The translations under genes and the position numbers were made by a program. Shown piece after piece: positions 1-64,000 of a stretch of DNA of 64,000 nt. How positions within the stretch are numbered: the first letter of the stretch is position 1; every line of letters begins with the position of its first letter. The DNA comes from Agreia sp. PsM10 (GTDB lineage Bacteria > Actinomycetota > Actinomycetes > Actinomycetales > Microbacteriaceae): the NCBI RefSeq assembly GCF_030433855.1, contig NZ_JARUXC010000008.1, positions 94,175 through 158,174 of the forward strand, given 5' to 3'. The notes beneath the pieces are model-generated. The model searched no databases. It saw only the letters and a program-made list of their open reading frames with translations, and was not told the origin of the DNA.

Positions 1-485
1 TCGACGCAGACCTCGGTGAGGGCGATGGCCCAGCCCTGGTCGCGGATGCCGACGATGGACTTCATCAGAGCGACGAGATCGGCCGCGGCGAGGTTGTGGC
101 CGCGGATCTCGAGGACCATCGGTCGCGCGCGAGCCGTGTCGTCGAGGGCCAGCGCGTGGATCGTCGCCGGCTCCGCGTGGAAGAAGAGGCTCCGAGGCAA
201 TGACAGGCCCGCTCGCTCCGCCGTCTCCATCGCGTCGATTCGGCCGGCGTTGTCGACCTCGACGAGTCGGTCGCTGTCGGTCGCCGCCGCTCGCAGCGCA
301 CCGGGCGACTCGAGCGGAGATCCGGGAGGGCCGTGGACGGCCGTGCCGTAGGCGATGACCGACATGGAGTCGAGATCGAAGATCGGCTCGAAGCTCGTTC
401 GGAGGAGGCCGGTGGCGAGGAGGCGGTCGAGTTCGACGCTCGCCGCCAAGGGCGCTGCGGTGCCTGATCGTTTGGACGAATTCAC
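1..485 (-). CDS. Degenerate EAL-domain protein (partial, C-terminus off window)
   Basis: The minus-strand frame reads like the N-terminal part of an EAL (cyclic-di-GMP phosphodiesterase) fold. It contains a stretch LLRTSFEPIFDLDSM that matches the family's opening FQPIVDL segment, and later VLEIRG and GWAIALTE that match the LEITE and GxxIALDDFG blocks. The position of the EAL signature reads IAYGTAVHG, so the catalytic Glu appears lost, and the DDFG-like site reads TEVCV. I therefore infer a non-catalytic sensor or binding protein, not an active phosphodiesterase. The gene runs off the left edge. The start is uncertain: GTG at 485 or GTG at 503, neither with a convincing ribosome binding site. 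Confidence 0.55.
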   Translation of the reverse strand, partial: MNSSKRSGTAAPLAASVELDRLLATGLLRTSFEPIFDLDSMSVIAYGTAVHGPPGSPLESPGALRAAATDSDRLVEVDNAGRIDAMETAERAGLSLPRSLFFHAEPATIHALALDDTARARPMVLEIRGHNLAAADLVALMKSIVGIRDQGWAIALTEVCV

Positions 486-605
486 GGGTCTCAAGCATTG
501 CACCGTTCACCCGGCGATGCACACTGAATGGCAGCCCCTGTTCGGGGTACAGATTCGGGCGATCCCGCGCAGCACACCGGGCGCCGCTGTGGCATCGTTG
601 CCCGT

Positions 606-1580
606 GTGACCACGACACCCGCGACAGAACCCCCGACCGAACAGAAGCAGGACAGCACCCTCACCGTGCTGATCGCCTTCGGCGCCAACGCGCTGGTGGC
701 CGTGGCCAAGACGATCGCGGCAGTGCTCACGGGCTCCGCCTCGATGGTCGCCGAGTCGGCGCACTCCTGGGCCGACACGGGCAACGAGGTGTTCCTGTTC
801 ATCGCCGAGCGACGCTCCGACCGCATGCGCGATGAGGACCACCCGCGCGGCTACGGCAAGGAGGCGTACGTCTGGTCGCTGTTCGCGGCATTCGGACTCT
901 TCACCGTGGGCGCCGTCGTCTCGGTGATGCACGGCGTGCAGCAGCTCTTCGAGCCCGAGCGCGACGCCGACTACACCATCAACTACATCGTTCTGGGCGT
1001 GGCCCTGGTGCTGGAGGGGATCTCGTTCCTCCAGGCACTGCGGCAGGCGCGCACCGCCGCGATGCGACGGAGGGTGGGCACGCTGCACCATGTGCTCGAT
1101 ACGTCGAACACCACCCTCCGGGCCGTGTTCTTCGAAGACGCGGCGGCGCTCGCGGGCCTCGTCATCGCGTTCCTCGGGGTCCTTCTGCACCAGCTCACCG
1201 GCAACGCGGTCTACGACGCGGCCGGGTCGATTCTGGTGGGACTGCTGCTCGGTGTCGTCGCGTTGGTGCTGATCGACCGCAACCGCCGCTTTCTCGTGGG
1301 TCAGGTCGCCGACGACGAGATCGAGAAGATCGTTCTCACCGCACTGCTCGCCGCTCCCGAGGTGGAGCGGGTGACCTACCTGCACCTCGAGTTCGTCGGC
1401 CCCGAGGAGTTCTACCTCGTGGCCGCCGTCGACCTCGTGGGCAATGACCGGGAGCGGGATGTGGCCGAGGACCTGCGGCTGGCCGCGCTCGAGATCGAGA
1501 AGAGTCCGTACATCACCGAGGCGGTGCTGACACTGTCTCTTGCGGGCGAGGCGTCATTGCCGGCGCCCGGGCAGGCCTAG
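606..1580 (+). CDS. Cation diffusion facilitator (CDF) family metal transporter
   Basis: Predicted inner-membrane divalent-cation/proton antiporter of 324 residues, the usual CDF length. An N-terminal six-helix membrane domain includes the family signature GSASMVAESAHSWADTGN. H53 and D57 form the HxxxD pair expected at the transport site in TM2, and FEDAAALAG matches the TM5 motif. The C-terminal part after the RNRRFLVG segment is the soluble cytoplasmic domain, with the typical VERVTYLHLEF strand. The metal cannot be told from sequence. GTG at 606 is chosen because it starts the conserved protein. The frame is open further upstream to 528 but that extension is low-complexity. No operon partner. 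Confidence 0.85.
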   Translation: MTTTPATEPPTEQKQDSTLTVLIAFGANALVAVAKTIAAVLTGSASMVAESAHSWADTGNEVFLFIAERRSDRMRDEDHPRGYGKEAYVWSLFAAFGLFTVGAVVSVMHGVQQLFEPERDADYTINYIVLGVALVLEGISFLQALRQARTAAMRRRVGTLHHVLDTSNTTLRAVFFEDAAALAGLVIAFLGVLLHQLTGNAVYDAAGSILVGLLLGVVALVLIDRNRRFLVGQVADDEIEKIVLTALLAAPEVERVTYLHLEFVGPEEFYLVAAVDLVGNDRERDVAEDLRLAALEIEKSPYITEAVLTLSLAGEASLPAPGQA

Positions 1581-1618
1581 CCGCAGGCATCCTGCGCGCC
1601 GGGCCATCGGCATCCGGC

Positions 1619-2422
1619 TCACTGGCCCAGCGACTGCTGACGGAGCCAGACGAGGATCTCGGTGGCGAGCTGGTTCCAGCCGTGGTCGATCGTGAGGGAG
1701 TGGCCGCGGTCGGAGAAGGTGATGAGCTCGGTCACGGCGTTCGAGTTGCGGTACTGGGCGAGCGTCGCGTCGACGACGGTCTCGGGCACCGTGTGGTCCT
1801 GGCCGCCGGCGATGAGCAGCAGGGGTGCGCGGTCGTCGTTGTCTGTGGCGACCTTCGCCTCGGAGTGCAGCGTGAAGTTCGCGACCGCGGCCTGGAAGAG
1901 GGGCTTCGCGGGCGAGGGGATGTTCCACGCGTTCCAGAGCGCCGACGACTCCTCCTCGGGGAGGGCGTTGCCGAAGCCGAAGCGCCATTGCTCCTCGGTG
2001 AGCGATACGGCCTTGTGCAGGTTGCCCGGGTTGCCGAGCACGGGGAGCGAAGACCGCAGCTGATTGAGGGGAAGTGGGAGCACTCCCTTGATCTGCGCCG
2101 GGTCGATGGCCACGCCCGCGGCGCCGTAGCCCTGGCCCAGCAGCTTCTCGACGATGAGCCCGCCGAACGAGTGCCCGATGAGGATGGGCTGCACGTCGAA
2201 CGAATCGACGATGCCCTGGAAATGCCCGACGACGTCGTCGATGCCCTTGTCGGCCGCGTCGTCGGGGTGAGCGCGCGAGTTCTCGACGGTGTCGTGCTCG
2301 CCGGGCCAGAGCGGGGCCACGGCCGTGTAGCCCTCGTTCTCGAACAGGTCGATCCAGGGCTGCCAACTGGATGCGTGCACCCACAGGCCATGGATGAAGA
2401 CGACGGGCTGGGGTGCAGACAT
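1619..2422 (-). CDS. Alpha/beta-fold hydrolase
   Basis: A 267-residue cytosolic hydrolase. The oxyanion-hole region is VVFIHGLWVH (about residues 7-16), the nucleophile elbow is GHSFGG with Ser85, the acid is likely the Asp in AGGQDHTVPE, and the catalytic His lies in FSDRGHS near the C-terminus. This is a complete triad for an esterase or lipase-like enzyme; the substrate is unknown. The ATG at 2422 is preceded by AGGAAAT at suitable spacing. The frame stays open upstream to 2914, but that part translates repetitive intergenic DNA and is rejected as coding. It stands alone, converging on the CDF transporter with a 38-bp gap. Confidence 0.8.
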   Translation of the reverse strand: MSAPQPVVFIHGLWVHASSWQPWIDLFENEGYTAVAPLWPGEHDTVENSRAHPDDAADKGIDDVVGHFQGIVDSFDVQPILIGHSFGGLIVEKLLGQGYGAAGVAIDPAQIKGVLPLPLNQLRSSLPVLGNPGNLHKAVSLTEEQWRFGFGNALPEEESSALWNAWNIPSPAKPLFQAAVANFTLHSEAKVATDNDDRAPLLLIAGGQDHTVPETVVDATLAQYRNSNAVTELITFSDRGHSLTIDHGWNQLATEILVWLRQQSLGQ

Positions 2423-2528
2423 AAGAGATTTCCTTTCGATGGATCGGAAAAGCACTGTGTGCACCACCATAGATCCGCACCTGCGGCCGTGTCGCGCTTT
2501 CGGCCGCGATCGGTGGCGGGGAGCGGCG

Positions 2529-2589
2529 CGCGGAGCCCCGTTGCGCGGAGCTCCGTTCCGCGGAGCCCCGTTCCGCGGAGCCCCGTTCC
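2529..2589. repeat. 15-bp tandem repeat, about four copies
   Basis: About four direct copies of a 15-bp unit of the form GCGGAGCCCCGTTCC, with single-base differences between copies. It lies in the 590-bp gene-free stretch between the divergent hydrolase (2422) and HNH gene (3014). The rest of that stretch is REP-like repeats and a short AT-richer piece near 2920-3000 that probably holds the HNH promoter. Confidence 0.7.
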
Positions 2590-2680
2590 CTGAGCCTGTC
2601 GAACCGTGAGCCTGCCGTTCCCTGAGCCTGTCGAAGGGCGGCCTCTCGAAGCACAAGCCTCCCCGCCTGCCCCCCATGCG

Positions 2681-2727
2681 CCGGTCGAGTAGCGCTCGCG
2701 AGGAACGAGCAGCGCGTATCGAGGCCA
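2681..2727. repeat. 47-bp interspersed repeat, copy 1
   Basis: Identical over 47 bp to the copy at 2795-2841. It begins GGTCGAGTAG, has an internal stem (GCGCTCG with CGAGCAGCGC) and ends TATCGAGGCC. The ends are imperfectly inverted, suggesting a foldable REP-type element rather than coding DNA. Confidence 0.75.
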
Positions 2728-2794
2728 GCCGTGCCCTGAGCCAGCCGTTCCCTGAGCCTGTCGAAGGGCCTGCCGGTCCGCCTTGCCCTGTGCG

Positions 2795-2841
2795 CCGGTC
2801 GAGTAGCGCTCGCGAGGAACGAGCAGCGCGTATCGAGGCCA
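2795..2841. repeat. 47-bp interspersed repeat, copy 2
   Basis: Exact second copy of the element at 2681-2727, in the same orientation and also followed by a CCCTGAGCCTGTCGAAGGG-type repeat. Confidence 0.75.
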
Positions 2842-3013
2842 CCCGTTCCCTGAGCGAGCCGTTCCCTGAGCCTGTCGAAGGGGCCCTAGGGCTCGACGCC
2901 CTCTTCTCCTCCACAACGGTAATTCAGGCTGCGTTATCCACAGCTATATCACCTGATCAAGCGTCGAATGCTCCTGCTGACCCGATGTCGGTGGTTACTG
3001 TTTGACTTCTCGT

Positions 3014-4579
3014 ATGGACCTCCTCGACGCATCCCTCGGCGATATTGCCGCGCGTCTCCGGCAGCTCCTCGACGAGAACCGCGTAGCCCTTGCTTCAGGT
3101 TCCGGGTCTCCTGCAGATTCCGGTGATGCCCTGCTCGCAGCGGCCCATCAGTGGGAGGCCATCGGTCGCGCCAGTGACGCTGCCCGTACCTGGGTGGCGG
3201 CGGAGGTCGCGCACGAGTCCCGCCGTGAACTCGACACCGCGGGGCTCGCGTACCGTCATGGGTTCGGGTCGGCGAGAAAGCTCCTTGCTGCGACCACGAA
3301 CGTCTCGGAGCGCACCGCGGCGACCCGTATCAGCCTGGGCCAGCGGTTGCGGTCGTCGGTGTCTCTGTCGGGAACGCCGAATCCGAGTTTCTTCCCGCAG
3401 GTCGAGGCGGCGTTCTTCGCCGGTCGGGTCGGCGTGGATTCGGCAGCGGTGATCTGCCGCACCCTGTCCGAGGTGGTGAATCGCACCGGCTGGTCGGATG
3501 CCACGGATCAGGCGGAACGGCACCTCGTCGCCGCAGCGATGGCCACCATTACCGACCCGGATGCCGATGCCGTTGGCGAAGGGGATGCATGGTCGAGGGC
3601 ACCGAGGCGGTACACGGTCGAGGAGATCGGCCGGCTCGCGATCCGCATCCGGGAACACCTCGACCCCGACGGTGCCGAACCCCGCGACGCCGTGAAACAG
3701 TCCCTGCGCGGGTTCAGCTACCCGAAGGTCGGCGCCGACGGCATGGCGAGAGGCCGGTACGCTCTCCCGCCCCTGCAACTGGGCGTGTTCCTGGCCGCGG
3801 TCGACTCGATCCTCAGCCCACGCACCCCCGATGCACCGAACCCGGCAGACTCAGCAGCGGCCGACCCCGACCACGGCGCTACCGACATCGCCGGGGACCA
3901 GACCAATGGCCTCCTGACGATCGACGACCGCTCTCCACGCGAACCCGCACCGCAAGGAGACACTTCAGACGACCACACCGTGATCGATGCGCGCACGGCG
4001 GAGCAGAAGCTCCTCGACGCGGTCATGACCCTCATCGAGCTGGCCGCGACGTCGCCGACCGCGTCGCTGCTGAACGGGGCGGCACCGACCGTGAACGTGC
4101 ACGTCACCCTCGACGACCTCCAAACCGGGCACGGAGCCGCGTGGATCGACGGCAGCACCGAACCCATCCCCATCAGCACCGTCGACCACCTCCGCTGCCA
4201 CGGCGGCACCATCACCACCCTCTTCGGCAAGCACGGCGAGATCCTGCACCACGGCAAAACGAAACGTCTCGCCACCCGCAGGCAACGCAGAGCCCTCGCC
4301 GCCCGCGACGGCGGATGCGTCATCCCCGGCTGTGCCGCACCACCCTCACGGTGTCAGGCGCACCACGTGACCCCGTGGGTGAGTGAGAACTATCCGCCCG
4401 GACGGACCGACATCGATAATTTGGTGTTGCTGTGTCCGTTCCACCACACCACCATCCACACCTCGGCATGGCAACTCGTCATGATCCACGGCAGACCGCA
4501 CGTCAAACCACCCAGCTGGCAAGACCCGCACCGAACACCAAGGCCCGCCGGACAGCGACGAACAGGCAGACCCTGGTGA
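3014..4579 (+). CDS. DUF222 / HNH endonuclease domain protein (13E12-repeat type)
   Basis: A 521-residue protein of the family present in many copies in Actinobacteria. The N-terminal two-thirds is the helical DUF222 region, with an acidic, Pro/Asp-rich linker around residues 270-330. The C-terminal HNH zinc-type nuclease fold shows CVIPGC, then QAHHVTPW, then NLVLLCPFHH, supplying the two Cys pairs and the His-Asn-His core. The biological role is unknown; the family is often found with mobile or repeated DNA. Start is ATG 3014 (MDLLDAS); an in-frame TTG at 3002 is possible and neither has a clear ribosome binding site. The gene is flanked on both sides by repeat clusters. Confidence 0.85.
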   Translation: MDLLDASLGDIAARLRQLLDENRVALASGSGSPADSGDALLAAAHQWEAIGRASDAARTWVAAEVAHESRRELDTAGLAYRHGFGSARKLLAATTNVSERTAATRISLGQRLRSSVSLSGTPNPSFFPQVEAAFFAGRVGVDSAAVICRTLSEVVNRTGWSDATDQAERHLVAAAMATITDPDADAVGEGDAWSRAPRRYTVEEIGRLAIRIREHLDPDGAEPRDAVKQSLRGFSYPKVGADGMARGRYALPPLQLGVFLAAVDSILSPRTPDAPNPADSAAADPDHGATDIAGDQTNGLLTIDDRSPREPAPQGDTSDDHTVIDARTAEQKLLDAVMTLIELAATSPTASLLNGAAPTVNVHVTLDDLQTGHGAAWIDGSTEPIPISTVDHLRCHGGTITTLFGKHGEILHHGKTKRLATRRQRRALAARDGGCVIPGCAAPPSRCQAHHVTPWVSENYPPGRTDIDNLVLLCPFHHTTIHTSAWQLVMIHGRPHVKPPSWQDPHRTPRPAGQRRTGRPW

Positions 4580-4582
4580 ACC

Positions 4583-4800
4583 CGGCGACCCCGTTCATCG
4601 AGCAGGTCGAGACGCGAGTGCCCTTCGACACCCCGTTTGCCGAGCCTGCCGAGACGCGAGTGCCCTTCGATACGCGTTCGTCGAGCCGGTCGAGACGACT
4701 GCCCTTCGACACCCCGCTCGGCGAGCCTGTCGAGACGCGACCCCATCGACACCCCGTTCGCCGCGCCTGTCGAGACGCGACGCCCTTCGGCAGGCTCAGA
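4583..4800. repeat. Degenerate ~40-bp direct repeats (about five units)
   Basis: Downstream of the HNH gene, about five imperfect units follow one another. Each reads like CCCTTCGACACCCCGTT, then a variable GCCGAGCCTG part, then TCGAGACGCGA. The last unit ends in an inverted copy of the REP-like element (CTTCGGCAGGCTCAG). The stretch 4580-4809 has no credible gene. Confidence 0.65.
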
Positions 4801-4809
4801 AACGAGGTG

Positions 4810-6033
4810 TTACTGCGCCTCGAAGTAGAACTTCGTTCCGTCGAGGCTCGACACGACCCACAGGCCCTGCTCGACCCCGGTGGTCGGGATCGCGACCGCG
4901 ATGTTGCCCGATGCGGATGCGCCGGGAGCGAGCTCCGTGACCGCATCGATACCGCCGGGTGCGATGGCGATGGCGTCGTACTGGTTGTACATGGTGCCAT
5001 CGGCCGCCTCGAAGCCCACCTGCACATAGGCGGGGTAGCCGGTCTCCGATCCGACGTACGTCGTGGTGATGGGCAGCAAGGCGAACGAAGTTCCGGCGGG
5101 CGCGGTGTCGCTGAAGGAGTTCTCTGCGGCGACCGCTGCATCGGCGTTCAGAGTGGGGGCGTTCACCGTGACCTGCCAGGTCGGCTCGCCCAGCTGCGAG
5201 AGCTCGATGCTCGAACCGAGGGGAGCCGGGTTCTCGCGCGATCCGACATCCCCGGCCACGGGTGCACCCTGCTCGCCCGTCGACGTGTCGTCGCCCGGTT
5301 CGATGGGCTCCGAGGTCGCAGACGGGGAGCTGCTCGCAATGGCCTCATCGACGGTGTCGAAGAACAGGTTGGTGTACGCGATCGACAGAACGATCGAGAG
5401 GATCAGCGCGAGCAGCGACACAGCGCTGCCCACGATGGCGAGCGTCTTCTTGCGCCCCTTGAGGAAGATCGCGATGACACCGAGCACCAGACCGACGAAC
5501 GCGAAGAACCCGGTGATGTAGTTGATGAACGGAATGAACGACCCGAGGAGCGCGACGCTTCCGATGATCACCGCCGTGAGAGCGAGGCCGCCCGGCCCCT
5601 TCTTCGGGCTGATCGTTCCCGGTGCGTAGGGCGCGGCCGGGTACTGGGCCGACGCGTACTGTCCGGATGGGTACTGTCCAGACGGGTACTGGCTTGTCGG
5701 CGGGTAGTTCTGCGACTGAGGGGGCGGAGTTCCGTAGTCGCTGACCGGAGGAGTGCCGCCGTATGCGGGCGGAGTGGTCGGGGCGCTGCTGTAAGAGGGC
5801 GGTGCCGGCGGTGCCGGCGGTGCCGGCGGTGCCGGCGGTGCCGGTGGTGCCGGCGAACTCGGCGGAACGGGAGGTGCTGGCGGGGGAGGAGTAGACGAGA
5901 ACTGCGGTTCAGACGCGCCTGCCGAGGCCTCTGGCAATGCAGATGCCTCTGGCGGTGCAGCAGCCTCAGGCGACGCGGGAGTCTTCGGATCCTCGGGGAC
6001 GCCGGGGAAAGCAGGAGGCTGTGAGTCTGGCAT
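4810..6033 (-). CDS. Proline-rich membrane protein with DUF4190-like core
   Basis: A 407-residue protein. Residues ~1-140 are a Pro/Ala/Ser/Tyr-rich tail with an APP tract encoded by 9-bp DNA repeats and short YPSGQ-type repeats. About residues 145-220 hold three or four hydrophobic helices of the small DUF4190-like membrane type, including LGVIAIFLKGRKKTLAIVG. An extracytoplasmic Ser/Thr/Asp-rich linker follows, then a ~150-residue beta-rich domain resembling DUF4352-like immunoglobulin-type folds. Probably a cell-envelope protein; no specific function can be assigned. It stands alone and is divergent from no nearby gene. Confidence 0.7.
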   Translation of the reverse strand: MPDSQPPAFPGVPEDPKTPASPEAAAPPEASALPEASAGASEPQFSSTPPPPAPPVPPSSPAPPAPPAPPAPPAPPAPPSYSSAPTTPPAYGGTPPVSDYGTPPPQSQNYPPTSQYPSGQYPSGQYASAQYPAAPYAPGTISPKKGPGGLALTAVIIGSVALLGSFIPFINYITGFFAFVGLVLGVIAIFLKGRKKTLAIVGSAVSLLALILSIVLSIAYTNLFFDTVDEAIASSSPSATSEPIEPGDDTSTGEQGAPVAGDVGSRENPAPLGSSIELSQLGEPTWQVTVNAPTLNADAAVAAENSFSDTAPAGTSFALLPITTTYVGSETGYPAYVQVGFEAADGTMYNQYDAIAIAPGGIDAVTELAPGASASGNIAVAIPTTGVEQGLWVVSSLDGTKFYFEAQ

Positions 6034-6117
6034 GTTCCGAGTGTGGCAGACGGCCCGTGCGGCGCAACACCCTCTTCCGAGGGCCCGGGATCGCGCGAGA
6101 GGCTCGTGATCGACGCG

Positions 6118-7326
6118 TCAGCGCGGCAGCTCTCCGGAGACGACCTCGCCCTTCGAGACCACGGCCACGATGTTGGCGGTGTCGAGATCCGACAGACTCT
6201 GCCAGGGCCGACCGCGCATCACGACGAAGTCGGCGAGCTGGCCGGCGGCGATACGTCCGAGCTTCTGCTCGAGCCTCAACGCGCGACTCGCCCGCGACGT
6301 GGCCGCCTGCAGCGCCCGCTCAGGAGTCCACCCGAAGACGCGCGCCATCAGCCGCACCTCCGCCATCTGATCGCCGAACTTCACGTGGTGACCGTTCGCA
6401 TCCGTGCCCAGCACGAAGTCGACCCCGAGGTCGGCGGCCGCCCGCATTCCGGCGTCCCGCTTCTCGACCAGCTGCGCGGCCTTGTCGGCCTGCTCGGACG
6501 AGACGCCGTTCTCGCCGGCGGCGATGCGGTCGTTGATGAGCAGGGTGGGTGCCACGGTGATGCCCGCGGCGGCGATCCGGGATGCCTGCGCCTCGGTCAG
6601 CAGGGTGCCGTGCTCGATCGAGTCGACGCCCTCGTCGATGGCGACCTCGATGCCGTCGGCGGTGTGCGCGTGGGCCGCGACGCGCATACCGAGCGCGTGG
6701 GCCTCGTCGACGATCACGGCGATCTCCGCCCGCGTGTAGTTGCGCCACGAACTCTTGTCGCCCACCGAGAGAACACCGCCGCTCGTGGCGATCTTCACCC
6801 CGTCGGCGCCGGCCCGCGCGAAGTGCCGCACGAGCTGCCGGCACTGGTCGGGGCCGTCGGCCAGCGGCTTGCGCTGCGTGAACGCGGGCGGAATGAACAG
6901 GTCGCCGTGACCGGCGGTCATGCTCACCATGCCGTGGGCCTGCATGCGCGGGCCGGTCACGACGCCCGTGTCGATTGCGCGGCGCATCGAGAACTGGATG
7001 TCGTCGGCCGACAGATCGCGGATCGTCGTCACCCCGCCGCGCATCGCCGTGAGGGCGTTCGACAGGCCGTGCAGCGTCTGCTCCTCGACCCGGGTCATCA
7101 GCGGCCAGGTGAGGAAGTCTGCGGTGCCCGGCCCGGCATAGCCGACGATGTGCACATGCGTGTCGATGAGCCCGGGGATCACGCTGAACTCGGGGGTCTC
7201 CCCATCGGTGGCCGCGGCGGGTTCGTCGAAGACGGCGTCGGCGCCCGATCGAGACCAGCTCAGGGATCGGATGCCCGCATCGGCGGTGCCGTCCCAGAGG
7301 GCCACGGCGGGAAGGTGCTGGTTCAT
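6118..7326 (-). CDS. Metal-dependent amidohydrolase (imidazolonepropionase-like)
   Basis: A 402-residue amidohydrolase-superfamily enzyme with all metal-site residues visible: DTHVH (His57, His59), the carboxylated-lysine site GVKIATSGG (Lys178), AHAH (His219/221), EHG (His239) and LGTDANG (Asp309). It belongs to the imidazolonepropionase/prolidase-like branch of cyclic-amide hydrolases. It is the last gene of the BmpA transporter operon, 45 bp after the second permease. That placement suggests it acts on the imported compound or a ring-opened product of it. The exact substrate is unknown. Confidence 0.8.
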   Translation of the reverse strand: MNQHLPAVALWDGTADAGIRSLSWSRSGADAVFDEPAAATDGETPEFSVIPGLIDTHVHIVGYAGPGTADFLTWPLMTRVEEQTLHGLSNALTAMRGGVTTIRDLSADDIQFSMRRAIDTGVVTGPRMQAHGMVSMTAGHGDLFIPPAFTQRKPLADGPDQCRQLVRHFARAGADGVKIATSGGVLSVGDKSSWRNYTRAEIAVIVDEAHALGMRVAAHAHTADGIEVAIDEGVDSIEHGTLLTEAQASRIAAAGITVAPTLLINDRIAAGENGVSSEQADKAAQLVEKRDAGMRAAADLGVDFVLGTDANGHHVKFGDQMAEVRLMARVFGWTPERALQAATSRASRALRLEQKLGRIAAGQLADFVVMRGRPWQSLSDLDTANIVAVVSKGEVVSGELPR

Positions 7327-7371
7327 GGTGCTCTCTCTTGTGGTGCGGGCGGTTCTGGAAGACGGGCGAGT

Positions 7372-8682
7372 CTAGCTGCGCGAGTTCTTGCGGGGGAAGA
7401 GATGACCGAGCGCGGCCGGCGGTCGCATCGTGGTTCCGGCGACCACGAGCACGGCCAGGGTCACGAGGTAGGGCGCGGCGGTCGGCAGCTCGCTGGGCAG
7501 CGGCACGAACACGAACACCAGCACGAGGGCGATGCCGAGCAGCAGCGGGGCGAGCCCGCCGCGGCGCTTGCCCGCGAACATCCGGCTGAGACCGATCGCC
7601 ACGAAGACGATCGCCAGAATGAAGAGCAGGGCCTTGAACGTCTCCGGCCTGCCGAGCCCGACGGCGTCGCTGAAGCCGAACAGGCTCGACCCCAGGAAGA
7701 CGCCCGACGGCATCCAGTTGCCGAAGATGAGCGTCGCGAGACCGATGAATCCTCTGCCCGCTGTCTGATTCTCGACATAGGCCTGCGAGATGAGGGCCAG
7801 ATAGCCGCCCGCGAATCCGGCGAGACCGCTGCCCACGAGCACCGCCACCCAGCGCGTGCGGTGCACGCTGCCGCCGAGGGCCTGCAGTGCTGCGGGCTGC
7901 TCGCCGGCGGCCCGCCAGCGCAGCCCGAACGGGGTGCGCCACAGGATGTATGCCGTCGCGGGAATGAGGAGCAGTCCGATGATCGCCGCGAGAGAGACGT
8001 CACGCGTGAGCCCGCCCACGATTCCGCCCAGCTGGGTGATCACCGGGATGCCCGATGCCTCCATGGCACGGGTCGCGTCCAGGGTGCCGAATCCTCCCGA
8101 GAGGAAGGGGATGCCGATGTTCGGCAACGAGCCGTCGATGCGCGGTGACCGCGAGATCGTGCCTCCGTCGACCCCGTTGAAGACGATGTCCGACATGAAA
8201 CGGGCGAGCGCCGCGGCGACCACGTTGATCGAGACGCCGACGATGAGCTGGTTGAGTCCCATCTCGATGCAGAGCACGGCCATCAGCAGACCGAAGACGA
8301 GACCGCCCACGATTCCTCCGCCGAGCGCGGCCCATGGCCCCCAGAACCAGCCGAAGATGCCGGCCATCCAGGTGCCGCCGATCATCATGCCCTCGAGGCC
8401 GACGTTGATGATGCCCGCGCGCTCGGAGTACAGGCCGCCGATAGCGACGACCGCGATGGGCACGGTGAGGCGCAGGGCCGAGCCCCAGGTGGATGACGCC
8501 GAGATTCCGGGGGCGTCGGCCACGTACTGCGCCACGACGATCAGCGCGAAACCGAGAAGGCTCCAGCGCAGGGCGGCGCGGAGGGTGCGCCGGCTGGGCG
8601 CGAGCGAGCGCGGAGCGGCGGCGACGGTCTTCGTCGCGCCGTCGACGGTCAGGCCGGCGGCGGCCCCACTGCTGTCGGTCAT
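7372..8682 (-). CDS. Nucleoside-type ABC transporter permease (second subunit)
   Basis: A 436-residue polytopic membrane protein of the BPD_transp_2 family, related to NupQ/YufQ-type nucleoside permeases. Visible family segments are GLYSERAGIINVGLEGMM, MGLNQLIVGVSINVVAAAL, and FIGLATLIFGNWMPSG near the C-terminal third. About ten membrane segments follow a ~45-residue cytoplasmic N-terminus. Its ATG overlaps the stop of the first permease by 4 bp, so translation is probably coupled. Confidence 0.88.
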   Translation of the reverse strand: MTDSSGAAAGLTVDGATKTVAAAPRSLAPSRRTLRAALRWSLLGFALIVVAQYVADAPGISASSTWGSALRLTVPIAVVAIGGLYSERAGIINVGLEGMMIGGTWMAGIFGWFWGPWAALGGGIVGGLVFGLLMAVLCIEMGLNQLIVGVSINVVAAALARFMSDIVFNGVDGGTISRSPRIDGSLPNIGIPFLSGGFGTLDATRAMEASGIPVITQLGGIVGGLTRDVSLAAIIGLLLIPATAYILWRTPFGLRWRAAGEQPAALQALGGSVHRTRWVAVLVGSGLAGFAGGYLALISQAYVENQTAGRGFIGLATLIFGNWMPSGVFLGSSLFGFSDAVGLGRPETFKALLFILAIVFVAIGLSRMFAGKRRGGLAPLLLGIALVLVFVFVPLPSELPTAAPYLVTLAVLVVAGTTMRPPAALGHLFPRKNSRS

Positions 8683-9776
8683 GAGGATGCCTCCACGGTC
8701 TGTGCGCCCGCCCTGCGTCGGCCGCGGATCGCGTTCCACAGCGCGAGTCGGCGATCGGCCTTGTCGGTGAACCAGTAGCCGATGGCGCTCGAGAGAAGGA
8801 TCACGGCCATGAACACGGAGCCGACCTCGGTGGGCAGCTGAACGAGGCCGAGCACCTGCGAGCTGCGCTCGACGAACGCGAGCACGAAGGCGCCCACGGC
8901 GACTCCGATCGGATGCGATCGGCCGAGCAGGGCCGCGGCGAGGCCGGTGAACATGAGGTCGGTGGGAAGCGTGCCGTCGAAGCGGAACGCCACGCCGAGC
9001 ACATGCGGCAGGCCCACCAGTCCTGCGATCGCGCCGGATCCGAGCATCGCCCAGATGATCCGCCGGTTCACCTTGATGCCGGCCGATTCGGCCGCCTCGG
9101 GAGACTTCGCCGCCACCTGCAGGGTGAACCCGAACGTCGTGCGGTACTGGATCAGATAGAAGACGATGCCGACCACGATGGCCAGAACGAGGAAACCCGA
9201 GATCGATGTGCGGTTGCCGATGCCCAGGTCGACGAGCGCGGGCATCGCCCCGTCGGCGCCGATGATGGCCGTGCCGGTGTTCTGCCCTCCGCCCGAGCGG
9301 AAGACGTTGGCGAGCAGGATCGCGACGACCGTGGTCGCGATGGCGTTCATGAGGATCGAGGTGATGACCTCGCTGACCCCGCGGTAGACCCGGAGAAGCG
9401 CCGGAACCAGAGCCCACAGCGCGCCGACCAGGCAGCACACCAGCAGGGTGATGGGCAGTCGCAGGTAGAGCGGCAGGGGCAGATTGGCGGCGACGACCGC
9501 GCCCGCCAGCGCGGCGACCCGGTACTGGCCGTCGACGCCGATGTTGAACAGGCCCATGCGCAGGGCGAAGGCCGCCGCGATGCCGGCGAGGTAGAGCGGC
9601 ACCGCGTTGTTCAGCGCCGACACGAGCGAAGCCGGCTCGATGCCGTAGTTCCACATGACCTCGTAGGCGCTGGCGGCCGAGTATCCGCCGAAGGTGAGGA
9701 AGAGCGTGGTCACGAGCAGCGCGAGCAGCACCGATACGACGGGGCCGGCGATCGTGAGCAGGATGCGCCGGGTCAT
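8679..9776 (-). CDS. Nucleoside-type ABC transporter permease (first subunit)
   Basis: A 365-residue BPD_transp_2 permease related to NupP/YufP. It has the family segments ALRMGLFNIGVDGQYRVAAL, GVSEVITSILMNAIA and PTDLMFTGLAAALLGRSHPIG. It pairs with the adjacent second permease and the fused ATPase as a BmpA-type importer. It overlaps both neighbours by 4 bp (ATGA). Confidence 0.88.
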   Translation of the reverse strand: MTRRILLTIAGPVVSVLLALLVTTLFLTFGGYSAASAYEVMWNYGIEPASLVSALNNAVPLYLAGIAAAFALRMGLFNIGVDGQYRVAALAGAVVAANLPLPLYLRLPITLLVCCLVGALWALVPALLRVYRGVSEVITSILMNAIATTVVAILLANVFRSGGGQNTGTAIIGADGAMPALVDLGIGNRTSISGFLVLAIVVGIVFYLIQYRTTFGFTLQVAAKSPEAAESAGIKVNRRIIWAMLGSGAIAGLVGLPHVLGVAFRFDGTLPTDLMFTGLAAALLGRSHPIGVAVGAFVLAFVERSSQVLGLVQLPTEVGSVFMAVILLSSAIGYWFTDKADRRLALWNAIRGRRRAGAQTVEASS

Positions 9777-11305
9777 GCCGCCGCCTCTGGTTGGCGCCTG
9801 ACGCCGGTCATGTATTCGCCGAGCTCCTGCGCATCCACATCTGCCGGGTGCAGTTCGGCGACGATGCGACCGCGGTAGAACACCAGCAGCCGGTCGGAGA
9901 GCGAGAGCAGTTCGTCGAGGTCGGCCGAGATGAGCACCGTGCCGAGACCGCGGTCGCGTGCGGCGGTGAGTTCGGTCCAGACGGCCGACTGGGCGCCGAT
10001 GTCGACGCCGCGCGTGGGGTGGGCGGCGATGAGCACATCGGGGGATGAGCCGAGTTCGCGCCCCACGATGAACTTCTGCTGGTTGCCGCCCGAGAGCGAC
10101 GAGGCGAGGCTCGCGACGGAGCCGCCGCGCACGTCGAACTTCTCGATGATCGAGGCGGCGGCCGCGGCGGCGCCGGAACGGCTGAACCACGGGCCGCGCT
10201 TGATCGGCGCCCTCGAGTGGTAGCCGAGGGCGGCGTTCTCGCGCAGGGCCATCGACAGCACGAGACCGTCTTTGTGCCTGTCCTCGGGAATGTAGGCCAT
10301 GCCGCGGGCGCGGCGCTGCTCGGTGGTCAGAGCACTGATGTCGTGTCCGCCCAGCGACACGGTGCCGGTGCTGGCGGTGCGGCCGAGAAGAGCGAGCAGC
10401 AGTTCGGACTGTCCGTTGCCCTCGACGCCGGCGATCCCGACGATCTCGCCGCTGTGCACGGCGAACGACACGTCGTCGAGCGCGGCGACCTCGCCGTCGA
10501 GACCGACGCTGAGGTTGTCGGCGGAGAGCACGACGTCGTCGCCGGGCGGCAGGGAGCGGGGGCTCACCGACGGCATCGCCACCTTGACCATCAGCGAGGC
10601 GAGTTCGGCGGCGCTGGTCTCCGACGCGATGCGGTGCCCCACCACCTCGCCCGCTCGGATCACGGTGATCTCGTCGGCGAAGTCGAGCACCTCGTCGAGC
10701 TTGTGCGAGATGAAGATCACAGCGGCGCCCGCGGCGGTGAACGCGCGCATCGCCGCGAACAGCGACTGCGCCTCGCTCGGCACGAGCACCGCCGTGGGCT
10801 CGTCGAGGATGATGATGCGGGCGCCGCGGTAGAGCACCTTGAGGATCTCCACGCGCTGCCGGCCTCCCACGCCGAGCTCGCGCACGACGGCATTCACGTC
10901 GACCGGGAAGCCGTTCGTCGCGGCGAGTTCCGCGACGCTCCGGCGGGCCGCACGGCTGTCGAGCCGCAGGGCGGAACCGGGCTCGTCGGCGAGAACCACG
11001 TTCTCCCACACGCGGAGCGCGTCGGCGAGCAGGAAGTGCTGGTGCACGATGCCGATGCCGGCGCGCTGGGCGTCGCGGGGCGACGAGAACGTGCGCGGCT
11101 CGCCCGCGATCGTGATCGTGCCCTCATCGGGGTGCTCCTCGCCGGCGAGGATCTTCATGAGGGTCGACTTGCCCGCACCGTTCTCTCCCACGATCGCGTG
11201 CACCGTGCCCGCTTTCACGGACAGGTCGATGCGATCGTTGGCGGTGAAGGTGCCGAACCTCTTGACGATGCCCGTGAGGCGCACCAGCTCTTCCTGCTTC
11301 TGCAT
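9773..11305 (-). CDS. Nucleoside-type ABC transporter ATP-binding protein (two nucleotide-binding domains)
   Basis: A 510-residue protein with two fused ABC domains, as in YufO/RbsA-type ATPases. The first domain has a full Walker A, GENGAGKST (residues 40-48), and Walker B IIILDEPTAVLVPSEA. Its signature is atypical for ABC proteins (LGVGGRQRVEI). The second domain has VEGNGQSELL in place of Walker A and the signature SLSGGNQQK, the usual asymmetry of this family. ATG 11305 is preferred over TTG 11311 because AGAAGG lies about eight bases upstream of the ATG. Confidence 0.9.
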   Translation of the reverse strand: MQKQEELVRLTGIVKRFGTFTANDRIDLSVKAGTVHAIVGENGAGKSTLMKILAGEEHPDEGTITIAGEPRTFSSPRDAQRAGIGIVHQHFLLADALRVWENVVLADEPGSALRLDSRAARRSVAELAATNGFPVDVNAVVRELGVGGRQRVEILKVLYRGARIIILDEPTAVLVPSEAQSLFAAMRAFTAAGAAVIFISHKLDEVLDFADEITVIRAGEVVGHRIASETSAAELASLMVKVAMPSVSPRSLPPGDDVVLSADNLSVGLDGEVAALDDVSFAVHSGEIVGIAGVEGNGQSELLLALLGRTASTGTVSLGGHDISALTTEQRRARGMAYIPEDRHKDGLVLSMALRENAALGYHSRAPIKRGPWFSRSGAAAAAASIIEKFDVRGGSVASLASSLSGGNQQKFIVGRELGSSPDVLIAAHPTRGVDIGAQSAVWTELTAARDRGLGTVLISADLDELLSLSDRLLVFYRGRIVAELHPADVDAQELGEYMTGVRRQPEAAA

Positions 11306-11339
11306 GGCCAATCCTTCTCGGCTAGAACGTCCTTCTCGG

Positions 11340-12386
11340 CTAGAGCGCCGACGTCACCGTGATCGTTCCGGCGATGATGTCCGCCTTGGCCTTCTCGAGC
11401 TGCTCGCTGTACTGGTCGACGAAGCCGCCCGAGGTCGAGTAGCCGACGCCGTCGTTCGACAGATCGAAGTCCTGCTCGCCCTCTTCGAGGGTTCCATCGA
11501 GGAATGCCTTGATCGAGTCCTCGACGGCCACGTTCACGTTCTTGATGGCCGAGGTCAGGATGTACGGCTTGATCGAGTCGTCGACCTGCTCGTAGACGTC
11601 GCCGTCGACCCCGATGGCCCAGTTCTTCTGGGCGTCGGTGCTGGATGCGGCCGCCTGCTCGTAGACTCCCTGGCCCGATCCGCCGGCTGCGGCGTAGATG
11701 ACGTCGGCTCCGCTGGAGTACATCGATGCCGCGGCCTCCTTGCCCTTGGTCGGGTCGGAGAATCCGGTGAAGTCACCGAGAGGAGCCAGGTAGGTGGAGT
11801 CGACCGTGATGTTCGGGTCGACCGAGGTCGCGCCGGCCTCGAAGCCGACGAAGAAGTTCTGGATGCTCGGCTGGTCGACGCCGCCGATGAATCCCACGTG
11901 GCCGGTCTTCGACGCGAGTGCCGCGGCCATGCCGACGAGGTAGGAGGACTGCTCTGCGGCGAACGAGATGGTGGTGGTGTCGGGGATGACCGTGCCCTTG
12001 TCGATGTCGACGGCGACGAACTGCGTGTCGGGGTGGTCGGTCGTCTGCTCCATGGGGGTCGCGTACTGGAACCCGATGCCGATGGCGAGGCCGGCTCCCT
12101 CGGAGATGGCGAGGTCGAGGCGGTCCTGGTAGTCGTCGGTGTTGGGGCTGGAGAGGTCGATGGGGGTGAAGTCGAGGCTGTCCTGCGCGTCGGTGAAACC
12201 CTTGTACGCGCTGTCCATGAACGAGAAGTCACCCGTCGTTCCGTAGAGCATCGCGACCTTGGGAAGGTCGGGATCGGTGCTGGCGCCCGTGGTGGCCGTC
12301 TTGCCGGAGCAGGCCGTGAGCGCGAGCGAGGCGGCGAGCACGAGGCCGCCGACCGCGAAGAGGCGAGAGCTGTGGATGCGTGACAA
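11340..12386 (-). CDS. BMP-family nucleoside-binding lipoprotein
   Basis: A 348-residue solute-binding lipoprotein of the Bmp/PnrA (basic membrane protein) family, which binds purine nucleosides in characterised members. The signal peptide ends in a lipobox LALTAC with Cys26 as the lipidation site. Family blocks include MLYGTTGDFSFMDSAYKGF, VGFIGGVDQPSIQNFFVGF and DVIYAAAGGSGQGV. TTG 12386 is chosen as start: AAGGAG lies seven bases upstream, and extensions further upstream read into the operator region. First gene of the bmp-ATPase-permease-permease-amidohydrolase operon. Confidence 0.9.
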   Translation of the reverse strand: MSRIHSSRLFAVGGLVLAASLALTACSGKTATTGASTDPDLPKVAMLYGTTGDFSFMDSAYKGFTDAQDSLDFTPIDLSSPNTDDYQDRLDLAISEGAGLAIGIGFQYATPMEQTTDHPDTQFVAVDIDKGTVIPDTTTISFAAEQSSYLVGMAAALASKTGHVGFIGGVDQPSIQNFFVGFEAGATSVDPNITVDSTYLAPLGDFTGFSDPTKGKEAAASMYSSGADVIYAAAGGSGQGVYEQAAASSTDAQKNWAIGVDGDVYEQVDDSIKPYILTSAIKNVNVAVEDSIKAFLDGTLEEGEQDFDLSNDGVGYSTSGGFVDQYSEQLEKAKADIIAGTITVTSAL

Positions 12387-12427
12387 GAGGGTCTCCTTCG
12401 GACGGTTCGATAGGGCGACGGTACGCC

Positions 12428-12441
12428 GCAAAACGCTTTGC
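12428..12441. promoter_or_regulatory. LacI-type operator, purine-locus site 1
   Basis: The 14-bp near-palindrome GCAAAACGCTTTGC with a central CG is typical of LacI-family operators. It lies 42 bp upstream of the bmp gene start. The same motif recurs at 12485, 21387 and 21524, next to a LacI gene at 21590. Function is inferred from recurrence and position. Confidence 0.7.
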
Positions 12442-12460
12442 AGTGTTTCCCGAATGTTTC

Positions 12461-12477
12461 GAGTATAAGAAATACTC
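12461..12477. promoter_or_regulatory. Palindrome GAGTAT-N5-ATACTC between two operators
   Basis: A perfect 6-bp inverted repeat with a 5-bp spacer, about midway between the two LacI-type sites in the bmp/ThuA-like divergent promoter region. Could be a site for a second regulator or part of overlapping promoters. Confidence 0.4.
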
Positions 12478-12484
12478 CGGGCGT

Positions 12485-12498
12485 GCAAAACGATTGGT
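12485..12498. promoter_or_regulatory. LacI-type operator, purine-locus site 2 (imperfect)
   Basis: GCAAAACGATTGGT keeps the left half and central CG of the site-1 motif but has a degraded right half. It lies 14 bp upstream of the ThuA-like gene start, so binding would overlap that gene's transcription or translation start region. Confidence 0.55.
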
Positions 12499-12511
12499 AT
12501 ACAGTGCTGCC

Positions 12512-13267
12512 ATGTCTCGCGTCCTGCTCCTCGGAGAATCCTGGTTCGTCTATTCGGTTCACCAGAAGGGCTTCGACTCCTTTCACACCTCGGAGTTCAC
12601 TCTGGGCGGGCAGGAGTTCGTGGCCGCCCTGCGCTCCGCCGGTCACGAGGTCACCCACATTCCGGCGCACGAGATCTCCACGCGCGTGCCCGCCGACGCC
12701 GAGGGCATCGCGGCGATCGCCGACGTCGTCGTGATCTCCGACGTCGGAGCCAACACGTTCCAGCTCCCCCCGGCCACGTTCACCCGGTCGGAGACCCAGC
12801 CCGACCGAACGGAGTCGCTGCGCGAGTTCGTGCAGCTCGGCGGCGGCCTCCTCATGGTCGGCGGCTACCTCACCTTCTCCGGCATCGACGCGAAAGCGCG
12901 GTGGGGGCGCACGCCGCTCGCCGAGGCTCTTCCCGTCGAGATCCTCGATCGCGACGACAGGGTGGAGCTGCCGGCCGGCGCCGCACCGCAGCTCGGCTAC
13001 GGGCATCCCATCACCCACGGTCTCGACGAGCAGTGGCCCGAGCTGCTCGGCCTGAACGAGGTGACCACCCGGCCGGGCGCGGCGACGCTCGCGAGCTGCG
13101 CCGGGCATCCACTGCTGGCCGTCGGCGGATACGGGGCGGGCCGCAGCGCCGCGTTCACCTCCGACCTCGCGCCGCACTGGGCGCCGCCCGCGTTCCTGAG
13201 CTGGGCGGGCTATGCCCCGCTCTTCGACCGCACGATACGGTGGCTCGCGGGGGAGGAGATCGAATGA
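12512..13267 (+). CDS. ThuA-like / glutamine-amidotransferase-fold protein
   Basis: A 251-residue protein resembling the uncharacterised glutamine-amidotransferase-like (COG5426/DUF1355-type) family. It opens with SRVLLLGESW, has VVVISDVGANTFQ, and then LREFVQLGGGLLMVGGYLTFSG. The last block is the flavodoxin-like turn where true amidotransferases carry a Cys, and no Cys is present there (GGYLTF), so amidotransferase chemistry is unlikely. Its stop overlaps the next gene's ATG by 4 bp, so it forms an operon with the deaminase-like and creatininase-like genes. Role in that pathway is unknown. Confidence 0.65.
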   Translation: MSRVLLLGESWFVYSVHQKGFDSFHTSEFTLGGQEFVAALRSAGHEVTHIPAHEISTRVPADAEGIAAIADVVVISDVGANTFQLPPATFTRSETQPDRTESLREFVQLGGGLLMVGGYLTFSGIDAKARWGRTPLAEALPVEILDRDDRVELPAGAAPQLGYGHPITHGLDEQWPELLGLNEVTTRPGAATLASCAGHPLLAVGGYGAGRSAAFTSDLAPHWAPPAFLSWAGYAPLFDRTIRWLAGEEIE

Positions 13268-14709
13268 CGAACGAGCAGGCGACCCAGGACACCGGGCGGG
13301 CATCCGCGCAGACGGTGCACACGATCGTCACCGGCGCGACGGTTCTCAGCCGCACGACCCGGCCCGCCCCGAACTACACCGAGCTGCCGCGCACCGATAT
13401 CGTGTCGCGCGGAACGGCGACGTTCCTCGACGACCATGCCATCGGCATCCGGGGCAACACGATCGCGTGGGTGAAGCCCACTGTCGACGTGACGCAGGCC
13501 GAGCGCGACACGGCGTCGACGCTCATCGACGGCCGCGGCCACGTGGCCATTCCCGGGCTCATGAACTCGCACACGCACTCGCCGATGACGATGTTCAGAG
13601 GCTCGGCCGAAGACGTGCCCACCAGCGAGTGGTTCAACGCCCACATCTGGCCGATGGAGGTCAATCTCACGGAGCGCGATGTGACCCTCGGGGCGCAGCT
13701 CGCCGTGGGCGAGATGCTGCTGGCCGGTGTCACGAGCTTCGCCGACCACTACTTCTCGACCGACCGCATCGCGGAGGTCGTGGCCTCGAGTGGCGCGCGG
13801 GCGCTTCTCGCATCCACGTTCTTCTCGTCGCAGGGCGAGGAGGGGATCGAGCGCTCGGCCGCATTCGCCGAGCGATGGAACGGAGCCGCCGACGGGCGCA
13901 TCACCACCGCGATGGGCCCGCACGCGACCTACACGGTGAACGACGCCGACCTCGAGAAGACCGCCGAGCACTCGCGTCGGCTCGGAGTGCGCACGCACAT
14001 CCACGCGTCGGAGAGTCCGTCGCAGACGCGCTCGAGCCTCGACCGGCTCGGGGTCACGCCCATCCAGGTGCTGCACGACACCGGCATCCTCGAGACCGGG
14101 ACCATCATCGCTCACGGCGCGGGCATCATCGAAGACGACCTGCGCTGGCTCACGCCCTGGGCCGACCGGGTCGCGGTCGCCTCGTGCAGCAAGGTCTACC
14201 TCAAGCACGCCCAGTCGGGCGGAACCCCCGTGAAGATGCTGCACGACGCCGGCATCACCGTGGGTGTCGGCACCGACGGCCCTGCATCGCACAACACCCT
14301 CGACGTGCTCGAGAGCGTGCGGTTCCTCTCGATGGTGCAGAAGGACGTGCACAGCGACGCCACGTGGCTGACTTCGCAGCACGCCCTCGACCTCGCGACC
14401 CGGCAGAGTGCGGATGCGTTCGGGCTCGGCGATTCGCTGGGTGCGCTTCTGCCCGGGTACATCGCCGACATCGTGCTGATCGACACGCTCGTTCCGCACA
14501 TGCAGCCGATGCACGACCTGGCGGCGGCGCTCGTGCTCAGCGTCAAGTCCTCCGACGTGCGCACGGTGCTCGTCGACGGGCGCGTCGTCGTGTCGGGCGG
14601 GCGGCTCACCACGATCGACGTGGTGGGCGTGGCCGAAGAGCTGCAGCAGCGGGTGCCCGCGCTGAAGGACACGTCGCACGGCCGTTCCATCCAGGACTAC
14701 GCGCCGTGA
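13264..14709 (+). CDS. TRZ/ATZ-family amidohydrolase (SAH/MTA deaminase-like), paralogue A
   Basis: A 481-residue metal-dependent hydrolase of the branch that includes S-adenosylhomocysteine/methylthioadenosine deaminases, guanine deaminase and chlorotriazine hydrolases. Metal and catalytic residues are visible: NSHTHSP (His103, His105), HIHASE (His245/247, Glu250), IAHG (His284) and GTDG (Asp338). It is co-transcribed with the ThuA-like and creatininase-like genes. It is clearly paralogous to the enzyme at 15531-16895, sharing almost every motif block. An aminopurine-type deaminase is a fair guess given the phosphorylase and importers nearby; the substrate is not proven. Confidence 0.82.
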   Translation: MTNEQATQDTGRASAQTVHTIVTGATVLSRTTRPAPNYTELPRTDIVSRGTATFLDDHAIGIRGNTIAWVKPTVDVTQAERDTASTLIDGRGHVAIPGLMNSHTHSPMTMFRGSAEDVPTSEWFNAHIWPMEVNLTERDVTLGAQLAVGEMLLAGVTSFADHYFSTDRIAEVVASSGARALLASTFFSSQGEEGIERSAAFAERWNGAADGRITTAMGPHATYTVNDADLEKTAEHSRRLGVRTHIHASESPSQTRSSLDRLGVTPIQVLHDTGILETGTIIAHGAGIIEDDLRWLTPWADRVAVASCSKVYLKHAQSGGTPVKMLHDAGITVGVGTDGPASHNTLDVLESVRFLSMVQKDVHSDATWLTSQHALDLATRQSADAFGLGDSLGALLPGYIADIVLIDTLVPHMQPMHDLAAALVLSVKSSDVRTVLVDGRVVVSGGRLTTIDVVGVAEELQQRVPALKDTSHGRSIQDYAP

Positions 14710-15440
14710 TCGAGGCGGCTCGCTCGACCTGGCCGGAGGTGGCCGCGCACGTCGCCGCCACGTCGGGCGTCGCCATCCTGCCGTTCGGCGCGCTCGAGCA
14801 GCACGGGCCGCAACTGCCGCTGTCGACCGACACCGCGACCGCCCAGGAGGTCGCCCGGCGGCTGGCGACCCTGCTCGACGCGGTGCTGCTGCCGCCGGTG
14901 CACTACGGAGAGACCTGGAACAACGCGGGCTACCCCGGAACCGTCTCGTTGTCGCCGGGCACCGTGACCGCGATCGCCAAGGACATCGGAGCCTCGCTCG
15001 TTCTCTCGGGCGTGCGCGCGCTCGTGATCGTGAACGGCGACTGGGGCAATCGCGAGCCGCTCGCCCGCGCCGTGAAGGAGCTCGTCGACGAGGGTGTGAT
15101 CCCGGCGATCGTGCTCGACTACCCGGGCATGGATGCCGCCATCGACGAGGTGCGCGAGTCGCGGCCCGCTGCTCCCGGGCTGAACCACGCCGAGGAGGTC
15201 GAGACCTCGATCATGCTCGCGATCGATCCGTCGAGCGTGCATCCCGAGCGCTACGTCGCCGAGTATCCGGTGTTTCCGCCGGAGTTTGGAACCGTGCCGA
15301 TGCAGCTGCACCCCTTCTCTCCGAGCGGAGTGTTCGGCGACCCGTCGAGCGCCACGGCCGCCAAGGGGGAGTACATCCTCGCCCGCACGGTGGAGGCCTC
15401 CCTCGCAGCGCTGAAAACCTTCCTCGCCAACCTCCCGTAG
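14706..15440 (+). CDS. Creatininase-family protein with altered metal-site motif
   Basis: A 244-residue member of the creatininase/MftE amidohydrolase family. The opening metal motif GALEQHGPQLPLSTDT is intact (Glu31, His33, Asp42), and HAEEVETSIM later supplies the conserved His/Glu block. The usual NGHGGN motif reads NGDWGN (residues 110-115), so a family metal-ligand His is replaced by Asp112. It may bind a different metal or have altered activity. GTG 14706 overlaps the previous stop by 4 bp, so it is the last gene of the ThuA-like operon. A role in opening a cyclic amide in the same pathway is inferred. Confidence 0.78.
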   Translation: MIEAARSTWPEVAAHVAATSGVAILPFGALEQHGPQLPLSTDTATAQEVARRLATLLDAVLLPPVHYGETWNNAGYPGTVSLSPGTVTAIAKDIGASLVLSGVRALVIVNGDWGNREPLARAVKELVDEGVIPAIVLDYPGMDAAIDEVRESRPAAPGLNHAEEVETSIMLAIDPSSVHPERYVAEYPVFPPEFGTVPMQLHPFSPSGVFGDPSSATAAKGEYILARTVEASLAALKTFLANLP

Positions 15441-15453
15441 CTCTTACATGCCT

Positions 15454-15523
15454 GCGCCTGTTGCCGAGAACGACGGATGTTTCCGGTCGCCGGGGAACGT
15501 CCGTCGCGCCGGGTAACAGGCGC
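15454..15523. terminator. Long imperfect hairpin at convergent gene ends
   Basis: Arms 15454-15481 and 15496-15523 are 28 nt and match at about 21 positions, including GCGCCTGTT with AACAGGCGC at the base. It lies between the 3' ends of the creatininase-like gene and the converging amidohydrolase, so it probably ends transcription from both sides. No U-tract is visible. Confidence 0.6.
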
Positions 15524-15530
15524 CGCTAGC

Positions 15531-16895
15531 CTAGGCGTCGTAGTTCTGGATGCTCCTGCCGTGGCTTCTGTCGGTCAGGCGGGCCAGGCGCGGCTGGAGT
15601 TCGGCGACCACGGCGGGGATATCGATGGTGAGCACCTTCTTGCCGCGCATGAGCACCCGGCCGGCGGCGATCGTGGTGTCGATGTCGTTCGAGCGCGCGC
15701 TGTAGACGAGCATGTTGGCGTAGTCGTGGATCGGCTGGTTGCGCGGCTCCGACAGGTCGACGAGCACGAGGTCGGCCTGGTACCCGGGGGCGAGGCGTCC
15801 GATGCTGTCTCCGAGCTGCACGGCCCGGGCGCTCTTGATCGTGGCGTGTCCCAGCACCTGGCGTGAGGTCAGGTAGGTCTGGTCCCGTTCGAGCGCCTTC
15901 TGGGTCAGCGCCATGAACGTCATGCTCTCCCACACGTCGAGGGTGTTGTTCGAGGCGGCCCCGTCGGTGGCGAGGCCCACGGGGATGCCCGCCGATTCGA
16001 GCAGGCGCACCGGTGTGGTGTCCGGCCCGTGCTTCAGGTATCCCTTGGGCGCGCTGCCGATGCCGATGCTCCCCGTCGCGGCGAGGAACAGCGGCAAATC
16101 CTCCGCCACGATGCCGATGCCGTGCGCGATGAGCAGCTTTCCGTCGAGCAGCCCCGCGCGGCGCAGGGTCTCGATGGGGGTGTGGCCGAAGCGCTCGCGG
16201 CTGTGCTTCATCTGGTAGCGCGCCTCCGAGGCGTGGATGTGCACGAGGAGGTCGTTGTCGCGGGCCGCCTCGGCGGTCTTCGCGAGGTCGTCGTCGGTCA
16301 CCGTGTAGGGCGCGTGCGGTGCGAGCGCGGTGGTGATGCGGCCGTCGGCGGCTCCGCGGTTCTCGACCGCGAACTGCAACGATCGCTCCAGCCCGGCCTC
16401 GCCGTCGGAGGAGAAGTAGGTGGAGCCGAGCACCCCGCGCAGCCCGCTTTCGTCGGTGACCCGGGCGATCGCATCCATGTTGAAGTAGTGGTCGGCGAAC
16501 GTCGTGACGCCGCTGCGGATCATCTCGGCGGCCGCCAGCCTGGTCGCCAGCTCGACGTCGTCATCGGTGAGGTTCACCTCCATCGGCCAGATGAAGTCGT
16601 TGAACCACGTGTCCTCGGGAACGTCTTCGGCGGCGCCGCGGAACATCACCATCGGCGAGTGTGTGTGGCAGTTGATGAAGCCGGGCATGGCGAGCATTCC
16701 GGATGCGTCGATCGTCTCGAGCGCGGGAATGGGTCGTTCCGAGGGCGGCCGGGATGCGGAGATCGATTCGATGAGCCCGCCGCGCACGACGATGGTCTGG
16801 TTCTCGGCGAAATCGACCTCGCCGGCGTCGGTGTGAACGAGCACGACCGCGTTCGTGATGACGAGGTCGGCGGGGGCGGGCTGCGGATCGGTCAT
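15531..16895 (-). CDS. TRZ/ATZ-family amidohydrolase (SAH/MTA deaminase-like), paralogue B
   Basis: A 454-residue amidohydrolase paralogous to the enzyme at 13264. Metal and catalytic residues are in the same positions: NCHTHSP (His77, His79), HIHASE (His219/221), IAHG (His258) and ATDG (Asp311). Long blocks such as FRGAAEDVP, IWPMEVNLT and SHGRSIQNY are shared with paralogue A. The ATG at 16895 has AAGGAG eight bases upstream; an ATG two codons earlier sits too close to it. Last gene of the NMT1-importer/phosphorylase operon, 31 bp after deoD. Probable aminopurine-like deaminase; exact substrate unknown. Confidence 0.82.
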   Translation of the reverse strand: MTDPQPAPADLVITNAVVLVHTDAGEVDFAENQTIVVRGGLIESISASRPPSERPIPALETIDASGMLAMPGFINCHTHSPMVMFRGAAEDVPEDTWFNDFIWPMEVNLTDDDVELATRLAAAEMIRSGVTTFADHYFNMDAIARVTDESGLRGVLGSTYFSSDGEAGLERSLQFAVENRGAADGRITTALAPHAPYTVTDDDLAKTAEAARDNDLLVHIHASEARYQMKHSRERFGHTPIETLRRAGLLDGKLLIAHGIGIVAEDLPLFLAATGSIGIGSAPKGYLKHGPDTTPVRLLESAGIPVGLATDGAASNNTLDVWESMTFMALTQKALERDQTYLTSRQVLGHATIKSARAVQLGDSIGRLAPGYQADLVLVDLSEPRNQPIHDYANMLVYSARSNDIDTTIAAGRVLMRGKKVLTIDIPAVVAELQPRLARLTDRSHGRSIQNYDA

Positions 16896-16926
16896 GATCA
16901 TGCTCCTTCGGTGCGCGGGGCGGGGG

Positions 16927-17625
16927 CTACTGCAGCGCCGCGAGGGCGAACGACACCATGTCGGCGAAGGTGGCCTCGCGCTCGGCGGCCGTCATCTCCG
17001 AGCCGGGCAGGTCGCTGATCGTGCCCACCATCAGGGCCTCGAACTTCTCCTTGAGGGCGACCGCGTAGAGCCCGGCCGCCTCCATGTCGATGCCGATCGT
17101 GCCGTAGGCCAGCAGCTTGTCGACGAGTGTCGTGTCGGGGTTGTAGAAGCTGTCGGTGGTGAACAGCGGGCCCACGTGGATGGTCTTGCCCGTCGCCTCG
17201 CCATGCTCGACGGCCTTGCGCAGCAGCGGGAACGAGGGCGCGTGGCTGAGGGTGACCCCGGGAACCCACTCGGTCGTCATGTTCGAGTTCGTGTGGGCGG
17301 CCGAGGCGGCGACCACGTCGCCGAGCTCGAGGTAGGGCGCGATGCCGCCGATGGTTCCGACCCGGATGATGCGGGTCACGTCGTAGAAGCGGGCCAGCTC
17401 GGTCGCGTAGATCGCCATCGAGGGCATTCCCATGCCCGAGGCGAGGACCGAGATCGGCTTGCCGTTGAAGGTTCCCGTGTAGCCGAGGATGCCGCGCACC
17501 TCGGTGACGAGCTGCGGATCGTCGAAGAAGGTCTCGGCGATGAGCTTGGCCCTGCGGGGATCGCCGGGCATCAGAACGTCGGGGGCGAAGGCTCCGGCGT
17601 CGGCGCCGATGTGGGGAGTGGCCAT
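16927..17625 (-). CDS. deoD: Purine nucleoside phosphorylase, DeoD type
   Basis: A 232-residue hexameric-type purine nucleoside phosphorylase that splits purine nucleosides with phosphate into base and (deoxy)ribose 1-phosphate. It opens MATPHI with the His that reaches into the neighbouring subunit's site. It has the phosphate-binding GDPRRAK, VRG and RVGT segments, the ribose-binding MEAAG, and a catalytic Asp in ISDLPGSE followed by the helix-forming AAER. Compared with E. coli DeoD, the loop after the catalytic Asp is a few residues shorter and lacks the HIRTHEQ text, so base preference may differ. It lies between the fused permease and paralogue B. Confidence 0.88.
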   Translation of the reverse strand: MATPHIGADAGAFAPDVLMPGDPRRAKLIAETFFDDPQLVTEVRGILGYTGTFNGKPISVLASGMGMPSMAIYATELARFYDVTRIIRVGTIGGIAPYLELGDVVAASAAHTNSNMTTEWVPGVTLSHAPSFPLLRKAVEHGEATGKTIHVGPLFTTDSFYNPDTTLVDKLLAYGTIGIDMEAAGLYAVALKEKFEALMVGTISDLPGSEMTAAEREATFADMVSFALAALQ

Positions 17626-17657
17626 GATGTGTCGTCTTTCTTCTGGGGCGGGCGGGG

Positions 17658-19343
17658 TCAGCCGAGCTGCGAGGGTGCGTAGCGCGACAGCACGGCGCGC
17701 TCGGCGGCGCTGACCAGGCTGTAGAAGATGAGGGAGACGGCGGTGAGGATCGCGGCCGCCGCCCAGAGCCCGGTGTAGTCGGAGTGCGCCCGCGAGCTCA
17801 CGATCTCGTGGCCGAGGCCGTCGCCGGTCGCGAGCCACTCGGCGAGGGTCGCGGCCAGCACCGCCGTGGGAGCCGCGATGCGCGCTGAGGCGAAGATGGC
17901 GGGCAGCGTGTAGGGCAGCTGCAGGCGCCACAGCGTGCTCCAGACTGAGGAGTCGTAGCTGCGCAGCAGCGTGAACGCGTCGGACGGAACTCGTTTCAGC
18001 CCGCCCTGCGTGTTCGCCAGAGTCGGGAAGAAGGTGACGATCGCGGTGATGGCGACGACACCTCCGAGCCCGCGACCGAGGGCGAGAATCAGCACCGGCG
18101 TGAGCACGATGATGGGAACCGAGCGCAGGGCGACGGCCAGGGGCGTGAGCACCCGTTCCACGACGGGGAACAGAACGAACGACACCGCGGCCGCGATTCC
18201 GATCACGAGTCCGGCGATGTAGCCGACTCCGGCGTGGACGAGGGTCACGCCCAGCGCGTCGAGCATCACGGCGCGGTTCTCGCTCGCCTCTTCGGCGGTG
18301 AACAGGTAGGTGAACACGTCGATCGGCGACTTGCCCACGAACGGCGACATGTCGAACACGATGAGGTAGGCCCACCACGCGGCGAGGATCACGAGGATCG
18401 ATCCGACCGTCCAGGCCGCGGCGCGCACGGCACGGGTTCCGAGGGATCCGCGCAGCGCCGGCGCCGCCTGCTGGGCGTTCGAGATCGTTGCCGACCACGG
18501 AGTGAGCCAGCGTCGCAGGAGGCCGAAGAGACCGTAGGGCACGGCGGCCATCAGGGTCGCGATCACGGCGACCGACCACACGCGGGCCAGGTCGAGCGAC
18601 ATCAGGCCGTTGATGAGCAGCACGCCCAGACCGGCCTTCGCCCCGATGAACTCGCCGAAGATCGCGCCGAGCACGGCCGCGGCGGCGCCGATCTGCAGCC
18701 CGGTGAGAATCGACGGGGTGCCCGACGGCAGCCGCACGAAGCGCAGCGAGCTGAGCGCCCGCCCGCCCCACGCCGTGACCATCGTGAGCGGGCCGCCGTC
18801 GGCGGAGCGCAGCCCCAGCATCGTGCCGACCAGAGTGGTGAAGAACACCGACAGGCCCGCGAGTACGACCTTGGCGGTGTCGGGGTCGAAGGTCAGCTGC
18901 AGCAGCGGGTTGACCGCGACGAGCGGCAGGCAGAACAGGGTGAGCGCCAGCCGCAGGAACAACGACTCGAGGGCCGGAAGCTGCACGAAGAGGATCGCCA
19001 CGACGATGGCCGCCAGGTTCCCCCAGAACCACCCGCGCACCGCGATCCACGCCGTGCTGGTGAAGGCTCCGAAATACAGCTGCGGCTCGGTGACCAGGCT
19101 CTGGATGATCGCGCTCGGCGACGCGAGCACGCCCAGTTGCGTGAGCGCGACGTCGGCCAGGATCTCCCACAGGACGACGAGAGCGACGCTCACGAGCGCG
19201 GTGGTCACCCACCCCGACAGGGCGGAGCGGCGGCCGGCGCGCTGGGAACGCGCGCGTTCGGCGACGATCGCCTCCTGCTGCGCCGGCGTGTACCGTGAGG
19301 CGGCCGGCGAGGTCGAGGCCGGTGTCGAGGTCGACACGCTCAC
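17658..19343 (-). CDS. Two-in-one ABC importer permease (NMT1/SsuC-type, fused)
   Basis: A 561-residue membrane protein carrying two BPD_transp_1 permease units in one chain. The ATPase-contacting loops occur twice, with [20 protein letters not shown] in the first half (about residue 200-220) and [19 protein letters not shown] in the second (about residue 470-490). Each half has about six helices. Most importers of this class use a ~260-residue homodimeric permease, so the fusion is unusual and implies fixed, asymmetric halves. Its GTG overlaps the ATPase stop by 4 bp. Confidence 0.85.
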
Positions 19344-20134
19344 GCCTCGACCGCCTGCAGGGACTCCTCATCGGCGCCCGCGTGCAGCAGCGAACTCAGC
19401 TCGTCGCAGGCCGCGTGGAACTCGGGGGTCGAGAGCAGTTCGCGGCGTCGGGGCCGCTCGAAGTCGATGGTGATGTCGCCCACGATCCGCCCCGGCCGGG
19501 GCGACATGACGATCACGCGGTCGGCCAAAAAGGCCGCCTCCGAGATCGAGTGGGTCACGAGAAGGGCGGTCGCGCTCGTGGCACTCCAGAGCTTCTGCAG
19601 CTCCTCGTTCATGCGCTGGCGGGTGATCTCGTCGAGGGCGCCGAACGGCTCGTCGAGAAGCAGGATCTCGGGTTCTGCGACGATCGCCCGCGCGATCGCG
19701 ACCCGCTGGCGCATGCCGCCCGACAATTGCGACGGTCGCGCATCCGCGAAGCCGTCGAGCCCGACGAGCGTGATCAACTCGTCGATGCGGCTCTTCGGAA
19801 TGCCGACGCCCATGACCTGGCCGGGCAGGCGGATGTTGTCTCGAACGCTGCGCCACGGCAGCAGCGACGGGTCCTGCAGGGCGAGGCCCAGCCGATGGGC
19901 GGTGCGGATCGACGAGGGGCTCTCGCCGTGGATCGTCACCTCGCCCGCCGAGTACGACTCGAGGTCGGCCAGGATGCGGAGGATCGTGGACTTGCCGCAG
20001 CCCGACGGGCCGAGGAGCGCGGTGAACGACCCCTGGGGCACGGCGAGGGAGATGTCGTCGAGTGCGAGAACATCGCTCTTCTTCGACGAGTAGACCTTCG
20101 TCAGGTTGCTGAGGGTGAAGCCGGTGCCGTCCAC
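19340..20134 (-). CDS. ABC importer ATP-binding protein (SsuB/TauB/ThiZ-like)
   Basis: A 264-residue nucleotide-binding subunit with Walker [11 protein letters not shown]-loop [14 protein letters not shown], signature QLSGGMRQR, Walker [13 protein letters not shown] and switch His in LVTHSISEA. This matches ATPases of nitrate/sulfonate/taurine and HMP-type importers. GTG 20134 is preferred because AAGGA lies eight bases upstream. The open frame reaches GTG 20209, but that start is buried in a strong hairpin (20178-20215) and its extension is low-complexity His/Pro-rich. Confidence 0.85.
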
Positions 20135-20177
20135 GTCGGGTGTCCTTGTCGTCGAGTGCGGGTGGTGCGAGTGGATG

Positions 20178-20215
20178 CCGCGGGTGGGGGGCGTCGGGTG
20201 CGCCCCCACCCGCGG
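20178..20215. terminator. Strong 13-bp hairpin between binding-protein and ATPase genes
   Basis: A perfect 13-bp inverted repeat, CCGCGGGTGGGGG with CCCCCACCCGCGG, and a 12-nt loop, placed 9 bp after the binding-protein stop inside the operon. It would reduce read-through or protect upstream mRNA, favouring more binding protein than membrane components. There is no U-tract. Confidence 0.65.
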
Positions 20216-20224
20216 CGGTCGGTT

Positions 20225-21313
20225 CTACTGCAGGCTGGACTTGCCGCCGTAGATGTCGTCGAGCAGGGAGTTGTCGAAGAGCGACGAGTCGACTCCGGTG
20301 ATGCCGAGGGTCGTGAGCGTGTCGACGTTCTTCTCGATGCCCTCGTCGGACATCCAGAACAGGCCGTGCTCGTCGGTCTCGTCGGTCACGAGCAGATCCA
20401 TCTGGCGCTCGGCCTGCTTGGTCTGCTCCTCGACCGTGAGGCCTCCGTCTTTCGCGTAGTCGTTGACCGTGAGGTCGACGGCCTCGGTGGGATCGGCGAC
20501 ATAGCTCTGCCATCCCTCGATCTCTCCCTTGAGGAAGCCCTCGATGGCCGCCTTCTTGGCCGGGTCCTCGAGGGACTCCTTCGTGACGGCGTAGACCTGC
20601 GCGTAGACATCGAGCCCGAAGTCGGCGGTGAGGAAGGTGACTCCCTCTTTTCCGGTCGACTCCTCGTAGGCGATGGGCTGCTCGCTGTAGAAGACCCAGA
20701 GGCCGTCGACCTCGCCGCTGACCAGCGGGGCGACGTCGAAGCCGACCGGCACCGACGTGACCTTCGAGGCGTCGACGTCATTGACCTCGAGCAGCGCGTC
20801 CTGCGCCGCCTCGTCGCCGCTGGGAACGCCGATCTTCATCCCCTCCATGTCGGCCGGGGTGGCGATCGGCTTGTCGGGGCTCGAGAGGATCGCGAGGGGG
20901 TTCTTCTGGAATCCTGCGGCGATGATCACGAGGTCGGCGCCCTGCTCGTTGGCACGGGCGACGGTGTCGGCGTTGCCCATTCCGATGTCGGCCTGGCCCG
21001 AGACAACCGCGGCCATCGAGTCGACGTCGGGGCCGCCGGGCAGGATGTCGACGTCGACGCCGTTTTTGGCGTAGTACCCCTCGGAGTCGGCGACGTAGCT
21101 GCCGCCGAACTGCACGAGCGGGATCCACGAGGTCTGCAGGGTGAGGGCGACCGGACTGTCGGAGGACGGGGTCTCGGAACTGGCACTGCTGCTGCAGCCG
21201 GCGAGCGCCAGCACGGCCGACAGGCCCAGGGCGGCGCCGGCGAGCAGCCTCGTGGGGCGTCGGGCGGGGGAGGGGCGGGAGGTGCTGAGGGTGAAGGGGG
21301 AACGGGAGTGCAT
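20225..21313 (-). CDS. NMT1/THI5-like ABC substrate-binding lipoprotein
   Basis: A 362-residue lipoprotein with a signal peptide ending LALAGC (Cys40). The mature part is NMT1/THI5-like: LTLQTSWIPLVQFGGSYVA, GYYAKNGVDVDILPGG and VVSGQADIGMGNADTVARA match the pyrimidine/thiamine-precursor binding fold, also used for other small heterocycles and sulfonates. It feeds the ATPase and fused permease. The link to PNP and deaminase-like genes suggests a nucleobase-like ligand, which is inference. ATG 21313 has TAGGAG at good spacing. First gene of a five-gene operon ending at 15531. Confidence 0.85.
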   Translation of the reverse strand: MHSRSPFTLSTSRPSPARRPTRLLAGAALGLSAVLALAGCSSSASSETPSSDSPVALTLQTSWIPLVQFGGSYVADSEGYYAKNGVDVDILPGGPDVDSMAAVVSGQADIGMGNADTVARANEQGADLVIIAAGFQKNPLAILSSPDKPIATPADMEGMKIGVPSGDEAAQDALLEVNDVDASKVTSVPVGFDVAPLVSGEVDGLWVFYSEQPIAYEESTGKEGVTFLTADFGLDVYAQVYAVTKESLEDPAKKAAIEGFLKGEIEGWQSYVADPTEAVDLTVNDYAKDGGLTVEEQTKQAERQMDLLVTDETDEHGLFWMSDEGIEKNVDTLTTLGITGVDSSLFDNSLLDDIYGGKSSLQ

Positions 21314-21386
21314 TGATTCTCCTAAGCGGGTGGGAGGCTCTGGCGGGCATGCGGCAGGCGCACAGGACTGTGGTGCGGGTCGGGCT

Positions 21387-21400
21387 GCAAATCGTTTTGC
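21387..21400. promoter_or_regulatory. LacI-type operator, purine-locus site 3
   Basis: GCAAATCGTTTTGC, a 14-bp near-palindrome with central CG matching the motif at 12428. It lies 74 bp upstream of the NMT1-like binding-protein start, in the region divergent from the LacI gene. Confidence 0.7.
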
Positions 21401-21523
21401 GACTTCTCTGTCCGACGCTACGGGCAGTGTGTTTCAGCCCGATTTCTTCCTGTTTCTGGACTGTAAAAGAAAGGCGCTCGCCCGCTCGGGTCGTACCTCT
21501 CTTATGCGGTCGAGTTTTCGGTC

Positions 21524-21537
21524 GCAACTCGTTTTGC
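21524..21537. promoter_or_regulatory. LacI-type operator, purine-locus site 4
   Basis: GCAACTCGTTTTGC shares the right half and central CG of the other three sites. It is 53 bp upstream of the LacI regulator's GTG, consistent with autoregulation. Confidence 0.65.
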
Positions 21538-21589
21538 AAAATGCGACACAGGGTCGTGAGTGCGCGGTTCTCTCGGTTACTGTGAGTTC

Positions 21590-22606
21590 GTGACCGACAC
21601 CCCATCGAAGCCGTGGACCATGCAGCAGATCGCTGCCGCCGCCGGCGTGAGTGTCACCACCGTGTCGCACACCCTCTCGGGAAAGCGACCCGTGAACCCC
21701 GCGACGGCCGAGCGCATCCAGAAGCTGATCGCCGAGTTCGAGTACGTTCCCGACTCCGGCGCCCAGCGCCTCAAGTCCGGGCGCAGCGGAATGATCGGCC
21801 TGGCCGTGCCCGACATCTCGCACTGGTACTTCGGTCGCATCGCGCGCGGCGTCGAGGAGGTGGCCGACGAACTCGACTACGGACTCATCATCTGCAGCAC
21901 GTCGAACTCCGACCCGCGCCGGGAGAAGCGCTACTTCAACCTGCTGCGCACCCGGTCGATCGAAGGGCTGATCTACACCGCGAGCAGGGAGATCTCGGCG
22001 AGCGACGAACTCGTGCGGGTGTCGGGCAGCTCGCCCATCGTCTTCGCCGACGAGAGGGTCGACGCCCTGCCCGACGTTCCGTCGGTCACCTCGAGCAACT
22101 TCGTGGGGGCGCAGGTGCTCGGCCGGCACCTGCGCGACCTCGGGCACACCCGGGCCGTCATCATCGCCGGGTTCGCGGGCCTGCACTCGACGATCGAGCG
22201 CACCAAGGCCATCAAGGAGTCGTTCCCGAATGCGCTGACTCTGCACGGCGACTTCGAGCTGAAGTCGGGCTACGACCTCGTCTCCGACCTGCTCGCCCAC
22301 GAGGTGAGGTTCACCGCGCTCTTCGGCTGCAACGACTACATGGCGATCGGCGCCATGACCAGGCTCCGCGAGGCCGGCCTGCGCGTTCCCGAAGACGTCT
22401 CCGTGGTCGGGTTCGACGACGTCGACATGGCCGCGATCGTCACCCCGGGGCTCACCACGGTACGACAGGACATGGCCGAGATCGGCCGACGCTCGGCGCA
22501 CCTGCTCATCGCCGGGCTCCACGCGGGCGGCTTCGACGCCGTCGAATCGGAGTCGCTGCCGACAGAGCTCATTCTGCGCGGCTCGACAGGCCCCGCGCCG
22601 CAGTAG
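21590..22606 (+). CDS. LacI-family regulator, probable controller of the nucleoside locus
   Basis: A 338-residue LacI/GalR-type repressor. The N-terminal helix-turn-helix and hinge read MQQIAAAAGVSVTTVSHTLS, then a periplasmic-binding-protein-like core with GLAVPDISHWYFGRIARG, HTRAVIIAGFAG and SVVGFDDVDMAAIVTPGLTT. GTG 21590 is used because it starts directly before the DNA-binding domain. It is divergent from the NMT1-type importer operon and surrounded by two copies of a palindrome also present in front of the bmp and ThuA-like operons. The effector is probably a purine or nucleoside; inferred. Confidence 0.88.
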   Translation: MTDTPSKPWTMQQIAAAAGVSVTTVSHTLSGKRPVNPATAERIQKLIAEFEYVPDSGAQRLKSGRSGMIGLAVPDISHWYFGRIARGVEEVADELDYGLIICSTSNSDPRREKRYFNLLRTRSIEGLIYTASREISASDELVRVSGSSPIVFADERVDALPDVPSVTSSNFVGAQVLGRHLRDLGHTRAVIIAGFAGLHSTIERTKAIKESFPNALTLHGDFELKSGYDLVSDLLAHEVRFTALFGCNDYMAIGAMTRLREAGLRVPEDVSVVGFDDVDMAAIVTPGLTTVRQDMAEIGRRSAHLLIAGLHAGGFDAVESESLPTELILRGSTGPAPQ

Positions 22607-22624
22607 GGCCCGTCGCCCGCATCG

Positions 22625-22687
22625 AGCGCGGGTGTTTCCGGCCACCGCGCCGGCTCGACCACCGCGGTCGGCGCGAACACCCGCGCT
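22625..22687. terminator. Long inverted repeat after the LacI gene
   Basis: 12-bp perfect arms AGCGCGGGTGTT and AACACCCGCGCT enclose a GC-rich, partly self-pairing loop. It lies between the 3' ends of lacI and the converging phosphoketolase, followed at once by two REP-like elements. Confidence 0.55.
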
Positions 22688-22688
22688 G

Positions 22689-22758
22689 CCCTTCGACAGG
22701 CTCAGGGAACGGCAGCCTGCCCTTCGACGGGCTCAGGGAGCGACAGGCTGAGGGAACG
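22689..22758. repeat. REP-like elements between lacI and phosphoketolase
   Basis: Two minus-oriented copies of the dispersed element (CCCTTCGACAGGCTCAGGGA and a variant with GGGCTCAGGG) and a third partial copy, in the convergent 160-bp gap. No gene is present in it. Confidence 0.7.
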
Positions 22759-22766
22759 GGCGCGCC

Positions 22767-25283
22767 CTACGCGTTATCTCCGCCGGTCTCGTCGACGGCC
22801 TGCATGTTCTGCCGGTCGAAGCCCACGCCGTCGTCTCCCGACCACAGCCACTGGGCCACCTCGGGAATGTCCTCGCCGTGCTCGCGCGTGTACTGCCGGG
22901 CGCGCATGCGGGCATCCTGCATGTCCTGCCGCAGCGCGGCGGCCTTCGACCCCAGCCCGGGCACCCTGTCGATCACGTCGATCACCAGGTGGTACCGGTC
23001 GAGGTTGTTCAGCATGAGCATGTCGAACGGCGTGGTGGTCGTGCCGTTCTCGATGAAGCCGCGCACGTGCAGGTTCGCGTTCGCCGCCCGGCGGTAGGTC
23101 AGGCGATGGATGAGCCACGGGTAGCCGTGGTAAGCGAACACGATGGGCTTGTCGGTCGTGAAGATGGTGTCGAAGTCGCGGTTCGACAGGCCGTGAGGAT
23201 GCTCGGTCTCGTCCTGCAGGCGCATCAGGTCGATCACGTTCACGACGCGCACGCGCAGCTCGGGCAGGTGCTTGCGCAGAAGGGATGCGGCCGCGAGCGT
23301 CTCGATGGTCGGAATATCGCCGGCGCACGCGAGCACGATGTCGGGCTCGTCGCTCGGCCGCTCCGTGCCGGCCCAGTCCCAGATCCCCAGGCCGCGAGTG
23401 CAGTGCGCCACCGCCTCCGGCATGCTGAGCCACTGCGGCCCCGGCTGCTTGCCGGCGACGACCACGTTGATGTAGTCGACGCTGCGCAGGCAGTGGTCGT
23501 AGGTCGACAGAAGGGTGTTCGCGTCGACGGGCAGGTACACCCGAACGACGTCGGCCTTCTTGTTCACGACGTGGTCGATGAAGCCCGGGTCCTGGTGGCT
23601 GAAGCCGTTGTGGTCCTGCCTCCAGACGTGGCTCGAGAGCAGGTAGTTGAGGCTCGACACGGAGCGACGCCACGGAATCGATCGCGCGACCTGCAGCCAC
23701 TTGGCGTGCTGGTTGAACATCGAGTCGACGATGTGGATGAACGCCTCGTAGCAGTTGAACAGTCCGTGTCGGCCGGTGAGCAGGTAGCCCTCGAGCCAGC
23801 CCTGGCACTGGTGCTCCGACAGCATCTCCATGACGCGACCGGCGCGGGCCAGGTTCAGGTCGACCGGCAGGATCTCGGCGTTCCACTGCTTGTCGGTCGC
23901 CTCGTACACCTCCTGCAGGCGGTTGGATGCCGTCTCGTCGGGCCCGAAGATGCGGAAGTTGTCGGGGTTCATGCGAATGACGTCGGCGAGCCAGCCGCCG
24001 AGCACCTTCGTGGCCTCGGCCGTCTCGTGACCGGGCGCCGTGACGTCGACCCCGTACTCGCGGAAGTCCGGCATCCGGAGCTCGCGTCGCAGCAGCCCGC
24101 CGTTCGAATACGGCGTCGCGCTCATGCGCAGGTAGCCCTCGGGCGCGAGACCGGTGACGAACGGGGTCGGTGCGCCGGATGAATCGAAGAGCTCCTCCGG
24201 CTTGTACTTCTTCATCCACGACTCGAGCAGGCGGGTGTGCGCCTCGGTGTCGCGGGCGCTCGCCAGCGGAACCTGGTGCGCGCGCCACGTGTTCTCCACG
24301 GGCAGGCCGTCGATCTCGGCGGGGCAGGTCCAGCCCTTGGGCGTGCGCAGGATGATCATGGGCCAGCGGGGAGTTCCCTCGAGGGTGCCATCGGCCGCGT
24401 CCTGCTTGATGGCGGCGATCTCGTTGAGCACGGTGTCGAGCGTCTCCGCCATGCGGGCGTGAACGAGCAGCGGATCCTCGCCGTCGAAGCCGCCCGACAC
24501 GATGTGCGGGTTGTGTCCGTAGCCGCGCATCAGCGCGAGCAGGTCTTCTTCGGGGATGCGCGCCAGCACGGTGGGATTGGCGATCTTGTAGCCGTTGAGG
24601 TGCAGGATCGGCAGCACGACGCCGTCCTGCAGCGGGTCGATGAACTTGTTGGAGTGCCACGCCGTGGCGAGCGGGCCGGTCTCGGCCTCGCCGTCGCCGA
24701 TCACCGCGGCCACGAGGAGGTTCGGGTTGTCGAACGCGGCTCCGTAGGCGTGCGAGAGGGAGTAGCCCAGCTCGCCGCCCTCGTTGATCGACCCGGGGGT
24801 CTCGGGCGCCGCGTGGCTCGGGATTCCGCCGGGGAAGCTGAACTGTCGGAACAGCCCGCGCATCCCGTCGACCGACTGGTCGATCTTCGAGTAGATCTCG
24901 GAGTAGGTGCCGTCGAGCCAGGCATTGGCCACCATGCCGGGGCCGCCGTGGCCGGGGCCCGCGATATAGAGCGTCGGCAGCGAACGGTGCCGGATCATGC
25001 GGTTGAGATGGGCGTAGACGAAGTTCAGACCGGGGGTGGTTCCCCAGTGGCCGAGCAGGCGCGGCTTCACGTCGTCGCGGCTGAGCGGACGTTCGAGCAG
25101 CGGGTTGTCGAGCAGGTAGATCTGTCCCACGGAGAGGTAGTTGGCGGCCCGCCACCAGGCATCGACCTGAAGCAGCGCCTCGCCCTCGAGCGGCTCGGCC
25201 GGCCGCTGATACCAGGGGTTGTGCGCGTCACGCGGAATGACGGGCGACTGCATGGCGTCGATGGTGGATGCGGAACCGGTCAT
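22767..25283 (-). CDS. xfp: Phosphoketolase (xylulose-5-P / fructose-6-P)
   Basis: An 838-residue thiamine-diphosphate enzyme that cleaves xylulose 5-phosphate and often fructose 6-phosphate to acetyl phosphate plus glyceraldehyde 3-phosphate or erythrose 4-phosphate. Visible blocks are [36 protein letters not shown], and [14 protein letters not shown] with the following [13 protein letters not shown], which forms the ThDP/metal motif. Further on come [13 protein letters not shown] and PVDANTLLS. Length matches the family. ATG 25283 is preceded by AAGGAG at seven bases; an upstream in-frame start lacks this. Single gene. Confidence 0.93.
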
Positions 25284-25325
25284 GGAACGTCTCCTTAGGC
25301 ACTGCACGGGGTAGTGCTGCTCATC

Positions 25326-25697
25326 CTAGGCGCGCGGTGTGTCCATTCGGGAGGAGCTTGACGACCGTGCAGAACGGGATGCGCGCCACGCCTTCCACCG
25401 GGAGAGCGCGTTCGCGAGGACCCGCTTCAGCCACTGCCCCACGCGGTGCGCGGCGGGGAACTCGGTGCCGAGAATGGCGATTCCGAGGAACACGATCAGC
25501 CAGCCCGGACCGGGCAGGGGCACGAGGATGAGCCCTCCGATCACGACGATCGCACCCAGCACTCCGACGGCGAAGCGGTAGGCGAACCGGATGCGCGGGT
25601 GCCGCTCGACCCAGGCACGGGCACGGCGCAGGGCGCGGCGCACCGGATTCTGCGGGCTCTCGCCGATCTCGATCTCTCGGGTGAGGGTGTCGGTCAT
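25326..25697 (-). CDS. Small PGPGW-type membrane protein
   Basis: A 123-residue protein of the TIGR02611/PGPGW family. A basic N-terminus precedes two hydrophobic stretches, GVLGAIVVIGGLILVPLPGP and IVFLGIAILGTEFP, joined by the diagnostic PGPGW. The C-terminus is Arg/Ser-rich. Function unknown, probably inner membrane. It lies 42 bp upstream of the phosphoketolase on the same strand, but it ends before that gene's promoter region and co-transcription is uncertain. Confidence 0.75.
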   Translation of the reverse strand: MTDTLTREIEIGESPQNPVRRALRRARAWVERHPRIRFAYRFAVGVLGAIVVIGGLILVPLPGPGWLIVFLGIAILGTEFPAAHRVGQWLKRVLANALSRWKAWRASRSARSSSSSRMDTPRA

Positions 25698-25747
25698 CGC
25701 TTCACGGTAGGCGAGAACCCTCCCGGTTGCCTGAGCAGAGCGTCGCT

Positions 25748-25797
25748 CCGTGAGCCTGACGAAGGGCATGCGTCCCGTTCCCTGAGCTTGTCGAAGG
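25748..25797. repeat. Two REP-like elements upstream of the fructose operon
   Basis: A degenerate copy near 25748-25767 (CCGTGAGCCTGACGAAGGGC) and a good copy at 25777-25797 (GTTCCCTGAGCTTGTCGAAGG). They lie in the divergent region between the PGPGW gene and the DeoR regulator. Confidence 0.65.
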
Positions 25798-25819
25798 ACA
25801 TCCAAAATCTTTGTTTATC

Positions 25820-25848
25820 TTGCTTTCGCAGACAAACAGACATAAAGT
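25820..25848 (+). promoter_or_regulatory. Candidate promoter of the fructose operon with DeoR-type repeats
   Basis: TTGCTT and TAAAGT are separated by 17 bp in a locally AT-rich patch 63 bp before the DeoR start. The region also holds TTTGT (25810-25814) and ACAAA (25832-25836) as inverted half-sites, and GACA repeats across 25831-25842. These resemble sites used by DeoR-family fructose repressors. Identification is by pattern only. Confidence 0.4.
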
Positions 25849-25910
25849 CACATCACAACACAGCCAGACGCAGGTTCACGGACGAATCGAAAGACGAGGT
25901 CAACGACGAC

Positions 25911-26696
25911 ATGTACGCCATCGAGCGTCATCAGCAGATCGGCGAGGCGATCGGCGCGCAGGGCCGCGTCACGGTCACCGAGCTCTCCGAGCGATTCGGC
26001 GTGACCCCCGAGACCGTCCGCCGCGACCTCGATCTGCTCGAGCAGCAAGGCGTGCTGCAGCGCGTGCACGGCGGCGCCGTCGCCGGATCGAAGATCAGCC
26101 TGGCCGAGTCGACCGTCGCCGACAGGGCCGACAAGTCCCGCGACGCGAAGCTCGTGATCGCCAGGGCCGCCCTCGGCATGATCGGCGACTCGTTCCGCGG
26201 CTCGATCCTGCTCGACGCGGGAACGACGACCGGCGTGCTCGCGGAACTGCTCGCCGACTTCAGCCCCGCCCACGGCCACCCGCTGACCATCATCACCAAC
26301 TCGGTTCCCATCGCGGCCGTGCTGCACCTCAACCCCGCCATCGATCTGCACCTTCTCGGTGGCAGCGTGAGGGGTCTCACCAGCGCAGCCGTCGGCGCAT
26401 CCACCATCGAGCAGCTCGATCGGCTCCGCCCCGACATCGCCTTCCTCGGCACCAACGGCGTGAGCGCAGCCTTCGGCCTCAGCACTCCCGAAGAGAGGGA
26501 GGCGGCGGTCAAGGCCGCGATGATCCGCCGAGCCCGACGCTCGGTCGTTCTCGCCGACTCGACGAAGCTCGACGAGGAGGCGCTCTATCGGTTCGCCGAG
26601 CTGCGCGACCTCGACACCCTCGTCTCGAACGTCGACCCCGCCGGAACGCTGTCGGCCGCCCTCGACGCCGAGGGCGTGGAGGTGATCGTGCCGTGA
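25911..26696 (+). CDS. DeoR-family regulator of the fructose operon
   Basis: A 261-residue repressor. The N-terminal winged helix contains RVTVTELSERFGVTPETVRR, typical of the DeoR/GlpR class, then LEQQGVLQRVHGGA. The C-terminal sugar-phosphate sensor domain has LLDAGTTTGVLAELL and DIAFLGTNGVSAAFGLSTP. Members of this class usually respond to fructose 1-phosphate or a similar ester. It is the first gene of the operon and its stop overlaps the 1-phosphofructokinase start by 4 bp. Confidence 0.88.
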   Translation: MYAIERHQQIGEAIGAQGRVTVTELSERFGVTPETVRRDLDLLEQQGVLQRVHGGAVAGSKISLAESTVADRADKSRDAKLVIARAALGMIGDSFRGSILLDAGTTTGVLAELLADFSPAHGHPLTIITNSVPIAAVLHLNPAIDLHLLGGSVRGLTSAAVGASTIEQLDRLRPDIAFLGTNGVSAAFGLSTPEEREAAVKAAMIRRARRSVVLADSTKLDEEALYRFAELRDLDTLVSNVDPAGTLSAALDAEGVEVIVP

Positions 26697-27703
26697 TCGT
26701 CACCCTCACCGTGAACCCCTCGTTCGACCGCACCGTCGAGCTCGACGCTCCGCTCGAGCGCGGTCAGGTGCAGCGCGCCGTCGTCACCGGCCAGGAGCCG
26801 GGCGGCAAGGGCGTGAACGTCTCGCGGGCCCTGCATGCGGCCGGATGCGACACCCTCGCCATCCTGCCCGGCGCGTCGGCAGACCCGCTGGTCGTGGCCC
26901 TCGAGGCGTCGGGCATTCCAACGGCGACCGTGTCGATCGACGCGCCCATCCGCTCGAACATCACCCTGACCGAACCCGACGGAACGACCACGAAGCTCAA
27001 CGATCCCGGCGTGCACCTGAGTGCCCAGACGGTGGCCGAGCTCATCGACGTCGTCGTCGCATCCTGTGCCTCGGCGTCGTGGCTCGTGCTGGCCGGCTCG
27101 GTGCCTCCGGGCGTGCCCGACACCTTCTACGCCGATCTCGTGCGGGCCGTGCGGGCCGCGCCGAACTCTGCGGACTCGGCAGGGCCGCGCATCGCCGTCG
27201 ACAGCTCGGGCGCGCCTCTCGCCGCCCTCGTCGCGTCGGGGGAGAGGGTCGACCTCATCAAGCCCAACGCCGAGGAGCTGCTGCAGCTGGCCGAGTCGCA
27301 GGGCCTCGACACGGGGTCTGCGACGCACGAGGAACTCGAGGCCGATCCGGCGCTCGCGGTGTCGCTCGCCGAGGCCCTGCTGTCGCCGGCCCTCGGTGCG
27401 GTGCTCGTGACGCTCGGATCGCACGGAGCCGCGCTCGTCGACTCCGGCGCCGCCTGGTTCGCGCCGGCCCCTCGGATCGTCGCCCGCAGCACGGTCGGCG
27501 CCGGGGACTGCTCGCTCGCGGGCTACGTGCTCGCAGACCAGAGAGGCGACCTGCCTGCGGGCCGCCTCGCCCAGGCGGTCGCCCACGGCGCCGCAGCCGC
27601 ATCACTCCCCGGCACGACCGTGCCGAGGCTCGACCAGACGCATCCCGAACAACTCACCGTCACCACGCTTCCGCGCATTCCAGCGGAGCGAATCACCCTG
27701 TAA
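26693..27703 (+). CDS. fruK: 1-phosphofructokinase (PfkB family)
   Basis: A 336-residue PfkB-type sugar kinase that phosphorylates fructose 1-phosphate to fructose 1,6-bisphosphate. It starts VIVTLTVNPSFDRTVEL, has the substrate-binding GQEPGGKGVNVSRAL, the LAGSVPPG turn and the catalytic GAGDCSLAGY with the Asp base. GTG 26693 overlaps the regulator's TGA. It lies between the regulator and the fructose PTS gene. Confidence 0.9.
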   Translation: MIVTLTVNPSFDRTVELDAPLERGQVQRAVVTGQEPGGKGVNVSRALHAAGCDTLAILPGASADPLVVALEASGIPTATVSIDAPIRSNITLTEPDGTTTKLNDPGVHLSAQTVAELIDVVVASCASASWLVLAGSVPPGVPDTFYADLVRAVRAAPNSADSAGPRIAVDSSGAPLAALVASGERVDLIKPNAEELLQLAESQGLDTGSATHEELEADPALAVSLAEALLSPALGAVLVTLGSHGAALVDSGAAWFAPAPRIVARSTVGAGDCSLAGYVLADQRGDLPAGRLAQAVAHGAAAASLPGTTVPRLDQTHPEQLTVTTLPRIPAERITL

Positions 27704-27714
27704 GGAGAACAACG

Positions 27715-29793
27715 ATGTCTTCACTCATCACCCCCGGGCTGGTGATCCTCGACGAGGATCTCGGCACCGACCGCGCGGCCGTCATCCGGCGCCTCGCGGG
27801 GCTCGTCACCGCATCCGGTCGCGCGAGCGACACCGAGGCGCTCTTCGCCGACGCCTGGGCTCGCGAGAGCAAGACCGACACCGGCATCCCGGGCGGCATC
27901 GCCATCCCGCACTGCCGCTCGACGGCCGTGCTCGAGCCGACGCTCGCCATGGCCAGGCCGGCCCCCGCCGTCGACTTCGGCGCATCCGACGGCCCCGCCG
28001 ACATCATCTTCTTCATCGCCGCGCCCGACGGCGCCGACCAGGCCCACCTCGTGCTCCTGTCGAAGCTCGCGCGCTCGCTCATCAAGCCCGAGTTCGTGAC
28101 CGCGCTGCGGGAGGCTCCGAGCGCCGAGGCGATCGTCGAGCTCGTCGACGGTGCGCTGGCCGACGAGCCGGCCCCCGCGGCCGAGCCCGCCGGAGCATCG
28201 GCCGCCTCGCCCGCCTCAGCGGCCACGCCCGTCGCCGACGCTCCTGCGGACCGGCCCATCCTCGTGGCCGTCACCGCCTGCCCCACCGGCATCGCGCACA
28301 CATACATGGCCGCCGACTCGCTCGTGGCGGCCGCGAAGCGCGCCGGCGCAGAGCTGCACGTCGAGACGCAGGGGTCGTCGAGCGTCACGCCGCTCGACCC
28401 CGCGATCATCGCGAACGCCGTGGCCGTGGTCTTCGCGGTCGACGTCGACGTGCGCGACAAGGCACGCTTCGCGGGCAAGCCCGTCATCAAGGCTCCGGTC
28501 AAGCGCGGTATCGACGAGCCCGACCAGATGATCGCCGAGGCGCTCGCCGCCGCGAACGACCCGCAGGCGCGACGTGTCTCGGGAGACGGCGCCGCGGCAT
28601 CCACCGGCACCACGACCGACGAGCACGTGGGCCAGAAGATCAAGCGCTGGCTGCTCACCGGCGTCAGCTACATGATCCCGTTCGTCGCGGGCGGCGGTCT
28701 GCTCATCGCCCTCGGCTTCCTGCTCGCCGGCTACGACATCAACAGTCGCGCGACCGACATCATCCTGCAGAACAGCCTCTTCAACCTGCCCGACGGCGGC
28801 CTCGGAACCTACCTCGGTGCCGTCGCATTCGCCATCGGTGCGGCGTCGATGGGCTTCCTCGTTCCCGCCCTCGCCGGATACATCGCCTATGCGATCGCCG
28901 ACAGGCCGGGCATCGCGGTCGGCTTCACCGCCGGCGCCGTCGCGCTCATCATGAACGCCGGATTCCTGGGAGGCCTCATCGGAGGTCTGCTCGCCGGATT
29001 CATCGCCTGGGCGCTGGGCCGGCTGCAGGTGCCGCGCTGGCTTCGCGGCCTGATGCCCGTGGTCATCATTCCGCTCGTCGGCTCGATCTTCGCGTCGGGG
29101 CTCATGGTCATCGTGCTGGGCGGCCCGATCGCCGCCCTGATGGCGGGCCTGAACGACTGGCTCTCGTCGCTCACCGGAGCGTCGGCCATCGTGCTCGGTC
29201 TGATCCTCGGAATCATGATGGCGGCCGACCTCGGCGGTCCGATCAACAAGGTGGCCTACTCGTTCGCCGTCGCCGGTCTGGCAGCGGGTTCGATCACGAA
29301 CCAGGCGCCGTGGCAGATCATGGCCGCCGTGATGGCCGCGGGAATGGTTCCGCCGCTGGCGCTCGCCTTCGCGACCCTGATCGACAAGAAGCTGTTCAGC
29401 CAGGCCGAGCGCGAGAACGGCAAGGCCGCGTGGCTGCTCGGCGCCGCCTTCATCTCGGAGGGCGCGATTCCGTTCGCGGCCGTCGACCCGCTGCGCGTCA
29501 TCCCCGCCGGAATCGTGGGCAGCGCCCTCACCGGTGCCATCGTGATGGGCACCGGAGTGACCTCGCAGGCACCCCACGGAGGCATCTTCGTGTTCTTCGC
29601 GATCGGCAACCTGGCGATGTTCATCGTCGCGATCCTCGCCGGAACCGTCGTGTCGGGGCTGCTCGTCGTGGCGCTCAAGCGCTGGGTGCGTCGCCGCCCG
29701 GTCGAGGGCGTCGACGGGGCCTCGGCCGATGTTACCGCCGGTGCGTCATCCGCCGCTCCGGTCCGCGCCGGCGTGCCGGTCGCGGCCCGCTGA
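27715..29793 (+). CDS. fruA: Fructose-specific PTS enzyme IIABC
   Basis: A 692-residue fused phosphotransferase transporter. The EIIA domain (about 1-150) has phosphorylatable His66 in IPGGIAIPHCRS. An Ala/Pro-rich linker follows. The EIIB domain (about 180-280) has Cys189 in AVTACPTGIAHT. The EIIC membrane domain (about 305-670) has GVSYMIPFVAGGGLLIALGF, FLGGLIGGLLAG and ISEGAIPFAAVDP. It imports and phosphorylates fructose to fructose 1-phosphate, the substrate of the preceding kinase. ATG 27715 is preceded by AAGGAG. Confidence 0.93.
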   Translation: MSSLITPGLVILDEDLGTDRAAVIRRLAGLVTASGRASDTEALFADAWARESKTDTGIPGGIAIPHCRSTAVLEPTLAMARPAPAVDFGASDGPADIIFFIAAPDGADQAHLVLLSKLARSLIKPEFVTALREAPSAEAIVELVDGALADEPAPAAEPAGASAASPASAATPVADAPADRPILVAVTACPTGIAHTYMAADSLVAAAKRAGAELHVETQGSSSVTPLDPAIIANAVAVVFAVDVDVRDKARFAGKPVIKAPVKRGIDEPDQMIAEALAAANDPQARRVSGDGAAASTGTTTDEHVGQKIKRWLLTGVSYMIPFVAGGGLLIALGFLLAGYDINSRATDIILQNSLFNLPDGGLGTYLGAVAFAIGAASMGFLVPALAGYIAYAIADRPGIAVGFTAGAVALIMNAGFLGGLIGGLLAGFIAWALGRLQVPRWLRGLMPVVIIPLVGSIFASGLMVIVLGGPIAALMAGLNDWLSSLTGASAIVLGLILGIMMAADLGGPINKVAYSFAVAGLAAGSITNQAPWQIMAAVMAAGMVPPLALAFATLIDKKLFSQAERENGKAAWLLGAAFISEGAIPFAAVDPLRVIPAGIVGSALTGAIVMGTGVTSQAPHGGIFVFFAIGNLAMFIVAILAGTVVSGLLVVALKRWVRRRPVEGVDGASADVTAGASSAAPVRAGVPVAAR

Positions 29794-29805
29794 GGCTTCG
29801 ACGCC

Positions 29806-29888
29806 GACACCCCTTTACAGACACCCCTGAACAGACACCCCTGAACAGACACCCCTGAACAGACACCCCTGAACAGACGCCTCTTCAT
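29806..29888. repeat. 14-bp tandem repeat between fruA and ptsH
   Basis: Five full copies of a 14-bp unit (GACACCCCTGAACA; the first copy has TTACA) span 29806-29875. A degenerate sixth runs to 29888. It begins 13 bp after the EIIABC stop and ends 32 bp before the HPr start. No gene is in this 127-bp gap. Confidence 0.85.
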
Positions 29889-29920
29889 CGATACCTGAGA
29901 TACAAGAAACGAGACACATC

Positions 29921-30190
29921 ATGCCTGAACGCACCGCCACCATCGCCAGCCGCGTCGGACTGCACGCCCGCCCCGCATCCGTCTTCATCGAGGCGGTCAA
30001 GCGCCAGCCCGTGAAGGTGACCATCTCGAAGGGCGGCAGCACCCCGCTCGACGCCGCGAGCATCCTGTCGATCATGAGCCTGGGCGCGGCGAACGGCGAC
30101 ATCGTGACGCTCGCCGCCGAGGGCGACGGGGCCGAAGCGTCGCTCGAGGAGCTCGCCGCGCTGCTCGAGACGGACCTCGACGCGGAGTAG
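29921..30190 (+). CDS. ptsH: Phosphocarrier protein HPr
   Basis: An 89-residue HPr with the phosphorylated residue His15 in SRVGLHARPAS and the conserved regulatory serine near residue 47 in LDAASILSIMSLGA. It carries phosphate from enzyme I to sugar EII proteins, here presumably the fructose EIIABC encoded just upstream. Enzyme I is not in the window. The upstream spacer is the 14-bp tandem repeat; the ribosome binding site is weak (GAAACGAG). Confidence 0.92.
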   Translation: MPERTATIASRVGLHARPASVFIEAVKRQPVKVTISKGGSTPLDAASILSIMSLGAANGDIVTLAAEGDGAEASLEELAALLETDLDAE

Positions 30191-30205
30191 CTGCTCGTCT
30201 ATGCG

Positions 30206-30265
30206 CTGAGGTGCGGAGAACGGCCGTTTCGATCACCAATGAAGCGGCCATTCTCCGCACCTCAG
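30206..30265. terminator. Perfect-type bidirectional hairpin after ptsH
   Basis: 21-nt arms (30206-30226 and 30245-30265) pair with one mismatch; the base reads CTGAGGTGCGGAGAA with TTCTCCGCACCTCAG. The loop is 18 nt. It lies between the converging HPr and HxlR genes, so it is probably a shared terminator. Confidence 0.7.
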
Positions 30266-30277
30266 TGCATTCTTGGG

Positions 30278-30919
30278 TCAGGCGGCGAGGTGGAAGGTGC
30301 TCGCGAAGCGGTCGAGCAGCGCGCCGCGGCCATGCAGAACCTCCACGGCTCCCGTCTCGATCGCGCGCTGCGGAGCGAGCTCACCCGAGATGAGCCGGTG
30401 GATGGCCGGGCCGGTCGCGAAGGCGATGTCGACGGGGCCCTCGCTGCGAATCGTGTCGAAGGCCGACCCATTCACCCGGATGAACAGCTCCGCGTCGCCG
30501 ATGCGGGCCGCGTACGAGGTGGCCGGTAGATCGAGTGCCACCTGCGGCTGGAAGGCCGAGCGCAGGTCCATGGTCATCGACGCGGGCGTGATGACCTGCT
30601 CGTCGCGGGCCTCGCCCATGGCCTTGAAGCCCCATGCGCCCAGTGCGAGCACCACCGGCTCGAGTTCGCGACCGTAGGCCGTCAACTCGTAGACGATGAC
30701 TCTGGAGCGCGGGGCCCGCCGGATGACGCCGGCCGCCTGGAGCTCCTTGAGCCTGGTCGCCAAAATGTTGCTCGGGATGCGCGCCAGCCCCGCGGCGAGC
30801 TCGCCGTAGCGGCGCGGCCCCACGAGCAGGTCGCGTACGATCAGCAGCGCCCAGCGCTCGCCGACGAGCTCGACGGCCCGGGTGATGCCGGAGTACTGCC
30901 CGTAATCGCGCGCGGCCAT
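30278..30919 (-). CDS. HxlR-type winged-helix regulator
   Basis: A 213-residue protein with an N-terminal HxlR helix-turn-helix: AVELVGERWALLIVRDLL, RRYGELAAGLARIPSNILAT and LKELQAAGVIRR. The C-terminal ~100 residues form an SCP2-like or ligand-binding domain with ELFIRVNGSAF. It follows the VOC gene with a 6-bp gap, so they are likely one unit. A candidate operator lies at 31432. Confidence 0.82.
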   Translation of the reverse strand: MAARDYGQYSGITRAVELVGERWALLIVRDLLVGPRRYGELAAGLARIPSNILATRLKELQAAGVIRRAPRSRVIVYELTAYGRELEPVVLALGAWGFKAMGEARDEQVITPASMTMDLRSAFQPQVALDLPATSYAARIGDAELFIRVNGSAFDTIRSEGPVDIAFATGPAIHRLISGELAPQRAIETGAVEVLHGRGALLDRFASTFHLAA

Positions 30920-30925
30920 CTGGCC

Positions 30926-31378
30926 CTAGGCCTGCTCGGCCTGCTCGGGCTGCTGCTCGCCGAATGCCTCGGGACCCTGCTCCTGCGCGACCGGGTCCAT
31001 CCAGCCGAATTCGAGGAGGTTGCCGTCGGGGTCGGCGAGCTGCCGCTGGTACATGAAGCCGTAGTCGGATGCCGGCTGCGGCTCCGAGCCGCCGGCCGCA
31101 AGCCCGCTCGTCACGGCCTCGTCGACCGCATCGCGAGTGTCCATGAAGATCGCGGTGGACACGGATGGGTTCACCGCGTTGTCACCGATCGGCAGCTTGG
31201 TGAACGTCTGGAAGTACTCGCGCACCAGGATCATGAAGTAGTTGTGGCCGTCCTCGACGACGACGCAGGCCGCGTTGTGGTCGCTGAACTTGGGATTGAT
31301 GCTGAACCCGAGCGACGTGTAGAACGTCTTGGCGCGCTCGAGATCGGTGACGGGCAGGTTGACGAACATCGACTTCAT
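30926..31378 (-). CDS. VOC (glyoxalase/bleomycin-resistance fold) family protein
   Basis: A 150-residue vicinal-oxygen-chelate protein. It begins MKSMFVNLPVTDLERAKTFY, has HNAACVVVEDGHNYFMIL and ends with the second-module DPDGNLLEFGWMDP. Members include glyoxalases, dioxygenases and resistance proteins; the substrate cannot be assigned. A Gln/Glu/Pro-rich C-terminal tail is added. AGGAG lies seven bases before ATG 31378. Probably co-transcribed with the HxlR gene. Confidence 0.82.
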   Translation of the reverse strand: MKSMFVNLPVTDLERAKTFYTSLGFSINPKFSDHNAACVVVEDGHNYFMILVREYFQTFTKLPIGDNAVNPSVSTAIFMDTRDAVDEAVTSGLAAGGSEPQPASDYGFMYQRQLADPDGNLLEFGWMDPVAQEQGPEAFGEQQPEQAEQA

Positions 31379-31431
31379 TGTGGGGCTCCTCAGGTGGCGG
31401 TATGAATGCTGGCGTGGCGAACTGATCTGAT

Positions 31432-31448
31432 ACTTGCAAAAAACAAGT
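31432..31448. promoter_or_regulatory. Palindrome ACTTG-N7-CAAGT upstream of the VOC gene
   Basis: A 5-bp inverted repeat around an A-run, 54 bp upstream of the VOC start, in a locally AT-rich patch. The layout resembles HxlR operators, and an HxlR gene follows in the operon. Predicted from pattern and location only. Confidence 0.45.
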
Positions 31449-31487
31449 GACCCGTCAAGACCCGCTGTCGATCCCGCCGACGCGCCG

Positions 31488-32465
31488 CTAGAAGCCCTCC
31501 GGGTGGCGCGGCGTGTACGGCTCGGTCAGGCGAGCGAGTTCCGACTCGGTCAGCTCGACGTCGAGCGAGGCGACGGCGTCGTCGAGGTGCTTCTGCGACG
31601 TCGCTCCCACGATGGGCGCCGTGACCGCCGACTGCTGCCGCACCCACGCGAGGGCGACCTGGGCGCGCGAGACGCCGCGCTCACCCGCGATCGCGGCCAC
31701 GGCATCCACGATCGCGCGATTCGAGTCGTCGTTCGACGAGTAGAGCGTGGCCCCGAAGAGATCCTTGCCCGTGCGCTCGGTCTCGGCCTCCCAGTCGCGC
31801 GTGAGCCGGCCACGCGCCAGAGGCGACCAGGGCAGAACGCCCACCTTCTCGTCGATGCAGAGCGGGTGCATCTCGCGCTCCTCCTCGCGCTGAAGCAGGT
31901 TGTACTGGTCCTGCATCGACACGAAGGCCGTGAGCCCGTGGCGCTCGGCGACCCGCTGCGCCTTGGCGAACTGCCACGCCCACATCGACGAGGCGCCGAT
32001 GTAGCGAACCTTGCCGGAACGCACGAGGTCGTGCAGGGCGCTCATCGTCTCCTCGATGGGGGTCTCCGCATCCCAGCGGTGGATCTGGTAGAGGTCGACG
32101 TGGTCCACACCGAGCCGTCGCAGGCTGTCGTCGATCGCCGACAGGATGTGCGCGCGCGACAGGCCGCCCCGGTTGGGAGCATCGCCCATGCGGCCGTGCA
32201 CCTTGGTCGCGATGACCACGTCGTCGCGCTGCGCGAAGTCGGCGAGGGCGCGGCCCACGATCTCCTCGCTCGATCCGTCGGAGTAGACATCCGCCGTGTC
32301 GAAGGTCGTGATGCCCTGCTCGATGGCGCTGCGGATGAGCGGCCTGCTCGCCTCCTCGTCGAGGGTCCAGGCGTGCCCGCCGCGATCGGGGGTGCCGAAG
32401 CTCATGCAGCCGAGCACGACCTCGCTGATCTTCATTCCGGTGTTGCCGAGGCGCGTGTATCTCAT
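31488..32465 (-). CDS. Aldo/keto reductase
   Basis: A 325-residue NADPH-dependent reductase of the AKR family (IolS/YajO-like). The catalytic set is visible as DTADVYSDG (Asp and Tyr), VIATKVHG (Lys) and DLYQIHRWD (His). The cofactor-binding C-terminus contains PIVGATSQKHLDDAV. Physiological substrate is unknown. It is divergent from the luciferase-like gene with a 52-bp spacer. Confidence 0.9.
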   Translation of the reverse strand: MRYTRLGNTGMKISEVVLGCMSFGTPDRGGHAWTLDEEASRPLIRSAIEQGITTFDTADVYSDGSSEEIVGRALADFAQRDDVVIATKVHGRMGDAPNRGGLSRAHILSAIDDSLRRLGVDHVDLYQIHRWDAETPIEETMSALHDLVRSGKVRYIGASSMWAWQFAKAQRVAERHGLTAFVSMQDQYNLLQREEEREMHPLCIDEKVGVLPWSPLARGRLTRDWEAETERTGKDLFGATLYSSNDDSNRAIVDAVAAIAGERGVSRAQVALAWVRQQSAVTAPIVGATSQKHLDDAVASLDVELTESELARLTEPYTPRHPEGF

Positions 32466-32517
32466 GGATCGAGGTTAGCCTTGCGGGGGCTGTGTTCTCC
32501 GGGGTTAGGGTGAGCCC

Positions 32518-33399
32518 ATGGATCTGGGTCTGCACTACTACACGTTCACCGCTCCCGAGTGGGAGACCACCCTCACCGATCGTCTGACCGAGACGGCTCG
32601 CATCGCCGACGAGGGCGGGGTGTCGCTGTTCTCGTTCATGGACCACTGGTTCCAGATGCTCGACGCCGGCGGCCCGTTCGAGCCGATGCTCGAGGGCTAC
32701 ACGTCGCTCGGTTACCTCGCGGGCGTGACGAAGCGGATGCGGCTCGGCCTGCTGGTCACCGGCGTGACCTACCGGCATCCGGGATTGCTGGCCAAGACCG
32801 TGACGACCCTCGACGTGCTCTCGAAGGGCCGGGCCGTGCTCGGCCTCGGCGCGGCCTGGTACGAGCGTGAGCACGCGGCGCTGGGCGTGCCGTTCCCGTC
32901 GACGAAGGAGCGCTTCGAGCGGCTCGAGGAGACGCTGCAGATCTGCCGGCAGATGTGGTCGCCGAACGACGGCCCCTTCGAGGGTGAGCACTACTCGCTG
33001 GCCGGGACGATCAGCCTTCCGCAGCCCGTGCACGGATCGGTGCCGATCCTCATCGGCGGGGGCGGCGAGCGCAAGACGCTCAAGTTCGTGGCGCAGTACG
33101 CGCAGGCCTGCAACCTCTTCGGCGCCCCGGGAGACGAGGCCCTCGCGACCGTCGCACACAAGCTCGAGGTGCTGCGCGGCCACTGCGACGAGCTCGGAAC
33201 CGACTACGACGCCATCGAGAAGACGATGCTCTACCAGGGCGACCCCACCGGCGACACCGACGCCTTCCTGGCCGACATGGAGCGCTACGCCGAGCTCGGC
33301 ATGACCCTCGTCGGCGTGATGCCGCCGCGCTACGTCGACCCCGTGCCGTGGACGGAGAACCTCACGACGAAGGTCGTCGGCAGACTCTCGCAGATCTGA
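32518..33399 (+). CDS. Luciferase-like (LLM) F420-type oxidoreductase
   Basis: A 293-residue TIM-barrel oxidoreductase of the bacterial luciferase superfamily, F420-binding subgroup. Typical segments are FSFMDHWFQM, YLAGVTKRMRLGLLVTGVTYR, VLSKGRAVLGLGAAWYEREH and VPILIGGGGERKTLKFVAQY. It would use F420H2 or FMNH2; substrate unknown. An F420-linked reductase lies at 34532. Its stop is only 3 bp from the stop of the converging lactonase-type gene. Confidence 0.85.
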   Translation: MDLGLHYYTFTAPEWETTLTDRLTETARIADEGGVSLFSFMDHWFQMLDAGGPFEPMLEGYTSLGYLAGVTKRMRLGLLVTGVTYRHPGLLAKTVTTLDVLSKGRAVLGLGAAWYEREHAALGVPFPSTKERFERLEETLQICRQMWSPNDGPFEGEHYSLAGTISLPQPVHGSVPILIGGGGERKTLKFVAQYAQACNLFGAPGDEALATVAHKLEVLRGHCDELGTDYDAIEKTMLYQGDPTGDTDAFLADMERYAELGMTLVGVMPPRYVDPVPWTENLTTKVVGRLSQI

Positions 33400-33402
33400 G
33401 CT

Positions 33403-34473
33403 CTAGCGGGCGAGCACAAGACAGGTGGGGGAGCCGACCCCGAGCGAATCGAGAGGCTCGCCGATCAGGCCGGTCGCCGCATCCAGCGCGAACGTCGTGA
33501 CCTCGCTCGAGCGTTCGTGGGCCACCCGCAGCAGACCGTCGTGAACGAGGTGGTGCCGCGGCCAGTCGCCGCCCGACGGCGACGCCTCGAGCGGGTGAGC
33601 ACCCTCGTGGTCGACGCTCAGCACGGCGATGCGATTCGAGCCCCTGACGCCCACGTAGGCGCGGGTCGAATCGGCCGACAGCTCGATGTGCGCGGCCGTG
33701 TCGCCCTCGTCGGCGCCGCCCTCGATCGCCGGGGTCCGATGCGCGACGTCGAATCCGCCGTCGTCGTTCGGCGCGAGCGTGAACACCTCGACCGAGTACT
33801 CGGTCACGACCAGAACGCGCCCGTCCCGGTGCAGCGCGAGGTGCCGCGGCCCGGACTCGAACGGGAGCGTCACGAAGCCCGCGCGCACGAGCCCCCGTAG
33901 CGGGTCGTGGGTCCAGATGCGCACGACGTCGAGCCCGAGGTCGGTGGTGAGGATGCGCCCGTCGGGCAGGACGAGGCTCGCGTGCGCGCGCGAGGGTCGC
34001 GCGGTTCCGAGGGCCGGATACGCGGGGTTGCGGTGGGCGTGCGGGTCGCGCGCGGCGGGGGCGATGGTGCGCGAGACGATGCCTCCCCGCGTGTCGAGGC
34101 CGAAGAGGATCACCTGGCCGTCGCCCCAGCAGGTGACGATCGCGTAGCGGCCGCGCGGATCGACGGCCACGTGGCATCCGGCGTCGCCCGTGGTCCACGA
34201 CTCGCCGAGCGGTGTCAGGGCCGGACCGAGATCGCCCTCCTCAGTGTCGCCGATCGAGTAGGCCTGCAGAAAGCCGGCCGCCTCGCAGACGGCGTAGACC
34301 ACGGGTGCGGTGGGGTGCACCGCGAGGAACGACGGGGAGGGCGCTTCGGTGGCGGTGCCGAGCGACTCCAGCGATCGGCCCACGGCGGCGTCGAGCAGCT
34401 CGATGCCCACGCCGGATCCGCCGGAGTCCGAGGTGTAGGAGCCGGCCCAGAGATACGTGCGGGTATCTGTCAC
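33403..34473 (-). CDS. Lactonase-family seven-bladed beta-propeller (6-phosphogluconolactonase-like)
   Basis: A 356-residue cycloisomerase-2/YbhE-type beta-propeller. It opens with YLWAGSYTSDSGGSGVGIEL, and the blade core includes GCHVAVDPRGRYAIVTCWGDG, GPRHLALHRDGRVLVVTEY and DGLLRVAHERSSEVTTFAL. Family members hydrolyse 6-phosphogluconolactone or related lactones; the exact substrate is uncertain. Start GTG 34473. Confidence 0.8.
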   Translation of the reverse strand: MTDTRTYLWAGSYTSDSGGSGVGIELLDAAVGRSLESLGTATEAPSPSFLAVHPTAPVVYAVCEAAGFLQAYSIGDTEEGDLGPALTPLGESWTTGDAGCHVAVDPRGRYAIVTCWGDGQVILFGLDTRGGIVSRTIAPAARDPHAHRNPAYPALGTARPSRAHASLVLPDGRILTTDLGLDVVRIWTHDPLRGLVRAGFVTLPFESGPRHLALHRDGRVLVVTEYSVEVFTLAPNDDGGFDVAHRTPAIEGGADEGDTAAHIELSADSTRAYVGVRGSNRIAVLSVDHEGAHPLEASPSGGDWPRHHLVHDGLLRVAHERSSEVTTFALDAATGLIGEPLDSLGVGSPTCLVLAR

Positions 34474-34531
34474 CTGTCGATTGTCCCACCTGTCGGTGCG
34501 CAGTGACGCGCCCGGTGCCGCGCCGAAAGGG

Positions 34532-35149
34532 CTACTCGGCGAGGGCGAATCCGCTCGTCCACGAGGTCTTCTCCGCCGCGGCCAGCGTGAGCTGCAGGAA
34601 GCCGAGGGCCTCGAGCTCGTGCGCGCGCTTCAGGCTGCCCGCGTCGACGGCCTTGAGCGCGCCGCCGTCGACGACGGCGGCGAGGGCCGCCTTGGCGTCG
34701 GCGTCGTCACCGGCGATGAGCACCGCGGTCTTCTCGGAGCCGACGGCACCGGTGGCCAGGGTCGCGGCGAAGTTCGTGTTGAACGCCTTGAGCACGGATG
34801 CGCCGGGTACGGCCGCGGCGATCTCTGCGGCGGACGACGAGCCGGGAGCGACGACGAGCGAGTCGAAGGTCGAGAAGTCGAGCGGGTTGGTCAGGTCGAC
34901 GAGCACCTTGCCGTCGAGCTGTCCGGCGTAGGACTCGAGCACGGGAGCGACCGCGCCGTAGGGGAGGGCGAGAATCACGATGTCGCCCGTGATGGCGTCG
35001 CCGACGACGCCGGCGGTCGCCTGGGGGTTGACCGCCGCGGCCTTCTCTGCATCGCGTGCGAGAACCTGCACCGTGTTGCCGCCCGCAATCGCCACTCCGG
35101 CGATGGCCGAGCCCATGTTTCCTGCTCCGATGATGGTGACGAGCGCCAT
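34532..35149 (-). CDS. F420-dependent NADP oxidoreductase-like protein
   Basis: A 205-residue Rossmann protein of the NPDF/F420:NADP oxidoreductase group. The nucleotide-binding start is VTIIGAGNMGSAIAG, followed by DIVILALPYGAV and the VLVDLTNPLDF strand, then VLKAFNTNFA. It may move hydride between NADPH and F420, supporting the LLM enzyme nearby, though this family also contains NADP-only enzymes. ATG 35149 follows AGGAG. Divergent from a MarR regulator. Confidence 0.78.
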   Translation of the reverse strand: MALVTIIGAGNMGSAIAGVAIAGGNTVQVLARDAEKAAAVNPQATAGVVGDAITGDIVILALPYGAVAPVLESYAGQLDGKVLVDLTNPLDFSTFDSLVVAPGSSSAAEIAAAVPGASVLKAFNTNFAATLATGAVGSEKTAVLIAGDDADAKAALAAVVDGGALKAVDAGSLKRAHELEALGFLQLTLAAAEKTSWTSGFALAE

Positions 35150-35189
35150 GAGAATCTCCTAATTGTCATCGATCGGACCGCAGCCCGAT

Positions 35190-35228
35190 TTAGTTGTTGA
35201 TACAAGTAATGTACGTCTACTTAGTTGT
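35190..35228. promoter_or_regulatory. Operator-like region between npdF-like and marR genes
   Basis: An AT-rich patch containing AAGTA-N9-TACTT (35204-35222), a MarR-sized inverted repeat. It is bracketed by two direct copies of TTAGTTGT (35190-35197 and 35221-35228) spaced 31 bp apart. It probably holds both promoters and the MarR operator. Confidence 0.5.
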
Positions 35229-35249
35229 AGCGTCAACCATTCCGATAGA

Positions 35250-35738
35250 ATGATCAGCATGAATGAGGATGTCTGGCTGAGCGACGTGCAGCAGCGCGCC
35301 TGGGTGAAGTTCATCGCCGTCGTCGAGCTTCTGCCGGGTGTTCTCGACAGTCAGCTTCAGCACGATGCCGACCTCACCCACTTCGAGTACTTCACTCTCG
35401 CGATGCTCTCCGAGGCGCCGAACCGCGTGTTCCGCATGACCGAGCTCGCGTCGGCCACGAACTCCACTCTTCCCCGGCTGTCGCACGTCGTCTCGCGCCT
35501 CGAGAAGAGGGGCTACATCGAGCGCGCCCCCTGCCCCGAAGACCGTCGCGCCACGAACGCCCAGCTCACCGAGGCGGGGTGGGAGAAGGTCGTCGCCACC
35601 GCTCCCGGTCACGTCGCCACCGTGCGCGAGAACGTGATCGATCCGTTGACGTCCGACGACGTGGCAGACCTCGACCGCATCATGGGCAAGATGCTGGTCA
35701 AGCTCGATCCCGAGAACAGGTTCCGCGTGCAGCGCTGA
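35250..35738 (+). CDS. MarR-family regulator
   Basis: A 162-residue winged-helix regulator with HFEYFTLAMLSEAPNR, MTELASATNSTLPRLSHVVS as recognition helix region, and LEKRGYIERAPCPEDRRAT as wing. It probably controls the divergent F420-linked gene through the palindrome at 35204-35222. The start is ATG 35250 or ATG 35259; neither has a strong ribosome binding site. Confidence 0.85.
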   Translation: MISMNEDVWLSDVQQRAWVKFIAVVELLPGVLDSQLQHDADLTHFEYFTLAMLSEAPNRVFRMTELASATNSTLPRLSHVVSRLEKRGYIERAPCPEDRRATNAQLTEAGWEKVVATAPGHVATVRENVIDPLTSDDVADLDRIMGKMLVKLDPENRFRVQR

Positions 35739-35836
35739 CCGTCGTCGGCGACAATGGTTACCGGCGCGGACAGTAGCGCCCGGCACACCGGTCACATCTG
35801 TCCGCAGCGGCGACAGTAGGCCATGACGGAGGAGCC

Positions 35837-37444
35837 ATGAAGCACACCAGCCAGGTCGAGATCGAGCGCAAGTACGACGTCGACGAGAGTGCGCTCGTGC
35901 CCACGTTCACGAGTGTCGAGGGCATCGAGAACGTGTCGGTCGACGAGACGGTCACGCTCGAGGCCGTGTACTACGACACCGACGGCTTCGACCTGCTGCG
36001 CAGGCGCCACATCGTGCGCCGCCGCGAGGGCGGTGGCGACGAGGGCTGGCACATCAAGCGTCCCGCGGCGGAGGGCCGCGCCGAGCTGCACTGGCCCCTC
36101 GACGTCGACGCGCCTGCTGGCGGCGAGGACTCGAGCGACGCATCCGCCGTGCCCGACTCCGTGCTCGAGCCGGTGCGCGCCATCGTGCGCGATCGCATCC
36201 TGATACCGGTCGCACGCATCTCGACCCGCCGCACGGCGACGCACCTGCTCGCCGCGGGCGGCGAGGCCGTCGCCGAATTCGCCGACGACGTGGTGACGGC
36301 ATCGGATGTGCGGGGCGGGTCCGTGCGGGTCTGGCGCGAATGGGAGATGGAACTTCTTCCGGGCGCTCCCGACAGCGAGCAGGAGCGCACCGCGCTGCTC
36401 GACGCCCTCGAGGTCGCCGTGCTGGCCGAGGCCGCCACGGTGTCGTCGTCGCCGGCCAAGATCGCCCGTGCGCTCGGACAGACCTCGGTCGCAGAGCTGC
36501 TTCCCGAGACCGCCGCCGCGCCCCTCACATCGAAGAGTCCCGCGGCAGACGTGATCGTCGAGGCGCTTCGCCAGCTCGTCGAACAGCTCGAGCAGCTCGA
36601 CCCCGAGGCGAGGGCCGACCAGCCCGATGCCGTGCACCGCATGCGCTCTACCGTGCGCCGGCTGCGCAGCGTGCTCGCGGCCTACAGCCGCCTGTTCGAC
36701 GCGCAGCGGGTGGATTCGCTGCGCGATCAGCTGCGCTCCCTCGGCGCGGTCCTCGGCACAGCGCGCGACGCCGAGGTGCGCGCGCAGCTGGCCGACGACG
36801 AACTGTCCGAGATCGGACACCGGGTCGACGACGCCTCGCGCCGCCGACTGGTGGAGGGCTCGATCGAAGAGTACCGCCAGGCGCATCAGGCCGCTCTGAG
36901 GATGCTGTCGAGCGCGTCGTACTATCGGCTGTTCGACGCCCTCGACGAGTTCGTCGCCAATCCGCCGCTCTCGGAGCGGGGCGAGAAGCGCCAGTCGATC
37001 AAGGTCGTCGCTGCCAAGGTGATCGCAAGCGAACTCGCGCGTCTGCGCAAGCGGGCCGGCGCGGCCGCGTTCGCCGGGGCATCCGGATCGGGCGGCGCCG
37101 TCGACGCGCGCGGCGACCAGGCTCTGCACAGCGCTCGCAAGGCCGCCCGTCGACTGCGATTCGCGGCCGACGCGGTGTCGCAGGGCGGCACCGCGGTGCT
37201 CGGCAAGAAGTACCGGCACATCTCCCGCGAGGCCGAGCGCGTACAGGATGCGTTGGGCGACCACCGAGACAGCGCCCTGTTCGTGGAGCACCTGCTGCTG
37301 ACCTCGAACCGCGCCCACGCGGAGGGCGAGAACACCTTCGTCTACGGCGCCATGACCGTGCGCGCGCAGCACCGAGGGGCCGCCGCGCTCAACGAGTCTC
37401 CGAAGGCGCTCAAGCGGCTCGATCGGCGGGCCGAGAGCCTCTGA
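35837..37444 (+). CDS. CYTH and CHAD domain protein
   Basis: A 535-residue protein with an N-terminal CYTH triphosphate-tunnel domain (about 1-205). Its hallmark EIERKYDVD lies near the start, with RRREGG and WHIKRP following. A C-terminal His-rich helical CHAD domain (about 230-510) shows DAVHRMRSTVRRLRSVLAAY and DQALHSARKAARRLRFAAD. Such pairs are linked to inorganic polyphosphate or triphosphate handling, and CHAD domains bind polyphosphate granules. A GGAGG precedes the ATG. Stands alone. Confidence 0.88.
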   Translation: MKHTSQVEIERKYDVDESALVPTFTSVEGIENVSVDETVTLEAVYYDTDGFDLLRRRHIVRRREGGGDEGWHIKRPAAEGRAELHWPLDVDAPAGGEDSSDASAVPDSVLEPVRAIVRDRILIPVARISTRRTATHLLAAGGEAVAEFADDVVTASDVRGGSVRVWREWEMELLPGAPDSEQERTALLDALEVAVLAEAATVSSSPAKIARALGQTSVAELLPETAAAPLTSKSPAADVIVEALRQLVEQLEQLDPEARADQPDAVHRMRSTVRRLRSVLAAYSRLFDAQRVDSLRDQLRSLGAVLGTARDAEVRAQLADDELSEIGHRVDDASRRRLVEGSIEEYRQAHQAALRMLSSASYYRLFDALDEFVANPPLSERGEKRQSIKVVAAKVIASELARLRKRAGAAAFAGASGSGGAVDARGDQALHSARKAARRLRFAADAVSQGGTAVLGKKYRHISREAERVQDALGDHRDSALFVEHLLLTSNRAHAEGENTFVYGAMTVRAQHRGAAALNESPKALKRLDRRAESL

Positions 37445-37511
37445 CCCGACACGGCGGAACGGACGCAGCGCTCCCTCAGAATTCGCCGCCGCTTCGGGGT
37501 TAGCATGACGC

Positions 37512-38006
37512 GTGTCCTTCCTTTCAGACGACAGCCGCGCGTGGCTCGCCCGCGTCGCCGAGCTCGATGCCGCAGCCGCCGCATCGCCCCAGTCCCCGCC
37601 CCCGCCCCTCGACCGCATCCGAGCGGTGCGCATGCTCGCCGCCGAACTCGAGAAGGACGCCGCGACCCTGCACGCCGTTCGTGAGGCCCGCGCATCCGGC
37701 ATCACGTGGGAGGACATCGCGAACGCCGCCGGCCTCGGGGCCGCCGCGGCGAAGTGGCGCTGGCACGGAACCGACGCCGAGATCGCAGAGCGGCACGAGG
37801 CGGGGCGCAAGCGCTCGGCCCGACCGAGCAGCGTGCCCACCGACCTGCCAGGGGTGTCGGTGTCGGAGGCCGCGAAGCAGCTCGGCGTGAGCGCCCAGGC
37901 GATCTACCTGCGCATCACCCGAGGACTCCTGAGAGCCGAGACCGTCACACTGCCCGACGGGCGCACGTACAAGCGCGTCTTCCCCGACGAGAAGCCTCCG
38001 GCCTAG
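37512..38006 (+). CDS. Small protein with two helix-turn-helix-like segments
   Basis: A 164-residue protein not tied to a named family. The middle part has GITWEDIANAAGLG, a sigma-like or MerR-like helix pair. The C-terminal part VSVSEAAKQLGVSAQAIYLR resembles an excisionase/MerR-type DNA-binding motif and is followed by a short beta wing. A DNA-binding role is inferred. GTG 37512 is the likely start. Its stop TAG and the stop of the converging formamidase gene share the palindrome CTAG. Confidence 0.6.
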   Translation: MSFLSDDSRAWLARVAELDAAAAASPQSPPPPLDRIRAVRMLAAELEKDAATLHAVREARASGITWEDIANAAGLGAAAAKWRWHGTDAEIAERHEAGRKRSARPSSVPTDLPGVSVSEAAKQLGVSAQAIYLRITRGLLRAETVTLPDGRTYKRVFPDEKPPA

Positions 38007-38989
38007 AGCAGCACGCTCTTCGGCAGGATGTGCAGGGTCACCGCACCGACGGGCGCCATCGGGTGCAGGGGGTCGGGATCGGCGGAGCCGGTGGGCCCGC
38101 CCAGCCTCGAGTGGCAGACGGCGCTCATGACCGCGTAGGCGTCGCCCTTGCTCCAGCCGTGGTCGACGGTGAGGAACTCGAAGAGATCCTCGTAGCCGCG
38201 GGTGATGCTCTGCTGCACCGGGTCGCCGAGGCCGACGAAGATCCATTCGTCGTCGGTCTCGACGCGCGGGGCCCGGATGCTCTTGCCCGGGATCAGATCG
38301 ATGCTCACCACCGCGACACCCTCGGCCTCGATCGCCACGAACGACGATTCGCCCTCTGCCATCAGAGCGTGGATGTCGCCGATCGAGAGGTAGGCGCCCT
38401 CGACCATCACGGGCAGGTGCACCACCGATCCGGGACGGCATTCGGTCAGGTCCATGTTGCCGCCCTGCGCGTAGGCCGGCATGATCGTCGAGTTGGAGCC
38501 CTCCGCGGGGGCCGTGCCGATGCATCCGATCATCGGACGCACGGCGAAGGCGTGGCGATCGGTGACGTGGGCGCCGTCGGCGTCGAGGGGCACGCGGCGG
38601 CTGAAGAGCTCGGGCCCCATCACCGCCGACAGCGCACCCGTTCCGGGCAGGCTCACAGACCAGCCGCAGTCCTTCAGCCTGATCTCGTGGATCGTCACGG
38701 CCAGGGTGTCGCCCGGCTGGGCGCCCTCGACGAAGACCGGGCCTGTCACGGGGTTGATGCCCGCCGTGAGCTTCTGCATGTCCTTGTGCTCGTGCAGCTG
38801 GCGGTAGACCTCGTCGCTCGTCTCGAAGCCGATGCGTTCGCCCGTTCCGGGAGCGATCCGCAGAGAGGGCTCGACCGCCTCGAAGCCGAAGCGGCCGTTC
38901 TCCTTGCCGAGCAGGTGGTCGATTCCCGAGCTGTCGAGTACCCAGGTGGTGTTGCCGTGGTCTCGGCCCGGTGCGCCTGTGCCGCTCAT
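38003..38989 (-). CDS. Acetamidase/formamidase-family amidase
   Basis: A 328-residue FmdA/AmdA-family protein that would hydrolyse a small amide to acid and ammonia. Family blocks are VEGAQPGDTLAVTIHEI, FAVRPMIGCIGTAPA, MPAYAQGGNMDLTECRPGS, GDIHALMAEGESS and SAVCHSRLGG. The operon order is hydrolase, APC permease, amidase; the last two overlap by 4 bp, suggesting the permease imports the amide substrate. The starting ATG is 38989; upstream text is in another gene. Confidence 0.85.
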   Translation of the reverse strand: MSGTGAPGRDHGNTTWVLDSSGIDHLLGKENGRFGFEAVEPSLRIAPGTGERIGFETSDEVYRQLHEHKDMQKLTAGINPVTGPVFVEGAQPGDTLAVTIHEIRLKDCGWSVSLPGTGALSAVMGPELFSRRVPLDADGAHVTDRHAFAVRPMIGCIGTAPAEGSNSTIMPAYAQGGNMDLTECRPGSVVHLPVMVEGAYLSIGDIHALMAEGESSFVAIEAEGVAVVSIDLIPGKSIRAPRVETDDEWIFVGLGDPVQQSITRGYEDLFEFLTVDHGWSKGDAYAVMSAVCHSRLGGPTGSADPDPLHPMAPVGAVTLHILPKSVLL

Positions 38990-40377
38990 ACGTGCGCGTC
39001 CTCTTCTGCGAGTTCCGTCTTGCGGCCGGTGACCTTGTAGTAGGCGAAGACCCCGGCGCCCAGGACCAGCCAGATGAGGCCGCCGACCTTGGCCTCGACG
39101 GCCGCGTTCAGCAGCACGTAGCCGATGATCAGAAACCCGATGACCGGAACGACGAGGTGAAGCAGGTAGTTCTTCGACTTCTTCTTCACGATGTAGAAGA
39201 CGATCACGGCGAGGTGCAGCAGCATGAAGCCGAACAGGGCGCCGAAGTTGACCAGCGCGGAGATCAGGTCGATCTGGCCCACGAAGAACAGCACCAGCAC
39301 GGCCGAGAGGGCCGAGACGAGCAGGATGGCGTTCTGCGGGACCTGGCGCTTGTTGATCACGCTGAGGAAGCGCGGCAGCTGCCGGTCGCGGCTCATGGAG
39401 AAGAGCAGTCGACTGGTGGCGGCCTGGGCGGCCATGGCGTTGGCGATGCCGACGGCGAGCACGTTCACGACCAGGAAGGCCGTCATCCAGCCGCTGTTCG
39501 AGGCGGCCTGCACGATGGTGAAGAAGGCGTTGCCGACCTCGTCGTCGCTGAACGACTCGCGACCCCCGGCCAGCGCGCTGGCAAGCCAGGTCTGAACGAT
39601 GAAGAGCACGGCGACGATGACCAGAGCGAGGATCATGGCACGGCCGGCCGAGTTGCGCCCGCCGGTGGCCTCTTCGGCCATGGTCGAGATGCCGTCGAAG
39701 CCCAGAAAGCTGAGCACGGCGATCGACAGGGCGGATGCGATGAGCGGCCCGGTGACCTTGCTCGGGTCCCACAGGGGGTCGATGGTGAAGGCCGCGCCGG
39801 GCACCGTGCCACCCGAGAGCGCGGTGACCGCGATCACGATGAAGATCACGACGAAGATCAGCTCGATGGCGAGGAAGATGCGGTTCATCAGCTTGAGCGA
39901 GCCGATGCCGAGCAGGTTGACGACGGTGTTGATCGCCACGAACACCAGCGCCCAGACCCAGCGCGGCGTGTCGGGGAAGATGCCCACCATGGACTCGGCG
40001 GCGAACACGTAGAGCAGGGTCGGCACGAGCAGGTAGTCGAGCAGGATCGCCCAGCCCGCGAAGAATCCGGCCGTGGGGTGGATGCCCCGGCCCACGTACG
40101 AGAAGACGCTTCCGGCAAGCGGAATCGACTTGGCCATCTGCTGGTACGCGAGGGCCGTGAAGATCATGGCGATGAGGCCGATGAGGTAGACCAGCGGAAC
40201 CATGCCGCCGGCCGCGTTGTAGACGACGCCGAAGATCGCCCACGGCGCGATGGGCACCATGAAGACGAGACCGTAGATCAGCAGATCCACGGTCGAGACG
40301 CTTCTCTTGAGTTGCTGCTTGTAGCCGAGCGATTCGAGTTCCTGCTGGGCGGTCAGGGCGGGGCCGGACTGGGTCAT
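38986..40377 (-). CDS. APC-family amino acid/amine permease
   Basis: A 463-residue membrane transporter of the APC superfamily with about 12 helices. Key segments are MVPIAPWAIFGVVYNAAGGM in helix 1, SYVGRGIHPTAGFFAGWA, FLGFDGISTMAEEA and SRDRQLPRFLSVIN. It resembles uncharacterised amino acid or putrescine/GABA-type permeases. It is translationally coupled to the amidase (downstream) and to the hydrolase (upstream) by ATGA overlaps, implying a shared substrate. Confidence 0.88.
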   Translation of the reverse strand: MTQSGPALTAQQELESLGYKQQLKRSVSTVDLLIYGLVFMVPIAPWAIFGVVYNAAGGMVPLVYLIGLIAMIFTALAYQQMAKSIPLAGSVFSYVGRGIHPTAGFFAGWAILLDYLLVPTLLYVFAAESMVGIFPDTPRWVWALVFVAINTVVNLLGIGSLKLMNRIFLAIELIFVVIFIVIAVTALSGGTVPGAAFTIDPLWDPSKVTGPLIASALSIAVLSFLGFDGISTMAEEATGGRNSAGRAMILALVIVAVLFIVQTWLASALAGGRESFSDDEVGNAFFTIVQAASNSGWMTAFLVVNVLAVGIANAMAAQAATSRLLFSMSRDRQLPRFLSVINKRQVPQNAILLVSALSAVLVLFFVGQIDLISALVNFGALFGFMLLHLAVIVFYIVKKKSKNYLLHLVVPVIGFLIIGYVLLNAAVEAKVGGLIWLVLGAGVFAYYKVTGRKTELAEEDAHV

Positions 40378-41330
40378 GATGTGAGGTCTCTTCTGTCGGC
40401 GGTGCTGAAGTCATGCATGCTGAGGTCGTGCTTGCTCAAGAACTGCGCGATCTCGGCCCGGAATATCTCGGGCTGTTCGAGGTGCACGCAGTGGCTGGCT
40501 CCGGCGAAGACATGGGTGGTGGCTCCGGCGATGCGGGTGGCGAAGGGCTCCCAGGTGGCGGGTGTCGCTTCGTCGAACTCGCCGGCGACGACGAGCGTGG
40601 GGGTGTCGATGCGATCGAGGCGATCGACGATGGTCCAGGAACCCAGAGTGCCGACCACGTGGAACTCGTTCGGCCCGTTCATGGTGTGGTACACCGTGGG
40701 CTCCGCTTCCATCTGGTCGACGCTCTCCTGAAAATCGGGGGGCGTGGGTGTCACGCGGCAGACGTGCCGTTCGTAGAAGACGGCGGATGCCGCCAGGTAC
40801 TCGGGGTCGTCGAGAGTGCCGGCGGCCTCGTGCCGGTCGAGCGCGCTCTGCACCGCGGGCGGCAGCTCGGCGCGCAAGGCGCTCGCGGCCTGCGACCACA
40901 GCGGCATCGAGGCGGGCGAGTTGCAGATGCTCACGCTCGCGAGGGCAGGATTGCGCCGGACCGCGATCTCGGCCGCGAGCATGCCGCCCCACGACTGGCC
41001 CAGCAGGTGCACCGAGTCGAGTTCGAGCGCTCGCAGCAGGTTCTCGAACTCGTCGACGAAGAGCTGTGGGGTCCAGAAGTCGGCGGGCGCGTCGGGCAGG
41101 TGCGTGCTGTTGCCGCATCCGAGCTGGTCGTAGTGGATCACCGTGCGGCCGGTCTCGTCGGCGAGCAGGCCGATGTTGCGTACGTAGTTGTGGGCCATTC
41201 CGGGGCCGCCGTGCAGCACGACGAGGGGCAGCGCTCCCCCCCGCGCGGTGTCGGGCGTCTCGATGCGCACCCATGTGGAGTGTTCGCCGAACGGGATGAG
41301 ACGGGTGGTCACGGAAGACATGAGAGACAT
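40374..41330 (-). CDS. Proline-iminopeptidase-like alpha/beta hydrolase
   Basis: A 318-residue peptidase-S33-type hydrolase. Visible features are LVVLHGGPGMAHNY (oxyanion region), the nucleophile elbow GQSWGG with its Ser, an Asp in AGEFDEATP, and the catalytic His in GASHCVHLEQP. The family removes N-terminal proline or hydrolyses amino-acid amides. The 5' end has ATG at 41330 or 41321; a clear ribosome binding site is absent. First gene of the operon, divergent from a FadR-type regulator. Confidence 0.82.
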   Translation of the reverse strand: MSLMSSVTTRLIPFGEHSTWVRIETPDTARGGALPLVVLHGGPGMAHNYVRNIGLLADETGRTVIHYDQLGCGNSTHLPDAPADFWTPQLFVDEFENLLRALELDSVHLLGQSWGGMLAAEIAVRRNPALASVSICNSPASMPLWSQAASALRAELPPAVQSALDRHEAAGTLDDPEYLAASAVFYERHVCRVTPTPPDFQESVDQMEAEPTVYHTMNGPNEFHVVGTLGSWTIVDRLDRIDTPTLVVAGEFDEATPATWEPFATRIAGATTHVFAGASHCVHLEQPEIFRAEIAQFLSKHDLSMHDFSTADRRDLTS

Positions 41331-41344
41331 TGTGCACAAGAAAA

Positions 41345-41361
41345 GGTCTCACCAGAAGACC
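41345..41361. promoter_or_regulatory. Inverted repeat GGTCT-N7-AGACC, candidate FadR-type operator
   Basis: A 5-bp inverted repeat in the 95-bp region between the hydrolase operon and the GntR/FadR-type gene. It sits 15 bp upstream of the hydrolase start. It resembles TGGTnnnACCA-like sites used by FadR-group regulators. Confidence 0.45.
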
Positions 41362-41425
41362 ATTTGGCTCCGTTAACATGAGCGTTACATTCGGCCCGCC
41401 GACGACTCGTGGAACGGAGCATCCG

Positions 41426-42187
41426 ATGACCGAGGAACGGACTCCGCTCGCCTCCCCGCTCGCGACCCCGATCGTGAGCTCGTCGCGGTCCGACGAGATC
41501 ACCGATCGACTCATCACCGCGATCGCCGTCGGCGAGTATCTGCCCGGGTCGAAGCTTCCGCCCGAACGCGCCCTGGCCGCGTCGTTGAAGGTGGGCCGCA
41601 TGGCGGTGCGGCAGGCCCTCGCCGTGCTGGTCGAGAAAGGGCTGCTCGAGACCCAGCGAGGCCGCGGGGGAGGCTCGTTCGTGCGCGAGCAGTGGGGGCC
41701 CGAGTCGGATGCGCCGGTGCAGCGCACCCTGACGGCCAGGCTCGACGACCTGCGAGACACGCTCGACGCCGTCGGATGGCTGCATGGCACGATCGCCGCG
41801 GCCGCCGCTACGAGGCGCACCGACGACGACATCGTGCGGCTCGAGCAATGCCTCGCCGGATACCGGTCGGCCGAGTCGGGCCTGGCGTCGCAGAAGGCCG
41901 ACGAGCAGCTGCACCTGGCCATCGGCCGATCCACCCACAATGCGACCCTGCAGTCGCTGCTGCTCGACCTCGAATCGCGCATCAGCATCTCGGCCCCGGC
42001 TCACCTGTGGGGGTCGCCCGAGGGTATGCGCGAGATGGAGCTGCGCGCCCTGGGCGATCACGAGGAGCTGGTCGGCGCCATCGTCGAAGGCCGCGCCGAC
42101 GATGCGAGCCGCATCGCCTCGCAGCACGTGCACATCGACCTCGAACTCATCGAAGCCGCTCTGGCCCGCTCGCTCGCGACCCACTGA
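41426..42187 (+). CDS. GntR/FadR-family regulator
   Basis: A 253-residue regulator. The N-terminal winged helix reads DEITDRLITAIAVGEYLPGS, LPPERALAASLKVGRMAVRQ and ALAVLVEKGLLETQRGRGG. The C-terminal helical FCD ligand-binding domain has DEQLHLAIGRSTHNATLQSL and a His-rich end (ASQHVHIDLELI). ATG 41426 has CGGAG seven bases upstream. It is divergent from the hydrolase-permease-amidase operon and most likely controls it. Confidence 0.87.
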   Translation: MTEERTPLASPLATPIVSSSRSDEITDRLITAIAVGEYLPGSKLPPERALAASLKVGRMAVRQALAVLVEKGLLETQRGRGGGSFVREQWGPESDAPVQRTLTARLDDLRDTLDAVGWLHGTIAAAAATRRTDDDIVRLEQCLAGYRSAESGLASQKADEQLHLAIGRSTHNATLQSLLLDLESRISISAPAHLWGSPEGMREMELRALGDHEELVGAIVEGRADDASRIASQHVHIDLELIEAALARSLATH

Positions 42188-42240
42188 GTCGCCGACACTC
42201 GCTGTGTGGTCGGCGCGGTGGCGAGTGGTTGGATTGAGTC

Positions 42241-43560
42241 ATGGATTCCACGACGACCGACGCCTACATCGACGACTTCGCCCGTTTCATCCTGGCGTCG
42301 CCGAGCTCGTATCACGCGGTGGCCGAAGCCGCCCGGCGGCTCGACGAGGCCGGATTCTCGCGACTCGACGAGGAGCGCGACTGGAGCGTGCGAGACGACG
42401 CGGGTGTGCAGGACGGACCCGAGCGGCGCTACGTGATCCGCGACGGAGCCATCATCGCGTGGATCCAGCCGAGCGGGGCATCCTCGACCACGCCGTTCCG
42501 GGTGCTCGGGTCGCACACCGACTCGCCCGCGTTCAAGCTCAAGCCGAAGCCCACGATCTCGAACCGCGGATGGCTTCAGGCCGGCGTCGAGGTCTACGGT
42601 GGCCCGCTGCTCAACTCGTGGCTCGACCGCGAGCTCGAGCTCGCCGGCCGGCTCATCACCCGCGACGGGCGTGAGCACCTCGTGCGCACCGGCCCCTACC
42701 TGCGCATCCCCCAGCTCGCCATCCACCTCGACCGCGAGGTGAACTCCGGGCTCGTGCTCGACAAGCAGCGTCATCTGACCCCCGTCTTCGGCGTGGGCCA
42801 CGCGGGCGACCTGCTCGCTCACCTCGCGCATCTCGGCGGCGTGCCCGCGTGGGATGTCGCGGGGTACGACCTTCTGACCGCCGACACCCAGGCGCCGGCC
42901 CGCTTCGGCAAAGACGGCGAGCTCTTCGCTGCGGGGCGCATGGACAACCTCTCGTCGGTCTACGCCGGACTGGTCGCGCTGATCGCGGCCGCGGCCGCGG
43001 CCGACGAGACGGCCGGCGGCGGTGCCAAGCACATCAGCGTGCTCGCCGCCTTCGACCACGAGGAGCTCGGCAGCGAGTCGCGCTCCGGCGCATCCGGCCC
43101 CCTGCTCGACGACGTGCTCACGCGCATCGGGGCCGGGCTCGGCGCGACCCAGACCGACCGCCTGCGCGCGTATGCCGCATCCTGGTGCCTGTCGGCCGAC
43201 GCCGGCCACGCCATCCACCCGAACTACCCCGAGCGGCACGACCCCGTGAACACGCCCATCGCGGGCGGCGGGCCGCTGCTCAAGATCAACGCGAACCAGC
43301 GCTACGCGACGGATGCGCTCGGTGCGGCCCTGTGGGCGCGCGCCTGTGAGCGGGCGGGCGTGAGCTACCAGGAGTTCGTCTCGAACAACGCGGTTCCGTG
43401 CGGATCGACGATCGGCCCGCTGACGGCGACGAGGCTCGGGATCCGCACGGTCGACGTGGGGGTTCCGCTGCTGTCGATGCACTCGGCCCGCGAGCTGTGC
43501 CACGTGAACGACCCGGTGGCGCTGTCGGCCGCGGTGGGGGCGTTCTTCGCGGGGGCGTAG
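42241..43560 (+). CDS. M18-family metallo-aminopeptidase
   Basis: A 439-residue aspartyl-aminopeptidase-type enzyme. Metal ligands are visible: SHTDSPAFKLKP (His92, Asp94), GRMDNLSSV (Asp235), FDHEELGSES (Glu274/Glu275) and SMHSARE (His414). It trims N-terminal acidic or neutral residues from peptides in the cytosol. It starts 53 bp after the FadR-type gene and may share its transcript, but its own promoter is possible. Confidence 0.9.
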   Translation: MDSTTTDAYIDDFARFILASPSSYHAVAEAARRLDEAGFSRLDEERDWSVRDDAGVQDGPERRYVIRDGAIIAWIQPSGASSTTPFRVLGSHTDSPAFKLKPKPTISNRGWLQAGVEVYGGPLLNSWLDRELELAGRLITRDGREHLVRTGPYLRIPQLAIHLDREVNSGLVLDKQRHLTPVFGVGHAGDLLAHLAHLGGVPAWDVAGYDLLTADTQAPARFGKDGELFAAGRMDNLSSVYAGLVALIAAAAAADETAGGGAKHISVLAAFDHEELGSESRSGASGPLLDDVLTRIGAGLGATQTDRLRAYAASWCLSADAGHAIHPNYPERHDPVNTPIAGGGPLLKINANQRYATDALGAALWARACERAGVSYQEFVSNNAVPCGSTIGPLTATRLGIRTVDVGVPLLSMHSARELCHVNDPVALSAAVGAFFAGA

Positions 43561-43566
43561 GCCTGC

Positions 43567-43647
43567 CGTTCCCTGAGCCTGTCGTTCCCTGAGCCTGTCG
43601 AAGGGGCTCCCTTCGACAAGCTCCCTTCGACGAGCTCAGGGAACGGG
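43567..43647. repeat. REP-like elements forming a hairpin between converging genes
   Basis: Two forward copies (GTTCCCTGAGCCTGTCG) are followed by inverted copies (CCCTTCGACGAGCTCAGGGA), so the pair can fold as a hairpin. It fills the 90-bp gap between the M18 gene and the converging putA, and probably acts as their terminator. Confidence 0.7.
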
Positions 43648-43650
43648 GCG

Positions 43651-46600
43651 CTAGATCAGACCGTCGCTCAGGTGGTTCGGCGTGCCGAAGCGGTGGGCCG
43701 TGATCGACACGGCCTGCTCGTGCAGGAACGGCAGCAGCTCGATGCGGCCCGACTCCGTGACGTCGCCGGCGTACACGGCCAGGTCGGGGCGGCCGCCCGT
43801 GGCGATCGCCAGTTCGCCGGCCGATGCGCCGACGAGCCGGATCGTCGCATCCGACATCGTGTTCGCGCGGGCCAGCCACGCCTCGTCGCTCTCGATGCGC
43901 ATCGACAGGCCGCACTCCGAGACGGCGGCGCGCAGCTCCGACGGCAGCGCCACAGCGGCCGACACCTCGATCGGCGCGCCCGAGACGAACGCGGCGGCGA
44001 GCACGCGGACGACGTGCGCATCGCGGGCCTGGCTGCCGAAGCGGATCGTCACCGGGCGCGGAACGTAGCGGAACACGTTGCGCTCGGCGCTCAGGCCGGA
44101 CACGTCGCGCGCCGTGCCGAACTCCGACGCCCACGCGGCGGCATCGCTCGCGACGGCTCGACGCAGGCTGCCGAACTCGTCGGCTCCGAGCTCGGTCGCC
44201 GCCGCGTCGATCAGGCGCCGAACCGACGCGTTCGCCACCGGGGCGTCGGCCTGGCTCACGGCCGTCTGCCACGACCCGAGGCCGAGCAGGTAGTTCGGCC
44301 CGCCGGCCTTCGAGCCGGGGCCGACGACCGACTTCTTCCAGCCGCCGAAGGGCTGCCGGCGCACGATCGCACCGGTCGTTCCGCGGTTCACGTAGAGATT
44401 GCCGGCCTGGATGCGCGACAGCCACACGCCCAGTTCGGTCGAGTTCAGCGAGTGCAGTCCCGCGGTCAGGCCGTAGTCGATCTCGTTCTGGATCTCGATG
44501 GCCTCTTCGAGGGTCGCCGCGGTCATGATGCCGAGGATCGGTCCGAAGTACTCGGTGAGGTGGTACTCGGATCCTCGGCGCACACCGGCGCGAACTCCCG
44601 GGCTCCACAGGGCGCCGCTGTCGTCGAGGCGCTCAGGCTCGACCAGCCACGTCTCGCCCTCGCCGAGGGTCGTGAGGCCCGAGAGCAGCTTGCCCTTCGC
44701 CTTCTCGATGATCGGGCCCATCTGCGTGCTGGGGTCGGCCGGGTAGCCGACCGTGAGCGACGACACCGCATCCACCAGCTGGGTGCGGAAACGGCGCGAG
44801 GTCGCGACCGAGCCGACCAGGATCACGAGCGACGCGGCGGAGCACTTCTGCCCCGCGTGGCCGAACGCCGAGGCGACCACGTCTTTGACGGCGAGGTCGA
44901 GGTCGGCCGACGGGGTCACGATGATGGCGTTCTTGCCGCTGGTCTCGGCGAGCAGGGGCAGGTCGGGGCGGAACGAGCGGAACAGCTCGGCCGTCTCGTA
45001 TCCGCCGGTGAGGATCACGCGGTCGACGGCGTCGTGGGCGATGAGCGTGCGGCCGAGCGCCTGGTCGGCGAGCTGCACGAGGCGCAGCGCCTCGCGGGGG
45101 ACTCCCACCCTCCACAGCGCCTCGACCATCACCGCGCCGGAGCGGCGGGCCTGGCGCGCGGGCTTGATGACCACGGCGCTTCCCGCGGCGAGGGCCGCGA
45201 GGGTGGAGCCGGCCGGGATGGCCACCGGGAAGTTCCACGGGGGAGCGACCACCGTCAGCGCGGCCGGCACGAAGTCGGCGCCGTCGATGGCGTCGAGCTC
45301 GCGGGCGCGCTCGGCGTAGAAGTGGGCGAAGTCGATGGCCTCCGACACCTCGGGGTCCGACTGGTCGAGGGTCTTGCCGGTCTCACTGGCCATGACCTCC
45401 ATGAGGTCGGCGCGCGAGAGGGCGAGCTCGTCGCCGGCCCGGTGCAGCACCTCGGCGCGCTCGGCGCCAGAGAGCCGACCCCATGCGGAACCGGCCGTGG
45501 CCGCGGTCTGGATGACGGCATCCAGTTCGCTGTCGTCGTGCACGATCGACGCGGCGATGGTGTCGTCACCGAGCAGCGACGACGGAACGCGGCGCAGGAT
45601 CTCGAGGCCCCACGCGCGGTTCTGCGGCAGGGCGGGGTCGGTGTCTGGAGTGTTGTCGAAGCCGGTGCGCGTTGCCGGGGCGTCGGCAGCGGTGCGGTTC
45701 TGGGTGCGGTTCGGCTGCGGAACGGCGCCGTCGAGCTCGGCGAGCGAGGCCTCGAAGCGCTCGCGCTCGCGGTTGAACAGCGCCTCGTTCTCGCTGAGCT
45801 CGAACACGGCCGACATGAAGTTCTGCTGGCTGGCGCCCTCTTCGAGGCGGCGGATGAGGTAGGCGATCGCCACGTCGAACTCCTGCGGGTGCACCACGGG
45901 CGTGTAGAGCAGGAGCGATCCGACCTCGCGGCGCACCGCCTCGGCCTGGCCCTGCGCCATGCCGAGCAGCATCTCGAACTCGAGCCCGGCGGTCACGCCC
46001 CGCTTCTGGGCGAGCAGCCACGCGAACGCGATGTCGAAGAGGTTGTGGCCGGCCACGCCGATGCGCACGTTGTCGATGCGGTCGCGGTGCAGCGCGTAGT
46101 TCACGACGCGCTTGTAGTTGGTGTCGCTCTGCTTTTTCGACGACCACGTCGCGAGCGGCCAGCCGTGCAGGCTCGCCTCGACCTCCTCCATGGGGAGGTT
46201 CGCGCCCTTGACGATGCGCACCTTCACCCCGGCCCCGCCCGCGGCACGGCGAGCGGATGCCCAGTCCTGCAGGCGGATCATCGCGGAGAGGGCGTCGGGC
46301 AGGTAGGCCTGCAGCACGATCCCGGCCTCGAGCTCGTGAAAACGCGGGTCGTCGAGGATGCGCATGAACACCGCCATGGTGAGGTCGAGGTCCTTGTACT
46401 CCTCCATGTCGAGGTTGATGAACTTGGCCGGAGTGCTCGCGGCCGCGCGCTCGAAGAGCGGGGTGAGGCGCTCGACGATGTGGGCGACGGCCTCGTCGAA
46501 GGCCCAGGCGGAGTGCGGGGCGACGGTGGAGGAGACCTTGATCGACACGTAGTCCACGTCGTCGCGCGCGAGCAGGCGGTGGGTTCCCTCGAGGCGGCGG

Positions 46601-47127
46601 GCGGCCTCGCCCTCGCCGAGCACGGCCTCGCCCAGCAGGTTGACGTTGAGCTTCGTGCCGTCGGCGTGGGTGCGCAGCTTGGCGATGGCCGAGCCGAGCC
46701 TGGCGTCGGTGGCGTCGATGATGAGGTGACCGACCATGTTGCGAAGCACTCGACGGGCAATGGGGATGGCGATGGCCGGGGCGACGGGAGCGGCCAGGCC
46801 TCCTAGGCGAACGGCGCTCTTCAGGTACCACGGCAGGAACGCGGGCACGTCAGGGGCCAGGGCGCGCAGGTTGCGGGCGGCGACGCCCAGGTCTTCGGGA
46901 CGCACCACGCCGTCGACGAAGCCGACCGTGAAGTCGAGGCCCTTCGGGTCCTTCAGCACGCCGGCGAGGCGCTGCGCCGAGGCGTCGGCCGGGATGGCGG
47001 CGGCCTCGGTGAGCCAGCGGCGAACGAGCGCGGTGACCGCCTCGGAGGTGGGAAGATCTGCGCGTTCGGCCGGCGCGGACGCGGGCGTGGTGGAGTCGGC
47101 TTCCGGGTGTGCGGCGATGTCGGTCAT
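43651..47127 (-). CDS. putA: Bifunctional proline dehydrogenase / P5C dehydrogenase (PutA)
   Basis: A 1158-residue enzyme that oxidises proline to glutamate in two steps. The N-terminal FAD-dependent proline dehydrogenase includes LNVNLLGEAVLGEGEAARRL, VDYVSIKVSS, INLDMEEYKDLDLTM, VRIVKGANLPMEE, and GVAGHNLFDIAFAW. The C-terminal NAD-dependent aldehyde dehydrogenase has APPWNFPVAIPAGS, Glu728 in LAETSGKN and catalytic Cys762 in GHAGQKCSA, 34 residues apart. A further ~200 residues form a C-terminal extension. There is no N-terminal DNA-binding domain, so it is not self-regulating; the divergent LysR gene may regulate it. Confidence 0.93.
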   Translation of the reverse strand: MTDIAAHPEADSTTPASAPAERADLPTSEAVTALVRRWLTEAAAIPADASAQRLAGVLKDPKGLDFTVGFVDGVVRPEDLGVAARNLRALAPDVPAFLPWYLKSAVRLGGLAAPVAPAIAIPIARRVLRNMVGHLIIDATDARLGSAIAKLRTHADGTKLNVNLLGEAVLGEGEAARRLEGTHRLLARDDVDYVSIKVSSTVAPHSAWAFDEAVAHIVERLTPLFERAAASTPAKFINLDMEEYKDLDLTMAVFMRILDDPRFHELEAGIVLQAYLPDALSAMIRLQDWASARRAAGGAGVKVRIVKGANLPMEEVEASLHGWPLATWSSKKQSDTNYKRVVNYALHRDRIDNVRIGVAGHNLFDIAFAWLLAQKRGVTAGLEFEMLLGMAQGQAEAVRREVGSLLLYTPVVHPQEFDVAIAYLIRRLEEGASQQNFMSAVFELSENEALFNRERERFEASLAELDGAVPQPNRTQNRTAADAPATRTGFDNTPDTDPALPQNRAWGLEILRRVPSSLLGDDTIAASIVHDDSELDAVIQTAATAGSAWGRLSGAERAEVLHRAGDELALSRADLMEVMASETGKTLDQSDPEVSEAIDFAHFYAERARELDAIDGADFVPAALTVVAPPWNFPVAIPAGSTLAALAAGSAVVIKPARQARRSGAVMVEALWRVGVPREALRLVQLADQALGRTLIAHDAVDRVILTGGYETAELFRSFRPDLPLLAETSGKNAIIVTPSADLDLAVKDVVASAFGHAGQKCSAASLVILVGSVATSRRFRTQLVDAVSSLTVGYPADPSTQMGPIIEKAKGKLLSGLTTLGEGETWLVEPERLDDSGALWSPGVRAGVRRGSEYHLTEYFGPILGIMTAATLEEAIEIQNEIDYGLTAGLHSLNSTELGVWLSRIQAGNLYVNRGTTGAIVRRQPFGGWKKSVVGPGSKAGGPNYLLGLGSWQTAVSQADAPVANASVRRLIDAAATELGADEFGSLRRAVASDAAAWASEFGTARDVSGLSAERNVFRYVPRPVTIRFGSQARDAHVVRVLAAAFVSGAPIEVSAAVALPSELRAAVSECGLSMRIESDEAWLARANTMSDATIRLVGASAGELAIATGGRPDLAVYAGDVTESGRIELLPFLHEQAVSITAHRFGTPNHLSDGLI

Positions 47128-47217
47128 GGGTTCAGTATGGGATGCGGCTCACATTAGATAAAGTGACCGTTCATAACCAATAACCATCAGCTCAGCTAAC
47201 GAAAAGAGGGCCCGCCC

Positions 47218-48108
47218 GTGCTCGATGCCCGGCGCCTGCGCATCCTGCGCGAACTCAAGATTCGCGGCACCCTCGCGGAGGTGGCAGCGGCCATGAACTT
47301 CAGCCCGTCTTCGGTGTCGCAGCAGCTCGCCCTGCTCGAGAAGGAGACGGGCGTCGAGCTGCTGCGCAAGGTCGGCCGTCGCGTGCAGCTCACCCCGCAG
47401 GCCGAGATCCTCGTGACGCAGACGGCGTCGATGCTCGAGATCCTCGAGCGCGCCGAGGCCACGCTCGCCGCGTCGCTGACCGCCGTCACCGGCACGGTGC
47501 GCGTCGCCGTGTTCCAGTCGGCGGCCCTGGCGCTGATGCCGGATGCGCTGAGCCTCATGCGCTCCCGCTATCCCGAGGTGCGGGTCGAGATGGTGCAGCG
47601 CGAGCCCGAGACCGCGCTCTACGAGACCTGGGCCCGCGACTTCGACATGGTGGTCGCCGAGGAGTACCCGGCCCACGCGGCGCCGCGGCATCCGGAGCTC
47701 GACAAGAAGTGGCTCACCAGCGATGCCGTGTCGCTGGCCGTTCCGCCGACGTCGCGGCAGATCCACGCCGTCGCGACGATCCAGGATGCGCGGGATCTTC
47801 CCTGGGTGATGGAGCCCGCGGGCGCCGCGTCCCGGCACTGGGCGCTGCAGCAGTGCCGCATCGCCGGCTTCGAGCCCGATGTGCGCTACGAGACCGCCGA
47901 CCTTCAGGCGCAGATCCGTCTGATCGAGTCGGGCAACGCGGTGGCGCTGATGCCCGAACTGGTGTGGGCGGGGCGCGAGACCAGCTGCCGTCTCATCGAT
48001 CTGCCGGGGGATGCGCGCCGCTCGATCTTCACCTCGGTGCGCGACAGCGGGGCGCACCACCCGGCGACCCTGGCGTTCCGCGAGGTGCTCGAAGAGGTCG
48101 CCGCGTGA
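47218..48108 (+). CDS. LysR-family regulator, putative regulator of putA
   Basis: A 296-residue LysR-type regulator with helix-turn-helix ILRELKIRGTLAEVAAAMN, then FSPSSVSQQLALLEKETGVE, a dimerisation linker and an effector domain with TVRVAVFQSAALALMPDAL. Start GTG 47218 with a purine-rich AAAAGAGG upstream. It is divergent from putA with 90 bp between, in which an AT-rich patch near 47150-47190 would hold the promoters and operator. The co-inducer is probably proline or P5C, which is inference. Confidence 0.87.
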   Translation: MLDARRLRILRELKIRGTLAEVAAAMNFSPSSVSQQLALLEKETGVELLRKVGRRVQLTPQAEILVTQTASMLEILERAEATLAASLTAVTGTVRVAVFQSAALALMPDALSLMRSRYPEVRVEMVQREPETALYETWARDFDMVVAEEYPAHAAPRHPELDKKWLTSDAVSLAVPPTSRQIHAVATIQDARDLPWVMEPAGAASRHWALQQCRIAGFEPDVRYETADLQAQIRLIESGNAVALMPELVWAGRETSCRLIDLPGDARRSIFTSVRDSGAHHPATLAFREVLEEVAA

Positions 48109-48130
48109 CGCGCCCCGCCCTGAGGCGCCT

Positions 48131-48193
48131 CGTTCCCTGAGCTCGTCGAAGGGGTTCAGTCGAGGGGTTTCCCTTCGACAGGCTCAGGGAACG
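48131..48193. repeat. 63-bp inverted repeat (REP hairpin A)
   Basis: A forward REP-like element (CGTTCCCTGAGCTCGTCGAA) and an inverted one (TTCGACAGGCTCAGGGAACG) face each other around a short loop with GTCGAGGGG. It lies at the 3' end of the LysR gene and overlaps the last codons of the converging small membrane gene. A second near-identical copy is at 48430. Likely works as a bidirectional terminator. Confidence 0.75.
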
Positions 48194-48390
48194 GGCGGTG
48201 CGGGCGGAACCGGCGGCTGCGGGCCCGGGTTCGTGGCGGGGCGGTACTCCTCGAGCCACCGCTGGTGCTTGTAGAGGGCCGACACGACGGCCGCGCGGAT
48301 GACGAGATAGAGGATGAACGCGCCGATGGCGAATCCGATCACATAGATCAGGAGGCCGGCGAATATCGATGGTCCTGCGTTGGCGATCAT
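48184..48390 (-). CDS. Small membrane protein
   Basis: A 68-residue protein with a hydrophobic helix pair (FAGLLIYVIGFAIGAFILYL and the following VIRAAVV) and a Pro-rich C-terminal tail (NPGPQPPVPPAPPVP). Its stop codon lies inside the hairpin repeat at 48131-48193. No family recognised. It is flanked on both sides by the same 63-bp hairpin. Confidence 0.55.
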   Translation of the reverse strand: MIANAGPSIFAGLLIYVIGFAIGAFILYLVIRAAVVSALYKHQRWLEEYRPATNPGPQPPVPPAPPVP

Positions 48391-48429
48391 GCCCTCAGCC
48401 TAGCCAGAGGTGATCTCGATACGTCGGCT

Positions 48430-48492
48430 CGTTCCCTGAGCTTGTCGAAGGGGCTCGGTCGAGGGGTTTCCCTTCGACAGGCTCAGGGAACG
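48430..48492. repeat. 63-bp inverted repeat (REP hairpin B)
   Basis: Nearly identical to hairpin A at 48131-48193, with a few single-base changes in the arms and loop. It lies between the small membrane gene's upstream region and the 3' end of the TraR/DksA-like gene. Confidence 0.75.
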
Positions 48493-48503
48493 GGCGGGCG
48501 AGG

Positions 48504-48881
48504 TCAGCGCTCCGCCGCTCGGGCGCAGGCGATGCACAGAATGGCTTCGGGCCGCGCCTCGAGACGCGCGAAGCCGATCGGTCGGCCGCAGCGCGCGCAG
48601 ACTCCGTAGCTCCCCGATGCGACGCGGTCGAGGGCCGCATCCACCGCTTCCGATGCCGCCGCGAGCTCGCCGTGCACCCCGTGGATGCGCGACCATTCGC
48701 TCGACAGCGTCGGACCCTCCGGGTCGTGCTCGTCGTCGACCGACTCCGCGCCCCGGGCCTCGCGCACCTCGACGAGCGTCTGCGCCAGTCCGCCGAGTTC
48801 CGCGTCGATCTCGGCCCGGCGCTCGCGCAATCTCGCCTCGAGAAGCCGCAGTTCGGCATCCATGAGCTCTGTTTCGGGCAT
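48504..48881 (-). CDS. TraR/DksA-type zinc-finger protein
   Basis: A 125-residue protein. An N-terminal coiled-coil-like helix (ELRLLEARLRERRAEIDAEL) is followed by a C4 zinc finger CARCGRPIGFARLEARPEA then CIACARA. The size and layout match DksA/TraR-like proteins, which bind RNA polymerase in characterised members. The N-terminal coiled coil lacks a clear DxxDxA tip, so polymerase activity is uncertain. ATG 48881 starts the protein. Confidence 0.82.
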   Translation of the reverse strand: MPETELMDAELRLLEARLRERRAEIDAELGGLAQTLVEVREARGAESVDDEHDPEGPTLSSEWSRIHGVHGELAAASEAVDAALDRVASGSYGVCARCGRPIGFARLEARPEAILCIACARAAER

Positions 48882-48923
48882 GGTCCATGCTCGCACGGGG
48901 TCGACGCGGCGTGCCCGCGCGAG

Positions 48924-48990
48924 CGAGCGCGGGTGTTCCGGCCGAGCGCGGCGGCGAAACCACCGCGCCACGCGCGAACTCCCGCGCTCG
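48924..48990. terminator. Long inverted repeat downstream of the M24 aminopeptidase
   Basis: 15-nt arms (CGAGCGCGGGTGTTC and GAACTCCCGCGCTCG) match with one mismatch around a GC-rich loop. It lies 28 bp past the stop of the minus-strand M24 gene. Same design as the hairpin at 22625-22687. Confidence 0.55.
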
Positions 48991-49017
48991 GCGACGCGAG
49001 CGACGAGTCGAGCGGCG

Positions 49018-50460
49018 CTACCGCGTCAGCGCGCGCACCCACGCCTCCACGTCGGCGACCTCCACGGGCAGGGCTCCCGACAGGTTCTCGTAGCCCGACT
49101 CCGTAATCAACAGGTCGTCCTCGATGCGCACGCCGATGCCCCGCAGCTCCTCGGGAAGGGTGAGGTCGTTGGCGTGGAAATAGATGCCCGGTTCGACGGT
49201 GAGCACCATCCCGGGCACGAGGGGAGTGCGCAGGTAGAGCTCCTCGCTCGTCTTCGCGCAGTCGTGCACATCGAGTCCGAGGTGGTGGCCGTTGCCGCAG
49301 ATGGCGTAGCGGCGGTGGTACTGGCCCTCGGGGCTCAGCGCCTCCTCGAGCGTGCCCGGCAGGATGCCCCAGCCGTGCAGACCGCGGGCGATCACGTCGT
49401 GCGCAGCCTCCTGGAAGTCGGAGAAGAGACCGCCGGGACGCAGCACGGAGAGCGCGGCGGCGCGGGCCTCGAGGACGAGCTCGTAGACCCGGCGCTGGGC
49501 CGGCGAGAACGTGCCGGATGCCGGGAAGACGCGCGTGACATCCGCCGTGTAGAGGGTGTCGACCTCGACGCCCGCGTCGAGCAGCACGAGGTGGTCTTCC
49601 CTCACCGGGCCGTCGCTGCGCGACCAGTGCAGGGTGGCCGCATTGGGCCCCGACCCCATGACGGTGGTGTAGCCGACGCCGTTGGCGCCCTGCCGCGAGT
49701 GCCTGTCGAAGGTGGCCTGCAGCCAGCGCTCGCCGCCGCCCGAGAGTGCGGCGGGCAGCTCGGCGACGACGGCCGAGAAGCCCGCGACCGTGGCGTCGAC
49801 GGCGGCGCGCAGCTGGGCGATCTCCCACTCGTCCTTCACGAGTTTCAGGTCGGACAGCGCCTGCTCGAGCAGCGGAGACGGCTCATCGATGCCCGCCTCG
49901 GACAGAGCCGGCTCGCTCGCACCGGCGCCCAGTATGGCGGTGTGGATCGCGAGCAGGTCATCGGGAAGCGTGGCGAGCGAGCGCACGTCGATCTGGAGGG
50001 CCGACGCCCAGTCGTCGAGGCCGGGCGCCGCCCCGACCCACAGCTCGCCGCGCAGCGCGTCGGTGTAGAAGGCCTCGTCGCCGGCGTAGGCCGGTTCGGT
50101 GAGATAGAGCACGGCATCGTGGCCCTGCGCGCCCTCGCTGAAACTGCCGGGCCGCATCACGAGCACGGCCGCCTCGGCGGCGCATCCGGTGAGCCAGGCG
50201 AAGTCGCTGTGCGGGCGGAAGCCGAACTCGGTGTCGTTCGAGCGCACGGCGCTGCGCCCACTCGCGACGACGAGCGTCTCGCGCGGGAATCTCTGCGAGA
50301 GCAGGCGGCGGTGGGCGGCCGCCGCCTCTGCTGCGCCGGGCGTCACCCGGGCGGTGCGATCGGGCTGCTCCCAGCCGCCCGCCATGAACTCGCGGAATGC
50401 GTCGGAGGTGGGGAGCCGAGGCATCCGGGGGTCGCGCGGGGCGGGCGAAAGAGTAGTCAT
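49018..50460 (-). CDS. pepP: M24 Xaa-Pro aminopeptidase
   Basis: A 480-residue peptidase of the aminopeptidase-P group that removes the residue before a proline. Metal ligands are seen as [19 protein letters not shown] (two Asp), GNGHHLGLDVHD (His), VLTVEPGIYF (Glu) and GVRIEDDLLIT (Glu). The N-terminal creatinase-like domain includes TEFGFRPHSDFAWLTG. ATG 50460 starts MTTLSPAP; the frame is open further upstream but lacks conservation. The stop is followed by a long hairpin at 48924. Confidence 0.9.
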   Translation of the reverse strand: MTTLSPAPRDPRMPRLPTSDAFREFMAGGWEQPDRTARVTPGAAEAAAAHRRLLSQRFPRETLVVASGRSAVRSNDTEFGFRPHSDFAWLTGCAAEAAVLVMRPGSFSEGAQGHDAVLYLTEPAYAGDEAFYTDALRGELWVGAAPGLDDWASALQIDVRSLATLPDDLLAIHTAILGAGASEPALSEAGIDEPSPLLEQALSDLKLVKDEWEIAQLRAAVDATVAGFSAVVAELPAALSGGGERWLQATFDRHSRQGANGVGYTTVMGSGPNAATLHWSRSDGPVREDHLVLLDAGVEVDTLYTADVTRVFPASGTFSPAQRRVYELVLEARAAALSVLRPGGLFSDFQEAAHDVIARGLHGWGILPGTLEEALSPEGQYHRRYAICGNGHHLGLDVHDCAKTSEELYLRTPLVPGMVLTVEPGIYFHANDLTLPEELRGIGVRIEDDLLITESGYENLSGALPVEVADVEAWVRALTR

Positions 50461-50643
50461 GACTGCAAAGTAGCCCGATCGCCGAACAGGTTTCAAGCTC
50501 GTTACGACGCCGACGACGATCTGTCCTGACTCTGGTTGTGATCGAGTGTATTCGTCCGTAGATGTCATGCAGCTGACACCCGGCCACGGACTTTCTGCGC
50601 GGGAATTGACTCACCGCGGCGCACTCCGCAACAGTGGGCGATC

Positions 50644-51030
50644 ATGAGCACCCCCTCCGACGCCTCCGCTGCCGCCGCCCCCCGCACCTTCGACGAATCG
50701 ATCGACGACACCGTCTTCGACATGGTCTCGTCGACCGCCAGCGCAGTGTCGACGACGGCGCCGTCTCGATTCCACTACCGCGAGGATCGCGGTGTGATCT
50801 GGGGCGACTACACGGGCGACACGGTGACGGTCGGACGGTTCAGCGGCTACCGCGACCGCGACGTGCTGCACGTCTCATTCGTGCACCTGGGCACAGACGG
50901 AACCACCACCGCGGGCTCCGCGACGAGCGTCGTGACCCGCACCGACGACGGCGTGCTCGAGCTGACCGAGGACTTCGTGGGCCCCGACGGCGCCGACCAC
51001 GTCAGCGTGTGCCGCGAGGTGCGCGCCTAG
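50644..51030 (+). CDS. Small conserved protein resembling the short N-acetylglutamate synthase-like family
   Basis: A 128-residue protein whose core has RFHYREDRGVIWGDYTGDTV, VGRFSGYRDRDVLHVSFVHL and TEDFVGPDG. This strand order resembles the short annotated n-acetylglutamate-synthase-like proteins of Gram-positives. The enzymatic name is doubtful because no acetyl-CoA motif is visible. Its last 29 bp overlap the 3' end of the converging Lrp gene. Confidence 0.6.
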   Translation: MSTPSDASAAAAPRTFDESIDDTVFDMVSSTASAVSTTAPSRFHYREDRGVIWGDYTGDTVTVGRFSGYRDRDVLHVSFVHLGTDGTTTAGSATSVVTRTDDGVLELTEDFVGPDGADHVSVCREVRA

Positions 51031-51586
51031 CGTTCTGTGCGCTCTCCGCACTCTTGGCCCGCTCGTCGCTGGTGCGCACGAACCGCGTCATTCCGTAGCG
51101 CTCGCCCGATTGCTGCAGGGTGTCGCTCGTCGCGGCGCCCATGCGCAGAGATACGTTCGAGGTCATCTCGTCCATGATGAAGACGGTCACCGTGGCCTTG
51201 ACCGAAGGCCACTGGGCGAGCCGCGTGGCGACGAGGTCGTGGATGGCGGCGACGCCCGATCCGCGCACGAGCAGCATGGCGTCGTGCTCACCGGTCATCA
51301 CAGTGAACGACTCGAGCTCGTCGAGCGTCGTGAGCCGGCTGCGGAAATCGGCCCACTGGCTCTGCCGCACCGTGACGAAGACCATGGCCGCCACGGCGAG
51401 GCCCACGGCGGCCGGGTCGATGTCGGCGTGCACTCCTCGGATGACCCCGTTGCGCACCAGGGATTCGTAGCGCGTGTAGGCGTTCGAGCGCGAGATGCCG
51501 AGCTGCTCCGAGAGGGTGGCGATCGAAATGCGCCCGTTGTCTCTCAGGATCTCCAGCATGCGCACATGCGTCTCATCAAGATCCAC
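51002..51586 (-). CDS. Lrp/AsnC-family regulator
   Basis: A 194-residue regulator. N-terminal helix-turn-helix RISIATLSEQLGISRSNAYT and RYESLVRNGVIRGVHADID precede a RAM-type ligand domain (MVFVTVRQSQWADF, TVMTGEHDAMLLVRG). The last ~25 residues are an Arg/Ala-rich tail unusual for the family. It is divergent from the peptide importer operon and is its likely regulator, responding to an amino acid or peptide; inferred. Its 3' end overlaps the gene at 50644 tail-to-tail. Confidence 0.87.
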   Translation of the reverse strand: MDLDETHVRMLEILRDNGRISIATLSEQLGISRSNAYTRYESLVRNGVIRGVHADIDPAAVGLAVAAMVFVTVRQSQWADFRSRLTTLDELESFTVMTGEHDAMLLVRGSGVAAIHDLVATRLAQWPSVKATVTVFIMDEMTSNVSLRMGAATSDTLQQSGERYGMTRFVRTSDERAKSAESAQNARRAPRGTR

Positions 51587-51697
51587 GTTCGACTCCCTGT
51601 TTTGTCCGTCTCCGCGGCTGCAGAGTCTCTTGTCTGGAGATGTTATGTCGAAAAGCCGGTTGTTGTCATCACTTTGTCTCTATCTGATGCGCTCAGA

Positions 51698-51727
51698 TTG
51701 ACACTTGATCTGTGTGAGAAGTAATTT
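51698..51727 (+). promoter_or_regulatory. Candidate promoter of the peptide importer operon
   Basis: A consensus -35 (TTGACA) and a weak -10 (TAATTT) are 18 bp apart, about 98 bp before the binding-protein start, in the AT-rich 238-bp region divergent from the Lrp gene. Repeated TTGTC/GACAA half-sites in the same region (about 51600-51745) could be Lrp sites. Confidence 0.45.
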
Positions 51728-51824
51728 CAAGACAACATTCCACATTCGGTTCGTTCAGAATTCATCGGCTCATCGCACCGGACCCCGCCCTGCACCCTTC
51801 CTCACCCGATAGGAGACCACCCTC

Positions 51825-53399
51825 GTGTTGTCACCATTCCGCCGCGTCGCCGGCATCGTCGGCATCGCCGTCGTCGCGACGCTCGGCATCACAGCCTGCA
51901 GCGCAGGCTCGAGCGACTCCGCGTCCTCCGGCGGCAAGTCCGTCGTCGTCGACTCCTCGTTCGACCTGAAGACCGCCGACCCGAACCGCGAGTACGAGAC
52001 CACGGGCTCGATCGTGGCCAAGGCGCTCTACGAGACCCTCCTCACCTTCGAGGGCGACGATGTGACGAAGCCGATCGACGGTCTCGCCAGCTATGAGATG
52101 AACGCCGACAACACGGTGCTCACCCTCACCATGGCCGACGGTCACGTCTTCTCCGACGGAACGCCGGTGACCGTCGACGACGCCGTCTTCTCGCTGCAGC
52201 GCGTGCAGGGCATCAAGGGCAACCCGTCGTTCCTGCTCGACGGCGTGACCGTCGAGAAGACGTCGGACACCACGCTGACCCTCACCTCGGCCGAGCCGAA
52301 CCCCGCCCTGCCCTACATCCTTCCGAACCCGGCCCTCAGCGTCGTGAACAAGAAGGTCGTCGAGGAGAACGGTGGAACGGCGACCGACGCCGACGGCGCC
52401 GAGTCCTACCTCAACGGCGCGTCCGCCGGCTCCGGCCCGTACATGCTCGAGTCGTTCGACGTGGCCTCGCAGGTCGTCTTCACGAAGAACCCCGAGTACA
52501 CGGGCGACGCCCCCGCCTACGACCGCGTGGTTCTGCGCAACGTGCAGGGCCCGACGCAGAAGCTCAACATCCAGGCCGGCGAGTCGCAGGTCGCCCTCGA
52601 CCTGAACCCCGACCAGGTCGCCGAGCTCGACGGCTCCGACGTGACGGTTCTCTCGAGCCCGTCGCGCTACATGATCTTCCTGCTCCTCAACCAGGACCCG
52701 TCGGTCTCCGCGATCACCAGCAACCCCGACTTCCTGAAGGCGGTCAAGGCCGGAATCGACTACGACAAGATCGTCGACCTCGCCGGTGAGGGCTCCGTAC
52801 AGCCCGGCGGATTCATCCCGTCGCTCTTCGTCGGCGCGATCGACGCATCCGACGGCAACCAGTACGACGCCGCCGCCGCGAAGTCGGCCCTGGCCGCATC
52901 CGGTTACGCCGGTGAGGATGTCACGCTCAACTTCCCGAACGACATCACGGTCCAGGGTCTGTCGCTGCAGAGCGTCGCCGAGTCGGTGCAGGCGCAGCTC
53001 AAGGAGGTCGGCATCAACATCGTGCTGGCTCCCGCCCCGGTCGCGACCGAGCTGGACGCCTACCGCGACGGCAAGGAGACGGTCGGCCTCTGGTACTGGG
53101 GCCCCGACTTCCCCGACCCGTCGAACTACCTCGCGTTCACCCCGGGCGAGCTCGTCGGCCTGCGCGCCGGCTGGGCCGCCGGAGCGGACCAGACGGTGAC
53201 CGACCTGGCCACCGCCGCCAAGGCCGCCGTCTCGACCAACGAGCGCCAGAGCGCGTACGCCGCTCTGCAGGAGGCACAGAACGCGAGCGGTCCGTTCGTT
53301 CCCCTGCTGCAGCCCGCGCAGAACGTGGTCACGTCGACCAGCATCACGGGCGTGAGCCTGAACCCGGTCTGGACGATCGACCTTGCCGGAATCAAATAG
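51825..53399 (+). CDS. Oligopeptide/dipeptide-type ABC substrate-binding lipoprotein
   Basis: A 524-residue SBP_bac_5 lipoprotein with a lipobox GITAC (Cys25). The mature part shows LKTADPNREYETTGSIVAKA, YETLLTFEG, VFSDGTPVTVDDAVFSLQRV, and a C-terminal LWYWGPDFPDPSNYLAF typical of peptide-binding proteins. It captures peptides (or a similar ligand) for the permease pair and ATPases that follow. GTG 51825 has AGGAG at nine bases. Confidence 0.9.
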   Translation: MLSPFRRVAGIVGIAVVATLGITACSAGSSDSASSGGKSVVVDSSFDLKTADPNREYETTGSIVAKALYETLLTFEGDDVTKPIDGLASYEMNADNTVLTLTMADGHVFSDGTPVTVDDAVFSLQRVQGIKGNPSFLLDGVTVEKTSDTTLTLTSAEPNPALPYILPNPALSVVNKKVVEENGGTATDADGAESYLNGASAGSGPYMLESFDVASQVVFTKNPEYTGDAPAYDRVVLRNVQGPTQKLNIQAGESQVALDLNPDQVAELDGSDVTVLSSPSRYMIFLLLNQDPSVSAITSNPDFLKAVKAGIDYDKIVDLAGEGSVQPGGFIPSLFVGAIDASDGNQYDAAAAKSALAASGYAGEDVTLNFPNDITVQGLSLQSVAESVQAQLKEVGINIVLAPAPVATELDAYRDGKETVGLWYWGPDFPDPSNYLAFTPGELVGLRAGWAAGADQTVTDLATAAKAAVSTNERQSAYAALQEAQNASGPFVPLLQPAQNVVTSTSITGVSLNPVWTIDLAGIK

Positions 53400-53409
53400 C
53401 ATCGACGCC

Positions 53410-54465
53410 GTGAAGACGGATCGACGCAGCGCGCCGGCGGGCATCCCCCCGCTGGCGCGCTACCTCGCCATCCGGCTGGGGGTGACGGCCCTGCTCATGC
53501 TGGGCGTCACCCTCGTCACCTTCATCCTCACCAACCTGGTGCCGGCCGACCCCGTGCAGGCCGCACTCGGCGAGCAGGCGGCGGCGAACCCCGAGATCGT
53601 GGCCCAGTTCCGCGAGAACGCCGGGCTCGACAAGCCGCTGCCGGTGCAGTACTTCACCTACCTCGGCCACCTCTTCCAGGGCGACCTCGGCACCTCGACG
53701 CAGACGCGCACCTCGGTCGCCACCGAGCTGGGCAAGGCCTTCCCGGCCACCATCGAGCTCGCGGTCGGCGCCATCCTGATCTCCGCCGTCATCGGAATCG
53801 GCCTCGGTCTCTGGGCCGCGCTGCGCCGCCGCACCTTCATCGACCAGATCATCCGCGTGGTCAGCCTGATCGGGCTGAGCGTTCCCGCGTTCTGGATGGC
53901 CCTGCTCGTGTACTTCATCTTCTTCTTCCAGCTGCGCCTGTTCCCGGGGTCGGGGCGACTCGATCCCACGGCCGTGGCGCCCCCGCACGTCACCGGTCTC
54001 TACACGGTCGACTCGCTGCTCGCCGGACAGTGGGCGACCTTCGGCGACGCGGTCTACCACCTGGTGCTGCCGGCATCCGTTCTCGCCCTCTACACGATCG
54101 GCCTGCTCACGCGGTTCTCGCGCTCCGCCATCCTCGAGGTGCTCGACGCCGACTACGTGCGCGGGGCCCGGGCCAAGGGGCTCACCGGTCGTACGGTGGT
54201 TCTCAAGTACGTGCTGCGCGGAGCCCTGATTCCCATCATCACGGTGCTCGGCATCGCCTTCGGCTCGCTGCTCAGCGGAACCGTGCTCGTCGAGAAGGTC
54301 TACTCGTGGCACGGCCTCGGCGAATACGCCTTCTCGTCGGCCACCAAGCTCGACCTGCCCGCCATCATGGGCGTCGGCCTCGTCGTGGGCATCGTCTACA
54401 TCGGCCTGAACTTCATCGTCGACATCGCATACGGCTTCATCGACCCGAGGGTGAGGGCCGCATGA
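53410..54465 (+). CDS. Peptide-type ABC permease (DppB-like)
   Basis: A 351-residue DppB/OppB-type permease. The N-terminal cytoplasmic tail leads into LAIRLGVTALLMLGVTLVTF and FILTNLVPADPVQAALGEQ. The loop has LDKPLPVQYFTYLGHLFQGD, with DADYVRGARAKGLTGRTVVL as ATPase contact. GTG 53410 is used; an in-frame TTG at 53383 overlaps the previous gene and has no ribosome binding site. Confidence 0.87.
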   Translation: MKTDRRSAPAGIPPLARYLAIRLGVTALLMLGVTLVTFILTNLVPADPVQAALGEQAAANPEIVAQFRENAGLDKPLPVQYFTYLGHLFQGDLGTSTQTRTSVATELGKAFPATIELAVGAILISAVIGIGLGLWAALRRRTFIDQIIRVVSLIGLSVPAFWMALLVYFIFFFQLRLFPGSGRLDPTAVAPPHVTGLYTVDSLLAGQWATFGDAVYHLVLPASVLALYTIGLLTRFSRSAILEVLDADYVRGARAKGLTGRTVVLKYVLRGALIPIITVLGIAFGSLLSGTVLVEKVYSWHGLGEYAFSSATKLDLPAIMGVGLVVGIVYIGLNFIVDIAYGFIDPRVRAA

Positions 54466-55370
54466 GCCAGACCACAGCGCCCGCTTCGCGGCCCCAGCCG
54501 GATGTCCTGGCCGTGGCCGCCCGACGCCGGCTGCGGTTCCCCGCGGCCCTGCGCAATCCGCTGGCCGTGACCGGAACGGCGATCATCGTCGTCTGGCTGC
54601 TCCTCGCGCTGCTCGCGCCGATGATCAGCCCCGCCGGGCCCCTCGCCCAGGACTTCGAACGCCTGCAGCCGCCGAGTGCAGCGCACTGGTTCGGCACCGA
54701 CCAGCTCGGTCGGGACGTGCTCGCGCGCGTTCTCGACGGTGCACGCGTGTCGATCATCCTGCCCCTGCTGCTGGTCGTGTCGTCGCTGCTCGTCGGCACG
54801 ATCGCCGGATCGGTGGCCGGCTACTTCGGCAAGGTCGCCGACGAGGTGATCATGCGCATCGCCGACCTGGTCTTCGCGTTCCCCACGATCATCCTCGCGA
54901 TGGTCATCGCCGCGTCGCTCGGCCCGAGCCTCACCAACGCCGTGATCGCCATGCTCATCGTGTCGTGGCCGGCCTACGCCCGCGTGACTCGCTCGCTCGT
55001 GGTCGTGGCCTCGCGCTCGGAGTATGTGGTTGCCGGCCGCCTGCTCGGCAACAGCCCGTTCGTCTCGCTGGGCAAAGACATCCTGCCGAATATCATCGCG
55101 CCGGTCGTCGTGCTGGCCACGCTCGACGTGGGCACGGCCATCCTGCTGCTCGCAGGCCTGTCGTTCCTGGGTCTCGGTGCGGTTCCGCCGACTCCCGACT
55201 GGGGAGCCATGGTCTCGGACGGCGTGCAGAACTTCTCATCGTGGTGGATCTCGGTGTTCCCCGGCCTCGCCATCCTCACCGTGGTGCTGGCCTTCAACTT
55301 CCTCGGCGACGCGCTGCGAGACACACTCGACCCGCGCACCGCCGACGCCGTGAAAGGTCGAGCCCTGTGA
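54462..55370 (+). CDS. Peptide-type ABC permease (DppC-like)
   Basis: A 302-residue DppC/OppC-type permease with a long cytoplasmic N-terminus, the signature HWFGTDQLGRDVLARVLDGA, and RSEYVVAGRLLGNSPF in the ATPase-contact loop. Its ATG overlaps the DppB-like stop by 4 bp, and its TGA overlaps the ATPase start by 4 bp. Confidence 0.9.
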   Translation: MSQTTAPASRPQPDVLAVAARRRLRFPAALRNPLAVTGTAIIVVWLLLALLAPMISPAGPLAQDFERLQPPSAAHWFGTDQLGRDVLARVLDGARVSIILPLLLVVSSLLVGTIAGSVAGYFGKVADEVIMRIADLVFAFPTIILAMVIAASLGPSLTNAVIAMLIVSWPAYARVTRSLVVVASRSEYVVAGRLLGNSPFVSLGKDILPNIIAPVVVLATLDVGTAILLLAGLSFLGLGAVPPTPDWGAMVSDGVQNFSSWWISVFPGLAILTVVLAFNFLGDALRDTLDPRTADAVKGRAL

Positions 55371-56206
55371 GCCAGCCATCGGCATCCGGCGGTCTCGGCA
55401 TTCGCGACCTGACGCTCTCGATCGGACGCGGCGAGAAGGCCAAGCGCATCCTGCGCGGCATCTCGCTCGATGTGCCCGCGGGCCGCATCACGGGCCTCGC
55501 GGGGGAGTCGGGCTCGGGAAAGACCATGACGGGCATGACTGTTCTTGGCCTGCAGCCCGAGCAGGCGACCGTCGGCGGCGTCATCGAGTTCGACGGCCGC
55601 AACCTGCTCGAGCTGCCGACGAAGAAGCTCAACACCCTGCGTGGAAACGACATCGCGATGGTGTTCCAGGATCCGACGTCGAGCCTGCACCCCATGCTCT
55701 CGATCGGATCGCAGCTCACCGACCACCTGCGCCAGCACACCGGCATGTCGAAGCGCGAGGCCCTCGAGCGCGCCCGCGTGGTGCTCGAGCAGGTCAAGGT
55801 TCCCGACCCGGCCGGGGCGCTGAAGAAGTACCCGCACCAGTTCTCGGGTGGTCAGCTGCAGCGCGTGGCCATCGCGTCCGCGATCATGTGCAGCCCCAGC
55901 GTGCTCATCGCCGATGAGCCCACGACCGCACTCGACGTCACCGTGCAGGCGGGCATCCTGCGCCTGCTGCGCGAACTGTGCGACGACCTCGGCCTCGCGA
56001 TTCTGCTCGTGACCCACGACCTCGGCGTCATGAGCGCGCTGGCCGACACCATCGCCGTGATGCGCGAGGGCGAGATCGTGGAGCACGGCGACCGCTTCCA
56101 GGTGATCACGGCCCCGCGCGACCCCTACACGCGGGCGCTCATCGACGCGCTGCCGCGCGACGGCTCGACAGGTGCCGAGCAGGCCACGACAGGAGATGCA
56201 TCATGA
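55367..56206 (+). CDS. Peptide-type ABC ATPase 1 (DppD-like)
   Basis: A 279-residue ATP-binding protein with Walker A GESGSGKTM, Q-loop MVFQDPTSSLHPMLSIG, signature HQFSGGQLQRV, Walker B VLIADEPTTALDVT and switch LLVTHDLG. The C-terminal region ends ITAPRDPYTRALIDALP, typical of DppD/OppD-like proteins. GTG start within a 4-bp overlap. Confidence 0.9.
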   Translation: MSQPSASGGLGIRDLTLSIGRGEKAKRILRGISLDVPAGRITGLAGESGSGKTMTGMTVLGLQPEQATVGGVIEFDGRNLLELPTKKLNTLRGNDIAMVFQDPTSSLHPMLSIGSQLTDHLRQHTGMSKREALERARVVLEQVKVPDPAGALKKYPHQFSGGQLQRVAIASAIMCSPSVLIADEPTTALDVTVQAGILRLLRELCDDLGLAILLVTHDLGVMSALADTIAVMREGEIVEHGDRFQVITAPRDPYTRALIDALPRDGSTGAEQATTGDAS

Positions 56207-56982
56207 CGGCGCTGCTCGAACTCGAGGGTGTGAAGGTCAGCTACCGCGTCGCCGGTCGCCCCCGGCTGGTGGCCGTGGATGACGTGAGCCTCTCGCTCGG
56301 CACCCGGCAGGTGCTGGGGCTCGTCGGGGAGTCCGGCTGCGGCAAGTCCACGCTCGCCCGCGCGATCTGCGGCCTCGAAGGCCTCGACAGCGGATCGATC
56401 ACGTTCGACGGCACCCCCGTGACCCGCCTCGGAATGCGCACCCGCGATCGAAAACTGCTGCGCATCCAGATGGTCTTTCAGAACCCCTACGCCTCGCTGA
56501 ACCCGCGTCGCACGATCGGCAGGCAGATCGAAGACGGGCTGCGCGTCAATCCCGATCGCACGGCGTGGACGGTTCCCGACCTGCTCGCGCACGTCGAATT
56601 GGATGCGTCGGCCCGGTCGCGCTTTCCGCACCAGTTCTCGGGTGGGCAGCGCCAGCGCATCGCCATCGCCAGGGCGATCGCCTCGGGGCCGGACCTGCTC
56701 GTCGGCGACGAGCCCATCGCATCCCTCGACGCGTCTCTGCAGGCGCGGGTCGCGGGCCTCATGCGCAGCCTCGCGCTCGAGACCGGCGCGTCGCTGCTGT
56801 TCATCAGTCATGACCTGTCGGTGGTTCGCGTGATCGCCGACGACGTCGCCGTGATGAGCAGGGGCAGGATCGTAGAGCGCGGCGACGTGAACGAGGTGTG
56901 GTCGAACCCGCAGCAGCCGTATACGAAGCAGCTGCTGTCGGCGATCCCGAAGGTCGACGGCCTGGGCGTGCTGCCGGGCTGA
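56203..56982 (+). CDS. Peptide-type ABC ATPase 2 (DppF-like)
   Basis: A 259-residue ATP-binding protein with Walker A GESGCGKSTL, Q-loop MVFQNPYASLNPRRTIG, signature HQFSGGQRQRI, Walker B LLVGDEPIASLDAS and switch LFISHDLS. This is the DppF/OppF-type partner. Last gene of the five-gene importer operon. Confidence 0.9.
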   Translation: MTALLELEGVKVSYRVAGRPRLVAVDDVSLSLGTRQVLGLVGESGCGKSTLARAICGLEGLDSGSITFDGTPVTRLGMRTRDRKLLRIQMVFQNPYASLNPRRTIGRQIEDGLRVNPDRTAWTVPDLLAHVELDASARSRFPHQFSGGQRQRIAIARAIASGPDLLVGDEPIASLDASLQARVAGLMRSLALETGASLLFISHDLSVVRVIADDVAVMSRGRIVERGDVNEVWSNPQQPYTKQLLSAIPKVDGLGVLPG

Positions 56983-57035
56983 CCGCCGCCGCTGCTCAAG
57001 ACGATTTGTTGGGCGCGTCAGCAATACCTGTTGCG

Positions 57036-57049
57036 TCGAAGCGCTTCGC
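57036..57049. promoter_or_regulatory. LacI-type operator 1 of the xyloside operon
   Basis: CGAAGCGCTTCG, a perfect 12-bp palindrome at 57037-57048 flanked by TC/CG. It is about 90 bp upstream of the LacI gene start; a second site lies at 57079 and a third at 58185. Confidence 0.65.
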
Positions 57050-57078
57050 GTCGTACTCTGCTGAGAGCGCGTTCATCA

Positions 57079-57091
57079 TCGAAGCGCTTAA
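57079..57091. promoter_or_regulatory. LacI-type operator 2 of the xyloside operon
   Basis: TCGAAGCGCTTAA keeps the left arm and the central GCGC of operator 1, 36 bp upstream of the LacI start. Suggests autoregulation. Confidence 0.55.
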
Positions 57092-57126
57092 CCAGACCGC
57101 ACCACCCCAGACACCGGAGTCTTCAG

Positions 57127-58152
57127 ATGGCGACAATCACCGACGTGGCACAGGCCGCGGGCGTGTCGATCTCCACGGTGTCGTACGCGCTCTCGGGCAA
57201 GCGTTCCATCGCCGCCTCCACGCGCCAGCGCATCATGCGGGCCATCGACGAGCTCGAGTACGAGCCCAATGCCGGCGCCCGCATGCTTGCGGGCGCTCGC
57301 ACGAACATCCTCGCCCTGAGCGCGCCGCTCGGCCCCGACGGCCACCTGCCGACCCACATGCGCTTCGTGACCAGCGTCGTCGAGGCGGCACGGGCGCACG
57401 ACTACGACGTGCTGCTGCTCGCCACCGACGACGAGGTCTCCGGCATCCGCCGCGCCGCCTCGCGGTCGTTGATCGACGGTGTGGTCATCATGGGCGTCGC
57501 CACGGTCGACGAGCGCGTCCCCCTGGTGCGGCGTCTCGGTCTTCCCTCGGCATTCATCGGAGTGCCCCCGGGCGTCGACGACATGTCGTGCATCGACCTC
57601 GACTTCGACCGTGCAGGGCGTGATGCGGTGGCCATGCTCGCCGACGCCGGGCACACGGCGATCGGGGTGATCGGGCATCCGCACAGCTACGTCGACCGCG
57701 ACACCAACTTCATCCGCCGGTTCACCCACGGCTTCGACGAGGAGTGCCGGGCGCGCGGCGTGCGCACGGCGACGCAGTGGCCCGAGATCGGGCGCACGGG
57801 AGGGCAGCAGGCCTACGACCGGCTGCGCGAACAGCTTCCCGAGATGACCGCCCTGGTCTTCCACTGCAACGAACCGATCGTCGAGGGGGCTCTGCGCCGC
57901 ATCGCTCAGCTGGGCCTCTCGATTCCCGACGACCTCTCGGTGCTCGCGGCATGCGCGAGCTACGCCGCCGACGAGCTCGAGACGCCCCTGAGCGCCATCC
58001 CTCTTCCTCTGGACGAGATGTGCCACTCGGCCGTCGAGAACGCGTTGGCCCTGGTCGATTCGCTGGGCCACCCGCAGGTCACGCTCATCGCCCCGACCTA
58101 CCTCGACCGCGGCTCCATCGCCGCCCCGAAGCCCGCCGCCCACCCGGCCTGA
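57127..58152 (+). CDS. LacI-family regulator of the xyloside operon
   Basis: A 341-residue LacI/GalR regulator. The N-terminal helix-turn-helix reads ITDVAQAAGVSISTVSYALS and the core includes VEAARAHDYDVLLLATDDEV, SLIDGVVIMGVA and HTAIGVIGHPHSYV. It precedes the binding protein of a GH31-linked importer, with matching palindromes in front of both genes. Effector probably a xylo-oligosaccharide product; inferred. Confidence 0.87.
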   Translation: MATITDVAQAAGVSISTVSYALSGKRSIAASTRQRIMRAIDELEYEPNAGARMLAGARTNILALSAPLGPDGHLPTHMRFVTSVVEAARAHDYDVLLLATDDEVSGIRRAASRSLIDGVVIMGVATVDERVPLVRRLGLPSAFIGVPPGVDDMSCIDLDFDRAGRDAVAMLADAGHTAIGVIGHPHSYVDRDTNFIRRFTHGFDEECRARGVRTATQWPEIGRTGGQQAYDRLREQLPEMTALVFHCNEPIVEGALRRIAQLGLSIPDDLSVLAACASYAADELETPLSAIPLPLDEMCHSAVENALALVDSLGHPQVTLIAPTYLDRGSIAAPKPAAHPA

Positions 58153-58184
58153 CACTCGACCCGAAAGGAGTTCTGCGCGCATTA

Positions 58185-58198
58185 TCGAAGCGCTTCGA
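58185..58198. promoter_or_regulatory. LacI-type operator 3, before the binding-protein gene
   Basis: TCGAAGCGCTTCGA, a perfect 14-bp palindrome, 82 bp upstream of the solute-binding protein. Same core as operators 1 and 2. Confidence 0.7.
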
Positions 58199-58280
58199 CG
58201 ATTGTCGGGACGCCCGTTCGATACCCCACAGCACCACCGCCGGTACGGCCGGCAACTCATTCCTACAAGGAGGTAGACAC

Positions 58281-59576
58281 ATGAAAATGAAACGCACACT
58301 CACCGTTCTCACGACCGTGATCGCCGCGGGAGCCCTGCTCTCGGGCTGCTCGGCCGGAGCATCCGAAGAAGACGCCAACACACTGAAGCTCTGGCACTTC
58401 GAGGGCGAGGACAGCGCGATGGGCATCGCGTGGGACGAGGCCATCAAGACGTTCGAGAAGGAGACCGGCGCGAAGGTTGAGTTCGAGGCGAAGAGCTTCG
58501 AGCAGATCCGTTCGACCGCCAGCCAGGTGCTCAACTCGAACGAGGCGCCCGACATCCTCGAGTACAACAAGGGGAACGCGACGGCCGGTCTGCTGGCCAG
58601 CCAGGGGCTCCTCACCCCGATCGACGATGCGGTCGAGGAGTACGGGTGGGCCGACAAGCTCGCCCCGTCACTGCAGACCACCGCGCGCTACGACGACAAG
58701 GGCGTCATGGGCTCGGGCTCCTGGTACGGGATCCCGAACTACGGCGAGTTCGTCGAGGTCTACTACAACAAGGACATGTTCGCGAAGTACGGCATCGCCG
58801 TGCCCACGACCTACGACGAGTTCGAGGCCGCCCTGCAGACGTTCGTCGACAACGGCGTGACGCCGCTGGCCGAGGCGGGCGCCGAGTACCCCATCGGGCA
58901 GCTCTGGTACCAGCTCGCTCTCTCCAAGGGCGACCGGGACTTCGTCGACGACTATCAGCTCTACAAGAACCCGGTCGACTGGCAGGGCCCCGAGCTCAGC
59001 TACGCCAGCGAGAAGCTCGCCGAGTACGTCGACAAGGGCTACATCTCGAAGGACGTCACGGGCATAAAGGCAGAGGACATGGGCGTCTCGTTCATGTCGG
59101 GCCAGTACCCGATCATGGTGTCGGGCTCGTGGTGGTACGGACGCGTCATCAACGAGGCCACCGGCTTCGACTGGGGAACGTTCCTCTTCCCCGGATCGGA
59201 GATGGCTCCCGGCTCGAGCGGAAACCTGTGGGTGGTTCCCGAGAACGCCGCCAATAAGGATCTGGCGTACAAGTTCATCGACATCACCATGCGTCCGGAG
59301 ATCCAGGCTCTCATCGGCAACAACGGTGGCGTGCCGGTCGCGGCGGATACCGCGGACATCACCGACCCGAAGAGCCAGGAGCTGATCGCCAACTTCAACA
59401 CGCTCACGGAGCGCGACGGACTGGCGTTCTACCCCGACTGGCCCACCTCGACGTTCTACGACCAGATCGTGGCGGCGACGCAGGAGCTGCTCAACGGTTC
59501 GACCACCCCGGAAGAGATGAACACCACCCTCGGCGACGAGTACGAGTCCGGCGTGGCCGACATCACGGGCGAGTAA
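58281..59576 (+). CDS. Sugar ABC substrate-binding lipoprotein
   Basis: A 431-residue extracellular solute-binding protein of the maltose-type (SBP_bac_1) family. The lipobox is LLSGC (Cys23). Visible parts are LKLWHFEGEDSAMGIAWDE, IKTFEKETGAKVEFEAKSFE, GIPNYGEFVEVYYNKDMFAK and SGSWWYGRVINEATGFDWGT. It probably binds xylosyl-oligosaccharides because a YicI-like alpha-xylosidase is in the same operon. AAGGAGG lies seven bases before ATG 58281. Confidence 0.9.
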   Translation: MKMKRTLTVLTTVIAAGALLSGCSAGASEEDANTLKLWHFEGEDSAMGIAWDEAIKTFEKETGAKVEFEAKSFEQIRSTASQVLNSNEAPDILEYNKGNATAGLLASQGLLTPIDDAVEEYGWADKLAPSLQTTARYDDKGVMGSGSWYGIPNYGEFVEVYYNKDMFAKYGIAVPTTYDEFEAALQTFVDNGVTPLAEAGAEYPIGQLWYQLALSKGDRDFVDDYQLYKNPVDWQGPELSYASEKLAEYVDKGYISKDVTGIKAEDMGVSFMSGQYPIMVSGSWWYGRVINEATGFDWGTFLFPGSEMAPGSSGNLWVVPENAANKDLAYKFIDITMRPEIQALIGNNGGVPVAADTADITDPKSQELIANFNTLTERDGLAFYPDWPTSTFYDQIVAATQELLNGSTTPEEMNTTLGDEYESGVADITGE

Positions 59577-59599
59577 TCCGCCTTCCTCTCCGAGCCCTT

Positions 59600-59639
59600 C
59601 GACGGGCTCAGGGAACGAACCCGTTCCCTGAGCCCGTCG
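59600..59639. terminator. Perfect REP-derived hairpin between binding protein and permease
   Basis: Two inverted REP-like elements give an 18-bp perfect inverted repeat with a 4-nt loop, 23 bp after the binding-protein stop and inside the operon. It is expected to make expression of the upstream lipoprotein higher than that of the permeases. Confidence 0.65.
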
Positions 59640-59689
59640 GGGGCCCACTCCTCGCTTCACTCCCTCAGACCGCACGAAAGGGACACCCC

Positions 59690-60655
59690 ATGGCAACGCT
59701 GCCACCCGCCTCCGTCATCGCACGGAGTCGCCGAGCACCGGAGATGAGCCTGCTCCCCGGAGTGCGCAAAAGAGGATTCTGGCTCTACCTGATCCCCGGC
59801 CTCGTTCTGTTCACGATCATCATCCTCGTTCCGCTCATCTGGAACATCTACCTCAGCTTCACCTCCTACCGCGGCATCCGCCCGCCGGAGTGGATCGGTC
59901 TCGACAACTGGATCAAGCTGATGGGCGACGACAAGTTCTGGGTCTCGTTCCAGAACAGCGTGGCCATGATCGTCGCGATGGTCGTCGTGCCCACCCTGCT
60001 CGGACTGGTGCTGGCCGCCCTGCTCTTCGACCTCGTCGGCAAGAAGTTCGGCGGCAGGCTCGCCAGCTTCCTGCGCGCCACCTACTACCTGCCGCAGATT
60101 CTGCCCGTGGCCATCGCCGCGATCGTCATCGGCTGGATCCTGCGGCCCGAGAACGGGGCGCTCAACACCGTGCTGGATGCGATCGGCCTGGGCTCCCTGC
60201 AGCACAACTGGCTGGGCAGTCCCGATACGGCCCTCGCCAGCGTGATGGTCGTGATGGTCTGGGTGCAGATCGGCTACCCGGTCGTGATCTTCATGGCCGC
60301 GCTCCAGCGCGTCGACCCGGAACTCTACGAGGCCGCCGAGCTCGACGGCGCCAACTGGTTCCAGCGCTTCACGTCGATCACCGTCAGCATCATCCGCCCC
60401 GAGATCTACGTGGTCGTGCTCACCGCCACGATCGCGGCCCTCAAAGTGTTCGGCCCGATCTACGCGCTCACCCGCGGCGGCCCGGGCAACTCCACGATCG
60501 TGCCCAGCTACTACTCGTACAGCGAGTTCTTCCAGAGCCAGCAGGTGGGCTACGGAGCCACGATCGCCACCGCGCTGACCGTCGTCGTCGTCGCGATCAC
60601 GATCGTCTTCATCCTCGCCCAGAACCGCGCAGAACGTTTGGAGAACGAACGCTGA
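59690..60655 (+). CDS. Sugar ABC permease (MalF-like)
   Basis: A 321-residue inner-membrane permease with six helices. Family blocks are LYLIPGLVLFTIIILVPLIW, NLYLS-type IYLSFTSYRGIR and the ATPase-contact loop YEAAELDGANWFQRFTSITV. Second subunit is the MalG-like gene that follows with a 1-bp overlap. Confidence 0.92.
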   Translation: MATLPPASVIARSRRAPEMSLLPGVRKRGFWLYLIPGLVLFTIIILVPLIWNIYLSFTSYRGIRPPEWIGLDNWIKLMGDDKFWVSFQNSVAMIVAMVVVPTLLGLVLAALLFDLVGKKFGGRLASFLRATYYLPQILPVAIAAIVIGWILRPENGALNTVLDAIGLGSLQHNWLGSPDTALASVMVVMVWVQIGYPVVIFMAALQRVDPELYEAAELDGANWFQRFTSITVSIIRPEIYVVVLTATIAALKVFGPIYALTRGGPGNSTIVPSYYSYSEFFQSQQVGYGATIATALTVVVVAITIVFILAQNRAERLENER

Positions 60656-61563
60656 TGACCGCCACACTGACTCCGCGCAGCGCACCCGGCGCCTCGACCC
60701 CGCAGCCCGAGAAGAGGCTCAAGCCGCACAAGCAGAAGCCGCGCCGCACCGTCGGCGACTGGATACTGCTGATCGCCGTGATCGTGGTCGCCGTGCTGGT
60801 CGCGGTGCCGTTCCTCATCATCCTGGTGAACTCGTTCAAGTCGCCATCCGACTACGCCAACGGCGGGCCGCTCAGCCTTCCGACGAACATCTATCTCGAC
60901 GGAATCGCGAGCTTCTGGCAGCGGGTCAACTTTCCCGAGAAGCTCTGGAACAGCTTCTTCATCAGCGGAACCGTGGCCGTATTCGCCGTGATCGTCTCGG
61001 TCTTCAACGCCTACGCCATCGGCATCGGCCGGGTGAAGGGGCGTGTCTGGGTTCTCGTGCTCTTCATGATCGCCAACACCCTGCCGCAGGAGGCGATGCT
61101 CTACCCGCTGTACTTCATGTTCAAGCAGGTCGGCCTCTACGACAACGTGTGGAGCGTCATCATCATCTTCACCGTCGTGCAGAGCGCGTTCGGCACCTAT
61201 CTGCTCTCGGCGGTCTTCGGGACCTTCCCGAAGGAGATCATCGAGGCGGCCTCGCTCGACGGCGCCAACCGCTGGCAGATCCTCCGACGCGTCGTCGTGC
61301 CCATCAGCCGTCCGACGCTCTCGGTGCTGCTGATCTTCTTCTTCATCTGGACCTGGAACGAGTTCCTCATCCCTCTCACCTTCCTGGTGTCGAACGCGAA
61401 CCAGACGGTTCCGGTCGCGATCACGGCCCTGCAGGGCGACAGGCTGATGGATGTGACGACCACGAGTGCGTCGGCCCTGCTCGGTCTCATCCCGACCCTC
61501 ATCTTCTTCCTCATCTTCCAACGCACGTTGACCCGCGGAATCACCGCCGGTTCGACCAAGTAA
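60655..61563 (+). CDS. Sugar ABC permease (MalG-like)
   Basis: A 302-residue MalG-type permease. It contains VPFLIILVNSFKSPSDY, NTLPQEAMLYPLYFMFKQVG and the contact loop IIEAASLDGANRWQILRRVV with VVPISRPTLSVLL. No ATPase gene is in the operon, so a shared MsiK-type ATPase elsewhere probably powers it; this is inferred. Confidence 0.92.
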   Translation: MTATLTPRSAPGASTPQPEKRLKPHKQKPRRTVGDWILLIAVIVVAVLVAVPFLIILVNSFKSPSDYANGGPLSLPTNIYLDGIASFWQRVNFPEKLWNSFFISGTVAVFAVIVSVFNAYAIGIGRVKGRVWVLVLFMIANTLPQEAMLYPLYFMFKQVGLYDNVWSVIIIFTVVQSAFGTYLLSAVFGTFPKEIIEAASLDGANRWQILRRVVVPISRPTLSVLLIFFFIWTWNEFLIPLTFLVSNANQTVPVAITALQGDRLMDVTTTSASALLGLIPTLIFFLIFQRTLTRGITAGSTK

Positions 61564-61581
61564 TACCGAGTAAGGAAATCC

Positions 61582-63849
61582 ATGAAGTTCACCGACGGTT
61601 TCTGGCAGCTGCGCCCCGGCGTCACCCCCCTCTACGCGCAGGAGGCGTACGACATCTGGCCGGAGGGCGACAACGGCATCGTCGTGACCGCTCCGACGAT
61701 GGTCATCGAGAAGCGGGGCGACGTGCTGAACCGCCCTGTGCTCAGCGTGTCGTTGTCGTCGCCGCTGCCGAACATCATCGGCGTGAAGGTCTCGCATTTC
61801 TCCGGCGGTCGCGACGAGCTGGGCTTCGACCTCGTCGGGGCGGAGGACGGGCACGGTGTCGTCGAGATCTCCGAGGAGCGGGGCGTGCTCACCTCGGGTG
61901 ATCTGAGCGTGACGGTGCAGAAAGGCGCGCCCTACGGGCTCAGCTTCTCTGCGGGCGGGCGGGTGCTCACGACGGCGGGCCCGAAGTCGACCGCGCACAT
62001 GCAGGTGCGACCGGATGCGCAGCTCGACGGCGCCCCGGTCGGCAACGCGCGTGGCGGCACGGCCCGGGCGTTCGCCCCGAACTACACGCTCCAGCAGCTG
62101 TCGCTGGGCGTCGGCGAACTGGTCTACGGGCTTGGAGAGCGCTTCGGCCCCCTCGTGAAGAACGGGCAGACCGTCGACGTGTGGAACGCCGACGGGGGCA
62201 CCTCCAGCGAGCAGGCCTACAAGAACGTGCCGTTCTACCTCACCAATCGGGGCTACGGCGTGCTGGTGAACCACCCCGGACACGTGTCGTTCGAGGTCGG
62301 ATCGGAGTCGGTCGAGCGCGTGCAGTTCTCGGTCGCCGGGGAGGGCCTCGAGTACTTCGTGATCCACGGCGAGACGCCCGCAGAGATCCTCGAGCGGTAC
62401 ACCGCCCTGACCGGCCGACCCGCCCACGTGCCGGCATGGTCGTTCGGCCTCTGGCTGTCGACGTCGTTCACCACCTCGTACGACGAGGAGACGGTCTCGT
62501 CGTTCATCGACGAGATGGCCGCGCGCGAACTGCCCGTGAGCGTCTTCCACTTCGACTGCTTCTGGATGCGCGAGTTCAACTGGTGCGACTTCGAGTGGGA
62601 CCCGCGGGTGTTCCCCGATCCCGAAGGCATGCTGGCTCGCCTGCACGACAAGGACCTGCGCATCTGCGTGTGGATCAACCCGTACATCGCCCAGCGCTCT
62701 CCCCTGTTCGCCGAGGCGAAAGAGGCGGGCTTCCTCGTGAAGCGCCCCGACGGCTCGGTGTGGCAGTGGGATCTGTGGCAGGCGGGCATGGGGCTCGTCG
62801 ACTTCACCAACCCCGGCGCGACCGAGTGGTTCAAGGAGAAGCTGCGCGTGCTGCAACGCCAGGGGGTCGATGCCTTCAAGACCGACTTCGGCGAGCGCAT
62901 CCCGCTGGAGGTCGACTATTTCGACGGTTCGAGTCCGGAGCGCATGCACAACTACTACGCGCAGCTCTACAACAAGGCCGTGTTCGAGGTGCTCGAGGAG
63001 GAGCGCGGCGTCGGAGACGCCGTGCTGTTCGCACGGTCGGCGACGGTCGGCGGGCAGAGCCTCCCCGTGCACTGGGGCGGGGACTCCACGTCGACCTACG
63101 AGTCGATGGCCGAGACGCTGCGCGGCGGGCTCTCGCTGGCGTTCAGCGGCTTCGGCTTCTGGAGCCACGACATCGGCGGATTCGAGGGCACCCCCGACGC
63201 GGGGGTCTTCAAGCGCTGGACCGTCTTCGGCCTGCTGTCGAGCCACAGCCGTTTCCACGGCTCGAACTCGCACCGCGTGCCGTGGGCATTCGACGACGAG
63301 GCCGTCGAGGTCACCCGTTTCTTCACGACGCTCAAGCTCTCGTTGATGCCGTACCTCTATGCCGCAGGCCTCGAGGCCACTCGGCGGGGTACCCCGATGC
63401 TGCGGCCGATGGCCCTCGAGTTCCCCGACGACCGTGGAGCCGCGCACCTGGACACGCAGTACATGCTGGGGCGTGACCTGCTGGTGGCGCCGGTGTTCTC
63501 CGAGTCGGGCGAGGTCGAGTTCTACCTGCCCGCCGGGCAGTGGACGAACTTCTTCACGGGCGAGGTCGTCGCCGGCGGTGGCTGGCGCACCGAGCAGCAC
63601 GGCTTCCTGTCGCTGCCGCTGTACGTCCGCGAGGGGGCCGTGCTTCCGGTCGGCGCGCGAACCGATCGACCCGACTACGACTACCTCGACGGCCTCGAGC
63701 TGCGGGTGTACCCGGGGTCGGACGGCGAGAGGTCGCTCACGGTGACTGCTCCGGATGGCCGCGACGCCACGTTCACGGTGACGCGTTCGGGCGGCACGGC
63801 CACCGTTGCATCCGATTCGGGAGTGGTCGTCACGACCACCGTCGTCTGA
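61582..63849 (+). CDS. yicI: GH31 alpha-xylosidase (YicI-like)
   Basis: A 755-residue glycoside hydrolase family 31 enzyme. The nucleophile motif is KTDFGERIP with Asp435, and the acid/base motif is WGGDSTSTYESM with Asp501, 66 residues apart, as in E. coli YicI (416/482). The N-terminal domain is followed by WSFGLWLSTSF and FHFDCFWM (substrate residues). The motif GERIP after the nucleophile and length support alpha-xylosidase rather than alpha-glucosidase. It would release xylose from isoprimeverose-type xyloglucan fragments imported by the ABC system. ATG is at 61582. Confidence 0.9.
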   Translation: MKFTDGFWQLRPGVTPLYAQEAYDIWPEGDNGIVVTAPTMVIEKRGDVLNRPVLSVSLSSPLPNIIGVKVSHFSGGRDELGFDLVGAEDGHGVVEISEERGVLTSGDLSVTVQKGAPYGLSFSAGGRVLTTAGPKSTAHMQVRPDAQLDGAPVGNARGGTARAFAPNYTLQQLSLGVGELVYGLGERFGPLVKNGQTVDVWNADGGTSSEQAYKNVPFYLTNRGYGVLVNHPGHVSFEVGSESVERVQFSVAGEGLEYFVIHGETPAEILERYTALTGRPAHVPAWSFGLWLSTSFTTSYDEETVSSFIDEMAARELPVSVFHFDCFWMREFNWCDFEWDPRVFPDPEGMLARLHDKDLRICVWINPYIAQRSPLFAEAKEAGFLVKRPDGSVWQWDLWQAGMGLVDFTNPGATEWFKEKLRVLQRQGVDAFKTDFGERIPLEVDYFDGSSPERMHNYYAQLYNKAVFEVLEEERGVGDAVLFARSATVGGQSLPVHWGGDSTSTYESMAETLRGGLSLAFSGFGFWSHDIGGFEGTPDAGVFKRWTVFGLLSSHSRFHGSNSHRVPWAFDDEAVEVTRFFTTLKLSLMPYLYAAGLEATRRGTPMLRPMALEFPDDRGAAHLDTQYMLGRDLLVAPVFSESGEVEFYLPAGQWTNFFTGEVVAGGGWRTEQHGFLSLPLYVREGAVLPVGARTDRPDYDYLDGLELRVYPGSDGERSLTVTAPDGRDATFTVTRSGGTATVASDSGVVVTTTVV

Positions 63850-63861
63850 CGCGCGCGAACG

Positions 63862-64000
63862 CGGGTGTTGGGGGGGCCCGGCGGGGGGGGCCCGCCCCGG
63901 CGCGGGGGGCCCCCCGCGGGGGGGGGCCCCCCCCCCCCGGGGGGGCGCCCCCCCCTCAAAGGCTCTAACCGGCCTCGGCACCCCCGCCGGCCCCCTGGCG
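63862..64000. other. Homopolymer-rich tail, probably low-quality contig end
   Basis: Long runs of C and G (seven or more) fill most of 63870-63955, unlike any other part of the window. They are followed by ~45 bases of ordinary-looking sequence. The preceding text resembles the arm of a hairpin like that at 22625. I see no gene here and treat it as an assembly or sequencing artefact. Confidence 0.6.

Follow-up and report, generated by a model that had tools for sequence, protein, structure and literature searches.

The genome of Agreia sp. PsM10 carries a cluster of predicted import and degradation genes beside a LacI-family regulator gene, and near-palindromes of 14 bp lie in both of its divergent intergenic regions. 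This raises the question of whether one LacI protein, here termed LacI1, ties four transcription units into a nucleoside regulon, as the initial annotation had proposed. We addressed it in a window of 64,000 nucleotides (the whole stretch of DNA analysed, to which all positions refer), in the 4.01 Mb genome and in related genomes.

Gene content of the locus

The predicted regulon comprises 14 genes, namely lacI1 and 13 genes in three units. lacI1 (21590–22606, plus strand) begins with GTG exactly where it had been annotated. Its product shows the domain architecture of the LacI family, with an N-terminal PF00356 domain (E = 9.9e-14) and a C-terminal periplasmic-binding-protein domain (PF13377, E = 5.7e-31), and bears the helix SVTTVSH. 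On the minus strand, divergent from lacI1, lie nmt1 for a substrate-binding lipoprotein (20225–21313; PF09084; ThiY-type 3ix1, E = 1.1e-14) and, by domain match, the ABC ATPase of the NMT1-type importer (19340–20209). These are accompanied by a fused permease with two BPD_transp_1 stretches (17658–19343), a DeoD-type purine nucleoside phosphorylase (16927–17625; DeoD-type chains, E about 1e-58) and TRZ/ATZ-family deaminase B (15531–16901; family match, MTA/SAH-type).

The second divergent region separates bmp from GAT1, and both regions are arranged as first described. GAT1 encodes a GATase1-like protein (12512–13267, plus strand; STM1381 3soz, E = 1.9e-64); the gene is where the initial annotation placed a ThuA-like protein, and we correct the family label to PF07090 GATase1_like. 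On the same strand lie TRZ/ATZ-family deaminase A (13264–14709; family match, MTA/SAH-type) and a creatininase-family amidohydrolase (14703–15440; PF02633). The minus strand carries bmp, with a TTG start, for a BMP/PnrA-type binding lipoprotein (11340–12389; PF02608; TmpC 2fqw, E = 4.7e-30), the double ABC ATPase of the BMP importer (9773–11305; domain match), permeases 1 (8679–9776) and 2 (7372–8667; both PF02653), and an amidohydrolase resembling Arg-carboxypeptidase/Xaa-Pro-dipeptidase (6118–7326; family match). The phosphoketolase and DeoR-type genes after lacI1 had no site with 0–2 mismatches in the window scan and were left out of the regulon.

Nucleoside-like substrates can fairly be inferred for the locus because it encodes a DeoD-type phosphorylase, a BMP/PnrA-type importer and MTA/SAH-type deaminases. 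The label "nucleoside regulon" suits these proteins; the NMT1 importer, whose binding protein matches pyrimidine-precursor-type binders, and the creatininase-, GATase1- and carboxypeptidase-like proteins have no assigned substrate.

Four sites specific to the locus

All four copies of the near-palindrome were found where they had been reported. Their symmetric core is GCAAA-N-CG-N-TTTGC, an even palindrome with CG at its centre as in LacI-family operators, a pattern that GCAAANCGNTTTGC fits and that suggests a role as operator. Predicted operators O1 (GCAAATCGTTTTGC, 21387–21400) and O3 (GCAAAACGCTTTGC, 12428–12441) are the only exact matches to GCAAANCGNTTTGC in the genome, and O2 (GCAACTCGTTTTGC, 21524–21537), upstream of lacI1, is the sole place with one mismatch. 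The pattern is therefore locus-specific and not randomly placed in the genome. With O2 before lacI1 and every 0–1 mismatch place inside the locus, this is the picture expected of a local, autoregulated LacI regulon.

With its two mismatches, the degenerate predicted operator O4 (GCAAAACGATTGGT, 12485–12498) belongs to a list of 39 comparable places across the genome; on this match alone it would not stand. Its support comes from a matrix built from 23 non-Agreia nmt1/lacI sites, and from similar GAT1-promoter sites in three Subtercola genomes, which adjoin a TACNGT element as O4 does in the window. The matrix ranks the four sites 1–4 in the window (scores of 27.5, 25.2, 24.7 and 19.2, with O3 third and O4 fourth; the fifth scores 12.6), and equal matches in 4 Mb of random sequence numbered 0, 0, 0 and 1, respectively. 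This ranking is not fully independent, because it was a window-derived pattern that had located the training sites. At up to three mismatches to GCAAAACGNTTTGC, the window held 15 matches against a shuffle mean of 6.0, a count reached by 1 of 100 shuffles. A further candidate at 4254 (GCAAAACG) was rejected as an operator, being coding sequence inside a DUF222/HNH-domain ORF and asymmetric. Two-mismatch places elsewhere in the genome, where the pattern is at background, were left aside as targets.

Conservation at nmt1/lacI

Across 15 genomes bearing LacI1, O1 is exact in 14 and has two mismatches in the remaining one. O2 has one mismatch in 12 genomes and two mismatches in two, and is missing from one, S. 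boreus. In the intergenic alignment (13 rows), O1 is the most conserved of 257 windows of 14 bp. All 14 exact motif matches in 12 distinct relatives fall inside this locus. Genomes judged to be duplicates from like contig numbers and coordinates were counted once (G002 = G060, L027; G018 = G069, L036; G194 = G061, L028; G356 = G063, L030; G285 = G068, L035, which is S. boreus). Conservation in relatives, which the initial annotation had set as a check, thus holds at nmt1/lacI; at bmp/GAT1 it is conditional on which LacI protein serves the region (see below).

Could the copies be chance occurrences, or a common promoter element that has nothing to do with LacI? The motif is not enriched genome-wide at up to three mismatches (754 forward matches versus 944 in the reversed control), and O4 is weak. 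Against this stand the confinement of the 0–1 mismatch places and of the relatives' exact matches to the locus, the matrix ranks, the conservation of O1 and the way in which motif type tracks repressor type. We regard such an origin as extremely improbable: the four sites are real.

Promoter anatomy and a GlnR-like box

The sites lie at predicted promoters. O1 is just downstream of the predicted nmt1 -10 (TAGCGT, 21415–21420, minus strand), which belongs to a GAAAC/T-n10-TANNNT arrangement found in 14/14 regions, and the distance from the start of the GAAAC element to that of O1 is 35–38 nt in all of them. No E. coli-type sigma-70 promoter was found in the nmt1/lacI region by the sigma-70 scan. 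The predicted lacI -10 (TACTGT, 21578–21583, plus strand) ends 6 nt before the GTG, and the predicted GAT1 -10 (TACAGT, 12500–12505, plus strand) 6 nt before the ATG, so that both transcripts are predicted to be leaderless; the GAT1 element was read from the sequence and missed by the scan. The scan did yield a predicted bmp promoter, TTTGCA-16-TATACT (12462–12489, minus strand). O3 lies downstream of its -10, and O4 overlaps its -35 and stands one base away from the predicted GAT1 -10.

The nmt1/lacI region also holds three terminator-like stems (0.4 in shuffles), two of which run into O1 or O2. Looping between O1 and O2 was unsupported: from genome to genome they lie 90 to 137 bp apart with no common helical phase, so each of the two probably acts on its own promoter.

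Between O1 and O2, the nmt1 promoter carries a predicted GlnR-like box, TTTAC-n6-GAAAC-n5-GAAAT-n6-GAAAC (21431–21467, minus strand), matching 15 of 18 consensus positions (0/60 shuffles). Actinobacterial GlnR boxes are described as gTnAc-n6-GaAAc repeats (PMC10704036). The predicted box shares with this description TTTAC/GAAAC elements spaced by 11 bp ahead of the predicted nmt1 -10, and differs in its middle spacer, which is 5 bp and not the 6 bp of a-b-a-b GTnAC-n6-GAAAC repeats. Its conservation suggests a second regulator, acting in trans, for the nmt1 unit. LacI1 is the sole regulator encoded among the 14 genes, as had been annotated, but perhaps not the only one acting on them.

It could even be that nitrogen status, via GlnR, mainly controls the nmt1 branch and that LacI1 merely fine-tunes it. 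In 14/14 nmt1/lacI regions a box scores 14–16 of 18 (0/60 shuffles each), and boxes before the glutamine synthetase and ammonium transporter genes of this Agreia genome reach 16 and 15. However, these regions share descent and are far from independent, the middle spacer departs from the canonical one, and the genome search gave three matches against one in the reversed control. At bmp, the Agreia promoter gave no support for such a box (11/18, equalled in 30/60 shuffles). We hold GlnR as the main regulator to be unlikely.

LacI1, its paralogues and repressor exchange

Our genome has 33 matches to LacI1, and helices were compared in 29 of the 32 others. The SVTTVSH helix recurs in paralogues L165 and L173, and that of L159 reads SMSTVSH, so crosstalk with LacI1 is possible. 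One of the two-mismatch places, GCAAAACGTTTCGA, sits 43 bp before the matched start of L159 and is likely an operator of that paralogue. Such a paralogue might bind the bmp/GAT1 sites, giving two regulators where we propose one. Yet the matrix derived from nmt1/lacI sites picks out the bmp/GAT1 sites, L165 is preceded by palindromes of the CAAAAACGTTTTGG type, which are spaced differently, and no GCAAA-type palindrome was seen in the 460 bp looked at for L173. Subtercola, which lacks the LacI2 and LacI3 proteins introduced below, retains sites in both control regions. A second regulator of this kind seems very unlikely to us, and control by LacI1 remains the preferred reading.

In a tree that took in 12 of the genome's 32 other LacI matches, LacI1, LacI2 and the g67 LacI group on a single branch (98/100) and all have TTVSH helices, and LacI3 (VATASR) stands apart. 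The LacI2 rows do not form one clade, and the tree leaves the branching of L145 and L149 unresolved. Next to another BMP importer, LacI genes of 50–54% identity are accompanied by two 0–1 mismatch sites apiece in 3/3 loci. The distant LacI2-like locus L149 (42% to LacI1) shows neither motif, the 14-bp motif being absent from the 350 bp searched. In Agreia sp. PsM10 itself, LacI2 is absent (best other match 38%), as is LacI3 (no match at E 1e-30).

At bmp/GAT1 or equivalent regions, the 14-bp motif occurs in 10/10 regions served by LacI1 or its paralogue LacI2 and in 0/5 served by the unrelated LacI3. The latter carry a 12-bp motif in 5/5, a count that is descriptive only, since the motif was read off these regions. 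In some relatives, another repressor, with its own motif, seems to have charge of half of the regulon. A bmp orthologue is present in seven distinct relatives. Five of them have LacI3; the other two, with 14-bp sites in the bmp promoter, are the near-copy Agreia Leaf283 and the LacI2-bearing G033. Among these seven and our own genome, predicted control of bmp itself by LacI1 is confined to the two Agreia genomes. The three Subtercola keep the sites before GAT1 and lack the bmp orthologue. The creatininase-like gene of L147 was assigned by tblastn (62–66%).

These patterns could reflect a series of repressor exchanges, which we offer tentatively. An ancestral Microbacteriaceae cluster would have had its nmt1 half under LacI1 and its bmp/GAT1 half under LacI2 or LacI3; Agreia would have lost the latter two, LacI1 capturing the bmp half via 14-bp operators, and some Herbiconiux bmp promoters would have been rewritten to the 12-bp LacI3 operator. 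Together with GlnR, this would amount to a three-repressor-to-one consolidation and a nitrogen-and-substrate AND gate.

Comparison with known LacI-family systems

The operator consensus of CcpA is the cre type, TGAAANCGNTTTCA, and the core of the PurR operator is GCAAACGTTTGC, read by a recognition helix that ends in His. The sites described here share the 14-bp layout of cre, in which a single free base flanks CG on either side, but the half-site is GCAAA, and LacI1 is local, not global. Like PurR, LacI1 combines a predicted GCAAA-type half-site with a His-ended helix, although its half-sites lie two bp further apart; the spacing of the 12-bp LacI3 motif is PurR-like.

LacI1 might also be PurR-like in function, with a purine co-repressor and genes turned on by starvation instead of substrate. 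PurR (1jh9, E = 1.7e-35) is among its solved-structure matches, and the excerpt of PMC4052901 names purines as PurR co-repressors. This appears quite unlikely, because the ribose repressor (9ny7, 1.5e-44) and CcpA (1zvv, 7.5e-37) match better, and the genes look catabolic and adjoin lacI1. Substrate usually relieves repression by local catabolic regulators of the LacI family, which also favours induction.

The nucleoside-utilisation regulators AdeR, HpxR and UriR have motifs of mostly 16–22 nt according to the same excerpt (PMC4052901). As described there, they share with LacI1 the domain architecture, an even palindrome with central CG, a local regulon, a site before the regulator's own gene and predicted nucleoside genes. 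They differ in motif length, the core here being 14 bp, and in gene set, as an NMT1 importer, two TRZ/ATZ deaminases and creatininase-like and GATase1-like proteins depart from these descriptions; the likeness drawn here is one of features.

Proposed mechanism and significance

Sequence shows directly that the four sites exist, that they are specific to the locus and conserved at nmt1/lacI, that they keep a constant position at the predicted nmt1 promoter, and that in relatives the type of motif goes with the type of repressor. Based on these, we consider it probable that LacI1 binds all four sites and represses its own gene and 13 genes with a predicted role in the import and degradation of nucleoside-like compounds. 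Binding would repress nmt1 at O1, lacI1 at O2, bmp at O3, and at O4 the promoters whose GAT1 -10 and bmp -35 it adjoins and covers. A substrate or a breakdown product would release LacI1. Should GlnR also bind in the nmt1 promoter, in the stretch from O1 to O2, expression of this unit would require nitrogen limitation as well as substrate. The proposal that one LacI motif links four transcription units therefore stands on locus specificity and nmt1/lacI conservation, and is qualified by the conditional conservation at bmp/GAT1. A local LacI regulon with predicted operators is well supported and of an ordinary kind.

A formerly unannotated cluster can now be tested as a regulon of 14 genes, with operators predicted to the exact position and a proposed layout of its promoters. 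For several enzymes without an assigned substrate, it provides a lead to function in obtaining nitrogen and carbon from nucleoside-like compounds. In related genomes, one promoter appears to be served by different LacI proteins, with operator spacing to match. This instructive repressor swap makes the LacI/operator series of the relatives a ready system in which to study repressor–operator exchange.

Organisation of the locus

The locus lies in a 4.01 Mb genome of 106 contigs (window at positions 94175-158174 of its contig) and is made up of 14 genes in four units, with intra-unit gaps of at most 45 bp and several overlapping genes. Unit 1 (12389-6118, minus strand) encodes the substrate-binding lipoprotein bmp, an ATPase, two permeases and an amidohydrolase; unit 2 (12512-15440, plus strand) a GATase1-like protein (GAT1), TRZ/ATZ deaminase A and a creatininase-like protein. 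Unit 3 (21313-15531, minus strand) comprises the second lipoprotein gene, nmt1, followed by an ATPase, a fused permease, a DeoD-type phosphorylase and TRZ/ATZ deaminase B, and unit 4 (21590-22606, plus strand) is lacI, encoding LacI1. Family assignments reveal no second regulator among the 14 genes, upholding lacI as the only one. Tail to tail with lacI lies a phosphoketolase gene (22767-25307, minus strand), with a DeoR-type regulator beyond it (25446-26696, plus strand); among 14 loci scanned, this phosphoketolase was seen only in those of the near-copy genome, Agreia Leaf283.

LacI1 is 98% identical to the LacI of Agreia sp. Leaf283. A search of 398 family genomes recovered close orthologues (at least 65% identity) in 9, our own included (13 pass E 1e-70); of 8 genus genomes, 2 have one, and the distribution of the locus is therefore patchy.

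A local and conserved motif of predicted operators

The initial annotation proposed that one LacI palindrome, present in four copies, ties the four units into a nucleoside regulon. All four copies were confirmed, as predicted 14-bp operators O1 (21387), O2 (21524), O3 (12428) and O4 (12485). The motif is real and local, not random in the genome: a whole-genome pattern search for GCAAANCGNTTTGC returned two exact matches, O1 and O3, and a single place at one mismatch, O2, while O4 is one of 39 places at two mismatches among the matches listed genome-wide. Summed to three mismatches, there is no genome-wide enrichment (754 versus 944 for the reversed control), and thus it is the closest matches that carry the specificity. 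With the Agreia sites left out, a position matrix was derived from 23 nmt1/lacI sites in other genomes, themselves located using a pattern taken from the window. It ranked the four sites 1-4 in the window (27.5, 25.2, 24.7 and 19.2; next 12.6); hits scoring as high in 4 Mb of first-order random sequence numbered 0, 0, 0 and 1.

Fifteen distinct genomes with LacI1 orthologues were examined (the window's, L027-L037, L128, L145 and L150). O1 is exact in 14 of the 15 and departs from the motif at two positions in L145. For O2, 12 genomes show one mismatch and two Subtercola genomes show two; S. boreus (L035) lacks the site. Across an intergenic alignment of 13 rows (near-copy L027 dropped, L150 absent), O1 is the most conserved of 257 14-bp windows and O2 the most conserved outside the surroundings of O1. 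Exact matches in 12 distinct relatives searched whole all fall within this locus (14/14).

An apparent repressor swap at the bmp promoter

The expected conservation held at nmt1/lacI but failed at the bmp promoter in most relatives with a bmp orthologue. A bmp orthologue (at least 83%) is present in seven of the 12 relatives searched; two (Leaf283 and G033) carry 14-bp sites at its promoter, whereas five have instead LacI3, a LacI unrelated to LacI1. None of these five bmp-LacI3 regions (L122, L124-L127) contains the 14-bp site. Each has two 12-bp GYAAWCGWTTRC sites, both exact in L124 and one exact plus one at one mismatch in the others. Conversely, the 14-bp site at up to two mismatches occurs in all ten control regions that either are assigned to LacI1 only (two in Agreia and three in Subtercola) or precede the gene of its paralogue LacI2 (L122, L123, L125, L128, L145), and GYAAWCGWTTRC at up to one mismatch in none of them. 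In L122 and L125, LacI3 and LacI2 genes stand in tandem, the fitting motif ahead of each. Only L149, a distant LacI2-like locus, departs from this pattern, having neither motif within 350 bp. In L122 and L124-L127, LacI3 and the 12-bp motif thus stand at the bmp promoter in place of the 14-bp system. A bmp orthologue was not found in Subtercola genomes (best match 33-34%), where the 14-bp sites lie between GAT1 and an amidohydrolase or other gene.

Candidate repressors

In a midpoint-rooted tree, LacI1, LacI2 and the genus-g67 LacI proteins share one branch (98/100) and all have TTVSH helices; LacI3, with helix VATASR, forms a separate group. At E 1e-30, LacI3 had no match in eight of nine genomes searched (our own, Leaf283, three Subtercola, G033, H. 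daphne and G083) and was found in G063. Since our genome lacks a LacI3 match and its best LacI2 match besides LacI1 reaches only 38%, LacI1 is the nearest candidate in Agreia for all four predicted operators. Among 29 LacI paralogues retrieved from our genome, two have the SVTTVSH helix of LacI1 and one SMSTVSH; crosstalk at the sites is possible. A copy of GCAAAACGTTTCGA lies 43 bp upstream of the SMSTVSH paralogue (L159, at 263357 of another contig) and is probably the operator of that paralogue.

The g67 proteins (L146-L148; 50-54% identity) adjoin a different BMP-type importer with creatininase-like and deaminase-like genes, and all three loci carry two 14-bp sites at 0-1 mismatch. L037 (BADC01000074.1), titled Corynebacterium-like bacterium B27, has a Herbiconiux-like locus and a LacI1 that clusters with H. 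ginsengi; the record may therefore be mislabelled.

Predicted promoters and a GlnR-like box

On the nmt1 strand, GAAAC-n10-TANNNT occurs in 14/14 regions (GAAAT in L145), O1 starting 35-38 nt past the start of GAAAC in each. A repressor bound at O1, just downstream of the predicted nmt1 -10, would block transcription. TACTST 6-7 nt ahead of the lacI GTG (12/14 regions; TACAGT in L128, TACGCT in L145) suggests a leaderless lacI mRNA. GAT1 has TACAGT-n6-ATG with O4 one base off; in three Subtercola an O4-like site shares one base with TACAGT or TACTGT, and the leader after this element is longer. The bmp promoter predicted by scanning is TTTGCA-16-TATACT; O4 overlaps its -35, and O3 lies 20 nt beyond its -10.

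Between O1 and O2 lies a GlnR-like box, TTTAC-n6-GAAAC-n5-GAAAT-n6-GAAAC (21431-21467, minus strand, that of nmt1), which agrees with the GlnR consensus given in PMC10704036 at 15 of 18 positions (middle spacers of 5-7 permitted). It scores 14-16 in 14/14 nmt1/lacI regions, reached by 0/60 shuffles of each, at a fixed distance to the predicted nmt1 -10. Control of nmt1 by GlnR is predicted as likely. Genome-wide, the full consensus gave three matches versus one in the reversed control, including those ahead of glutamine synthetase and an ammonium transporter. The third, at three mismatches (L181 locus, 1501-1538, between pyrimidine-nucleoside-phosphorylase-type and amidohydrolase genes), may be a chance match. 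At the Agreia bmp promoter a GlnR box is unsupported (11/18, equalled by 30/60 shuffles); among the LacI3 genomes it is supported in L122 (15) and L125 (14), with 0/60 shuffles, and weak in the other three.

Biological role

AdeR, HpxR and UriR are LacI regulators of nucleoside use, and LacI-family motifs are described as being, in their overwhelming majority, even palindromes with a characteristic central CG (PMC4052901). Our literature search, which covered this locus and Microbacteriaceae regulons of LacI proteins, yielded no account of the locus; regulons of this kind are known, and the literature searched turned up neither this one nor its operators or the apparent repressor swap. The phosphorylase matches DeoD-type chains (E about 1e-58), the bmp product resembles TmpC and other BMP lipoproteins, and both deaminases match the MTA/SAH deaminase 4f0r and kin; the nmt1 product has two chain matches only, one being the ThiY-type binder 3ix1. 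The predicted role of the locus is likely the uptake and deamination of purine-nucleoside-like compounds.
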